A stretch of 38,111 nucleotides of DNA from Altererythrobacter sp. (GTDB lineage: Bacteria; Pseudomonadota; Alphaproteobacteria; Sphingomonadales; Sphingomonadaceae): the NCBI GenBank assembly GCA_029265155.1, contig JAJUJV010000008.1:1-38111 (forward strand), written 5' to 3'. Both the position numbers and the translations under genes were made by a program. Numbering within the stretch: position 1 is the stretch's first letter; each line of letters starts with the position of its first letter. Shown piece after piece: positions 1 to 38,111 of the stretch. The notes beneath the pieces were generated by a model that saw only the letters and a list, made by a program, of their open reading frames with translations, had not been told where the DNA came from and did not search any database.

Positions 1-1590
1 AAGGGCATGCGGCTGGCGTATTCGGATGCGGAGGTGCGAGAGGGCTTCGACGCGACTCGGCGAGAGGCACTGGCGAGCTTCGGCGACGATCGCATCCTGA
101 TCGAGAAGTTCATCGACAGCCCGCGACATATCGAAATCCAGATGCTGGGGGACCAGCACGGCAACTTGGTGCATCTGGGCGAGCGGGAATGCTCGATCCA
201 GCGGCGGCACCAGAAGGTGGTGGAGGAAGCGCCCTCCCCGTTCGTTACGCCGGGGATGCGGCAGCGGATGAGCGAGCAGGCGATCGCGCTGGCGAAAGCC
301 GTCGGGTATCATTCGGCTGGGACGGTCGAGCTGATTGTTTCCGGCGCGGACCTCACGGGCGAGAGCTTCTACTTCCTCGAAATGAACACCCGGCTCCAGG
401 TCGAGCATCCGGTCACCGAGGCGGTGACCGGGCTGGACCTGGTCGAGCAGATGATCCGCGTGGCAGCGGGCGAGCCACTCTCGTTCGGGCAGGAGGACGT
501 GCGGCTCGACGGGTGGGCGATCGAGACGCGGGTCTATGCCGAGGATCCTTATCGGGGGTTCCTGCCCAGGACCGGGCGGCTGGTGTGGTACAGTCCTCCC
601 CTCAATGGAGAGGGGGACCGTGCAACCCATGGCGACCGCGAACATTCGGAACATTCGCCGGTTCCCCTTCACCACACCGCCGATGGTTCCGCTCCCCGGT
701 CAGGGGCTGGCGGGTATGTGCGTGTCGACGACGGCGTGGCCGAGGGCGGCGAGGTTTCGATGTTCTACGACCCGATGATCGCCAATCTGATCACATGGGC
801 GCCGACCCGCCAAGGCGCGGCGGACTTGCAGGTGGCGGCGCTCGACCGGTTCGAGATCGAGGGGCCGGGGCACAACGTCGATTTCCTCTCCGCGCTGATG
901 CAGCACCCGCGGTTTCGCCGCGGCGAGCTGACCACCGGGTTCATTGCCGAGGAGTATCCGGAAGGATTCGAAGGCGCGCCGGCGGATGAGGCGCGGCTGC
1001 GGCTGATCGCAGCGGTGGCGGCGGGCAACGCCTTCACGCGCATGGGGCAAGCGCGGCGAGTGTCGGGACAGCTAAACGGCGCACCGCCGGTGCCGATCGG
1101 GTGGGCGGTGCGGATCGAGGGGCGCGACTTTGCTGTGACGCTGCGCGAAGGCCACGCCGTGGTGGACGGGCACCGGATCGAAGGCACCTGCGACTGGATG
1201 CCGGGAATGCGGACGGCGAGCGCCAGCGGCAACGGTGAGACGCTGGGCCTGAAGATCGCGCGCGAGGGGCTCGACTGGCTGATCACCACGCGGGGACGAC
1301 AGCACCGGGCGCGGGTGCTGCCCGCGCATGTCGCGCCGCTGGCCGCGCTCATGATTGAGAAAGTGCCGCCCGATCTATCGCGGCTATTGCTGAGCCCGAT
1401 GCCGGGGCTGCTGGTCGCGCTGCATGTGACCCAAGGCGAGCGGGTCGAGCCGGGACAGCCCCTCGCCACGGTCGAGGCGATGAAGATGGAGAACATCCTG
1501 CGCAGCGCCAAGGCGGGAGTGGTGAGCGAGATCCGCGCAGAGGTGGGGCAGACGCTGGCGGCCGACGCGGTGATCCTGGAGCTGGAATGA
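1..1590 (+). CDS. pccA: Propionyl-CoA carboxylase alpha subunit (biotin carboxylase + BCCP), 5' truncated by window edge
   Basis: ATP-dependent carboxylation of biotin for propionyl-CoA to methylmalonyl-CoA, cytoplasmic. The reading frame is open from base 1 (K-G-M-R, the end of the glycine-rich ATP loop GGGGKGMR), so the listed ATG at 7 is internal and roughly 150-170 N-terminal residues lie outside the window. Visible are the ATP-grasp block 'ERECSIQRRHQKVVEEAPSP', the carboxylase signature 'EMNTRLQVEHPVTE', the central linker domain, and the biotin site 'VEAMKMEN' with the biotinylated Lys about 34 residues from the C-terminus. Sequence flavour is PccA rather than acetyl-CoA carboxylase AccC, which lacks a BCCP domain; MccA is the main alternative. 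Oddity: about 38 extra residues (bases ~597-712) interrupt the usual 'RLVxYxPP...VRVDxGV' junction and derive from a repeat element. The stop overlaps the next gene (ATGA). Confidence 0.88.
   Translation, partial: KGMRLAYSDAEVREGFDATRREALASFGDDRILIEKFIDSPRHIEIQMLGDQHGNLVHLGERECSIQRRHQKVVEEAPSPFVTPGMRQRMSEQAIALAKAVGYHSAGTVELIVSGADLTGESFYFLEMNTRLQVEHPVTEAVTGLDLVEQMIRVAAGEPLSFGQEDVRLDGWAIETRVYAEDPYRGFLPRTGRLVWYSPPLNGEGDRATHGDREHSEHSPVPLHHTADGSAPRSGAGGYVRVDDGVAEGGEVSMFYDPMIANLITWAPTRQGAADLQVAALDRFEIEGPGHNVDFLSALMQHPRFRRGELTTGFIAEEYPEGFEGAPADEARLRLIAAVAAGNAFTRMGQARRVSGQLNGAPPVPIGWAVRIEGRDFAVTLREGHAVVDGHRIEGTCDWMPGMRTASASGNGETLGLKIAREGLDWLITTRGRQHRARVLPAHVAPLAALMIEKVPPDLSRLLLSPMPGLLVALHVTQGERVEPGQPLATVEAMKMENILRSAKAGVVSEIRAEVGQTLAADAVILELE
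597..712. repeat. Palindromic repeat element inserted in frame inside pccA
   Basis: The segment has runs typical of intergenic palindromes: 'CCTCCCCTCAATGGAGAGGG' followed by GGGACCG, then CGGTTCCCCTT and GCTCCCCGGTCAGGGGC. GGGGGACCG (612-620) is nearly the reverse complement of CGGTTCCCC (658-666). A perfect tandem GAACATTCG x2 sits between them (640-657). Its translation is low in hydrophobic residues, rich in H/S/G/P, and has no counterpart in PccA proteins as I know them. The frame stays open through it. Boundaries are approximate. Confidence 0.6.
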
Positions 1591-2408
1591 CTTTCGACTA
1601 CGAAGCCTATGTCGCTGATTTCCTGACCGGCGACGACGAGGCGCTGATCAAGCGCTGGTTCGCCGAGGACTGCGCGATGGAGAGCGGCAGCGGAACGTTC
1701 GAGGGACGCGACGGGATGCGCCGGTTCCTCGCCTGGGCGCATGACGGAGTACGCGAGTGCCCGCGGATCGTGTCGTATGTCCAGCAGAGCCGCGACGTGT
1801 TCGCCGAGATCGACATGGACTTCCACGCCACCAAGCCGCGACCGGACTTTCCCTTCCAGCCACTGCTTCCGGGCGATTCGATCACGGTCAAGTTCCTGGC
1901 CCACTACGTCCTCAACGAGGCAGGGCAGGTCTGGCGGCTGAAGACGATGACCTGGCCAGTCGGGAAAGGCGTCACCACCCTACCCCCGCTGGGGCCGCAT
2001 CCGAGCCAGAGGGCGGCGTACCAGGCTTATACCGCGGCGTTCTCGGCCGGCGATCCGGAGCGCTACACCCGGTTCTATACCGACGATGTCGAGCTGCTGC
2101 TCGGCTCGGTGCCGCCGATGCAGGGCAAGCAGGCGATCGCCGATTTCTACACCGCCATGTTCGAGCGGGTGCGGGAAAGCCTGACGGTGCATTCGCTTGA
2201 AGCGAGCGAGCAAGAGATCGTCAGCGATACCACGAGCCGGTTCACCGCGGTGGCCGATGCGCCGGATTTCGTGGTCGGGCCGCTGAGCAGGGGCGACTAC
2301 ACCGAAGTGCGCGTGGTGGTGACTTACGCTTTGCGCGAGGGGCTGATTGAGCGGATTTCGGTGAGGCGGGCGGGTGAGCCGGTGACGGTGCGGGCTGGGC
2401 AGCCTTAG
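1587..2408 (+). CDS. Tandem SnoaL/NTF2-like domain protein
   Basis: 273 residues made of two NTF2-like (SnoaL-like) cone domains. The first spans about residues 3-130 ('FLTGDDEALIKRWFAEDC', 'GTFEGRDGMRRFLAW') and the second about 140-265 ('AYTAAFSAGDPERYTRFYTDD', 'MQGKQAIADFYTAMF'). Both show the typical pattern of a helix, a 'size-of-pocket' strand with D/E, and a 'G-x-x-x-I/M-xx-F' helix. Such folds are binding, isomerase, hydrolase or dehydratase scaffolds, so no reaction can be assigned. The ATG overlaps the pccA stop by ATGA, which implies translational coupling and perhaps a role in the same acyl-CoA/propionate pathway (inference). It converges on mocA with only 4 bases between the stop codons. 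Confidence 0.82.
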   Translation: MTFDYEAYVADFLTGDDEALIKRWFAEDCAMESGSGTFEGRDGMRRFLAWAHDGVRECPRIVSYVQQSRDVFAEIDMDFHATKPRPDFPFQPLLPGDSITVKFLAHYVLNEAGQVWRLKTMTWPVGKGVTTLPPLGPHPSQRAAYQAYTAAFSAGDPERYTRFYTDDVELLLGSVPPMQGKQAIADFYTAMFERVRESLTVHSLEASEQEIVSDTTSRFTAVADAPDFVVGPLSRGDYTEVRVVVTYALREGLIERISVRRAGEPVTVRAGQP

Positions 2409-2421
2409 TTCGTCATTCCCG
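2409..2421. repeat. Fragment of the dispersed TTCGTCATTCCCG repeat at the mocA 3' end
   Basis: TTCGTCATTCCCG is identical to the left terminus of the complete inverted repeat at 19868. Here no right arm is seen. The mocA stop codon (TCA on the plus strand, 2413-2415) lies inside the fragment. Confidence 0.45.
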
Positions 2422-2985
2422 AAGTTGAGAGGAAAGTACCCGCTCCACTTCCGCCAGATCTTCCGGCCTATCGACATCGCGCAAGCTGCCGGGCGGCGCC
2501 TCGAGCATGGCGGCGTGCACCAGCAGAGGACCTGCCCCCCGGTCGCCGGTCAGGTTCGTGGCGCGTTCCAGCAAGGCTCTGTCCAGCAGCGCGGGAACGC
2601 CAGGGCGGCTGTCCGGATAGCGCGTCGCCACGGGAGCGCGGCCCGTAGCGAGCTCGCGCAAGTAAGCCGGCGTGACCAGAGGCATGTCGGCGAGCAGGAC
2701 CAGCAGCGAAGTCCGGCCGCCTGACAGGGCCGAGTTCGCGGCAACGGCCAGCGAGGCGCCGAGCCCGGCGTCGGGATCCGGGTTGATGACCAGGGTCCAG
2801 CCTTGGGCGAAGCTAACGCCTTCCGGCCCCGCAACGATCAGCCCCGGCGCCAACCCAGCTTCCTCCACCGCATCGAGCGCCCAGCGGCCGAGCGGCTTGC
2901 CGGCGCAAGCTGCTTCGAGCTTGCCGCCGCCGAAGCGGGTAGCGCGGCCGGCGGCGAGCACCGCCACCAGCGGCGGTTCAGCCAT
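2413..2985 (-). CDS. MobA/MocA-like nucleotidyltransferase (molybdenum cofactor cytidylyltransferase family)
   Basis: 190 residues starting MAEPPLVAVLAAG at 2985; the longer ORF-track start runs through xdhC in another frame and is not credible. The N-terminal 'VLAAGRATRFGGGKL' is the nucleotide-binding loop of MobA/MocA/IspD-type transferases (LAAGxSxRxGxxK). 'LVLLADMPLVTPAYL' is the metal-binding DMP motif and 'PGVPALLDRAL' the P-x-P-A-L-F segment typical of MocA. MocA enzymes make molybdopterin cytosine dinucleotide for xanthine-dehydrogenase-type enzymes. The start overlaps the xdhC stop by 8 bases (ATGGCTGA), so the two are translationally coupled, and this pairing with XdhC supports the molybdenum role. 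Being shorter than typical MocA, it could be a CoxF-like variant. Confidence 0.82.
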   Translation of the reverse strand: MAEPPLVAVLAAGRATRFGGGKLEAACAGKPLGRWALDAVEEAGLAPGLIVAGPEGVSFAQGWTLVINPDPDAGLGASLAVAANSALSGGRTSLLVLLADMPLVTPAYLRELATGRAPVATRYPDSRPGVPALLDRALLERATNLTGDRGAGPLLVHAAMLEAPPGSLRDVDRPEDLAEVERVLSSQLRE

Positions 2986-3808
2986 GCGGGTGCAGCGCCT
3001 CGTACTCGCCGACGACTTCGGCCAGGACGGAGAGCGCCAGCACGCCGGGCTCGCGGGTGCGGGTGATGGCGCCGACCGGGGAGCGGATGCGCGCGAGCTG
3101 GCCGGGCGGCGCGCCGGCGGCGGCGAGACGTTCGGTCCGGCCGCGGCGCGCCTCGAAGCCTCCCTGCGCGCCGATGAAGAAGGCGCGCGTTTCGAGCGCC
3201 CATTCGAGGATCGCCTGCTCCCACTCGTGGTCATGGAACAGCAGGACCACGGCGGTCCACCCGTCGGCAGAGAGACCCGTCGGTCGCCGCCCGAGCGAGA
3301 GCGCGTCCTTGCCGTGCGCCTCGGTCTCGAGTCCCGCGGCAGCGGCGAGAGTGCGAAGCGCCTCCAGTTCCGGTCCCTCCCCAAACAGCAGCAAGCGCAG
3401 TGCCGGGATGTAGCGCCGCTCAGGCAGTTGCTCGGACGACAGGGCCAGGGCAGCCGCTTCACGCCGGTCGAGCTGCTCGATCACCGCGCGGCAGGCGGCG
3501 CGGTCGGGAACGGGATCGATCAGCACGTCGAGGCCGCTGCCGCAGGGAAGGCGGAAATCGATCAGTTCCGAGCCCGCCCCGAAGCGCTTGACGACCGGCT
3601 GGGTTGCGGCCGCGATCTCGCTGGCGAGCTGCTTCTCCAGGCAGCCGTCGGCGAGGCTGCCGGTGATGGTGCCATCCGGATGCACGGCGAGTTGGGCGCC
3701 GAGGCGGCGCGAGAAGCTGCCCTCGATGCCGACGATCGTGCACAGGCCGACACCGTCCTCGCAAGCAGCGCGCAGCGCAGCGCGGTCGTCGGCCCAGCTA
3801 GTTGGCAT
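2978..3808 (-). CDS. xdhC: XdhC/CoxI family protein (molybdenum hydroxylase maturation)
   Basis: 276 residues. The N-terminal XdhC/CoxI domain shows 'LCTIVGIEGSFSRRLGAQLAV' (usual form V-x-x-x-G-S-x-P-R-x-x-G) and 'GSLADGCLEKQLASEI' (G-x-x-x-G-G-C-x-E). The C-terminal Rossmann domain runs from about 150 to 270 ('LLLFGEGPELEALRTLAAAAGL', 'HDHEWEQAIL', 'FIGAQGGFEARRGR', 'RIRSPVGAITRTREPGVLALSVLAEV'). Proteins of this family bind and hand over sulfurated molybdenum cofactor to xanthine-dehydrogenase-type enzymes. Variation: 'SFSRRLG' replaces the common SxPRxxG and 'ADGCLE' replaces GGC(V/I)E. It lies 3 bases downstream of the tannase stop and overlaps mocA, so the three probably share a transcript. 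No molybdenum enzyme large subunit is in the window. Confidence 0.87.
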   Translation of the reverse strand: MPTSWADDRAALRAACEDGVGLCTIVGIEGSFSRRLGAQLAVHPDGTITGSLADGCLEKQLASEIAAATQPVVKRFGAGSELIDFRLPCGSGLDVLIDPVPDRAACRAVIEQLDRREAAALALSSEQLPERRYIPALRLLLFGEGPELEALRTLAAAAGLETEAHGKDALSLGRRPTGLSADGWTAVVLLFHDHEWEQAILEWALETRAFFIGAQGGFEARRGRTERLAAAGAPPGQLARIRSPVGAITRTREPGVLALSVLAEVVGEYEALHPHG

Positions 3809-3811
3809 TCA

Positions 3812-5401
3812 TCAACTCGGCGTAACGCAGCGGAAGTTCTCGGCCGCGTTGGTGTCGCCGCTGCCGGTGTACTGCGCGTACTGCGGATAAGGGCAGAGCG
3901 GGCGCGACATCGGCGCGCGCGGGGGCGCAGGCGGCGCTCCCGGCGGGCCCGCGACCGCGGTCGGGCGTGTGGCGACGATGCGGTCGGGCGCGGTGCCGGT
4001 CGTGGCCCAGGCGTCGAGCGCGCCCAGCGTGTCGAACTCGCTCGGCCCTTCGCCGCCCGAGCAGTGATCCATGCCCGGAGCCATGAACAGACGGAGCTGC
4101 TGATCAGCCTGGGTCTGCGGCAGCGACGCGAGGAGGCGCTGGTGGAAGTTCAGCGTGTTGGCGGCCGGGATCAGCCCGTCGTTCCAGCCGTGGCTGAGCA
4201 GCAGCTTGCCGCCGCGGCCGAAAAACGCCTGCAGGCCTTCGGCCGGAACGTCGAGGATCGAGGCCCCGTAACCGCGGCCCATAAGCGCGTCGCGATAGTA
4301 GTCGAAGCTCTTCCAGTCCCAGTCCGGCCGGTTGCCGAAGACAAGCATCGAGAAATAGGTGTAGGCGACCGGGAACGGCCGCTCACCCATAATCAGCGCC
4401 GCCATCTGCATCTCGCTGCCATAGGGCCAACCCGGCAAGTAGCGGCCGCCCTCCGGGTGCGGGATGCCGTCGTAGAGCGCGCGCATCGTCTCGACTTGCG
4501 GCGGGGTCAGGCACTGATCGTTGTCGGTTCCTGCGCTGCACTGGATCGTCGCCGGATCGAAGCTGCACGCGTCAGGGCGGCCGATCAGGCCATCCTCGAG
4601 CCCATCGAGCTTGTCGCACTGCTTGACTGCGGCGCTGTGGACGGCGGTTAGCTTCGGCATCGACAGCGCCGCACCGGGCGCGCGCTGCGGCTGCCACCCG
4701 GCCCACATCGACTGCACCATCAGGTCGGTCATCGGATTGGCCGGCGCCATCGCGCTTATCGCGTCGAAATCGTTAGGATAGCGGTACGCCGCCATCAAGC
4801 CTTGCCGGCCGCCGGTCGAGCACGAATTCCAGTAGGATTTCTCGGGAGCACGGCCATAGAACGCCTCGATCGCGCGCTTGGCAGTCACCGCCATCTTGTG
4901 AACCGCGCGGTAGCCGAAATCGACGAGCTTCTCGGGCTTGCCGATCGCGAACTCCGCAGTGAGACCGTTGCCGGTGTGGCCCGTGTCGGTGGTCGCCGCA
5001 GCGTAGCCGCGCTTCACCGGGTCGGCCATCTGCGAATAGCTGAGCTGCCCCGCCCAGATGCCATTGCCGATGCCGACGAACTTGCCGTTCCAGCCATTCG
5101 CCGGAAGCCAGACTTCGACCTTGATGTCGGAATCGCTGGTCGGTGTCAGCGTCGCCTGGACGCGGCAGAACTCCGGCATGTCCCGGTACGCCGCGTTGGC
5201 TACACCGGGGGGCAAGTTGCCGGGGAGACCCGGCTGCTCGAAAGCACCGGCGGGCACGCGGGCAGCGGCGGTGACCTGACCGTCAGGCAGCGCCAGGCGC
5301 GCAAGTTCGCCGCATTCGGCCGCTGCGGCGGGTGCCGCTGCAAGGGCCGCAACCGCCGCGCTCGCCGATGCCAGTGCCTTGAGTACTTGCCGTCCCGTCA
5401 T
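3812..5401 (-). CDS. Tannase/feruloyl esterase family alpha/beta hydrolase, secreted
   Basis: 529 residues from ATG 5401, chosen because GAGAGGGG stands 6 bases upstream and a signal peptide follows at once (MTGRQVLKAL..., Ala-rich core, likely cleavage near AAAA-ECG); the ORF-track extension to 5635 has no such support. The family's CS-D-HC arrangement is visible: nucleophile in 'WNSCSTGGRQGLMAAYRYP' (Ser ~195), acid in 'LSHGWNDGLIPAANT', and His in 'MAPGMDHCSGGEGPSEFDTL'. 'CDKLDGLEDGLI' is the Ca-binding-like loop of the lid. These enzymes cleave esters of hydroxycinnamic or gallic acids in the periplasm or outside the cell; the substrate is not predictable. It is first gene of an operon with xdhC and mocA, and divergent from a secreted unknown protein. 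Confidence 0.9.
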   Translation of the reverse strand: MTGRQVLKALASASAAVAALAAAPAAAAECGELARLALPDGQVTAAARVPAGAFEQPGLPGNLPPGVANAAYRDMPEFCRVQATLTPTSDSDIKVEVWLPANGWNGKFVGIGNGIWAGQLSYSQMADPVKRGYAAATTDTGHTGNGLTAEFAIGKPEKLVDFGYRAVHKMAVTAKRAIEAFYGRAPEKSYWNSCSTGGRQGLMAAYRYPNDFDAISAMAPANPMTDLMVQSMWAGWQPQRAPGAALSMPKLTAVHSAAVKQCDKLDGLEDGLIGRPDACSFDPATIQCSAGTDNDQCLTPPQVETMRALYDGIPHPEGGRYLPGWPYGSEMQMAALIMGERPFPVAYTYFSMLVFGNRPDWDWKSFDYYRDALMGRGYGASILDVPAEGLQAFFGRGGKLLLSHGWNDGLIPAANTLNFHQRLLASLPQTQADQQLRLFMAPGMDHCSGGEGPSEFDTLGALDAWATTGTAPDRIVATRPTAVAGPPGAPPAPPRAPMSRPLCPYPQYAQYTGSGDTNAAENFRCVTPS

Positions 5402-5534
5402 CGCTTGCCCCTCTCGTATCGTCGCTGCCTTTAGACCGCGTTGCCGCCATGCTGACAAGCGGCTTGCCCGCTGCTTCATCTGGTCCAATAATCCTTTAGC
5501 AACCGGGCCGCCAAGATGCCCGGACGAGGGACGG

Positions 5535-6512
5535 ATGGCCGACATGAGGATGAAGATGCTTTTCGCCGCCGCCTTCGCGATTGCGGTGCCCACCGGGACG
5601 CAAGCGCAGGACTGCAACCGCGAATGCCTGATCAAGATGGCTGACGACTATGCCGCCGCGCTCGTCGCCAAGGATCCGTCGCGAGTGCCGCTGGCCAGCG
5701 ATGTGGTGACGGTCGAGAACCTGAAGCGGATAGGCCAGGATGAAGGGCTTTGGAGCAACGCCACCGGCGGCGTGACCGAATTCCGTATCCCGGTGCCCGA
5801 CCCGGTTTCGCAGCAGGTCGGGTTGATGGCGATGATGGAAGTAGACGGCGAGCCGGCGCTCGTCGGTATCCGCCTGAAGCGCGAGAACGGACGGATCGTC
5901 GAGGCCGAGCATATCATCGCCGGCGACCTCAGCGAGCCGCAGCTCAACAACCTGCGCGCGGTGCGCCCGGCCCTGCTGCGCGAGGTGTCCGAGCCTTACG
6001 CCGATGCGCGCGGGCGGCTGATCCACATCGGCATGAGCTATTACGATGCGCTCGACCTCGGCAACGGAGCGATGACGCCATTCTCCGACGATTGCGTGCG
6101 GCACGAGAACGGCTTCCAGACTTCCCGCAATGCCTTCAACCAGCCGGCAGGACCGGCGGGGGGCCAGTCCGATCCGGTGTTCGCCTATCTCGGCGGGCTC
6201 GGCTGCGAAGCGCAGATGAACACCAACATGTGGGAGTATATCGACACCATCGATAACCGCCGCGTCGAGATCGCCGACACCGTAACCGGCCTGGTCTGGG
6301 GCATGAGCCACTTCCGCCACGACATGAAGGAGGATCGCTACAAGTTGATCGGGGTGCCCGGTGCGGACCACCGAGTGATTCGCGCCTCGACCGGTGCCGG
6401 GTTCGATATGCCGGCGATCCACATCTACAAGGTCTGGGGCGGCGAGATGCACGAGATCGAGGCGGTCGGTGTGGTTCTGCCGTATATGTCGCCCACCGGC
6501 TGGGAGGAGTAG
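5535..6512 (+). CDS. Secreted protein of unknown function
   Basis: 325 residues from ATG 5535 (GAGG at 5525-5528 upstream), giving a signal peptide M-A-D-M-R-M-K-M-L-F-A-A-A-F... cleaved probably after TQA; ATG 5550 is an alternative start. The mature part has an early Cys pair ('DCNRECLIKMADDYAAALVAKD') and an NTF2-like beginning (a helix followed by 'DPSRVPLASDVVTVENL'), then repeats that helix-plus-pocket logic at 'YADARGRLIHIGMSYYDALDLG' with 'FSDDCVRHENGFQTS'. I read it as a likely double SnoaL-like fold, without a reaction. It is divergent from the tannase gene across a 133-base gap; this adjacency suggests co-function on ester substrates, but that is inference only. Confidence 0.7.
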   Translation: MADMRMKMLFAAAFAIAVPTGTQAQDCNRECLIKMADDYAAALVAKDPSRVPLASDVVTVENLKRIGQDEGLWSNATGGVTEFRIPVPDPVSQQVGLMAMMEVDGEPALVGIRLKRENGRIVEAEHIIAGDLSEPQLNNLRAVRPALLREVSEPYADARGRLIHIGMSYYDALDLGNGAMTPFSDDCVRHENGFQTSRNAFNQPAGPAGGQSDPVFAYLGGLGCEAQMNTNMWEYIDTIDNRRVEIADTVTGLVWGMSHFRHDMKEDRYKLIGVPGADHRVIRASTGAGFDMPAIHIYKVWGGEMHEIEAVGVVLPYMSPTGWEE

Positions 6513-6542
6513 CGGGAGTTCAGCGCTCGGGCGAGCTCTTCC

Positions 6543-7433
6543 CTAGCCAGCCGCCCTCGCCCCGCGCGGCGTCACTTTCGCCAACACCAGGGCGGAGCCG
6601 ACCAGCGCCACGCCAATCAGGTCCACCGCACTCAATACTTCGCCAAAGCTGATCCATCCGGCGAGCGCCGCCACCGCGGGTTGGCACAGCAGCGCGATAC
6701 CGATCACCAGTGGCGGGAAGTGCCGGAGCGCGTAGACCAGGCAACCTTGGCCGATCAGCTGGCTGCTGAGAGAGAGGCCGATCACCGGTGCCCAATTGCC
6801 CGGCCAGATCGGCTCTCCGCGGATCGCCGCGACGATCAGCAGGACCACCGCACTGGCGCAGCACGACCAGGTGAGCAGGCTCCAATTGCCGAGCTTCTGC
6901 CGCGCATCCTGCAGTATCAGCAGGTAGCCGGCGTAGAGCAGCCCGGCGAGCAGGCACAAGAGGTCGCCGTACAGCGTCTGCGTCGAAATTTCGAACGACC
7001 GGCCCATCAGGATCGCCGCCCCTGTCAGCGCTGCCGCGAGCGCCGGCCACTCCCGGCCTTTCGGTAGGCGCCGCCAGGCGATGAACCCCCAGACCATCAG
7101 CACCAAGCTTCCGGCGTTGCCGAACAGCGCCGCGTTGGCCAGGCGGGTATAGCCGATCCCGACGTGCCAGCTGGCGATGTCGAGTCCGAAAAACACCCCG
7201 CCGAGCAACACCGCCAGGAACACGCCGCGCGGCATGCCGACCAGCGGCTGCCGGTTCGCTCGGGCCAGAAGCGCGATGAACGGGATGGCGAGCGCCAGGC
7301 GCCAAAAACCGGCCGACACCGGGCCGCTGTCAGCAAGCCGCACAAACCACGGCCCCATCGCCAAGGCGACGTTGCCGAGTAACAGCGCCGCAAGCGGCAG
7401 CACCGGGACTCGCTTGGGAGAAACGGGATCCAT
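6543..7433 (-). CDS. EamA/DMT-superfamily inner-membrane transporter
   Basis: 296 residues with about ten hydrophobic segments arranged as two repeats of the EamA domain. The first half includes 'LLLGNVALAMGPWFVRLADS' with the 'FWRLALAIP' motif, the second half starts near 'GDLLCLLAGLLYAGYLLIL' and ends 'PAVAALAGWISFGEVLSAVDLIG'. EamA proteins export metabolites or amino acids; substrate unknown. It is convergent with the secreted protein gene (30-base gap) and divergent from the CitE-like gene. The start at 7433 gives MDPVSPKR before the first membrane helix and fits the family length of about 290-300. Confidence 0.85.
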   Translation of the reverse strand: MDPVSPKRVPVLPLAALLLGNVALAMGPWFVRLADSGPVSAGFWRLALAIPFIALLARANRQPLVGMPRGVFLAVLLGGVFFGLDIASWHVGIGYTRLANAALFGNAGSLVLMVWGFIAWRRLPKGREWPALAAALTGAAILMGRSFEISTQTLYGDLLCLLAGLLYAGYLLILQDARQKLGNWSLLTWSCCASAVVLLIVAAIRGEPIWPGNWAPVIGLSLSSQLIGQGCLVYALRHFPPLVIGIALLCQPAVAALAGWISFGEVLSAVDLIGVALVGSALVLAKVTPRGARAAG

Positions 7434-7502
7434 CGCTCTCGTCTAGCGCCGCCCCATGGCTTGGCTATAGGACGGGCGGAGAGCGGCTTGAAAGGAATGC
7501 CG

Positions 7503-8387
7503 ATGGCGATGCGATCATGGCTGTTCGTCCCCGGCGACAGCGAAGCCAAACTGAACAAGGTCGCCGGCTTCGGCGCCGACGTCGTGATCGTCGATCTCGA
7601 AGACGCGGTGGCTCCTGCGGCCAAGCCGGCCGCGCGTGAGCTGGCGCGGGGCTGGCTAGACGCTCACCGCACGCAGCTCCTCGCCGGGCGGGCCTTTGCT
7701 CGCTGGGTGCGGATCAATGCCCTCGACACCCCTCTGTGGCGGGAGGACCTCGCCGCGGTGATGCCGGGCTGGCCCGACGGAGTGATGGTCCCCAAGGCCT
7801 CGGGGCCCGAGCAGCTCCAGCTCCTTTCGGCGGAGATCATGCAGCTGGAGCAGCGCCACGGCATCGAGATCGGAACGACCCGCATCCTCCCGTTGGTCAG
7901 CGAGACGCCGGCCGCCGCACTCGGCATCGCCGCTTACGCCAACGCGGCGCTGCCACGGCTGGCCGGCCTGACCTGGGGAGCCGAAGACCTCTCGGCGGCG
8001 ATCGGTGCCCACCGCAAGCGCGACGACCGGGGAGGCTGGACGGACACCTTCCGCTACGTTCGGGCCCAAGTCCTGCTGGCCGCCCATGCCCGCGGGGTCA
8101 TGGCGATCGACACGCTGCATAGCGATTTTCGCGATACCGAGAATTTACAGCGCATCGCCGCCGAGTCTTACGGCGACGGCTTCTCTGGCATGCTGGCGAT
8201 CCACCCCAGCCAAGTGCCGATCATCAACACTGCCTTTTCGCCGGGCGAGGAAGAGATCACCCGCGCCCGAGCGATCGTTGCCGCGTTCCGCGCCAATCCC
8301 GGCGCCGGCGCACTGCAGATCGAGGGACAGATGATCGACCAGCCGCACCTCGAGCAGGCGCGTCGCCTGCTTGCACGGCTCAGCTGA
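7503..8387 (+). CDS. CitE-like CoA ester lyase (HpcH/HpaI aldolase family)
   Basis: 294 residues. Opening 'RSWLFVPGDSEAKLNKVAGF' and 'VIVDLEDAVAPAAKPAAR' are the CitE/malyl-CoA lyase signatures; 'RINALDTPLWREDLAAV' holds the substrate-binding Arg. 'GLTWGAEDLSAAIGAHRKRD' carries the metal-binding E-D, and 'SGMLAIHPSQVPIINTAFSP' is the C-terminal lid motif. These enzymes cleave or form malyl-, citramalyl- or similar beta-hydroxyacyl-CoA esters with Mg2+. ATG 7503 was chosen because AAAGGA (7491-7496) is 6 bases upstream of it, while ATG 7497 directly abuts that site; ATG 7509 is also possible. The TGA directly abuts the stop of the convergent lipoprotein gene. Confidence 0.85.
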   Translation: MAMRSWLFVPGDSEAKLNKVAGFGADVVIVDLEDAVAPAAKPAARELARGWLDAHRTQLLAGRAFARWVRINALDTPLWREDLAAVMPGWPDGVMVPKASGPEQLQLLSAEIMQLEQRHGIEIGTTRILPLVSETPAAALGIAAYANAALPRLAGLTWGAEDLSAAIGAHRKRDDRGGWTDTFRYVRAQVLLAAHARGVMAIDTLHSDFRDTENLQRIAAESYGDGFSGMLAIHPSQVPIINTAFSPGEEEITRARAIVAAFRANPGAGALQIEGQMIDQPHLEQARRLLARLS

Positions 8388-8735
8388 CTACTCGGCTTCG
8401 GCAGCTTCGTCTGCCGCAGCTTCGCCGGCGTCTTCTTCGGTCTCGGTCTCGGTTTCGGCTTCGCTTTCAGCCGCGTAGTCGGCTTCATCCGCGCTCTGGG
8501 TCGGAGCAGCGGCGCGTGTCGTGGTCGCGTTCGCCTGGCTCTGCGCTGCAGCGAAAGCTTCCGGATCCTCGAGCGGTGCTTGGGAGCGCACCCGGTCGAG
8601 CGGTAGCATGGCGTCGCTGATCGTACCTTCGAGTACTTCGTTGGGAGCTTGCGCCGTTTCGTCGCCTGCATCGTCGCCGCATGCCGCCAGCAGCCCGGCG
8701 GCTGCCAAGACCAGAATAAGGCGCTTGTCGATCAT
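8388..8735 (-). CDS. Small acidic lipoprotein of unknown function
   Basis: 115 residues. N-terminus [19 protein letters not shown] is a lipoprotein signal peptide with lipobox L-A-A-C, so the mature protein starts at Cys19 and is anchored to a membrane. After a short ordered-looking segment ('[20 protein letters not shown]') the protein becomes low-complexity Ala/Glu/Asp/Thr ending in an acidic tail ('[20 protein letters not shown]'). A strong GGAGGGAG site precedes the ATG, which overlaps the lipB stop by ATGA, indicating coupling. No function can be inferred; the acidic tail may bind cations or stay disordered. The N-terminal 60 residues contain the only region likely to be conserved. Confidence 0.75.
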
Positions 8736-9397
8736 GCTCCCTCCGATGCTTCGAGCGCGCCGAGGAACTCGTCGAGCCGTGCCTGCAGGGCCCCATCCCA
8801 TTCCTCCGCGCCGACCGCAAGACCGAGCCGCGCCAGGCTGGTGACGCCGTACTCGGCGATCCCGCACGGAACAATGCCCGAGAAATGCGACAAGTCGGGG
8901 TCGAGATTGACCGCAAAGCCGTGCATCGTCACCCAGCGCCGCACCCGCACCCCGATCGCGCCGATCTTGGCTTCGCTGCCGTCGCGGTCCCGCGTCCAGA
9001 TGCCGATCCGCTCCGGCACCGCCCAAGCCTCGACGCCGAAATCGGCGAGAGTGGCGATCACCCAGCTTTCCAGCGCATGGACGAAGCGCCGCACATCGCG
9101 CCCGCGACGGCCCAGGTCGAGCAGCACATAGCCGACCCGCTGCCCGGGCCCGTGATATGTATAGCGCCCGCCGCGGCCGGTCTCGACCACATCGAAACGC
9201 GGGTCGATCAGCTCGCTCGCCGGCGCGCTCGTCCCGGCGGTATAGACCGGTGGATGCTCGAGCAGCCAGACCAGTTCGCTCGCCTCGCCGGCACGGATTG
9301 CGGCATTGCGCGCTTCCTGCTTGGCCAGCGCGTCCCGGTAAGGCACCAGGGTCCCGCTCCGCCGCCACTCGATCGACTTGGTTGTCAACAGCCCCAT
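8732..9397 (-). CDS. lipB: Octanoyl-[acyl-carrier-protein]:protein N-octanoyltransferase
   Basis: 221 residues; transfers octanoyl from ACP to lipoyl domains, the first step of de novo lipoate synthesis, cytoplasmic. Diagnostic segments are '[18 protein letters not shown]', '[20 protein letters not shown]', the catalytic Lys in '[20 protein letters not shown]' (Lys ~144), and the catalytic Cys in '[17 protein letters not shown]' (Cys ~178). Start at 9397 ([11 protein letters not shown]) chosen because it matches family length and avoids running into the divergent gene at 9466; the ORF-track start at 9508 is too long. It is followed by an overlapping lipoprotein gene. Confidence 0.93.
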
Positions 9398-9465
9398 CGT
9401 CCGGGTTTGCTGGCGGCAGAAAACCGCCTTATCAAGCCTGAGTTGGATCGAAGGGGGCACAGAGC

Positions 9466-10293
9466 ATGAAATTCGATATGAGCCGCGCGTGGAACGATGC
9501 CACCGCACTGCTCGGCGGCAACCGCGATGTCCTCCTCATCGTCGCCGGGGTGTTCTTCTTTCTGCCGTACCTGGCGATGGCCTTGCTTCTGCCGAACTAC
9601 GCCACCTCGCTGGAAACCAGTGCCGCAAATCCGGCCGACGTCGACCAGGCGTTCGAGCAGATGGTGGAAGTCTATGGGCAGATCTGGTGGGCCCTGTTGC
9701 TGGTCCTGATCATCCAGGGCATCGGCATGCTCGCGGTACTCGCACTGTTAACCGACCGGTCGCGCCCGACCGTCGGCGAAGCGATCGGTATCGGCGCGAA
9801 GGGACTTCCCTCTTACATCGGCACGCAGCTTCTCCAGTCCCTGCTGATCGTGCTGATCATCGCCATTCCCTTCTTCATGGCCGCGAGCGGCGCGGTGCTG
9901 ATCGGTGCAATCCTCAGTCTCGTCGCGTTGGTCGCCTGCGTTTACCTGATGGTGAAGTTCTCGCTCACCTCGCCGGTAATCGGCATCGACCGGCTGCTGA
10001 ACCCGATCGCCGTGCTGCAGCGCTCGTGGCGGCTGACGAAGGGCAACAGCGTTCGGTTGTTCCTGTTCTACCTGTTGCTGCTGATCGCCGCGACGGTGCT
10101 GTCGATCGTCATCGGCCTGGTCGTCGGGTTGATCGCGGCGCTCGCCGGGGACGGCGGAGCGCTGATCATCAGCGGCGTGCTGAACGCCTTGCTCAACATG
10201 ATCTTCGTCGTGGTGCTGCTGGCGGTGCTCGCCGCCGTTCACCGCCAACTGGCGGGCCCCTCCGCCGCAGCGGTGAGCGAGACGTTCGAATAG
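9466..10293 (+). CDS. Multi-pass membrane protein (glycerophosphoryl diester phosphodiesterase membrane-domain-like)
   Basis: 275 residues with six or so hydrophobic helices: '[20 protein letters not shown]', '[20 protein letters not shown]', '[20 protein letters not shown]', '[20 protein letters not shown]', '[20 protein letters not shown]', and a last one ending '[13 protein letters not shown]'. The motif '[20 protein letters not shown]' followed by 'SWRLTKGN' is typical of the membrane domain found on some glycerophosphodiester phosphodiesterases and of related stand-alone proteins (S-x-x-L-T-x-G-x). No catalytic domain is present. AAGGGGG lies 8 bases upstream of the ATG. The role is unknown, perhaps membrane-lipid related given the SAM methyltransferase facing it, which is inference. 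Confidence 0.72.
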
Positions 10294-10310
10294 CGCCGCG
10301 GCGCTTGGGG

Positions 10311-10937
10311 TCAGGCCTTCCAGCCCCAGGCGAGCAGGCACGGCGGGACGTTCATCCAGGTCATGCCGGTTTCGACCCGTTCAAAGTACCGCGCGGTCAG
10401 GTCGCGGGCGACGGTGCTGAACTGGTAGGTCAGGAACGCGCCACCGGGCCGGATCACCCGGTGCGTTGCTGCCACAATGGCGGGACCTACCCCTTCTGGC
10501 AAAGTCGAGAACGGCAGCCCCGACAGCACGTAGTCCGCCTTCTCGTGGCCGAGCGAGCGGACGATGTCCTCGACATCCTCCGCCGAACCCAGCACCGCGT
10601 GGAACCGGCTGTCGCGGATCGTCCGCTTCAGGTAGTCGATGAACAGCGGGTTGGTGTCGATCACCACCAGTTCGCCATCACGCGGCAACCGATCGAGCAC
10701 CGGGCGGCAGAACGTGCCGACGCCCGGGCCGTATTCGACGAAGAGCTTGCACTCGTTCCAGTTCACCGGCCCTAGCATCTTCTCGATCGTCGAGCGCGAC
10801 GACGGGATGATCGAACCGACCATCCGCGGGTGCTCGACGAACCCCCGGAAGAACACGCCGGCGGGGCCAAGAGTCTGCGAGACTCGGCGCATCAAACCTG
10901 CGCCCCGGCGTTCCCCGGCCAACTCGCTGCCATCCAT
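10311..10937 (-). CDS. Class I SAM-dependent methyltransferase (PmtA / phospholipid N-methyltransferase-like)
   Basis: 208 residues. Motif I is 'CKLFVEYGPGVGTFCRPVL' (E-x-G-P-G-x-G-x), followed by the acidic motif II 'GELVVIDTNPLFIDYLKR', 'FHAVLGSAEDVEDIV' and motif IV 'ADYVLSGLPFSTLPEGV' (the S-G-L-P-F segment is characteristic of PmtA-like and rRNA dimethylase-like enzymes). The beginning 'FFRGFVEHPRMVGSIIPSSR' also matches this family, which includes phosphatidylethanolamine N-methyltransferases. It ends in a short aromatic tail 'NVPPCLLAWGWKA', perhaps membrane-interacting. A lipid substrate is the best guess. ATG 10892 (MRRVSQTLG) is an alternative start; neither start has a strong ribosome binding site. 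Confidence 0.78.
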   Translation of the reverse strand: MDGSELAGERRGAGLMRRVSQTLGPAGVFFRGFVEHPRMVGSIIPSSRSTIEKMLGPVNWNECKLFVEYGPGVGTFCRPVLDRLPRDGELVVIDTNPLFIDYLKRTIRDSRFHAVLGSAEDVEDIVRSLGHEKADYVLSGLPFSTLPEGVGPAIVAATHRVIRPGGAFLTYQFSTVARDLTARYFERVETGMTWMNVPPCLLAWGWKA

Positions 10938-11056
10938 GCTGTGGAACGTGCCCCTTTCGCTGTGCGGGCATTAGGGCTTTGCCCGCGGACAAGGCGCCCG
11001 ACTGGCAAATCTGCCCCGGCAATGCAAGCGTAGCCGTGAACGGCTCATCGCTCATC

Positions 11057-11401
11057 TCACAGAATTTCGTCCACCTTTTCGGCCGGCCGGCAGAGCCGAA
11101 CACCCTTTTCGGTCTCGACCAGCGGCCGTTCGATCAGCCGCGGTTCGGCCGCCATCGCTTCGAGCACTTCGTCATCACTGGCCGAAGGCAAGCCTCGATC
11201 TTCCGCATCGGTGCCACGCAGCCGCAGCCCCTGGACCGGCGTGATGCCGGCATCGCGATAGAGCTGCGCCAGCTTGTCGCGCGAGGGCGGGTCCTTCAGG
11301 TACTCGACCACTTCGAGCTCGACATCGTCCCGCTCCTGCAACTGCGCCAGCACCTTGCGCGAGGTACCGCAGTTGGAGTTGTGCCAGATCGTCGCTTTCA
11401 T
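11057..11401 (-). CDS. arsC: ArsC family glutaredoxin-type reductase (arsenate reductase-like)
   Basis: 114 residues. 'MKATIWHNSNCGTSRKVLAQ' contains the catalytic Cys11 in the H-N-x-x-C-G-T-S-R loop of glutaredoxin-dependent arsenate reductases. 'LEVVEYLKDPPSRDKLAQLY' and the later 'EPRLIERPLVETEKGVRLCRP' provide the conserved K/E-Y-L and R-P arginines that bind the oxyanion. No arsenite exporter or ArsR regulator is nearby, and the gene sits 10 bases downstream of a 2Fe-2S subunit gene, so arsenic resistance is not certain; YffB/Spx-like redox roles occur in this superfamily. ATG 11401 is the family-typical start. Confidence 0.87.
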   Translation of the reverse strand: MKATIWHNSNCGTSRKVLAQLQERDDVELEVVEYLKDPPSRDKLAQLYRDAGITPVQGLRLRGTDAEDRGLPSASDDEVLEAMAAEPRLIERPLVETEKGVRLCRPAEKVDEIL

Positions 11402-11411
11402 CGTCTTGCTC

Positions 11412-11948
11412 CTAGGGGGCGCGCATTGCGGGGACAGCGGCCGCTGCGTCTTGGGGATCGATGCCGGGAGCCGGCGCTGCGCTGATGCGCTCGGCCCGCC
11501 GGGCGACGCGGCCGGCGCGCTGGATCGCGCGAACCAGCCGCGGATAGACCCCGCAGCGGCACAAATTGGGAATAGCCTGCTTGATTTCTTCCTCGCTGGG
11601 GGCGGCGTTGCGCGCCAGGAGGCCGGCGGCGGCAATGGCGATGCCCGGCGTGCAGAACCCGCACTGAATCGCCTGCTCCGCCACCAGGGCCTGCTGCACC
11701 GGATGCGAGCGGTCGCGCGACAGGCCCTCGATCGTGGTGACGATCCGCCCTTCGGCTTCGGCCAACGTCACCAGGCAACTGCGCAGCGCGGCTCCGTCGA
11801 TCAGCACCATGCAGGCGCCGCAGTCGCCGACGCCGCAGCCGTACTTAGTGCCGGTGAGGTTGGCGGCATCGCGCAGCGCCCACAGCAGCGGCGTCTGCGG
11901 ATCAAGCTCGAAGCGGACCGGGCGGCCGTTGACGGTGAGATCGGTCAT
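11412..11948 (-). CDS. 2Fe-2S small subunit of a molybdenum hydroxylase (IorA/CoxS-like), no large subunit nearby
   Basis: 178 residues with two [2Fe-2S] modules. The plant-type N-terminal cluster is 'KYGCGVGDCGACMVLIDG' plus Cys58 (Cys 38, 43, 46, 58). The C-terminal cluster uses 'QCGFCTPG' (Cys 96, 99) and 'CRCGVYPR' (Cys 130, 132). These small subunits pass electrons from a molybdopterin-cytosine-dinucleotide large subunit in aldehyde or heterocycle hydroxylases, but here the next gene is arsC and no large subunit exists in the window. About 25 C-terminal residues rich in Ala/Pro extend past the family core, as in IorA. The ATG overlaps the upstream zinc-ribbon gene stop (ATGA), so it belongs to the aldolase transcript. 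Confidence 0.88.
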   Translation of the reverse strand: MTDLTVNGRPVRFELDPQTPLLWALRDAANLTGTKYGCGVGDCGACMVLIDGAALRSCLVTLAEAEGRIVTTIEGLSRDRSHPVQQALVAEQAIQCGFCTPGIAIAAAGLLARNAAPSEEEIKQAIPNLCRCGVYPRLVRAIQRAGRVARRAERISAAPAPGIDPQDAAAAVPAMRAP

Positions 11949-12154
11949 GCCGGTGCGTAGCTTTCCAGATAGCCGCAGCGAGCGCAGCGCCAGGTTTCGA
12001 TCGGGAGACGCCTCAGCCCTTTGAAGTCGATCCCCCACCACTTACGTCGGGGGGCGCCTTCAACCCAGGTTTCGACATTGGTCGAGTAATCCTTGGCCTC
12101 TGGAACAAAACCCTGTTCCATGCGCCCCGCACACTTGGGGCAAGACTTGCTCAT
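11945..12154 (-). CDS. Small zinc-ribbon protein of unknown function
   Basis: 69 residues from ATG 12154. Two CxxC knuckles, 'SCPKCAGRMEQGFVP' at the N-terminus and 'WRCARCGYLESYA' at the C-terminus, should bind one zinc. The middle ('TWVEGAPRRKWWGIDFKG') is basic and aromatic. This matches small PF-type zinc-ribbon proteins with 'C-P-x-C-x-x-x-M-x-x-G' starts, whose function is not established. It is locked between the aldolase and the 2Fe-2S subunit by ATGA overlaps on both sides, which makes co-translation and a joint role plausible. The ORF-track start at 12196 lies inside the aldolase and is not preferred. Confidence 0.78.
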   Translation of the reverse strand: MSKSCPKCAGRMEQGFVPEAKDYSTNVETWVEGAPRRKWWGIDFKGLRRLPIETWRCARCGYLESYAPA

Positions 12155-12906
12155 TCGCGCCAGCTCCGGTCGACTGTGTCCAGCTTGCGCACCCACGCCT
12201 CGAAATCAGCGCGGCCGAAGTCCTTGAGCGCCACCTCGTCCCGGTCGCGCTGGTGCACCGCGATCACTTCCGGCGACACACGGATGGGTTTTCCCAGCGC
12301 CGCTGTCTTGACCTGAATCTCGCAGGCCCGCTGCAGCATGTAGTAGTTGAAGAACATCTCGTAGAGCGTTTCGCCCAGGACCACCGGCCCGTGGTTGCGC
12401 AGCATCAGCACCCGCCTGTCGCCGAGGTTCTTCAGCAGCCGCTCGCCTTCCTCGGCGCGCACGGTGATGCCCTCGAAATCGTGATAGCCGACCTGTCCTT
12501 CGAAGAAGCAGGCATAGAAGTTCGTCGGCGTCAGGCCGTGCTCGCTCGAACAGACCGCCATCGTATCGGGCGTATGCGTATGGACGATGGCGTGCGCCCA
12601 ATCGAGTTGGCGGTGGAACAAGCCATGCTGCGTGAAGCCCGCTTTGTTCACCGGATGGGGGCTGCCGCACAGCTTGTTGCCCTCGCTATCGATCTTGACC
12701 AGATTGCTCGCGCAGACCTCGTTCCACAGCAGCCCGTACGGGTTGATGAGGAATGCCTCCTCCCCGGGGACGCGCAAGGTGATGTGGTTGTAGATCGATT
12801 CCGACCAGCCGAGCATGTCGAAGATCCGGTAACATGCCGCCAGTTCCTGCCGCGCGGTCCACTCCGCATCGCTGCACTCGACATGCCGCCTGAGCTGGGT
12901 TGCCAT
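12151..12906 (-). CDS. Class II aldolase/adducin domain protein
   Basis: 251 residues from ATG 12906, for which AGAGGAG lies 7 bases upstream; ATG 12912 is too close to that site. The class II aldolase fold is shown by 'YNHITLRVPGEEAFLINPYG', the first zinc ligands in 'AHAIVHTHTPDTMAVCSSEH' (H-T-H), and the third ligand in 'VLMLRNHGPVVLGETLYEMF' (R-N-H-G). The family splits or decarboxylates hydroxy/keto compounds, classically L-fuculose 1-phosphate; proteobacterial adducin-like members often have non-sugar substrates. It begins a coupled minus-strand unit (aldolase, zinc ribbon, 2Fe-2S subunit, ArsC) divergent from the catabolic cluster at 13207, which suggests a shared substrate (inference). 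Confidence 0.86.
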   Translation of the reverse strand: MATQLRRHVECSDAEWTARQELAACYRIFDMLGWSESIYNHITLRVPGEEAFLINPYGLLWNEVCASNLVKIDSEGNKLCGSPHPVNKAGFTQHGLFHRQLDWAHAIVHTHTPDTMAVCSSEHGLTPTNFYACFFEGQVGYHDFEGITVRAEEGERLLKNLGDRRVLMLRNHGPVVLGETLYEMFFNYYMLQRACEIQVKTAALGKPIRVSPEVIAVHQRDRDEVALKDFGRADFEAWVRKLDTVDRSWRE

Positions 12907-12957
12907 GATCATGCTCCTCTCGGTCGCGGGCTTACCTGAAAAGCTGATCGAATCCAT

Positions 12958-13206
12958 AGTCCGGTCCGCCCTCGGCTTGCGGAAGATTACTAAGATTACG
13001 CCCTCCCGCGCTTAGGTCGCTCTGTGCGGGTGCTTGCTTGAGAGAATTTGAGAACGGCTACCCATGAGACCGTTCAACTAACCTATTCGGTGTTTTTTTG
13101 CAAGGTGCTCCTATCCTCGATGCGCGCCTTCGCAACCAATTGACATTGTCCCCGCGATTGGCGAGCCATGACACAGACGTCGCGGCAAGCGACGCGGGGA
13201 GAGGAT
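12958..13206. promoter_or_regulatory. Divergent intergenic control region of the catabolic cluster
   Basis: About 300 bases separate the aldolase start from the VOC gene start. It contains the 8-mer AAGATTAC twice with one base between copies (12983-12990, 12992-12999), and a perfect inverted repeat GAACGG-N12-CCGTTC (13052-13075). A TTGACA hexamer lies at 13140-13145, but the sequence 17 bases on (GAGCCA) is not a recognisable -10. AT content is locally higher than around it (TGTTTTTTTGC at 13091). These are candidate binding sites for the cluster's AraC regulator or another factor; none is proven. A clear ribosome site GGGGAGAGG precedes ATG 13207. Confidence 0.4.
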
Positions 13207-13752
13207 ATGGCAGCAGAGCTCGGCTACGGGCAGCCGATGGGCGGTGTCGCCCAGACGGCTTTCGTCGTCCCTGACCTTCACGCGGCGATCAACCGCTGGG
13301 TCGCGGACATGCGGGCCGGTCCGTTCTTCGTGCTGCCCAACTTCCTCGTGCCGGGACAGACCTACCGCGGCGAGGAATCGCGCGCCGACATCACCATCGC
13401 GATGGGCTTTGCCGGACACATGCTGATCGAGCTGATCCAGCCGCTCGACAGCGAACCTTCGGTCTACCAGGAAACCATCGCGCTGCGCGGTTACGGCTTC
13501 CACCATGTCGGCATCGCCTGCGCCGACGTCGATGCCGACAGCCGGGCGTACCAGGCGCGCGGTTATCACGAAGCGTTTCGCGCCTCGGTCCCGACCGGCG
13601 GAGAGGTCGTGTATCTCGACAACGGCACCGGCGCGCAGCTCGGCTTCATCGAGCTGCTGCCGGTCACTCCCGGCATGGATCAGACCTTCACCCGTTTCTG
13701 GGAGGCGTCCCTCGGCTGGGACGGCGCCGATCCCGTTCGCTCCTTCCTCTGA
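13207..13752 (+). CDS. VOC (glyoxalase-like) family protein
   Basis: 181 residues from ATG 13207 with GGGGAGAGG just upstream (ORF-track start 13168 rejected). Two beta-alpha-beta-beta-beta modules are visible. The first is 'VAQTAFVVPDLHAAINRWVA' with 'ADITIAMGFAGHMLIELIQP'. The second is 'YGFHHVGIACADVDADSRAY' with 'VVYLDNGTGAQLGFIELLPV'. His in 'GFHHVGI' and Glu in 'IELI'/'FIELL' are likely metal ligands, whereas the usual first-strand His is replaced by Gln/Thr ('QTAFVV'). Close relatives in the superfamily are methylmalonyl-CoA epimerase, glyoxalase and extradiol dioxygenases. First gene of the plus-strand catabolic cluster; it may act on the same substrate as the cupins downstream. Confidence 0.8.
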   Translation: MAAELGYGQPMGGVAQTAFVVPDLHAAINRWVADMRAGPFFVLPNFLVPGQTYRGEESRADITIAMGFAGHMLIELIQPLDSEPSVYQETIALRGYGFHHVGIACADVDADSRAYQARGYHEAFRASVPTGGEVVYLDNGTGAQLGFIELLPVTPGMDQTFTRFWEASLGWDGADPVRSFL

Positions 13753-13765
13753 AAGACCCGAGCCG

Positions 13766-15067
13766 ATGGCCATCACTTCGGAAACCGAAATCCTCGCCCG
13801 CCAGGATCAGCCGACCGGGAACTGGTCGAAAAATTCACCGGGCTACCAGACCCTGCTGGTATTCCTGCTCAGCCTCAATTTCGGGATCGTGTTCTTCGAC
13901 CGGCAGGCGCTCAACGTGCTCATCCCGATGGGGGTCGAAGCCGATCTGCAACTGTCGCAGACCCAGATCGGACTTCTCGCATCGGGCCTCAGCTTTAGCT
14001 GGGCCATCGCTGCCTTTTTCGTCGGGCGGCTGTCGGACTCGCTTGGCAAGCGAAAGCTGCTGCTGATCATCGCCACGATCGCCTTTTCGCTGTGTTCGTT
14101 CCTGTCGGGACTGGCCACCAGCTTCCTGTTCCTGTTCGCCGCGCGTCTGCTGATGGGCGCGGCGGAAGGCGGCGTGATGCCGATCAGCCACGCCATGGTG
14201 GCAAGCGAGGTCGATCCCAACCGCCGCGGCCTTGCGCAAGGCGTGGCTCAAAACCTCGGCTCGAACCTCCTCGGCAGCTTCCTCGCCCCGGTGGTGCTGG
14301 TAGCCTTCGCCACGGCGTTCAGTTGGCGCGAGGCATTCTACCTGGCGGCAGTACCCGGCATCGTTAGCGCCGCTCTGATCTGGTTCCTGCTCAAGGAACC
14401 GGAGCCGGTGAAAATCGCGGGAACCGAAAAGTCGATCTCGATCCGGGAGGCGCTGAAAGAGCGCAACATGTGGATTTGCGTGGTCGTCGGCGTGCTGATG
14501 GTGGCCCACTTCGTCATCACCTGGGCGTTTATGCCGTTCTATCTCGTAGAGGGCAAAGGCATCGACACCTCCACGATGAGCTGGCTGATGGGCGCGCTCG
14601 GGATCGCGGCGTCGATCTACAGCTTCGTCGTGTCCGGCATTTCGGATTACATTGGCCGCAAGCCGGTGATGGTGGCGCTTCCGTTCCTATCGGTCCTCGG
14701 TCCGCTCGGGGCGTTCTACTTCGAAGGCTCGGCCATGGTCCTGGCGGCGATCTTCTTTGTCGGCTGGGCGGTTAACGGCACGTTCCCGATCTTCATGGCC
14801 ACGATTCCATCGGAAACGTTTAAGCCCATCCATCACGCCACCGTCCTGGGCCTGGCGATGGGTTCGTGCGAAATCCTGGGTGGTGTGTTCGGGCCGCCGA
14901 TCGCGGGCATGCTCAACGACGCTTTCGGGATCGACGCTTTCCTCTACGTCCTGATGGTCCTCGCCGTGATCAGCGGGTTCGTTTCGATGGGATTGCGCGA
15001 GACTGCGCCCGTCGCGCTGGCGCGGCGTGCCGCAAATTCGGCTCCAGCAAAAGGGCATGCCTTCTAG
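13766..15067 (+). CDS. MFS transporter (inner-membrane substrate importer, probable)
   Basis: 433 residues, twelve predicted membrane segments in two six-helix halves. The loop 2-3 MFS signature is 'FFVGRLSDSLGKRKLLL' (G-x-x-x-D-x-x-G-x-R/K) with a second copy 'VSGISDYIGRKPVMVALP' in the other half. 'FGIVFFDRQALNVLIP' in helix 1 is typical of the ACS / spinster-like carriers of organic acids. The central loop carries charged 'LKEPEPVKIAGTEKSISIRE'. It starts 13 bases after the VOC gene stop and precedes an AraC regulator by 11 bases, so the three are probably one transcript. With the TonB-dependent receptor it would provide outer- and inner-membrane passage of one substrate. Confidence 0.87.
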   Translation: MAITSETEILARQDQPTGNWSKNSPGYQTLLVFLLSLNFGIVFFDRQALNVLIPMGVEADLQLSQTQIGLLASGLSFSWAIAAFFVGRLSDSLGKRKLLLIIATIAFSLCSFLSGLATSFLFLFAARLLMGAAEGGVMPISHAMVASEVDPNRRGLAQGVAQNLGSNLLGSFLAPVVLVAFATAFSWREAFYLAAVPGIVSAALIWFLLKEPEPVKIAGTEKSISIREALKERNMWICVVVGVLMVAHFVITWAFMPFYLVEGKGIDTSTMSWLMGALGIAASIYSFVVSGISDYIGRKPVMVALPFLSVLGPLGAFYFEGSAMVLAAIFFVGWAVNGTFPIFMATIPSETFKPIHHATVLGLAMGSCEILGGVFGPPIAGMLNDAFGIDAFLYVLMVLAVISGFVSMGLRETAPVALARRAANSAPAKGHAF

Positions 15068-15078
15068 GGGACAGTCCG

Positions 15079-16020
15079 ATGGGTGTGGTCGCAAAGTTCG
15101 CAACGGCCGGTATCGCCCCCGCGGAACGCTTGCGTTACTGGAATTCGGTCGCCGACGAGGTGTTCTGCGGAACTTTCGTGAATGCCGAGAGCGAGCGGTT
15201 CGAAGGCGAGATGTGGAGCTGGCGGCTGGGCGACTTGGACATGATCCGGACGCGCTCGGTGCAGGCTGCCGTGGGGCGGCGGCCGCTCAACACCCACGAA
15301 GAGCGCGTGATCATGCACATGCAGTGGCGCGGTCAGGGCGAGCACCGTCAGGGCCGGCAGGAGGCGCGACTGGGGCCGGGCGACTTCATCTTCGGGTCGC
15401 CGCACGAGCCCTATGCCTTCAATCTCGCACCGCATGAGATGATGGTAGTCGAGTTTCCACGGCGGGCGCTTGTGGAGCGCGTGCCCGATTTGGACGACTT
15501 GCTTGCCAAGCCGCTCTCCGGCTCGACGTCGGCCGCGCGGGTCTTCAGCGACTTCCTGCTCTCGCTCTGGCGCCAGGCGCGCGATGGAGAAGGCGAGGAT
15601 ACGGCCTGGGGCGAAGGAATGAGCCGCATCTTCTACGACCTCGCCGCGATGGCCGTCCACGAGGCGAAACGCGTATCTTCGAGCCACGCCGCGCCCGAAT
15701 TGCAGCGCCGCGCGTTGGCGTTGATCGACACTCACCTGGCCGATCCGGATTTGCGATCCGCTTCCATGGCCTCCGAACTCGGAACGTCGGTCCGCACCGT
15801 GCAGAACCTGTTCGCGGAGTTGGGCAAGACGCCGACCACGGCCATTCTCGAACGGCGCCTGGAGCGTGCAGCGGACAGGCTGATCGCCGATCCGCAGGCA
15901 ACGATCACCCACGTTGCCTTCGCGCACGGGTTCAACGACAGCGCCTACTTCTCCCGCTGCTTCCGGCAGAAATTCGGCGTGTCGCCACGCGAGTGGCGTC
16001 GCGGCAACAGTCACTGCTGA
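15079..16020 (+). CDS. AraC-family transcriptional regulator
   Basis: 313 residues from ATG 15079 (AGGGGA upstream; the ORF-track start at 14866 lies inside the MFS gene). The N-terminal two-thirds resemble the AraC-binding-like sensor domain (beta-rich, 'RYWNSVADEVFCGTFVNAES', 'LGPGDFIFGSPHEPYAF'). The C-terminal 100 residues are the double helix-turn-helix: 'LADPDLRSASMASELGTSVR' with 'TVQNLFAELGKTPT', then 'ATITHVAFAHGFNDSAYFSR' and 'CFRQKFGVSPREWRR', the classic F-x-R-x-F-x-x-x-x-G-x-S-P signature. It is most likely the substrate-responsive activator of the cluster, placed between the transporter and the receptor gene. Confidence 0.9.
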   Translation: MGVVAKFATAGIAPAERLRYWNSVADEVFCGTFVNAESERFEGEMWSWRLGDLDMIRTRSVQAAVGRRPLNTHEERVIMHMQWRGQGEHRQGRQEARLGPGDFIFGSPHEPYAFNLAPHEMMVVEFPRRALVERVPDLDDLLAKPLSGSTSAARVFSDFLLSLWRQARDGEGEDTAWGEGMSRIFYDLAAMAVHEAKRVSSSHAAPELQRRALALIDTHLADPDLRSASMASELGTSVRTVQNLFAELGKTPTTAILERRLERAADRLIADPQATITHVAFAHGFNDSAYFSRCFRQKFGVSPREWRRGNSHC

Positions 16021-16177
16021 AGACGCACGATAGCGGCCTCTGCACCGGCACGTTACGCGTCAGTCCAAGTCGGCTGCGCGCCCGTCCAAGCGCTGCGGCA
16101 AGCCCCCCATTAATACCCAACGTGGGCCGCTGCGCGCGGCATCGCCAAAATAACAACTGGGACATGGGAGCGAGACG

Positions 16178-18682
16178 ATGAGAGTGACGCAGGTTTCACT
16201 TGCCGCTTTGGCATGTGCTCTGGCCACGCCGGCCGTCGCACAGGATCAAAACCCCAGCACCGCGACGACCGGCGGCATCCAGGAGATTGTCGTAACCGCG
16301 CAGAAGCGCGCCGAGGACGTGCAGGACGTACCGATCGCAATCAGCGCGTTCAACGCCGAGGCGCTGCAGGAACGCGCGGTCGGCAACATCTCGGCCCTTT
16401 CGGGCATTACTCCGAACGTCACCCTCGACGCCTCGACGCCCTTCTCCGGATCGAGCGCCGTGCTCGGCGCGACGATCCGCGGCATCGGATCGAGTGACTT
16501 CGCGTTCAACATCGACCCGGCGGTCGGCGTCTACCTCGATGGGGTCTATCTCGGCCGCTCGATCGGGGCGAACCAGGACCTGCTCGACGTCGAGCGCATC
16601 GAGGTGCTGAAGGGCCCGCAAGGCACGCTGTTTGGACGCAATACGATCGGCGGCGCAATCTCGATCGTCACCCGCACCCCCGGCGACGAGTTCCGCGTCA
16701 CCGGCGACGTGACCGTCGGCAGCTACGACCGCATGCAGGTCCGCGGCATGATCGAGCTGCCGATCGCGGAGGGTCTCTCGAGCTCGCTCGCGTTCGGCAT
16801 GCTCGACCGCAAAGGTTATCAGAAGCGAGTGGCCTACCCCGGCGATGCCGGCGACTACGATTCGTGGGAGCTGTTCCCGGCTGCCGGCTATGAGAACGCC
16901 GCTCGCCAGGGCGGCGACGATTCGTGGAACCTGCGCGGCAAGCTGCGCTGGGATGACGGCGGCGCGTTCCGCGCCACCGTGACCGGGGACTTCAGTAAAA
17001 TAGATCAGGATTCGACCGCCAACACCGTGGTCGACATCCTCGACGACAATCCCGGCGCGTTCTTCGCCTTCCTCTACAACACCTGCATCAGCTCGACCCC
17101 CGCGGAGATCGCCGCCAGCCCGGTGGGCGACCTCACCAACGTCTGCGGCCCGCGCAGCAGCACCGCCGGCTACAACACGATTCCGGGCCTCGCGAGCCGC
17201 AACGTCGACGCCGATCCGCTCAACGATGTCGCCCCGCTCGACGACCGCTGGGTCAACCAGGACATCGACACGAGCTGGGCGACGGGCAACAACTTCTCGA
17301 AGCTCGACCAAGGCGGCGTCGCCCTCGACCTCGAGCTCGATATCAGCCCCGACGTGATGGTCAGATCGATCTCCTCGTACCGCAAGATCGACTTCGCCGC
17401 GGGCGTGGATCTCGACAACTCGCCGATGCCGATCCTGCAGACCAGCTTCACGGTCGACCAGGAGCAGTGGAGCCAGGAACTCCAGCTGACCGGCTCGGCG
17501 CTCGACGACGCTCTCAATTTCGTCGTCGGTGGCTATGTCTTCAACGAGAAGGGCGACTTGCGCGATTTCGTCACTTTCGCCGGAGGCCTGCTGCAGGTGG
17601 ACGGTCCCGGAACGATCGACACCACGGCCTACGCCGCATTCGGCCAGGTCGACTGGCGCGTGCACGACTTCGTCGGCTTCACGCTCGGCGGCCGCTACAC
17701 CAAGGAAGACAAGAGCTACGTAGGGGCCCAGTCGGACGTCAACGGCTTCAACTACAAGCTCGCCGGCTGCATGGATCTCGATCCTGCCACGGGCAATCCC
17801 AGCGCGGCCTGCGCCGAGGCGATCGGCTTCCCGATCCCGAGCGAGCCGTTCCGCTACTATCCGCTCGAGCCGAACGAGCAGGAGTTCGACAACTTCTCGT
17901 TCAAGGCGGGTGTGCAGCTCTATCCGACCGACGACGTGATGATCTACGGCTCGTTCAGCCAGGGCTACAAGACCGGCGGCTGGACCACCCGCCTGTCGAA
18001 CCCGCTGCCGGTCGCCCCGACCTTCGGCGAAGAAGAGGCCGAGACCTGGGAAGTGGGCGTGAAGTCGACGCTGATCGACCGCCGCCTGCAACTCAACGCC
18101 GCCGCCTTCTCGACGAAGTATGAAGGCATCCAGCTCAACTTCCAGGAAGGCGTCTCGCCGACCGTGAAGAATGCCGGCGACGCCCGCATCAAGGGCTTCG
18201 AGATCGAAGCCCAGGCCGCCCCCAGCGACTTCTTCACGGTGACCGCCTCGGTAGGCTATCTCGACGCCTACTATACCCGCGTCGATGCTCCGGCGCAGGT
18301 CGCTCCGAGCGATATCCAGCTCGGCGTGTTCGCCGGCGCGGATTTGCCCAAGGCGCCCGACTGGAAGATCAACATCGCGCCGCGGCTCGAAGTGCCGCTC
18401 GCCAGCGGATCGCTGATCGTGCTGGCCGACTGGACCCACACCACCGGGATGCGCAACGACACCGAGGGCACCCGGCTGCTGATGCGGCCGGCCACCGACA
18501 TCATCAACGCCAGCGTCACCTACGAGCCCGACGGCGGCAACTGGAACCTGACGATCGGCGGCACCAACCTGACCGACGACCGTCACATCATCACCGGCCA
18601 AGCCCAGGTGGGTGGCGGCGTCATCTACGGCACTTACAGCCGGCCCACCGAGTGGTATGCTCGGCTCGGTTTTGAATTCTAA
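16178..18682 (+). CDS. TonB-dependent outer-membrane receptor
   Basis: 834 residues. Signal peptide MRVTQVSLAALACALATPAVAQ, then TonB box 'GGIQEIVVTAQKRAEDVQDV'. The plug domain runs to about residue 160 ('LSGITPNVTLDAST', 'IRGIGSSDFAFNIDPAVGVY', 'LDVERIEVLKGPQGTLFGRN'), followed by a 22-strand-type barrel ending in the aromatic C-terminal 'YARLGFEF', as expected for BAM recognition. The IEVVVTAxKR plus VGVYxDGVY pattern is that of the large sphingomonad receptor class associated with catabolic loci rather than siderophore receptors with Fur boxes; the ligand is unknown. GGGAGCGAGACG precedes ATG 16178. The gene is 157 bases downstream of the AraC gene, so it may have its own promoter. Confidence 0.93.
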   Translation: MRVTQVSLAALACALATPAVAQDQNPSTATTGGIQEIVVTAQKRAEDVQDVPIAISAFNAEALQERAVGNISALSGITPNVTLDASTPFSGSSAVLGATIRGIGSSDFAFNIDPAVGVYLDGVYLGRSIGANQDLLDVERIEVLKGPQGTLFGRNTIGGAISIVTRTPGDEFRVTGDVTVGSYDRMQVRGMIELPIAEGLSSSLAFGMLDRKGYQKRVAYPGDAGDYDSWELFPAAGYENAARQGGDDSWNLRGKLRWDDGGAFRATVTGDFSKIDQDSTANTVVDILDDNPGAFFAFLYNTCISSTPAEIAASPVGDLTNVCGPRSSTAGYNTIPGLASRNVDADPLNDVAPLDDRWVNQDIDTSWATGNNFSKLDQGGVALDLELDISPDVMVRSISSYRKIDFAAGVDLDNSPMPILQTSFTVDQEQWSQELQLTGSALDDALNFVVGGYVFNEKGDLRDFVTFAGGLLQVDGPGTIDTTAYAAFGQVDWRVHDFVGFTLGGRYTKEDKSYVGAQSDVNGFNYKLAGCMDLDPATGNPSAACAEAIGFPIPSEPFRYYPLEPNEQEFDNFSFKAGVQLYPTDDVMIYGSFSQGYKTGGWTTRLSNPLPVAPTFGEEEAETWEVGVKSTLIDRRLQLNAAAFSTKYEGIQLNFQEGVSPTVKNAGDARIKGFEIEAQAAPSDFFTVTASVGYLDAYYTRVDAPAQVAPSDIQLGVFAGADLPKAPDWKINIAPRLEVPLASGSLIVLADWTHTTGMRNDTEGTRLLMRPATDIINASVTYEPDGGNWNLTIGGTNLTDDRHIITGQAQVGGGVIYGTYSRPTEWYARLGFEF

Positions 18683-18739
18683 CGAAAACCGGCGAGGAAG
18701 GAGGCCCGGCAGGCCCCTTCCCCGCCAAAAGGAGAGGAC

Positions 18740-19285
18740 ATGCCTGAAGCCCCAACCACCGAACCATGGGCCGGTACGGCGCCGGTTCCGCACGCCTTCC
18801 GTCCCGGGGCCAAGCCCGAAGTCTACATGTCGAAGATCGCCGAGGGCGACGAACGGCTGTGGGTGCCGATCGGACGCCCGCATGTGGAGGACGTGTTCTC
18901 CAAGCCGGTGTGGATCAGCCCAACGCTCAACATGTGGGCGGACGTGCTGATGGCCAAGAAGCCCTGCATCGTGAACCGGCACTATCATCCCAAGCCGATC
19001 TGGGCTTACACGATCAGCGGCAAGTGGGCCTATCTCGAGCACGAGTGGACCGCGACCGCCGGCGACTTCATCTTCGAGACGCCGGGCGAGAGCCACACCC
19101 TCGTTTCGTACGAACACCCCGATCCGATGCGCGTGTTTTTCGTCGTTTCCGGTCCGCTGATGTGGCTCGACGAGCAAGGCAATTCGGTCGGGCACTACGA
19201 CGTCTTCGACTACATGCGCGATGCCCGCGCCCATTACGACGAGGTCGGCATCGGTGCCGACTATGTCGACAGTCTGATCCGCTGA
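18740..19285 (+). CDS. Cupin dioxygenase, 2,4'-dihydroxyacetophenone dioxygenase-like (copy 1)
   Basis: 181 residues with a single cupin barrel. The three His metal ligands of the 2,4'-dihydroxyacetophenone dioxygenase (DAD) family are all visible: H81-x-H83 in 'CIVNRHYHPKPIWAYTISGK' and H119 in 'FETPGESHTLVSYEHPD'. The spacing of 36 residues from second to third His equals that known for DAD (His 78 to His 114). 'GKWAYLEHEWTATAGDFIFE' is the characteristic strand pair. DAD uses Fe and O2 to split the C-C bond between the carbonyl and hydroxymethyl carbons of 4-hydroxyphenacyl alcohol to 4-hydroxybenzoate and formate. Whether this copy does so is inference. It is followed 11 bases later by a paralogue. 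The ribosome site AAGGAGAGG is strong. Confidence 0.83.
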   Translation: MPEAPTTEPWAGTAPVPHAFRPGAKPEVYMSKIAEGDERLWVPIGRPHVEDVFSKPVWISPTLNMWADVLMAKKPCIVNRHYHPKPIWAYTISGKWAYLEHEWTATAGDFIFETPGESHTLVSYEHPDPMRVFFVVSGPLMWLDEQGNSVGHYDVFDYMRDARAHYDEVGIGADYVDSLIR

Positions 19286-19296
19286 GAGGAAATACC

Positions 19297-19836
19297 ATGG
19301 CCACGCAGATGAAAGCCCCGCCGTCGAACAAGAAGGAAATCGTCGACGTTCCATTCAACTACCGCCACCTGGTCGAGAAGCGCTCGCCCGGGGGTCGCTA
19401 TGTCGATGCGCAGACGGACGTCGACAGCCCATGGGTGCCGTTCGGCCCGACGGCAGCGATCAAGCACCTGGCGTTCGACGTGCGCCGCAACCTGTTCTCG
19501 AACATCCTGTGGGTGAAGGGGCCTGGCGTCATCGGCACCCACTTCCACCGCGGCACGATCACCATGATCGTGCTCGAAGGCAGCGTCCGCTATCTCGAGT
19601 ACGACTGGGTCGCGACGCCCGGCGGCCTGATCCTGGAGGTTCCGGGCGAGAGCCACACGCTGGTGACCGAGCATCCCGACGGCGTGAAGCTGTTCGGCTG
19701 GATGGAAGGGCCGATCGAGTTCTACGACGAGAACGCCGTCCTGGTGGAAACCGCCGACGTGTGGTGGATGATGAACCACTACGAAAGCTACTGCCAGGAG
19801 CAGGGCATCCCGATCAACGAGAAGCTCTATCTGTAA
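19297..19836 (+). CDS. Cupin dioxygenase, 2,4'-dihydroxyacetophenone dioxygenase-like (copy 2)
   Basis: 179 residues, paralogous to the preceding gene. H82-x-H84 in 'GPGVIGTHFHRGTITMIVLE' and H120 in 'LEVPGESHTLVTEHPDG' reproduce the complete three-His iron site with the same 36-residue spacing. 'GSVRYLEYDWVATPGGLILE' corresponds to 'GKWAYLEHEWTATAGDFIFE' of copy 1. The N-terminal 50 residues and the C-terminal tail differ between the copies, so they are diverged duplicates, not a recent copy. Both keep the metal ligands, so either both are catalytic on different substrates or they form a hetero-oligomer. AGAGGAAATACC precedes the ATG. Confidence 0.83.
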   Translation: MATQMKAPPSNKKEIVDVPFNYRHLVEKRSPGGRYVDAQTDVDSPWVPFGPTAAIKHLAFDVRRNLFSNILWVKGPGVIGTHFHRGTITMIVLEGSVRYLEYDWVATPGGLILEVPGESHTLVTEHPDGVKLFGWMEGPIEFYDENAVLVETADVWWMMNHYESYCQEQGIPINEKLYL

Positions 19837-19867
19837 GTGGCGAGATGCTGCGGCTTTAACCCCATTC

Positions 19868-19955
19868 TTCGTCATTCCCGCACAGGCGGGAACCCAGTCT
19901 ACCCTGGCGCGACCATCAGACGCTACTGGGTCCCTGCTTGCGCGGGGATGACGAA
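19868..19955. repeat. Dispersed inverted repeat (MITE-like / REP-like), complete copy
   Basis: 88 bases with terminal inverted repeats TTCGTCAT / ATGACGAA. The two subterminal arms are CCCGCACAGGCGGGAACCCA and TGGGTCCCTGCTTGCGCGGG. Each arm itself contains a small hairpin (CCCGCxxxxGCGGG). It fills the gap between the second cupin and the SDR gene. Such elements are common between genes of sphingomonads and are read in shadow ORFs as 'VPACAGMT'. It may act as a transcript-stabilising or terminating structure within the operon. Confidence 0.8.
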
Positions 19956-19980
19956 GTTGGGGGCATAATAAGGGAAGAAG

Positions 19981-20829
19981 ATGCAAGGCCCCAAGACCCT
20001 CGACCAGTTCGACATCCGCGGCCGTTCGGCGCTGGTCACCGGCGCGGCGAGCGGGATCGGCCTCGCTTACGCCGAGTGCATGGCCGAGGCCGGGGCGCGG
20101 GTGACGCTGACCGACATCGATGCCGAAGGCGCGGCGCGCGAGGCGCAGCGGCTGTCCGACGAAGGCTACGAAGTGCGCTGGACCACCTGCGACGTCAGCG
20201 ACCTGACGCAGGTCGCGCGTGCCTTCGACGATCACGTGCGGGCCTATGGCGGCTGCGACATCGCGTTCGCCAATGCCGGGCTCGATGTCGGCAATGGTTT
20301 CTGGACGCCCGAAGGCACGCGCAATCCGGAGGGGCAGATCGACGTCTACGATCCGCAGCGCTGGTACAAGTCGATCGGCGTCAATCTCAACGGCGTGTTC
20401 CACACGGTGCGCGAAGCGGCGCGGGTGATGAAGGCCAACAAAGAACGTCGGGGTGGCTCGATCGTCATCACCAGCTCGAACGCTGCCGAAGTGAACGAGG
20501 CGATCGTCGGGGTGCCTTACATGGCGGCCAAGGCCGGCGTGAAGCACTTCATGCGCCACGCGGCGTATGAGCTCGCCGCCTTCGGCATCCGGGTCAACGC
20601 GATCGCGCCGGGTCCTTTCGTCACGAACATCGGCGACGGCTGGGTCAAGAAGAACCCCGCCGCCAAGGCCACCTGGGACGAGCTGGTTCCGGTCGGGCGC
20701 ATGGCGGAGACTTACCAGATCAAGCCGCTTGCCCTACTCCTTGCCAGTGATGCCGGCAGCTACATGACCGGCGCGCACGTGATGATCGACGGCGGGATGC
20801 AGCTCGGCCCCGTCAAGCCACTGGACTGA
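19981..20829 (+). CDS. SDR family oxidoreductase
   Basis: 282 residues. Classical short-chain dehydrogenase: the cofactor motif is 'SALVTGAASGIGLAYAECMA' (TGxxxGIG), an acidic residue after strand 2 ('VTLTDIDAEGA') points to NAD, and 'IAFANAGLDVG' is the NAG motif. Catalytic Ser is in 'IVITSSNAAEV' and the Tyr/Lys pair in 'GVPYMAAKAGVKHF'. 'NAIAPGPFVTNI' is the PG motif. The C-terminal 'MTGAHVMIDGGMQLGP' completes the fold. Likely oxidises a secondary alcohol or reduces a ketone of the cluster substrate. AGGGAAGAAG precedes ATG 19981, and the next gene begins 3 bases after the stop. Relative to plain SDRs there is an insertion around 'FWTPEGTRNPEGQIDVYDPQ', suggestive of a specialised substrate pocket. 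Confidence 0.88.
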   Translation: MQGPKTLDQFDIRGRSALVTGAASGIGLAYAECMAEAGARVTLTDIDAEGAAREAQRLSDEGYEVRWTTCDVSDLTQVARAFDDHVRAYGGCDIAFANAGLDVGNGFWTPEGTRNPEGQIDVYDPQRWYKSIGVNLNGVFHTVREAARVMKANKERRGGSIVITSSNAAEVNEAIVGVPYMAAKAGVKHFMRHAAYELAAFGIRVNAIAPGPFVTNIGDGWVKKNPAAKATWDELVPVGRMAETYQIKPLALLLASDAGSYMTGAHVMIDGGMQLGPVKPLD

Positions 20830-20832
20830 ACG

Positions 20833-21951
20833 ATGACAACTCAAGCTCAAGCCGCCATCTGCTACGGTAACGACCGCCCCTTCACCATCGAGCCGGTCGA
20901 ATTGGCCGACCTCAAGCCCGACGAGTTGCTGGTGCGGGTGGTCGCTTGCGGCATATGCCATACCGACCTTGCCGTCCGCGACGCGCAGTTGCCGGTGCCG
21001 CTGCCGGTAGTGCTCGGCCACGAAGGCGCCGGCATCGTCGAAGCGGTCGGAAATGCCGTGACGGTAGCCAAACCCGGCGACCGGGTGGTGATGAGCTTCA
21101 ACTCGTGCGGCGACTGCCCGAGTTGCGCCGTCGATGCACCGACTTACTGCTACAACTTCTATCCGCACAACTGGTCGGGCCGGCGCGCGGATGGCACGCC
21201 CAGCATGATGCGCGGCGGCGAGCCGATGAACGCCAACTTCTTCGGCCAGTCGTCATTCGCCACTCATGCCATCGCGCATGAACTCAACGTCGTGCGGGTG
21301 CCCGACAGCGCGGCGCAGGTCCCGCTCGAGAGGCTGGCGCCGATCGGTTGCGGCCTGATGACCGGCGCCGGCGCGGTGCTGCGCAGCATGAAGGTGCGCG
21401 CAGGACTGCCGATCGCAGTGTTCGGCACCGGAACGGTCGGCATGGCCGCGATCATGGCCGCGAAGATTGCCGGTGCGGACCCGATCATCGCCGTCGACGT
21501 CAACGACGAGCGCCTCGCTTTGGCGCGAGACCTGGGCGCGACGCACGCCTTCAACGGCCGCGACGATGCGCCTGCCAAAATTCGCGAGCTATGCCCGGGA
21601 GGCCTCGGCTACGTGTTCGACACCACCGGTATCAACACGGTGATCGAGCAAGCGTGGGATCTCCTGGCGCCGAAGGGCATCTGCGGCATCGTCGGTGCAT
21701 CCGATCCGGCCGACAACCTGACGTTCAACGAAGCGGCGTTCATGGCCGGGGGCCGTACCGTGATGGGCATCCTCGGCGGCGACAGCGATGTGGGCCCATT
21801 CCTCTGTGAGCTGATCGAGCACCACCTGGCCGGCCGCTTCCCCTACGAAGCGCTTATCGAAACCTTCTCGTTCGAACAGATCAACGAGGCTATCGCGGCC
21901 AGCGAGAGCGGCCGCGTGGTCAAGCCGGTGCTGGTGATCGGCACGGAGTGA
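20833..21951 (+). CDS. Zinc-dependent alcohol dehydrogenase (aryl/benzyl alcohol dehydrogenase-like)
   Basis: 372 residues of the medium-chain family. Catalytic zinc ligands are Cys in 'ACGICHTDLAVRD', His in 'LGHEGAGIVEAVG' and Cys in 'PIGCGLMTGAGAVL'. The structural zinc set is 'SCGDCPSCAVDAPTYC'. 'VFGTGTVGMAAIMAAKIAGA' followed by 'IIAVDVNDERL' is the NAD-binding Rossmann motif with Asp (NAD preference). 'CGLMTGAGAV' is typical of benzyl-alcohol dehydrogenases such as XylB. It would oxidise a primary or aryl alcohol to an aldehyde. The gene begins 3 bases after the SDR stop and precedes a second alcohol dehydrogenase by 4 bases. Confidence 0.88.
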   Translation: MTTQAQAAICYGNDRPFTIEPVELADLKPDELLVRVVACGICHTDLAVRDAQLPVPLPVVLGHEGAGIVEAVGNAVTVAKPGDRVVMSFNSCGDCPSCAVDAPTYCYNFYPHNWSGRRADGTPSMMRGGEPMNANFFGQSSFATHAIAHELNVVRVPDSAAQVPLERLAPIGCGLMTGAGAVLRSMKVRAGLPIAVFGTGTVGMAAIMAAKIAGADPIIAVDVNDERLALARDLGATHAFNGRDDAPAKIRELCPGGLGYVFDTTGINTVIEQAWDLLAPKGICGIVGASDPADNLTFNEAAFMAGGRTVMGILGGDSDVGPFLCELIEHHLAGRFPYEALIETFSFEQINEAIAASESGRVVKPVLVIGTE

Positions 21952-21955
21952 TGCC

Positions 21956-22957
21956 GTGAAAGCCGTCACCTTCCAGGCCCTGCACACGCCGCTCGCATAC
22001 GAGAGCCTGCCTGATCCAACGCCGGCTGCGGATCAGGTCGTGATCAAGGTCGGTCGCTGCGGCATCTGCGGCAGCGACCTGCACATGACCGAGGATGCGA
22101 CTTACGGTTGCCAGCACGGCGACGTGCTCGGGCACGAGTTCGCAGGCGAAGTGGTCGCGCTCGGCCGCGAGGCTGAAGGCCTGAAATCCGGCGATCTCGT
22201 CTCAGTCATCCCGCTGATGAGCTGCGGTCACTGCGAGCACTGCCGGAAGGGCGAGGTACAGTGGTGCTCCGACTTCGGCCTGCAGGGCGGCGGCTATGCC
22301 GAGTACGCGCTGACGCGGCCCAACCAGTGCATCCGCCTGCCGCAAGATGTCAGCCTGGCCGATGGCGCGATCATCGAGCCGCTGGCGGTTGCGCTCCACG
22401 GGGTGAACCTCTCCGGCATGCAACCCGGCGACAAAGTGCTCGTCCTCGGTGCGGGTCCGATCGGGCTCGCCGTCGCCTTCTGGGCTCGCCGCTTCGGGGC
22501 TTCCAAAGTCGCGGTGCAGGACGTTGCCGAGTTCCAGCGCCAACGGGCGCTCGGCATGGGCGCCGACGTCTTCGTGGTCGACCCGCAGGACCCGATCGGC
22601 AGCGCCGAAGCGGGGCTCGGCGGCAAAGCGGACGTGGTGTTCGAGTGCGTCGGCATTCCGGGCCTGATCGACCAGGCCGTGCAGCAGGTCCGCAATCGCG
22701 GCACAATCTTGCTGCTCGGCCTCTGCACCCGGCCCGATCCGATCAACAGCTTCGCGATGCTGCAGAAGGAAGCGCGGCTGGTGACCAGCGCGTTCTTCAC
22801 GCGCCAGGAGTACGAAGCGGCGCTCGACGCGCTGGCGCAGGGGGCAATGGAGCCGCGGCTGCTTGTCACCGACACCATCTCACTGGCCGATACACCCGAG
22901 GTGTTCGAAAGCCTCAAGCGCCGGACCAGCCAGTGCAAGGTGCTGATCGCGCCTTAG
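21956..22957 (+). CDS. Zinc-binding medium-chain dehydrogenase (threonine/sorbitol dehydrogenase-like)
   Basis: 333 residues starting at GTG 21956. GGAG lies 7 bases upstream, inside the end of the previous gene, while the nearby ATG 21951 hits a stop at once. Catalytic zinc: 'GRCGICGSDLHMTED' and 'VLGHEFAGEVVALG', with Glu in 'IIEPLAVALHGVN'. The structural zinc set is 'SCGHCEHCRKGEVQWC'. Rossmann motif 'VLVLGAGPIGLAVAFWAR'. The CGSD + EPLAV pattern places it with polyol / L-threonine / 2,3-butanediol-type dehydrogenases rather than with the benzyl-alcohol type next door, so the two dehydrogenases probably act on different hydroxyls. The stop overlaps the convergent ModE-like gene by 4 bases, ending the cluster. 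Confidence 0.87.
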   Translation: MKAVTFQALHTPLAYESLPDPTPAADQVVIKVGRCGICGSDLHMTEDATYGCQHGDVLGHEFAGEVVALGREAEGLKSGDLVSVIPLMSCGHCEHCRKGEVQWCSDFGLQGGGYAEYALTRPNQCIRLPQDVSLADGAIIEPLAVALHGVNLSGMQPGDKVLVLGAGPIGLAVAFWARRFGASKVAVQDVAEFQRQRALGMGADVFVVDPQDPIGSAEAGLGGKADVVFECVGIPGLIDQAVQQVRNRGTILLLGLCTRPDPINSFAMLQKEARLVTSAFFTRQEYEAALDALAQGAMEPRLLVTDTISLADTPEVFESLKRRTSQCKVLIAP

Positions 22958-23316
22958 CTCGGCAGCGGCTCACTGCGGATCGCCCCCTCGAGCGCAGCAT
23001 AAGCCGCTCCGGCCGCGCTTTGCTCGATCTGACTGGATAAGGCGCGATAGGCGGCCAACGCCGCTTCGCCCTCCGGCGTCAGCCGAGCGCCGGCGCCCTG
23101 CCCACCCCCTGCTCTAGCCTTGACCAGCGGCGCCTCGAAGCAGCGGTTCATCGTGTCCACTAACAGCCACGCGCGGCGATAGCTCATGCCGAGCGCCCGT
23201 CCGGCGGCGGAAATCGAGCCTTCGCGCGCGATGGCGTCGAGCAGGTCGGCCTTGCCCGGCCCCATGGCGATCTCGTCGCCGCAGTAAAGTTGGATCTTGA
23301 GCTTGAGGCGGGCCAT
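22954..23316 (-). CDS. ModE-like winged helix-turn-helix regulator (no molybdate-binding domain)
   Basis: 120 residues. The N-terminal DNA-binding domain of ModE is clear: 'MGPGKADLLDAIAREGSISA' with 'AGRALGMSYRRAWLLVDTMN' (A-A-x-x-L-x-M-S-Y-R-x-A-W), then 'PLVKARAGGGQGAGARLTPE' and 'GEAALAAYRAL'. The two C-terminal MOP domains of full-length ModE (about 260 residues) are absent, so molybdate sensing must be different or missing; such short forms are frequent in Alphaproteobacteria. The window has other molybdenum genes (mocA, xdhC, a 2Fe-2S subunit), but none adjacent. Convergent with the alcohol dehydrogenase; 15 bases upstream of the phyR stop. Confidence 0.85.
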   Translation of the reverse strand: MARLKLKIQLYCGDEIAMGPGKADLLDAIAREGSISAAGRALGMSYRRAWLLVDTMNRCFEAPLVKARAGGGQGAGARLTPEGEAALAAYRALSSQIEQSAAGAAYAALEGAIRSEPLPS

Positions 23317-23331
23317 CGCCCACCTCGTAGC

Positions 23332-24126
23332 TCAGGACAGCGGGCGGCTGGAACCGAAGAACAGCGCCTGGCTAATCGCCGCGCGGACCGTGTCTTCCTG
23401 GAATGGCTTGGTGATCAGGTATGTCGGCTCCGGCCGGTCGCCTGTGAGCAGCCGCTCCGGATAAGCCGTGATGAAGATCACCGGCACGCTGTCGATGGCG
23501 AGGATGTCATCGACCGCGTCAAGCCCGGACGAGCCATCGGCCAGCTGGATGTCGGCCAGCACCAGGCCCGGGGTCTTCTCGGCGACGACCTGCTGGGCCT
23601 GGGTGCGCGTCGCGGCGGTGCCGCAGATCTCGTGGCCAAGCGAACGCACCAGATCCTCGAGCTGCATCGAGATCAGCGGCTCGTCCTCGATGATCAGGAC
23701 GCTGGTGGAGGACTCACGCTCGATCTCCTCGACCGCTTCGGTGACGAGCCGGTTCACGTCGTCCTCGTCCATGTCCATGATCCGCGCCGCTTCGGCGGGC
23801 GAGAAATCTTCGACGGTGGTGAGGAGCAAGGCTTGCCGGTTGACGGGCGTGATGCGGCGCAGATGATCCTGCGCGGCCGCTTCGTGCAAGCCGAAGGTCT
23901 CGGGCTCGTCCGCCACTTCCATGTAGGCGCTCGACCAGACCTTGTTGAAGGCGCGGTACAGCGGCACGCGGCCGCCGCGCAGGGAGGTAGCGAGTTCCTG
24001 ATCGGCTAGCGCCGCTTCCAGCGTGGCTTTGACGAAAGCATCGCCGGTCGACTGCGAACCCGTCAGGGCACGCGCATAGCGGCGGAGAAACGGCAGATGA
24101 GCGGCGACTTCGGCCCCAATAGACAT
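23332..24126 (-). CDS. phyR: PhyR, general stress response regulator (sigma-factor-like domain + receiver)
   Basis: 264 residues from ATG 24126 (GGAAGGGG just upstream; longer ORF-track start rejected). Residues 1-135 form an ECF sigma-factor mimic ('HLPFLRRYARALTGSQSTGD', region-4-like 'LTTVEDFSPAEAARIMDMDE'). Residues 140-264 are a receiver with acidic pocket 'SVLIIEDEPLISMQLEDLVR', phosphoacceptor Asp192 in 'LVLADIQLADGSSGLDAV', Thr220 in 'VIFITAYPERLL' and Lys240 in 'YLITKPFQEDTV'. Known mechanism: phosphorylated PhyR sequesters NepR and frees EcfG. Neither nepR nor ecfG is recognisable in the window. A perfect EcfG-type promoter lies just upstream, so positive autoregulation is expected. 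Confidence 0.94.
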   Translation of the reverse strand: MSIGAEVAAHLPFLRRYARALTGSQSTGDAFVKATLEAALADQELATSLRGGRVPLYRAFNKVWSSAYMEVADEPETFGLHEAAAQDHLRRITPVNRQALLLTTVEDFSPAEAARIMDMDEDDVNRLVTEAVEEIERESSTSVLIIEDEPLISMQLEDLVRSLGHEICGTAATRTQAQQVVAEKTPGLVLADIQLADGSSGLDAVDDILAIDSVPVIFITAYPERLLTGDRPEPTYLITKPFQEDTVRAAISQALFFGSSRPLS

Positions 24127-24154
24127 AAAACCCCTTCCCGAGGACAACGGGGCA

Positions 24155-24181
24155 TCAACGTGCGCGGGCGAGTCTGGTTCC
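24155..24181 (-). promoter_or_regulatory. EcfG-type promoter of phyR (GGAAC-N16-CGTTGA)
   Basis: On the minus strand: GGAAC (24181-24177), a 16-base spacer, CGTTGA (24160-24155). This is an exact match to the alphaproteobacterial general-stress sigma consensus GGAAC-N16/17-CGTT. Predicted start of transcription near 24147 leaves a leader of about 20 bases containing the ribosome site. Confidence 0.85.
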
Positions 24182-24288
24182 GCAAGGCCTGCACGCCGCG
24201 CAGCCCCTTCATGTTGTTCAGCAAATGGCCGTCCCGGGCACGGTAAGCAAGCACCTTCACCCCTCGCAAAAAAAATCTTCACGCGCGG

Positions 24289-24315
24289 GGAACACTTAAG
24301 CGGGCGGCTCATTGA
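24289..24315 (+). promoter_or_regulatory. EcfG-like promoter of the candidate sRNA (GGAAC-N16-CATTGA)
   Basis: Plus strand GGAAC (24289-24293), a 16-base spacer, CATTGA (24310-24315): one mismatch from CGTTGA. It points away from phyR, toward the hairpin and terminator at 24324-24409, with no open reading frame downstream that could be its target. Confidence 0.55.
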
Positions 24316-24320
24316 GAGGT

Positions 24321-24409
24321 TGTCACCGCCGAGACCCCCCCTCCCGTCCAAGCGGCTGGTGATACGATCCCGAAAGGCCTCCACTCAGGAATGAGTGGAG
24401 GCCTTTTTT
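24321..24409 (+). ncRNA. Candidate small RNA with GsrN-like architecture
   Basis: About 89 bases. Predicted start 6-8 bases after the EcfG-like -10. The 5' hairpin pairs CACCGCCG (24324-24331) with CGGCTGGTG (24353-24361) with a single bulge and presents a 21-base loop containing CCCCCCCTCCCGTCC. A short linker leads to an 11-bp perfect terminator stem and six T. A 5' hairpin with a C-rich loop followed by an intrinsic terminator, under general-stress sigma control, is the known plan of GsrN in Caulobacter. The C-rich loop could pair with purine-rich ribosome binding sites, including that of phyR itself (9 of 10 pairs with CGGGAAGGGG). Homology to GsrN is inferred from architecture and locus only; no alignment was made. 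Confidence 0.6.
24376..24409 (+). terminator. Strong intrinsic terminator
   Basis: GGCCTCCACTC - AGGAAT - GAGTGGAGGCC, an 11-bp perfect stem extended by AAA/TTT, followed by TTTTTTC on the plus strand. Read on the minus strand it is followed only by TTTCGGG, so it mainly ends plus-strand transcription; it might also serve the response-regulator gene from the other side. Confidence 0.85.
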
Positions 24410-24484
24410 CTTGCTGGCACGGTTGTTGGTGCTCCGCGCAGGAGACCAGTTCAGCGGAGAAATCGTGGGCTGCTTCCGGAAAGC

Positions 24485-24916
24485 TCAGGAAATAACGTCG
24501 CGAAGCCGGGCGAACAGGCCGGGCTTCGCGTCACCCGCCAGCACTTCTGCCAGTTGCGCCGGATCATAAGGCTTCTCGAAGATCGGGCCGAACTCGCCAA
24601 TCTCCGGAGGGATTTCCTCGGGCGAGCCGGTGGAGAACACGATGCGCGGCCGCTTCGGCCCCAGCAGGTCGACCAGTTCGGCGAGCGCCCAGCCGTCGTC
24701 GCGGTCGGCAAGATGAACATCGAGTACGACCGCGTCCGACTCGCCTTCTTCCAAGGCGAGCATCGTCTCGGCAATGCTGGGGCAGAGCACCACTTCCGCC
24801 GCGCCGGCATCGAGCAATGCCGACTGGAGCGCGACCGCCTGGAGAGGATCATCTTCCACGACGAGCACTCGTCCGAGCTTGCTCTTCCCTTTGCTGGACT
24901 GCTTGGCGCGACGCAT
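24485..24916 (-). CDS. Single-domain response regulator (stand-alone receiver)
   Basis: 143 residues with a basic N-terminal extension (MRRAKQSSKGKSK), then a receiver domain only: acidic pocket 'RVLVVEDDPLQAVAL', phosphoacceptor Asp66 in 'DAVVLDVHLADRDDGWALAE', switch Ser/Thr in 'RPRIVFSTGSPEEIP' and Lys115 in 'PIFEKPYDPAQL'. The 'P-R-I-V-F-S-T-G' segment resembles the FAT GUY class of single-domain receivers (such as SdrG of Sphingomonas) that feed phosphate to or from PhyR. No output domain, so it acts through protein contacts. A perfect GGAAC-N17-CGTTGA promoter upstream and the phyR neighbourhood put it in the general stress response with good confidence; the exact role is inference. Confidence 0.88.
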   Translation of the reverse strand: MRRAKQSSKGKSKLGRVLVVEDDPLQAVALQSALLDAGAAEVVLCPSIAETMLALEEGESDAVVLDVHLADRDDGWALAELVDLLGPKRPRIVFSTGSPEEIPPEIGEFGPIFEKPYDPAQLAEVLAGDAKPGLFARLRDVIS

Positions 24917-24953
24917 CTCGATTCCCGACGGCGGTCACTCCCCGCCTCGCCGA

Positions 24954-24981
24954 TCAACGGGATCGAGCACCGGTGGGTTCC
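24954..24981 (-). promoter_or_regulatory. EcfG-type promoter of the single-domain response regulator (GGAAC-N17-CGTTGA)
   Basis: Minus strand GGAAC (24981-24977), 17-base spacer, CGTTGA (24959-24954); 38 bases from the -10 to the ATG at 24916. It lies in the 87-base gap after the GNAT-like gene and matches the phyR promoter in both boxes. Confidence 0.83.
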
Positions 24982-25003
24982 ACCGACCGTCGCACGAGGG
25001 GCT

Positions 25004-26155
25004 CTACAGGTCCTTGGAATAAATGCGGTACTCGCGGTTTACTTTGCTGCCGATGGCGTCGGCGATGGCCAGCATTCCCTGATTGTCGTCCAGGATCCAG
25101 CCGACCTCCGCCCGCTGTGCGCCGTGCTTTTCGGCCCCGACGCGGCGGATGTACTCGATCATCATGAAAGCGAGCTGGCTGGCAAGGCGGCTGGCTTGGA
25201 GCTTGCGCACCACGCCCATCAGCGGCACCCGGAAATCGACTGGGCGCATCTTGCGCAGCCACCACAGCAGCTTGATCCAGTTGAACGGAAACAGCCGCCC
25301 GCCCATCGACTTCAACACCGCGTTGGCATTGGGCAACGCCAGCATGAACGCCACCGGTTCGCCATCCAACTCGGCTATCAGATTAGCGTCTTCGATGATC
25401 AGCGGGGCCAGCTTCTTGGCCCCGTAGGCCTTTTCCGCTTCGGTGAAAGGCACGAAACCCCAGTTGTTCGACCAGGCATCGTTGAGAATATCGATGATGA
25501 TCGCCGCGTCGCGCTCGAACTGCCGCTTGTCGACCGGCCGAATCCGGATTCGCTCGTTCTTCTCACCGGAGGCAACGATGCGGTTGATCAGTGGCGGGAA
25601 GCCTTTGTCGACCGCCAGATCGTAAGTGAGCAGCCGCTTGGCGACCGTGTAGCCGGCGCTTTCGACCCACCCTTCGTATTCGGGGCGATGATGGCCCATC
25701 ATCACCATGGGCGCGTGGTCGTGCCCCTTCACCAGGAGACCGGGCTCGTCCCAGACGGACAGGCTGATGGGAGCCAGCACGCGCGTCATTCCTTGCTCGC
25801 GCAGCCAGGCTTCGGCGCGGGCGATCAGCGCCTCGGCAACTCCCGCGTCCTCGGCCTCCAACAGCCCCCAGTTACCGGTGCCAGGGCCCATGCCCTGCTC
25901 CACCGGTTGAGCCAGGGCGAGTTCGTCATAATGGGCTGAAATACGCCCGACGACGCGCCCGTTGCGCCGGGCCAGGAACAACTGGACTTTGGCATGCTCG
26001 TAAAACGGGTTCTTGCCCGGCGTCAGCAGCTCTACGACGTCGCTGCGCAGGGGCGGCACCCAGTGCGGATCGGCTGCGTTGATGCGATAAGCGAGATCGA
26101 CGAACGCGTTGAAATCGCGTTTGCCCGAAACGGGCTCAACCGAGACAGCCGTCAT
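25004..26155 (-). CDS. GNAT-like acyltransferase, possible ceramide synthase (bCerS-like)
   Basis: 383 residues. The opening 'FVDLAYRINAADPHWVPPLR' with 'KNPFYEHAKVQLFLARRNGR' and 'VVGRISAHYDEL' is a partial GNAT acyl-CoA fold. The centre has 'LAPISLSVWDEPGLLVKGHD' and 'NDAWSNNWGFVPFTEAEKAY'. The C-terminus repeats a GNAT-like half ('ANLIAELDGEPVAFMLALPN', 'AEVGWILDDNQGMLAIADAI'). Proteins of this double-GNAT type are widespread and usually unnamed. Bacterial ceramide synthase of Caulobacter is also a GNAT-type N-acyltransferase, and the operon partner here is a fatty-acid hydroxylase, so an N-acyl transfer in sphingolipid synthesis is a reasonable hypothesis, not shown. It starts 24 bases after the hydroxylase stop. 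Confidence 0.68.
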   Translation of the reverse strand: MTAVSVEPVSGKRDFNAFVDLAYRINAADPHWVPPLRSDVVELLTPGKNPFYEHAKVQLFLARRNGRVVGRISAHYDELALAQPVEQGMGPGTGNWGLLEAEDAGVAEALIARAEAWLREQGMTRVLAPISLSVWDEPGLLVKGHDHAPMVMMGHHRPEYEGWVESAGYTVAKRLLTYDLAVDKGFPPLINRIVASGEKNERIRIRPVDKRQFERDAAIIIDILNDAWSNNWGFVPFTEAEKAYGAKKLAPLIIEDANLIAELDGEPVAFMLALPNANAVLKSMGGRLFPFNWIKLLWWLRKMRPVDFRVPLMGVVRKLQASRLASQLAFMMIEYIRRVGAEKHGAQRAEVGWILDDNQGMLAIADAIGSKVNREYRIYSKDL

Positions 26156-26179
26156 GCTTTTCCGGAAGCCTTGCGAAAG

Positions 26180-26977
26180 TCAGGCCGAAGCCTGCTCGCC
26201 TTCTTTACCGAGCGCGCGGCGGCGCGGGTGGCCGCTGGCGATCCCGCCGGAAAGCTCCTTCACCCACGGGTAGGTCTTCGCGACTTCCTCGTCATAGCCG
26301 AGATTGAACACCGTCGCGCTGCGCTTCGGGCGATCCTTCTTGTGGTAGTAGGTGCCGAGCACCCGGTCCCAGAAGTAGTTGGTAATCCCGAAGTTGCCGT
26401 TCTCGTCGAAGAAGTGGTGCTCCATGTGCCGCTGCTTCATGTGCTGCACCCATCCCCACTTCGGCTTGAAGGCGAGATGCTGGATGCAGTGCATGAATTC
26501 GTAGTAGCAGGTGGTCAGCAGCCCTGTGGCGAACGCCGCCATGGCACCGCCGAAACCGCCGATCAGCCAGCCGATCGGCATCGTCGCAATGGCGATCGTC
26601 GGTAGCGTGGTGTGGAGCGCGCCGAACAGCACCGACAGATCGTTCGGGTCCTGGTGATGGTCGTAATGGATCCGCTTCCAGGTGGGCGACAGCCACTTCG
26701 ACTTCCACATCCAGCGCGAATGCAACACGTACTGATGCAGCAGGTGCCAGACCAGCGGATAGATCAGCACGCCGGCTGCGATGGCGGCGAGCGTCTGCCA
26801 CAACCCGGCCGGGTTGATGGCGAACGCCACGACACAAAGCGCCGTCAGCGCGAGATAGGTCATGATGGTGTAGTGCTGGAAATAGGCGACCACCAGCTCG
26901 CGGAAAGTCATCCGGTCGAGATAGTGGGAGCGCTTCCAGAACGGCAGATCAGCCTGCTCGGCGACCTTTTGTGACAC
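26180..26977 (-). CDS. Fatty acid hydroxylase / sterol desaturase family membrane protein
   Basis: 265 residues, four or so membrane helices and the di-iron histidine clusters of the family: 'WHLLHQYVLHSRWMWKS' (HxxxxxxxH), 'KRIHYDHHQDPNDLSVLF' (HxxHH), 'FMHCIQHLAF', and 'HMKQRHMEHHFFDENGNFGI' (HxxxxHxxHH). Such enzymes add a hydroxyl to fatty acyl chains or sterol/hopanoid-like lipids at the inner membrane, using O2. Sphingomonad ceramides carry 2-hydroxy fatty acids, so a role in sphingolipid hydroxylation is plausible. First gene of a two-gene unit with the GNAT-like acyltransferase. Upstream is a 243-base gap holding its promoter and the terminator of the lipoprotein gene. Confidence 0.86.
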   Translation of the reverse strand: MSQKVAEQADLPFWKRSHYLDRMTFRELVVAYFQHYTIMTYLALTALCVVAFAINPAGLWQTLAAIAAGVLIYPLVWHLLHQYVLHSRWMWKSKWLSPTWKRIHYDHHQDPNDLSVLFGALHTTLPTIAIATMPIGWLIGGFGGAMAAFATGLLTTCYYEFMHCIQHLAFKPKWGWVQHMKQRHMEHHFFDENGNFGITNYFWDRVLGTYYHKKDRPKRSATVFNLGYDEEVAKTYPWVKELSGGIASGHPRRRALGKEGEQASA

Positions 26978-27144
26978 GGCTCATTCCTGTTTTCGAGTTG
27001 CGCGGCTCTTTATCAGAACCATCGCCCGAGGGCCATAACAGCCCGATCTGGGGGCACAATTCCTAGGGCAACCCAGATCGTATGCGTTTGACGCTTATCA
27101 AGCCCCGATGAACGGCAGCTTATGGGTATGGCGCGCTTAACCCT

Positions 27145-27184
27145 AAAAAAGGAAGGGCGCGCAAGCCGCTCGGCCTGCGCGCCC
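27145..27184 (-). terminator. Intrinsic terminator of the small lipoprotein gene
   Basis: Read on the minus strand: GGGCGCGCA - 12-base loop - TGCGCGCCC, then TTCCTTTTTT. A 9-bp GC-rich stem with a T-rich tail, 37 bases after the lipoprotein stop codon. Confidence 0.85.
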
Positions 27185-27220
27185 TGTCCCGTGCATTCGC
27201 GCCTCGCGGCGCGGAATGGC

Positions 27221-27469
27221 TTACTGAGCCGGAGCCGGCTCGGCAGCAGCGGCGTCGGCAGCAGCGGCATCGGCGTCCGCAGCAGCGGCGTCGGTGGCGT
27301 CGGCGGCAGCAGCGTCGACCGCGGCGGTGTCTTCGGCGATCGGCTCGATCGGAGCGACTTCTTCAACCACGGCGGTGTCTTCGACCGGCGCTTCTTCAGC
27401 GGCGTCGCCGCAAGCGGAAAGAGCGAGCAGAGCGGTGGCCGAGAAGGCAGCCAGAGCAATCTTCTTCAT
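27221..27469 (-). CDS. Small Ala/Asp/Glu-rich lipoprotein
   Basis: 82 residues. Signal peptide MKKIALAAFSATALLALSAC with lipobox L-S-A-C; the mature chain of about 63 residues is almost only A, D, E, V, P and T ('DAAEEAPVEDTAVVEEVAPI', 'AAADADAAAADAAAAEPAPA'), so it should be acidic and disordered. TTGGAGAAACTGAT provides the ribosome site, and a textbook terminator follows. Similar composition to the lipoprotein beside lipB, but without an ordered segment. These small proteins are common in sphingomonads, often abundant and of unknown role. Confidence 0.78.
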   Translation of the reverse strand: MKKIALAAFSATALLALSACGDAAEEAPVEDTAVVEEVAPIEPIAEDTAAVDAAAADATDAAAADADAAAADAAAAEPAPAQ

Positions 27470-27567
27470 ATCAGTTTCTCCAAGAGCGGGAGCGATCCCA
27501 CAGGACTCGCATCACGCGAGCGGCCCTCAAATAGTGGCAAAAATAAGGCAGCGCAAGCGGCCCTTTT

Positions 27568-28668
27568 TCACTCCTCGGTGCGGACCAGCACCGTCTCGCC
27601 CACCAGAAAGAACAGCACGAACGGCGCCCAGGCGGCCAGCAGCGGCGGATAGCCGCCGAAGCTTCCCATCGCCAGCGCCGCATTGTCGACCACGAAGTAG
27701 GCGAAGCCGAGCGCCATGCCGATGACGGCGCGCGCGAACAGATGACCCGACCGGGCCAATCCGAAGCCCGCGACCGCCCCGAGCAGAGGCATGAGGACGG
27801 CGGAAAGCGGGCCGGAAATCTTGTGCCACCATTTGGCCTTGAGCTCGTCGGTGCGCCGGCCCGCCGCGTCCAGCGCTTCGATCGATCGGGCGAGCTGCCC
27901 GAGTGGCTCGGCGTCCGGATCGACGCGGCGAAGTTCGATCTGCTCGATCGTGATACCCGGTCCGACGACGATCGGCGCTTCGGCCTCGGCTGTCTCGGCG
28001 CTGCCCACGTCGAAAATCTGCGCATCCTCCAGGCTCCAGCCGGGATCGGCCCACCGGGCCACGGGTGCGCGGTACTGACGCACGATCATGCCCTCATCAT
28101 CGCGCTGGTAGAACGTCACCCCGCGCAGCACGGTGGATGCGCCGGTACCCCCCACCGAGGAGGCGAGCATCACGTCGTTGCCATCATTGAGGTAGATGTT
28201 GGAACGGAGCGTCGGATCGTCCGGGATTGGGCCGTAATCCGCCGCCTCCCAGGCCTTCAGCGATGACGTCGCCCGCGTGACGACCCGTTCGTTGAACACG
28301 AACGAGACCGCGGAGATCAACAGCGCCGTGAGCATCAGCGGCGCCAGGATCTGGTGGGCCGAAAGACCCGCCGCCTTCATCGCCACGACTTCGCTGTTCT
28401 GGTTGAAAGTGGCGAGCGTGATGATGGTCGCCAGCAGCACGGAATAAGGCAGGAACCGCGCGATCAGTTGCGGCACGCGCAGCGAGGCATAGCGCAGCAG
28501 ATCGGCCTGACCGTTGCCCGGATGGGCGAGGATGTCCCCGGTGTTGCTCAGCAGATCGAGCATCATCAGCACGAGCACCAGCATGACCAGCACCGCCAAG
28601 ATGCGGGTCACGAAAGTCTTGGCGAGGTACCAGGTCAGCGTGCGCGACGGGAAGAAGTCAAGCAGCAC
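27568..28668 (-). CDS. lptG: LPS export system permease LptG (YjgP/YjgQ family)
   Basis: 366 residues. Three N-terminal membrane helices ('WYLAKTFVTRILAVLVMLVL' onward, 'FLPYSVLLATIITLATFNQN'), the conserved cytoplasmic 'NSEVVAMKAAGLSAHQILAP' that contacts LptB, a periplasmic beta-jellyroll (residues ~130-270), and three C-terminal helices ('KISGPLSAVLMPLLGAVAGF', ending 'FVLFFLVGETVLVRTEE'). With LptF and LptB it extracts lipopolysaccharide (or the sphingomonad glycolipid analogue) from the inner membrane. The start overlaps the end of lptF by 11 bases. Assignment to G rather than F rests on order and length. Confidence 0.87.
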   Translation of the reverse strand: MLLDFFPSRTLTWYLAKTFVTRILAVLVMLVLVLMMLDLLSNTGDILAHPGNGQADLLRYASLRVPQLIARFLPYSVLLATIITLATFNQNSEVVAMKAAGLSAHQILAPLMLTALLISAVSFVFNERVVTRATSSLKAWEAADYGPIPDDPTLRSNIYLNDGNDVMLASSVGGTGASTVLRGVTFYQRDDEGMIVRQYRAPVARWADPGWSLEDAQIFDVGSAETAEAEAPIVVGPGITIEQIELRRVDPDAEPLGQLARSIEALDAAGRRTDELKAKWWHKISGPLSAVLMPLLGAVAGFGLARSGHLFARAVIGMALGFAYFVVDNAALAMGSFGGYPPLLAAWAPFVLFFLVGETVLVRTEE

Positions 28669-29902
28669 CCACTGCCTCCTCTCCGTCGGCGTCCTGGGTG
28701 GGGCGGCCGCGATCGCGCCGCTTGAGCAGCGCCCGGATCCGCTTGCTCAACTTGGCGTACACGCTTTCGAGCGCGCCGATCGCCTGCCCGCCGGGCACGA
28801 AGGCCACGCGATAGTACATCCAGGCGATCAGCGCGCCGAACACGACGAATGGGCCCCATAGCGCAAGGATCGGGTCGATTCGGCCGAGCGCCGCCACTTC
28901 CTGCCCGTACTGATTGATCTTGTGATAGGAGACCACCATTACGATCGACACGAACACCCCAAGCGCCGAAGTCGATCGCTTGGGAGGGATCGCGAGCGCC
29001 ACCGCCAGCAGCGGCAGCATCGCCATCATGATCACCTCGACCATGCGATAGCTGAAAGCCGCCTGCCCTTCGACGCGGGCCGCATCGGCGACATCTTCTT
29101 CGCGCCAGCCGAGCTCGAAGAGCTCCGGAAGCAGGTATTCTCGCGCTTCGCCGCCGCGGGTCCGGAACTCCTCGATCCGCGGCAAGTCGATCGGCAGATC
29201 GTGACGCGCAAAGCTGAGCACGCGCGGCGTCTGCCCCGGCATGTCCTGCACGATCGTGCCATCCGAGAGCCGCAGGATGATGGTGTTGCGGTCCTCCTCG
29301 TTGGCGAGGAACCGGCCCTCGCTCGCGGAGATCGACATCACCTGGCCTTCGTCGTTGGCGATGCGGGCAAAAATCCCGAGCAGTTGCCGCCCCTCGTCGC
29401 GGCTTTCCTCGATCCGCAGCGCCACGCGGTCTTCGATGGCGGTAAATTCGCCGACCCGGATCGCCGCGCCCAAGGCTCCTGAGCGCAGCTCGAAGTCGAG
29501 CTGTTCGTAGCCATAGCGGGCGAGCGGCTGCCAGTAGCCGACGATCGCGAAGTTCACTCCCATCAGCACCAGCGTGATGAGGTAGGGCACGCGCAGCAGC
29601 CGCGTGTAGCTCATGCCGACCGCGCGCAGCACGTCGAGTTCGCTGCTCACCGCCAGCTTGCGGAACGCGAACAGGATGCCGAGCATCAGCCCCAGCGGGA
29701 TCGCCAGCCCGGCATATTCCGGGATCAGGTTCACCAGCATCCGGAACACGATGGTGATCGGCCCACCCTCGGTGGAGACGAACTCCATCAGCCGCAGCAT
29801 CTTTTCCAGCATCAGCAGTGATGCGGCGAGCAGGAACACGCCGAACATCGGCACGATCGTGAGCCGGAACACGTAGCGATCGATGGCGGTGAACAGTCTC
29901 AA
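28658..29902 (-). CDS. lptF: LPS export system permease LptF (YjgP/YjgQ family)
   Basis: 414 residues. Same plan as LptG: N-terminal helices ('YVFRLTIVPMFGVFLLAASL', 'EYAGLAIPLGLMLGILFAFR'), the LptB-coupling segment 'RKLAVSSELDVLRAVGMSYT', a periplasmic jellyroll from about 135 to 270, and C-terminal helices ('MMAMLPLLAVALAIPPKRST', 'LWGPFVVFGALIAWMYYRVA'). A positively charged, Ala/Gly tail follows the last helix (to 414), longer than usual. Upstream of lptG with an 11-base overlap, as in a coupled lptFG pair. Sphingomonads that replace LPS by glycosphingolipids keep these genes or use them for the glycolipid, which makes the cargo here worth asking. Confidence 0.88.
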   Translation of the reverse strand: MRLFTAIDRYVFRLTIVPMFGVFLLAASLLMLEKMLRLMEFVSTEGGPITIVFRMLVNLIPEYAGLAIPLGLMLGILFAFRKLAVSSELDVLRAVGMSYTRLLRVPYLITLVLMGVNFAIVGYWQPLARYGYEQLDFELRSGALGAAIRVGEFTAIEDRVALRIEESRDEGRQLLGIFARIANDEGQVMSISASEGRFLANEEDRNTIILRLSDGTIVQDMPGQTPRVLSFARHDLPIDLPRIEEFRTRGGEAREYLLPELFELGWREEDVADAARVEGQAAFSYRMVEVIMMAMLPLLAVALAIPPKRSTSALGVFVSIVMVVSYHKINQYGQEVAALGRIDPILALWGPFVVFGALIAWMYYRVAFVPGGQAIGALESVYAKLSKRIRALLKRRDRGRPTQDADGEEAVGAA

Positions 29903-29997
29903 GACAGGTATACGGCTCGCGCGGCTGGTGGTTTCGCGCGGGCGCTATAACCACCGCGGCGCGTCAGGTCATGCCCGTAATGCGCCGCCGTTATGCG

Positions 29998-30399
29998 TCA
30001 CGCTTTCTCGAGAGTGCACTGCAGCGGGTGCTGGTTCTCGCGCGCGAAATCCATCACCTGGTTCACCTTGGTCTCGGCGACTTCGTAAGGAAAGATTCCG
30101 CACACGCCGACCCCGCGCTGGTGCACGTGCAGCATGACGCGGGTGGCCTGCTCCAGGTCCATGCGGAAGAAGCGTTTGAGCACCATGACGACGAACTCCA
30201 TCGGCGTGTAGTCGTCGTTGAGCATCAGCACTTTGTACTGGCTGGGCTTCTTGGGCCGGGCCCGCGTGCGCGTGGCGACACCGGCCTGCCCCTCGCCATC
30301 GTTTACCCCAGCACCATCATCGCCTTCGTCGGCACAGACCGGCTGGGCGAAGCGATGGCTGAGGCGCGTGGCGGTAATGACGGCAGAGCTCCGGGACAT
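29998..30399 (-). CDS. clpS: ATP-dependent Clp protease adaptor ClpS
   Basis: 133 residues. The core is unmistakable: '[20 protein letters not shown]' (N-degron pocket), '[20 protein letters not shown]', '[20 protein letters not shown]', '[20 protein letters not shown]'. ClpS hands proteins with destabilising N-termini to ClpAP. The N-terminal ~45 residues are a poorly conserved, flexible extension. ATG 30399 was chosen over the ORF-track start 30444; neither has a strong ribosome site, so the N-terminus is uncertain. clpA is not adjacent. Confidence 0.92.
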
Positions 30400-30461
30400 G
30401 GCTTGAGGAAATATCGTATCGAAAGCCGCTCTAGCAAGATGCACGCGCAGCGAAATGGCAA

Positions 30462-30491
30462 TCGGGCCGGACAGTTGCCTGCCCGGCCCGA
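30462..30491 (-). terminator. Hairpin between phasin and clpS (probable terminator)
   Basis: TCGGGCCGG (30462-30470) and CCGGCCCGA (30483-30491) form a perfect 9-bp stem with a 12-base loop, 45 bases after the phasin stop. On the minus strand the tail is TTGCCATTTCG, only moderately T-rich, so termination may be partial. Confidence 0.6.
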
Positions 30492-30536
30492 GAAATCCGC
30501 CAAAGGAGAGGGGTCGGCGGATAAAGGCGTTGCGGC

Positions 30537-31289
30537 TCAGGCCGCCTTGGACAGCTTCTCGGTCGCAGCGTCGATGCGGCCGGAAATCGGAGCGAAGGCT
30601 TCCGTCGCGAGCTTCATTACCGCTTCGGTGTTCTTCGAGGTGGTCGCAACCAGCGCGTCGAAGTTGCGGCGAGCGATACGGCTCTGCAACTGGAACAGCT
30701 CGGTCGGGCTCTTCACCGCGGCCATTTCCCGCAGGTCGGCCGTCAGGGCCTCATAAGCGCTCTTGGCTTCCTCGGTATAGACTTTGCCGAGGTCTTGCGC
30801 GCCGCCGGCGAGAATCTTGCCGCTCTCGACGAGCGCTTCGACATTGCCTTTGGCGAACTCGGTTGCTTCGTGAAGCGCCGCGGTGCTCTGCTCGTAAGCG
30901 TCGCGGGCGCGGTTCTGGAACTCACCGAAAGCCTGATTGATCGGCTGGGTGAAATCGGGGTTGGCGGTTGCCATGATCTTTTCCTTCAACTCGGAAATGG
31001 TGGGTCTTCCTGCGAAACCAGGCGATGCTGCCTCGGCAGGCTCGGCGCTCGCAGAAGCGGGCGCCGGCTCGCCGGCCGGCATATCTGCACTGGGTTTGGA
31101 CGCCGCCTTCTCGGGTGCGGCGTTCCGGGTCTTGTCCGGACCGGTTCCGTCCGTCTGCTCCAACTTGTTCAGAGCAGCGGCGGCCGGCTGCCCGGCTTTA
31201 GCCGACGATCCGGAGGCTTCGGCGCGACCAACTGCCGGGACCTTGGCCTTCCCCCCGTTCGGGGTGGTCTTACCTGTATCGCCTGCCAT
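30537..31289 (-). CDS. phaP: Phasin family protein
   Basis: 250 residues. The last 145 form the phasin helix bundle: '[20 protein letters not shown]', '[20 protein letters not shown]', '[20 protein letters not shown]', '[20 protein letters not shown]', '[20 protein letters not shown]'. The first ~100 residues are an Ala/Pro/Lys/Ser-rich, probably disordered extension. Phasins coat polyhydroxyalkanoate granules. ATG 31289 has AGAGGAAG upstream, but an internal ATG at 30974 is preceded by AAGGAAAAGATC and would give the 145-residue bare phasin, so two products are possible. It lies downstream of phaC on the same strand; the 107-base gap carries a candidate PhaR operator. Confidence 0.87.
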
Positions 31290-31320
31290 CACTTCCTCTT
31301 TCTGCCTGCACAGTTAGAGA

Positions 31321-31337
31321 TTTGCTGCAATGCACAA
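31321..31337 (-). promoter_or_regulatory. Candidate PhaR-type operator before the phasin gene
   Basis: TTTGCTGCAATGCACAA: imperfect palindrome built around TGCA-A-TGCA, with flanking TTG/CAA. TGC-rich palindromes of this kind are bound by the PHA-responsive repressor PhaR in other proteobacteria. It is 32 bases upstream of the phasin ATG. phaR itself is not in the window. Confidence 0.4.
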
Positions 31338-31396
31338 TAAGAGCGCAGGCGCAGAACGTCAATGTTTTTTGTGCGACGCAGCGCGCGTTAGCCGCC

Positions 31397-33271
31397 TCAG
31401 CGCAAAGTGACGTAAGTGCCCGGAGCGTCGCCCAACTCTACGCCGCCATCCCGGCCCGGCTGGCGCACGCCCTCCGCCGCGACGGTTTCGGGCGCTTGCG
31501 CCTGGAGCCACTGCAGCCAGTCGGGCCACCAGCTTCCCGGATGTTCCTCCGCAGCATCGAGGAAGACGGCCAGGGAGCTGGCGGGCTCCTGGCTGGTCCA
31601 ATACTGATATTTGCCCGCGGCGGGCGGATTGACGACGCCGGCGATGTGCCCGCTGCCGGCGAGGACGAACCGCGTCGGCCCGCGCAGATGCGACAGGAGG
31701 CGGAACACGCTTTCGGCCGGGGCGATGTGATCCTCCCGCCCCGCCTGAACGTAAGCCGGCGTTTCGATCAGCCGCAGGTCGATGCGGGTTCCGTCCGCCT
31801 CCAGCGCGTCGGGCTGGACCAACAGGTTCTCGGCATAGCAGTCGCGCAGATAGGCCTGGTGCCACCTTGCCGGCAGATTGGTGACGTCGCCGTTCCAGTG
31901 CAGCAGATCGAACGCCGGATAGTCTTCGCCCAGCAAGTAGTGATTGACCACGGTGTTCCAGATCAGGTCCGTGCCGCGCAGCAGGTTGAACGTCGCGGCC
32001 ATATAGCGGCCGTCCAGATACCCGCCCTGCGCGGCCTGGCGGACAAGGTCGAGCTGGGCTTCGTCGATGAAGACCTTAAGATCGCCGGCACGTTCGAAAT
32101 CGACCTGGGCGGTGAGGAAGGTGGCGCTCGCCACTTTGTCAGCCTGCCCGCGCCGGGCGAGGATTGCCAGCGTGGCGGCGAGCGTGGTGCCCGCGACGCA
32201 ATAGCCGATCGTATGCACAGCGGCCACACCAAGCCGGTCCCGCACCACCTCGATCGCCTCGATCTGGGCGCGGACATAGTCGTCCCAGCCGACCTCGGCC
32301 ATGCTCTCGTCGGCTGAGCGCCACGAGACCATGAATACGCTGACCCCGTTATCGACCGCCCATTTGACGAAGCTTTTCTTCGGGTTGAGGTCGAGGATGT
32401 AGAAGCGGTTGATCCATGGCGGGAAGATCACCAGCGGCGTCGCCAGCACCCGCTCGGTCGCGGGGGTATACTGGATCAGCTCGAACAACTCGGTGCGGTA
32501 AACGACCTTACCCGGGGTGCAGGCGATGTTCTCGCCAAGGCGGAATTGGCTCTCGTCGGTGTGAGTAAGCTGGCCTTTCTCCAGATCGCGGGCCAGCCGC
32601 TCCATGCCGAGCACGAGGTTCGCGCCGCTGGTCTCGATGGTGCGCTCGAGCACCACCGGGTTGGTCAGCGGGAAGTTGGCCGGGCTCATCGCGTCGATCA
32701 CACTGCGGGTCGCGAACCGCAGTTGCTCGCGCTCGCGCTCCGACAGCCCTTCCACGTCGTCCACCGCTTCGAGGATCCGTTCCGCGAGCAGCAGGTAGGT
32801 CTGGTGCATCAGCGCGAAAACGGGCTGTTCGCGCCAGGCGGCATCGGCGAATCGCTTGTCCTGCCGCGGCAGACGGACTTCCGGTCCGTCGATGCCGGAA
32901 CCGGGGCCGATGCCGTATTGCGCCAGCACCTGCTCCCACAGCGCCAAGCCTTCCTCGACCAGCCGCGCCTGGCGCGCCGGATCGAGCCAGGGCATCTGCT
33001 TATACCAGCCCTGCATCAGCCCCATCCACTGCGCCGGATCGGTGAACAACGGGACCGGCATTGCGGGTATTGCCTGCTGCTCGTGAAACTCGAGCCACAT
33101 CCGCTGCAGCCGGAGTGCCGCTTCGCCCCATTCGGCCGCCGCGTCTCCGTTGGGCGATTCGCCCGCTTCGGGCAGCAATACCGCAAGCATCTGCCGCGCC
33201 GTCTCGCCCTGGATGCGGAGCATCTCGGAAAACAGTTCGGCGGCGGGCGGCGCGGCGTCGATCTCGCTCAT
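31397..33271 (-). CDS. phaC: Class I poly(R)-hydroxyalkanoate synthase PhaC
   Basis: 624 residues, the class I length. Catalytic triad visible: Cys358 in the lipase-like box 'HTIGYCVAGTTLAATLAI', Asp514 in 'YVQAGREDHIAPAESVF', His542 in 'FVLAGSGHIAGVVNPP'. Other signatures are 'TPLVIFPPWINRFYILDLNP', 'VFMVSWRSADESMAEVGWDD' and 'DLLHWNGDVTNLP'. It polymerises (R)-3-hydroxyacyl-CoA into granules. Upstream it is divergent from the aminotransferase gene (156-base gap); downstream comes the phasin gene. The first gene of the window, pccA, concerns propionyl-CoA, a 3-hydroxyvalerate precursor, but is far away and not linked by operon. Confidence 0.94.
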   Translation of the reverse strand: MSEIDAAPPAAELFSEMLRIQGETARQMLAVLLPEAGESPNGDAAAEWGEAALRLQRMWLEFHEQQAIPAMPVPLFTDPAQWMGLMQGWYKQMPWLDPARQARLVEEGLALWEQVLAQYGIGPGSGIDGPEVRLPRQDKRFADAAWREQPVFALMHQTYLLLAERILEAVDDVEGLSEREREQLRFATRSVIDAMSPANFPLTNPVVLERTIETSGANLVLGMERLARDLEKGQLTHTDESQFRLGENIACTPGKVVYRTELFELIQYTPATERVLATPLVIFPPWINRFYILDLNPKKSFVKWAVDNGVSVFMVSWRSADESMAEVGWDDYVRAQIEAIEVVRDRLGVAAVHTIGYCVAGTTLAATLAILARRGQADKVASATFLTAQVDFERAGDLKVFIDEAQLDLVRQAAQGGYLDGRYMAATFNLLRGTDLIWNTVVNHYLLGEDYPAFDLLHWNGDVTNLPARWHQAYLRDCYAENLLVQPDALEADGTRIDLRLIETPAYVQAGREDHIAPAESVFRLLSHLRGPTRFVLAGSGHIAGVVNPPAAGKYQYWTSQEPASSLAVFLDAAEEHPGSWWPDWLQWLQAQAPETVAAEGVRQPGRDGGVELGDAPGTYVTLR

Positions 33272-33427
33272 TGCCCGCCACCATACGCAGCATCGCGGGA
33301 ATTGGGAGACCTTGCCGCATCCGACGGCGGCGAGCGATCATCGCGCGATTGCGCTGAAGCCCCGATTCCGTCACAGAAGTTGCGCCGCGAATGGTCGCGG
33401 CGCACAATTTCCAACGGACACGAGGTC

Positions 33428-34627
33428 ATGGATACCGATTTCTACCGCATCAAGCGCCTGCCGCCCTATGTCATCGCCGAAGTCAACGCGATGCGGGCAG
33501 CAGCACGCGCCAGCGGCAGAGACATCATCGACCTCGGCATGGGCAACCCGGACCTGCCGCCGCCGCAGCACGTAATCGACAAGCTGTGCGAAGTGGCCCG
33601 CGACCCGGACGCGCATGGCTATTCGCAGTCCAAGGGCATTCCCGGCCTGCGCAAAGCCCAAGCCAACTACTACCAGCGCCGCTGGGGCGTCGAGCTCGAT
33701 CCCGAGAGCGAAGTCGTGGTCACGCTCGGCTCGAAGGAAGGGCTCGCCAGCCTCGCCACGGCGATCACCGCGCCCGGGGACACGATCCTTGCGCCCAACC
33801 CGAGTTACCCGATCCATACGTTCGGCTTCATCATCGCCGGGGCTTCGATCCGTTCGGTCCCGACTACGCCCGACGAACGCTATTGGGAATCGCTCGACCG
33901 GGCGATGAACTTCACGGCTCCGCGGCCGACGGTGCTGGTGGTGAACTATCCGTCCAATCCCACGGCCGAAGTGGTCGATCTCGCTTTCTACCAGCGGCTG
34001 GTCGACTGGGCGAAAGAGAACAAGGTCTGGGTCTTGTCCGACCTCGCCTATTCGGAGCTTTACTACAACGGCCAGCCGACGCCCTCGATCCTCCAGGCCA
34101 AGGGGGCGAAGGATGTGGCGGTCGAGTTTACCTCGCTGAGCAAGACCTTCTCGATGGCGGGCTGGCGGATCGGCTTCGCGGTCGGCAACAAGACGCTGAT
34201 CGCCGCGCTGACCCGGGTGAAGAGCTACATCGATTACGGCGCGTTCACTCCGCTCCAGGCGGCGGCCTGCGCCGCGCTCAACGGCCCGCAAGACCACGTC
34301 GAGACCAATCGCCAACTCTATCACAAGCGGCGCGACGTGCTGGTTGAAGCGTTCGGCCGCGCCGGATGGGATATCCCCGCCCCGCCCGCCTCTATGTTCG
34401 CCTGGGCCCCGCTGCCTCCGGCCCTGAAAAACATGGGCAGCCTGGAGTTCTCCAAGCAGCTGCTAACCCATGCCGACGTCGCAGTCGCGCCGGGTGTCGG
34501 CTATGGCGAAGACGGCGAAGGGTACGTGCGGATCGCGCTGGTCGAGAACGAGCAGCGGCTGCGCCAGGCGGCGCGCAACGTGAAGCGGTACTTGCAGTCG
34601 ATGGGCGTCAACAGCTCGGCCGCGTAA
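33428..34627 (+). CDS. Class I/II aminotransferase (AlaC / LL-diaminopimelate aminotransferase-like)
   Basis: 399 residues. Fold type I PLP enzyme: 'DIIDLGMGNPDLPPPQHVID' at the start, 'GYSQSKGIPGLRKAQANYYQ', 'NPSYPIHTFGFIIAGA', 'VVNYPSNPTAEVVDLAFYQR', 'VLSDLAYSELYYNG', the PLP Lys239 in 'FTSLSKTFSMAGWRIGFAVG', and the carboxylate-binding Arg in 'GEGYVRIALVENEQRLRQA'. The sequence pattern is that of AlaC/AlaA-type alanine transaminases, which in Alphaproteobacteria are often named LL-diaminopimelate aminotransferase; I cannot separate the two. ATG 33428 is preceded by ACGAGG (33423-ish); the ORF-track extension upstream is spurious. A perfect 10-bp hairpin follows the stop. Confidence 0.9.
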   Translation: MDTDFYRIKRLPPYVIAEVNAMRAAARASGRDIIDLGMGNPDLPPPQHVIDKLCEVARDPDAHGYSQSKGIPGLRKAQANYYQRRWGVELDPESEVVVTLGSKEGLASLATAITAPGDTILAPNPSYPIHTFGFIIAGASIRSVPTTPDERYWESLDRAMNFTAPRPTVLVVNYPSNPTAEVVDLAFYQRLVDWAKENKVWVLSDLAYSELYYNGQPTPSILQAKGAKDVAVEFTSLSKTFSMAGWRIGFAVGNKTLIAALTRVKSYIDYGAFTPLQAAACAALNGPQDHVETNRQLYHKRRDVLVEAFGRAGWDIPAPPASMFAWAPLPPALKNMGSLEFSKQLLTHADVAVAPGVGYGEDGEGYVRIALVENEQRLRQAARNVKRYLQSMGVNSSAA

Positions 34628-34637
34628 CCGATCGTTG

Positions 34638-34666
34638 ACCGGGCGGGCCGACGAAACCCGCCCGGT
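34638..34666 (+). terminator. Hairpin after the aminotransferase gene (probable terminator)
   Basis: ACCGGGCGGG (34638-34647) - CCGACGAAA - CCCGCCCGGT (34657-34666): 10-bp perfect stem, 11 bases after the stop codon. The tail TCATCGAC is not T-rich, so it may terminate weakly or protect the mRNA 3' end. Confidence 0.6.
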
Positions 34667-34776
34667 TCATCGACAACGGGTTTGTCGCCGGCCGTTTTGC
34701 TGTTACGTCGAGAAAAGATAGCAAGCTACTTATCGGCCGGAAGAGCCGCGGTAGCCCGGTGAGAGGACGGCAGCGT

Positions 34777-36201
34777 ATGGCGCAGGGAGTCGCAGGTGAA
34801 TCGGCGATGGGACACGGGGGCACGCTCGATGTCGCCAAGTTCCTGCATGGGCTGCCTTTCACCCGGTTCCACATCCACCTGCTGGTAATCTGCTCGCTCG
34901 TCACGTTCTTCGACGGGCTCGATTTCTCGCTGATCGCCTACACGCTGCCTTACTTGCGCGAGAGCATGGACCTGAGCGACGCGATGACGGGCTACGTCAG
35001 CTCGGCCGCGTTTCTTGGGCAGATGATCGGCTCGCTAGTCGGGTCCTACATCGCCGACATCGTCGGGCGCCGGCCGGTGATCATCTGGTGCACGATCCTC
35101 TCGGCCTTACTGACTTTCGCGACCGGGCTCGCCAACACGCCCGAGATGCTGATCGTGCTGCGGCTGATCGGCGGCCTGGCGATCGGCGGCCTGCTCGCCC
35201 CTGCCTGGGCGATCAACATCGAATCGATGCCGGCGGGCAAGAAGGCGCTGTCGGTGACGATCATCATGCTCGGCTTCAGCGCCGGCGGGGCGATGGCCGG
35301 GCAAGTGACAAACTTCATCGCGCCTTATTACGGCTGGGAAGGCGTGTTCTTCTTCTGCGGCGCGGCGACGGGGATCCTGGCCTTCGCGCTGTTCTTCACG
35401 ATGCCCGAATCGGCCCGCTGGATGGTCGCCAAAGGCAAGCCCGCCGCCGAAGTGCTCCCGGTGCTCAGCCGGTTCGAGCCGAGCATCGCCAAGATCGGCT
35501 ACAGCGAAGTCGTGCTGTCCGACGAGCGCAAGGCGAGCCGCAAGCAGGATCCACTGACCAATCTGATGGAACTGTTCCGCGGCACGCTGGCAATCATCAC
35601 GCCGCTGATCTGGCTGACTTACTTCTTCTCGTCGTTTGCCATCTACCTGAAGGCGAGCTTCGGCGTGCTGTTCATGGAAGAGCTGGGGATCGAACGGACG
35701 ATGGCCGCCAACCTGGGCTCGATCGGCGGCATCGTCGGCGCGATCGGCGGCGTGCTGCTGCTGTGGTTCACCGAGAAGCGCGGGCCGGCGTGGATCGCCA
35801 TTGCCCCGCTGATCGGCATTCCACTGGCGCTGTGGATCGGGTCGGGCCTGTTGCTCGGCGGACCGCTGTTCATTCCGGTGATCCTGGCAGGGTCGATCAT
35901 GATCGGCGCCGGGCATGCCGCGGTGATTTCGATCACCAGCATCTATTATCCGAGCGCGGTGCGCTCGACCGGCGGCGGCTGGGCCAGCTTCATGGCCAAG
36001 TTCGCCGCGGTCGCCGCGCCGATCCTGGGCGGCTATTACTTCCTCGCCGACCAGCGCGCGGTGCTTGACGGATACCTGTTCACCGGCCTGTGCCTTGCCG
36101 GCGTGGTGCTCGGGCTGCTGGTGCTGTCGGTGTTCGCCAAGCGTCTGCTCGCCGAGCAGGCCGGCGAGGAGCAGACCGCGGCGGAGCCGGCAACGGCATG
36201 A
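34777..36201 (+). CDS. MFS transporter, AAHS-like (aromatic acid:H+ symporter family)
   Basis: 474 residues, twelve membrane helices. 'LVTFFDGLDFSLIAYTLPYL' in helix 1 (D-G-x-D) and 'GSYIADIVGRRPVIIWCTIL' in loop 2-3 (D-x-x-G-R-R/K) are signatures of the aromatic acid/H+ symporters PcaK/BenK; 'LLAPAWAINIESMPAGKKAL' fits helix 4 of the family (P-x-x-x-x-x-x-E-x-x-P). Charged central loop 'VVLSDERKASRKQDPLTNLM'. ATG 34777 has AGAGGA 9 bases upstream; GTG 34759 and ATG 34807 are alternatives. The stop overlaps the next gene by ATGA, so transporter and dehydratase are translationally coupled and probably serve one acid substrate. Confidence 0.86.
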   Translation: MAQGVAGESAMGHGGTLDVAKFLHGLPFTRFHIHLLVICSLVTFFDGLDFSLIAYTLPYLRESMDLSDAMTGYVSSAAFLGQMIGSLVGSYIADIVGRRPVIIWCTILSALLTFATGLANTPEMLIVLRLIGGLAIGGLLAPAWAINIESMPAGKKALSVTIIMLGFSAGGAMAGQVTNFIAPYYGWEGVFFFCGAATGILAFALFFTMPESARWMVAKGKPAAEVLPVLSRFEPSIAKIGYSEVVLSDERKASRKQDPLTNLMELFRGTLAIITPLIWLTYFFSSFAIYLKASFGVLFMEELGIERTMAANLGSIGGIVGAIGGVLLLWFTEKRGPAWIAIAPLIGIPLALWIGSGLLLGGPLFIPVILAGSIMIGAGHAAVISITSIYYPSAVRSTGGGWASFMAKFAAVAAPILGGYYFLADQRAVLDGYLFTGLCLAGVVLGLLVLSVFAKRLLAEQAGEEQTAAEPATA

Positions 36202-37850
36202 CCTTACGTAGCCTGGCAGCGAACACCCCGGGGCGGCGCGCCAATTGGAAGGCGCTGGGCCTGACGGCCGAGGACATGGAGAAGCCGAAGATCGCGGTGG
36301 TGAACAGCTCGAGCGAGCTGGCGATCTGCTACGCCCACCTCGACGGCATCGCCCAGATCGTGAAGGAGGAAATTCGTGCCGCCGGCGGGGTGCCGTTCGA
36401 AGTGCGTACCGCGGCGCCGAGCGACTTCATCACCGGTGCGGCCAAGCGCGGCAGCTACATCCTCGCCGGACGCGACATCATCGCCAACGATATCGAGGTC
36501 CAGGTCGAAGCGGCGCTGCTCGACGGGATGATCTGCCTGACGAGCTGCGACAAGACCCCGCCCGGCCATCTGATGGCAGCGGCGCGGCTCAACATCCCGA
36601 CGATCCTGGTGATCGGCGGCTATCAGCCCGCCGGCGAGATCGACGGCGAACCGGTCGATGTCGAGGACGTCTGGTCGGGATCGGTCGGCGAGCGGTTCGG
36701 GGCGGTGCCGAAGTTCCCGGTGCGGGACATGGCGGAGAACGCGATCCGCGGCCCGGGCGTGTGCGCCGGGATGGCCACGGCCAACACGATGCACAGCGTG
36801 GTAGAAGCGCTCGGCATGTGCCTGCCAGGGCATGCCCCGGTACGCGCCAACAGCCCGAAGATGCAGGACAACGCCCGCGCCGCCGCGCGGCGGATCGTCG
36901 AGATGGTGCACGAGGACCTACGGCCCCGGCAGATCCTGAGCGAAGGTGCATTCCGCAATGCCATCGCCACGGTGCTCGCGGTCTCGGGGTCGATCAACGC
37001 CATCAAGCACCTGCAGGCGACCGCGATCGAGGCCGAAAGCGGCTTCGACATCTTCAAGATGTGGGAAGAAATGGCCGACGTCCCGGTGCTCTCCGCCGTC
37101 CGGCCGACCGGCGAGGTGCGGATCGAGCAGTTCGAGGACGCCGGCGGCGCCCGCGCGGTGCTCAAGCGGCTGGAAACCCGCATCGACACATCGGCGCTGA
37201 CCTGCACGGGCAAAACGCTGGCGGAGAACCTGGCTGATTACGATATCCCGGACCCGGACATCATTCGCCCAGTCGATCAGCCGATCGGCCCGGGTCCGGC
37301 GATCGCCATTCTCTCCGGAAGTTTCGCCGAAACCGCGGTGGTGCGGCTTGGCATCCGCGACGGTTCGCGGCCCGAGGAATTCACCGGTCCGGCACGCGTG
37401 TTCGAGGATGTCGATGCCTGCATGAACGCGATTGCCGCCGGCGCGGTAAAGGCGGGAGACGTCGTCGTCGCCCGCAACCAGGGCTTGAAGGGCGGACCGG
37501 CGATGGGTGGGTCGGCCAGCCTGATCCTGTTCGCACTTGATGCCGCGGGTCTCGCCAAGACCACGGCGTTCGTGACGGACGGCCAGCTATCGGGCTTGTG
37601 CCTCAAAGGGCTGACTGTCGCCGAAGTCTCGCCCGAAGCGGCGACCGGCGGGCCGATCGGCAAAGTACGCGACGGCGACACGATCCGCATCAGCGTGGCC
37701 CATCGCCGCATCGACATCGAAGTGCCGGCAGAAGAACTGGCGGCTCGCCCCGACCCCACTTATGTCAATGGCGCGACCGGCTACCTCGCCAACTTCCGGG
37801 AGGCGGTACAGCCGATGAACACCGGCGGCGTGCTGCTGCCACCGCGCTAG
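36198..37850 (+). CDS. IlvD/Edd family dehydratase
   Basis: 550 residues. Fe-S ligands of the dihydroxyacid/phosphogluconate dehydratase family: Cys44 in 'NSSSELAICYAHLDGIAQIV', Cys117 in 'LTSCDKTPPGHLMAAARLNI' and Cys189 in 'GPGVCAGMATANTMHSVVEA'. 'FVTDGQLSGLCLKGLTVAEV' is the C-terminal active-site segment and 'LSGSFAETAVVRLGI' the preceding domain. Family members dehydrate 2,3-dihydroxy acids: branched-chain precursors (IlvD), 6-phosphogluconate (Edd) or aldonic acids. Divergence in 'TSCDKTPPG' and 'HLMAAARL' from housekeeping IlvD and coupling to an AAHS-like transporter argue for a catabolic acid dehydratase (inference). ATG 36198 overlaps the transporter stop; the ORF-track extension upstream is spurious. 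Confidence 0.87.
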   Translation: MTLRSLAANTPGRRANWKALGLTAEDMEKPKIAVVNSSSELAICYAHLDGIAQIVKEEIRAAGGVPFEVRTAAPSDFITGAAKRGSYILAGRDIIANDIEVQVEAALLDGMICLTSCDKTPPGHLMAAARLNIPTILVIGGYQPAGEIDGEPVDVEDVWSGSVGERFGAVPKFPVRDMAENAIRGPGVCAGMATANTMHSVVEALGMCLPGHAPVRANSPKMQDNARAAARRIVEMVHEDLRPRQILSEGAFRNAIATVLAVSGSINAIKHLQATAIEAESGFDIFKMWEEMADVPVLSAVRPTGEVRIEQFEDAGGARAVLKRLETRIDTSALTCTGKTLAENLADYDIPDPDIIRPVDQPIGPGPAIAILSGSFAETAVVRLGIRDGSRPEEFTGPARVFEDVDACMNAIAAGAVKAGDVVVARNQGLKGGPAMGGSASLILFALDAAGLAKTTAFVTDGQLSGLCLKGLTVAEVSPEAATGGPIGKVRDGDTIRISVAHRRIDIEVPAEELAARPDPTYVNGATGYLANFREAVQPMNTGGVLLPPR

Positions 37851-37863
37851 TCACCCCAGCCCC

Positions 37864-37947
37864 TTCGTCATCCCCGCGCAAGCGGGGATCTGGTTGCGGC
37901 TACTGGAGAGCAACGCTCGAGGTTCCCGCTTGCGCGGGAATGGCGAG
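37864..37947. repeat. Dispersed inverted repeat (second copy, partly degenerate)
   Basis: Starts TTCGTCATCCCCGCGCAAGC and ends GCTTGCGCGGGAATGGCGAG. Left arm CCCCGCGCAAGCGGGGAT and right arm CCCGCTTGCGCGGGAATG are each hairpins and complementary to each other. The right terminus reads ATGGCGAG instead of ATGACGAA, so it is degenerate relative to the copy at 19868. It begins 13 bases after the dehydratase stop. Confidence 0.75.
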
Positions 37948-38111
37948 GGTGGGTGTAAGGAAGAAGGGAACGCGGGCACACCGAAAGCCCGCTGGCGAGT
38001 GCGGGCGTAACGCCGGAGGTAGAAGCGCGGACGGGAGAGGCCGGCGCGGGTGACCTGGGCATCACAGGGTTGCCTTGCACGAGCATTGCTTGCGAACGGC
38101 GGCGAGGGCTG
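37948..38111. other. Terminal non-coding stretch, no gene recognised
   Basis: 164 bases after the repeat to the window edge. A small stem GCCCGC - TGGCGAGT - GCGGGC lies at about 37988-38007. The open frames crossing it (37598 plus, 37868 minus) are read-throughs of the repeat and show no protein family features. It may be the upstream region of a gene beyond the edge. Confidence 0.5.

Follow-up and report, generated by a model that had tools for sequence, protein, structure and literature searches.

The window, a stretch of 38,111 nucleotides on one Altererythrobacter sp. contig, carries two adjacent cupin genes, here called A and B, whose products resemble 2,4'-dihydroxyacetophenone dioxygenase (DAD), the enzyme that converts 2,4'-dihydroxyacetophenone to 4-hydroxybenzoate and formate. 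With moderate confidence, we propose that A and B are distinct dioxygenases with the DAD fold and a mononuclear Fe(II) centre, that each is likely homo-oligomeric, and that they would work in parallel on different aryl ketols within one catabolic operon (Table 1). The probable reaction of each is side-chain cleavage of an aromatic ketone from plant material.

Table 1. Features at the cupin locus, in window positions
Feature	Positions	Strand	Length	Metal ligands	Basis or remark
Tannase/feruloyl-esterase-family protein	3812-5635	-			PF07519
Class II aldolase-family gene	12151-12957	-			
VOC/glyoxalase-type protein	13168-13752	+			PF13669
MFS transporter	13505-15067 (ORF limits; the start codon probably lies further in)	+			PF07690
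AraC-family regulator	14866-16020 (ORF limits; the start codon probably lies further in)	+			PF12833, PF14525
TonB-dependent receptor	16178-18682	+			PF00593, PF07715
Cupin A, DAD-type Fe(II) dioxygenase (predicted)	18740-19285	+	181 aa	His81, His83, His119	4p9g E=2.6e-69; Foldseek TM 0.92, 59% identity; pocket residues
Cupin B, DAD-fold dioxygenase (predicted), separate subfamily	19297-19836	+	179 aa	His82, His84, His120	4p9g E=7e-18; model pLDDT 92.4; Foldseek top match DAD; Gly at DAD Phe129 position
Palindromic repeat	19860-19963		39-nt arms		arms 79% complementary
SDR dehydrogenase	19981-20829	+			PF13561
ADH1, zinc alcohol dehydrogenase, benzyl alcohol dehydrogenase relative	20833-21951	+			1f8f E=3.9e-90
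ADH2, zinc dehydrogenase, ketose reductase/(R,R)-butanediol dehydrogenase group	21956-22957	+			
PhyR-type general stress response regulator	23332-24384	-			

Metal sites, pockets and subfamilies of the two cupins

Only 11 bp separate A from B, and a plausible ribosome binding site precedes each gene. The likeness of both proteins to DAD is not due to chance, because each matches the DAD structure 4p9g at a highly significant E value (Table 1). In both, the third metal-binding His follows the HxH pair by 36 residues, equal to the spacing between the iron ligands His76, His78 and His114 of the Alcaligenes enzyme (PMC4219425). The original prediction of adjacent DAD-like cupins with intact three-His sites is borne out, since the three His are invariant in 58 A and 81 B sequences. 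It had also named the spacing as that of DAD; the spacing is indeed present in A, B and DAD, but the uncharacterised cupin 3ebr, whose alignment with A is gap-free across the metal His residues, shares it. We therefore rejected the spacing as a DAD signature, as alone it is not diagnostic. Between A and B, identity is 38% and confined to a 108-aa core, so that the two differ at both ends, as predicted. No curated NCBIfam family covers either protein, and Pfam returned the generic Cupin_7/Cupin_2 domains only.

Pocket positions were mapped to DAD numbering over the 58 A and 81 B sequences and 55 sequences of a third cupin type, B2. None of the three sets shows any variation at the three His, at Tyr93 or at Glu108. 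In DAD, Tyr93 and Glu108 have been assigned roles in the mechanism, and modelling of that enzyme has Trp61 and Asp63 binding the phenol OH and Phe129 stacking on the ring. Like DAD (Alcaligenes sp. 4HAP, PDB 4P9G/5BPX, PMC4219425), to which it is 59% identical in the structural alignment, A retains Trp61, Asp63, Tyr93, Glu108 and Phe129 (58/58 sequences); it differs from DAD at Phe43 and Met156, which are Ile and Asp in A, and by a 4-residue insert ahead of the core. B shares the fold, the three His, Tyr93 and Glu108 with DAD, but in all 81 B sequences Trp61 is replaced by Phe or Tyr (Phe in the window), Asp63 by Asn and Phe129 by Gly, and B also has Phe for Trp137. It seems that B should bind iron, yet act on a substrate different from that of DAD, and this substrate probably needs more room. 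B2 is not in the window (one example is at 10536-11069 of locus L023), has equivalents in 55 loci and is 53-63% identical to B; its pocket signature combines a retained Phe129 with Tyr at position 61, Asn at positions 63 and 135, and His at position 156.

In a quick tree of 70 rows, with SH-aLRT support only, one branch (SH-aLRT 96) unites A with Alcaligenes DAD and the A-type proteins of Agrobacterium, Ensifer, Sulfitobacter and a Pseudomonas plasmid, whereas B and B2 fall outside it. The A model, whose mean pLDDT is only 73.6, superposes on 4p9g at the TM value given in Table 1; the confident B model has DAD as its best structural match (TM 0.82), followed by 3ebr, 3cjx and acetylacetone dioxygenase. 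Judged on their sequences, A and B represent separate subfamilies and not a tandem duplicate, because each of the 81 B sequences carries Gly for Phe129 and has lost the Trp/Asp pair, and because A falls in one clade with DAD. A tandem duplication within this lineage was rejected, as A clusters with Alcaligenes DAD, away from B. Of the earlier view that A and B are old paralogues retained together, the ancient divergence holds, as does a co-retention far above chance, but the tree does not make them sister tandem paralogues.

Distribution of the cupins and the question of a joint oligomer

Our family survey covered 401 genomes of the window's family, of which 36 have a clear A and 46 a clear B. 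No genome had A without B (0/36), but B was found without A in 10 of its 46 genomes, spread over 7 genera. The association of the two gives a Fisher p of ~1e-42 over genomes and ~1e-12 over genera, with relatedness not fully corrected in either value. Within the family the two genes adjoin each other in 31 genomes; in 2 they lie no more than 5 kb apart, and in 3 they are unlinked. Gene order at 80 B-anchored loci was A-B-B2 in 39, A-B in 14, B-B2 in 12, A-B2-B in 4 and B by itself in 11, the last number including some loci cut by contig ends. The cupin set is not fixed at two, and A-B-B2 is the commonest arrangement.

Across the class (a sample of 387 genomes), A-type proteins of 59-62% identity occur without a B match in 4 genomes, which belong to another family, and B-like proteins of 50-51% identity occur without an A match in 2. 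An A-type gene directly adjoins a 2,3-butanediol dehydrogenase gene on an Agrobacterium plasmid and lies near one on a P. aeruginosa plasmid, and on Sulfitobacter and Ensifer plasmids A-type genes accompany a thiamine-pyrophosphate enzyme, an SDR and an aldehyde dehydrogenase; none of these has a B neighbour. Conversely, Pseudosulfitobacter and Sphingobium plasmids carry B-like genes with no A neighbour. Gamma-glutamyltransferase genes were seen near A-type and B-like genes on two Rhodobacterales plasmids (loci L086 and L089).

These distributions bear on the suggestion in the original prediction that A and B together form a hetero-oligomeric enzyme. The close spacing of the two genes, the homologous folds and the presence of B in every A-bearing genome of the family (36/36) all speak for it. 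However, the survey of whether the pair always occurs together came out one-sided: A always has B in the family, but B stands without A in 10 of 46 genomes and each type occurs alone in other families, so that an obligate A/B hetero-oligomer is very unlikely and largely fails the test set for it. The genomes in which A and B are unlinked point the same way, as does the homo-oligomeric state of Alcaligenes DAD (PMC4219425), and several aromatics of the DAD dimer interface, among them Trp53, Tyr85 and Phe105, are retained by A but replaced in B. Coevolution measured by distance matrices was set aside as uninformative on contact, the A-B rank correlation (0.70) not exceeding those of A with MFS (0.82) and of SDR with MFS (0.86).

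Operon context and the proposed side-chain cleavage

Neighbouring genes were tallied at 67 sphingomonad loci, each spanning at least 15 kb. SDR and ADH2 each lie alongside B in 64 of the 67, ADH1 is often missing in relatives, and the lone B-like gene of Pseudosulfitobacter has homologues of SDR (51%) and ADH2 (56%) close by. It looks like B, SDR and ADH2 form the core module. The TonB-dependent receptor tracks A, being present at 41 of 49 A-bearing and 3 of 18 A-less loci, and the AraC regulator is found at 38 of 49 A-bearing loci versus 1 of the 18 with B or B-B2 only. The receptor is the probable route of substrate uptake. Homologues of the VOC/glyoxalase-type protein occur at the cluster in most relatives, and we speculate that this protein could epimerise or isomerise ketols.

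The clusters of relatives also include a Rieske protein that most resembles dicamba O-demethylase, a flavoenzyme closest to the Novosphingobium vanillyl-alcohol oxidase 9FFK and, at loci L088, L015 and L041, a DesA-type O-demethylase. In the B clusters around L015:3362 and L041:3954, all three stand together. The window's operon has neither a Rieske nor a vanillyl-alcohol-oxidase gene; a homologue of the latter (38%) is on another contig of the same genome. That genome, 86.75% complete, encodes two LigM/DesA-type and five LigB-type proteins, and no VanA_C Rieske protein was found in the part assembled. Taken from the neighbours in relatives, the likely substrate class is that of lignin-derived aryl ketones bearing hydroxyl or methoxyl groups, because dehydrogenases are present in the operon, O-demethylases and a vanillyl-alcohol-oxidase homologue accompany it in relatives, and the genome has its own LigM/DesA and LigB types.

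From these data we infer the activity, the substrates, the oligomeric state and the parallel action of A and B as follows. Starting from lignin-type phenols with an alcohol or a vicinal diol in the side chain, SDR, ADH2 and ADH1 would produce alpha-hydroxyketones by oxidation. Next, A would cleave the C-C bond of C2-type ketols (Ar-CO-CH2OH) to Ar-COOH and formate, like DAD, and B would carry out like chemistry on a ketol that takes up more space, such as a C3 phenylpropane ketol, a substrate proposed because the ring-stacking Phe of DAD is Gly in B. The side chain would decide whether A or B makes the cut, and the resulting aromatic acids may pass to O-demethylation by LigM/DesA-type enzymes and to LigB-type ring cleavage; the genes for both steps lie elsewhere in the genome.

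That A is found in the family only where B is present (36/36) counts against parallel action, as two separate enzymes need no such dependence. It would fit A working downstream of B, and an order of cuts, the other option in the original prediction, can be imagined in which one cupin, B or A, opens a longer ketol or diketone and the product, after further steps, becomes the substrate of the other; the three cupins with differing pockets in many relatives also agree with this. But once an aryl ketol has been cut in the manner of DAD, the product is the aromatic acid and no second ketone is left to cleave, A-type proteins exist elsewhere without B, and the two genes are unlinked in 3 genomes, which makes sequential cleavage unlikely. 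B could instead be a related three-His cupin with other chemistry, for instance cleavage of a beta-diketone, the type of substrate used by acetylacetone dioxygenase. The absence from B of the phenol-binding pair and of the ring-stacking Phe would suit such a change, and 3ebr, 3cjx (both uncharacterised) and acetylacetone dioxygenase 3bal are its next folds after DAD. The top structural match of B is nevertheless DAD itself, B shows no variation at the mechanistic residues Tyr93 and Glu108, and its partner dehydrogenases could make ketols; we consider other chemistry in B rather unlikely and prefer the parallel cleavage of different aryl ketols by A and B.

Related systems and further features of the locus

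The operon differs from the DAD case in holding a second cupin, B, which belongs to a separate group, and searches of the open-access literature found no account of DAD-like cupins in pairs or triplets. Of the other structural relatives, 3EBR and 3CJX of Ralstonia eutropha JMP134 have the same fold at ~20-30% identity, with other pockets, and acetylacetone dioxygenase 3BAL, which follows DAD among the structural matches for A as well as for B, has the cupin fold at 16-18% identity.

A system that resembles the present one by description is cluster G-II of Novosphingobium sp. MBES04 (MBENS4_1158-1161), in which a DAD-like gene heads four genes; a lignin dimer induces it ~45-fold, the effector being guaiacylhydroxypropanone, and the three remaining products were termed hypothetical (PMC10866074). 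As here, a DAD-like gene leads a short tandem cluster in a sphingomonad, and G-II could be A-B-B2-Rieske, a likeness drawn from the description and not from sequence. In N. aromaticivorans, the Hibbert ketone G-diketone is metabolised via GP-1/GP-2, the enzyme cleaving the side chain of GP-1/GD was not identified, and the authors pointed to a lack of information on how microbes break down Hibbert ketones (PMC8612281). A conserved operon of two or three predicted iron dioxygenases with different pockets, together with dehydrogenases, is an assayable candidate for this side-chain cleavage, and the O-demethylases beside the operon in relatives add to its candidacy for a step of lignin breakdown that has no identified enzyme. 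More tentatively, and with clearly less confidence than in the parallel action of A and B, B and B2 may be new aryl-ketone-cleaving subfamilies and the A-B(-B2)/SDR/ADH2 set the missing sphingomonad cut of lignin phenylpropanones (Hibbert ketols and diketones).

Some further features lie around the operon. The palindromic repeat is placed between B and SDR, and its core motif has ~10 copies in the genome. The class II aldolase-family gene lies upstream on the opposite strand, with a homologue beside the cluster in many Erythrobacteraceae-type loci, and the PhyR-type regulator is encoded on the opposite strand just downstream of ADH2. The tannase/feruloyl-esterase-family protein would also fit a diet of plant phenols.

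Follow-up and report, generated by a model that had tools for sequence, protein, structure and literature searches.

The window analysed here, a stretch of 38,111 nucleotides from an Altererythrobacter genome, encodes a single-domain response regulator receiver in the same orientation as phyR, with a small RNA (sRNA) on the opposite strand between the two genes and a GNAT-family gene on the other side of the receiver. The receiver gene had been predicted from sequence, and both the open reading frame and a match to the Response_reg model (PF00072, E 8.6e-9, above the Pfam cut-off) confirm a 143-residue receiver with the sequence features ascribed to it. Residue D66 is the predicted phosphorylation site, and T96 and K115 are also present. 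The catalytic residues E21, D22, D66, T96 and K115 do not vary in any of the 78 members of the receiver family. With these residues and the K-P pair retained, the receiver should be phosphorylatable. The family is recognized by LDVHLADRDDGWA, by PRI[VI]FSTGxPxxIP (P90-R-I-V-F-S-T-G97 in the window receiver) and by a C-terminal tail, G-[LIF]-x-x-R-L-[RK], which reads GLFARLRDVIS in the window. Across the family this tail is amphipathic (mean moment 0.56 compared with 0.31 for shuffled sequences) with a mean charge of +2.4. The AlphaFold2 model of the receiver had a mean pLDDT of 83, with values below 50 in the tail.

Table 1. Features of the receiver locus and its surroundings, in window coordinates.
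Feature	Position	Strand	Description and basis
ModE-like gene	22954-23316		Adjoins phyR
phyR	23332..24126	-	264 aa; ATG at 24126; NCBIfam PhyR model, 366.9 bits
phyR promoter, EcfG-type	24157..24181	-	GGAAC-N16-CGTT; motif conserved in relatives
sRNA promoter, EcfG-type	24289..24313	+	GGAAC-N16-CATT; sequence and conservation
GsrN-like sRNA	24318..24410	+	C-rich 5' loop CCCCCCCUCCC, Rho-independent terminator; 5' end placed from the promoter
sRNA terminator hairpin	about 24371-24405	+	
Single-domain receiver	24485..24916	-	143 aa; ATG start, ORF
Receiver promoter, EcfG-type	24954..24981	-	GGAAC-N17-CGTTGA; GGAAC-N17-CGTT part at 24956-24981; conserved in relatives
GNAT-family protein	25004..26155	-	Found next to the receiver throughout; relatives lack an EcfG motif for this gene
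Predicted lipoprotein	27221-27469	-	82 aa, Ala/Glu-rich, low complexity; signal ending LSAC

Comparison of the receiver with proteins in the PDB returned SdrG (5ieb) as the top sequence match (E 1.5e-7), followed by 2msw (E 6e-7), which we take to be the LovR receiver of Erythrobacter litoralis. Lower-ranked matches included 2rdm, PhyR-type proteins and Sma0114. The top fold match of the receiver model was again 2msw (E 2.1e-7). Scores against the NCBIfam PhyR model NF006623 (36.5 bits, cut-off 240) and against PRK13435 (34.6 bits, cut-off 158) did not reach the thresholds.

Within the window's family, 30 genomes gave matches over 100 bits. The receiver was also present in 51 GTDB contigs, mostly from Croceibacterium, Altererythrobacter, Qipengyuania and other Erythrobacteraceae, together with Novosphingobium, and a plasmid search yielded a single weak Paracoccus match, giving no sign of plasmid spread. 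The GNAT gene lies upstream of the receiver in every such locus and the kept gene order is GNAT-receiver-(sRNA)-phyR; the predicted linkage to phyR holds in every locus for which the recovered DNA reaches far enough downstream. By eye, a CRP/FNR-type gene was seen inserted between the receiver and the sRNA or phyR in Qipengyuania and other genomes. Novosphingobium-type loci, eight of which were noted, contain a second small receiver next to phyR, in the interval between it and the first receiver; these additional receivers group in one clade (100/99) of their own, apart from the family of the window receiver. The receiver gene was absent from five relatives that retain the GNAT gene, the sRNA, phyR, the histidine kinase and ecfG. 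Since these relatives keep the locus without it, the receiver is an accessory tuner and not a required part of the PhyR core.

In relatives the receiver locus is linked to an HWE kinase gene as well as to nepR and ecfG; in loci such as L137 and L139, the GNAT gene, receiver and phyR are followed by a CHASE-HWE kinase gene in divergent orientation and then by nepR and ecfG. In the window's genus the nepR-ecfG-kinase group is located away from phyR, and in the window's genome it is found on contig C97 (locus L144) beside molybdate-transport genes. The locus is thus split in this genus, with phyR next to a ModE-like gene and the kinase-nepR-ecfG group next to molybdate-transport genes (L144, L145), which hints at a rearrangement through mod genes. 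The CHASE-domain HWE kinase was a constant neighbour of nepR-ecfG in all four of these loci. Its N-box and GFGT-type (G) box look intact by eye, and the possibility that it represents a degenerate PhyT was rejected for that reason. Pfam reported no separate HATPase model in this kinase; HWE ATPase domains frequently escape detection, and the absent match was not counted as evidence of degeneracy. The window's genome contains five HWE/HisKA2 kinase loci. A LOV histidine kinase was not found beside the receiver, whose neighbours are the GNAT gene, the sRNA or CRP-type gene, and phyR, the nearest kinase being the CHASE-HWE protein.

Within the window, GGAAC-N15-19-CGTT occurs twice compared with 1.18 matches expected by chance, so the window by itself gives the promoter no support. 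Orthologous loci of relatives were used for this reason. The strict motif GGAAC-N16/17-CGTT was present in the GNAT-receiver interval of 58 of 78 non-redundant loci, compared with 0.12 expected from dinucleotide shuffles; these loci are related and are not 78 independent draws, and the 16-17 nt spacers differ freely among them. Several of the 20 loci lacking the strict motif have GGAAC with CATT, GGTT or TGTT. The motif was likewise found upstream of phyR in 73/76 loci (0.12 expected), and in none of 70 control regions upstream of the GNAT gene. In the window, the CGTT element is separated from the receiver ATG by 39 nt. The receiver promoter is thus conserved and, judged by its motif, EcfG-type, as originally predicted, and transcription of the receiver would be EcfG-dependent.

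The sRNA was strongly conserved, being present in 71/76 loci, on the strand opposite to the receiver and phyR. Its loop contains seven C residues, its fold has a z-score of -5.2, and the consensus structure comprises the C-rich loop followed by a strong terminator in which compensatory changes are seen. In the same 71 loci a GGAAC box lies 40-42 nt ahead of the motif CCGAGACC, and in nearly all of them the box is followed by N16 and then C(A/G)TT. An Rfam search of the region returned nothing above the gathering score, and the candidate RF00489 (ctRNA_p42d) was rejected as only the terminator hairpin matched. The sRNA resembles GsrN of Caulobacter and may be described as GsrN-like; a gsrN-like gene was not apparent in Erythrobacter litoralis according to a published survey (PMC5869019). 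With conserved promoters and a conserved sRNA, the proposed stress module of three promoter-bearing units (receiver, sRNA and phyR) is real.

The original prediction likened the receiver to FAT GUY proteins, which include SdrG and MrrA and whose motif is PFxFATG[G/Y] (PMC5964349), a definition that goes back to Campagne 2016 as rendered in the papers citing it (PMC5964349, PMC9981736). This likeness stood in part. The P-R-x-V-F-S-T-G segment is present and retains F-x-T-G after beta-4. The aromatic residue of beta-5 (residue K-3) is missing, being I in the window receiver, V or I in 73 of 78 family members and aromatic in none. Furthermore, a very short alpha-4 is predicted in the AlphaFold2 model, where a helix between beta-4 and beta-5 covers residues 104-107 only. 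The lack of the beta-5 aromatic and a reduced alpha-4 are traits of SdrG and Sma0114 (PMC9981736). The motif itself did not carry over: PFxFATG[G/Y] was found in 0/78 members, as was G or Y at its last position, and the initial P and F are replaced mostly by R and I. Alignment with SdrG, suggested at the outset, places PFVFATGG in register with RIVFSTGS of the window receiver, with the P off by one. Only F, T and G of the motif are shared by the window receiver, which departs from it at P, F, A and G/Y.

Phylogenetic analysis was performed with 75 sequences, and resolution was poor because only 125 columns were available. In the best tree the receiver family forms one clade (97/94) outside the SdrG group, within a large group of PhyR, SdrG and HWE-associated receivers that a 99/95 branch separates from CheY-like receivers. 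Two alternative unions were put to AU tests and neither was rejected: p was 0.285 for a clade of the receiver and SdrG, and 0.14 for one of the receiver and CheY-like receivers. A simple SdrG ortholog finds no support in the motif or the best tree, although the AU test leaves room for one. Given the unmatched motif and the poorly resolved placement, the receiver was not classed as a FAT GUY protein; as far as this weakly resolved tree indicates, it represents its own clade among HWE-kinase receivers.

SdrG of Sphingomonas melonis Fr1 (PDB 5ieb/5iej; MrrA is the Caulobacter ortholog) is, like the receiver, a single-domain protein with an intact D/T/K site, and both SdrG/MrrA and the receiver combine the absent beta-5 aromatic, short alpha-4 and F-x-T-G with an association with the general stress response (GSR). 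Unlike SdrG, the receiver has a conserved EcfG-type promoter, a longer beta3-alpha3 loop (LADRDDGWA) and a conserved C-terminal tail, and is encoded in the phyR locus, whereas sdrG is not. LovR of Caulobacter is also a single-domain receiver and is controlled by the GSR sigma factor, as the receiver appears to be, and 2msw provides the closest fold; however, a LOV kinase is not adjacent to the receiver, the tree does not join the two, and contig C91 of the host encodes another, LovR-like receiver. The receiver domain of PhyR shares F-x-T-x-x-P after beta-4 and is among the best sequence relatives, but the receiver lacks the sigma-like domain and forms a separate clade. Sma0114 of S. meliloti (PDB 2lpm) is an HWE-kinase-associated receiver with a degenerate alpha-4; in contrast to the receiver it carries IFATGY and, as far as known, is not encoded in a GSR locus. 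The family of the receiver, present in Erythrobacteraceae and Novosphingobium, had not been named before. It belongs to a known kind, the single-domain receivers of the GSR, and the receiver is not a canonical FAT GUY protein.

Based on sequence and genomic context, the receiver probably acts as an EcfG-induced feedback receiver of the GSR that exchanges phosphoryl groups with the HWE kinases of the PhyR pathway. EcfG, freed by PhyR, would drive transcription of phyR, the GsrN-like sRNA and the receiver, each with a promoter of its own, within a single locus. On induction, the receiver would then exchange phosphoryl groups with HWE-family kinases feeding PhyR, of which the CHASE-HWE kinase encoded beside nepR-ecfG is among the most plausible partners, and would thereby adjust PhyR phosphorylation. 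This role is consistent with sequence and fold neighbours that are GSR receivers (SdrG 5ieb, 2msw, PhyR). Against it, gene neighbourhood does not prove partnership, the FAT GUY motif is unmatched, and nepR-ecfG and the kinase are on another contig in the window's genome. In Caulobacter, phosphate is passed on by MrrA to PhyK and PhyR, while LovR, which is under SigT control, drains it from MrrA through LovK (PMC5964349); SdrG of S. melonis relays Pak phosphate to PhyT and then PhyR (PMC5898713). A LovR-like sink or competitor is a serious possibility, held with somewhat less than even confidence, and a forward relay of the SdrG/MrrA type is rather doubtful. Of the two we favour the sink, because the receiver appears to be sigma-controlled and is absent from some relatives with an otherwise intact GSR locus. 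A further point against the proposed role concerns the adjacent CHASE-HWE kinase: unlike the degenerate PhyT described for S. melonis, it retains both the N box and the G box, so it is not an obvious phosphotransferase of that type for a relay.

It is conceivable, though not likely, that the receiver instead does the work of SdrG/MrrA in Erythrobacteraceae, replacing SdrG as a positive hub in the phosphorelay that joins HWE kinases to PhyR. In addition to the PDB match and the unrejected joint clade, the distributions are complementary among the sampled genomes: the receiver occurs in 30 and close SdrG orthologs in 13, with an overlap of 0 compared with 5.3 expected (hypergeometric p 4e-4, ignoring phylogeny). 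A single lineage split could produce the same pattern, however, and in many genomes the receiver is accompanied by others that are PFxFATG-like. The missing motif, the position outside the SdrG group and the absence of the receiver from several relatives likewise weigh against replacement. An output elsewhere, such as attachment, motility or the cell cycle, is a still less likely explanation, in which the GSR-regulated receiver would bind proteins through its basic tail and take no part in PhyR feedback. The family-wide amphipathic, positively charged tail is in keeping with such binding, and both SdrG and MrrA are known to influence motility as well as attachment or biofilm (PMC6599016, PMC5964349), but the tail is modelled with low confidence and a partner gene was not identified. 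It is highly improbable that the receiver is CheY-type or unrelated and merely adjoins phyR without sharing its pathway. The original prediction had named a chemotaxis-type placement as evidence against it; no such grouping appears in the best tree, although the AU test leaves a joint clade with CheY-like receivers unrejected, and conservation of promoter and gene order over about 78 loci points away from chance adjacency.

An extension of the EcfG-induced feedback role is put forward tentatively, in which a distinct EcfG-induced GSR receiver family stands in SdrG's place, docks to the membrane or a kinase by its tail, and constitutes a three-output feedback node together with PhyR and the GsrN-like sRNA. 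Receivers that link stress-sensing HWE kinases to PhyR, and the damping of the response, are known for few species. The receiver described here is a fixture of the GSR locus in dozens of species. It seems to be controlled by the sigma factor of the response itself and does not carry the canonical FAT GUY motif, and the co-located conserved sRNA is a GsrN-like candidate in a family where the survey found none for E. litoralis (PMC5869019). With this receiver family it can be tested in a simple way to what extent the FAT GUY motif is needed for the relay and sink logic seen with SdrG, MrrA and LovR.
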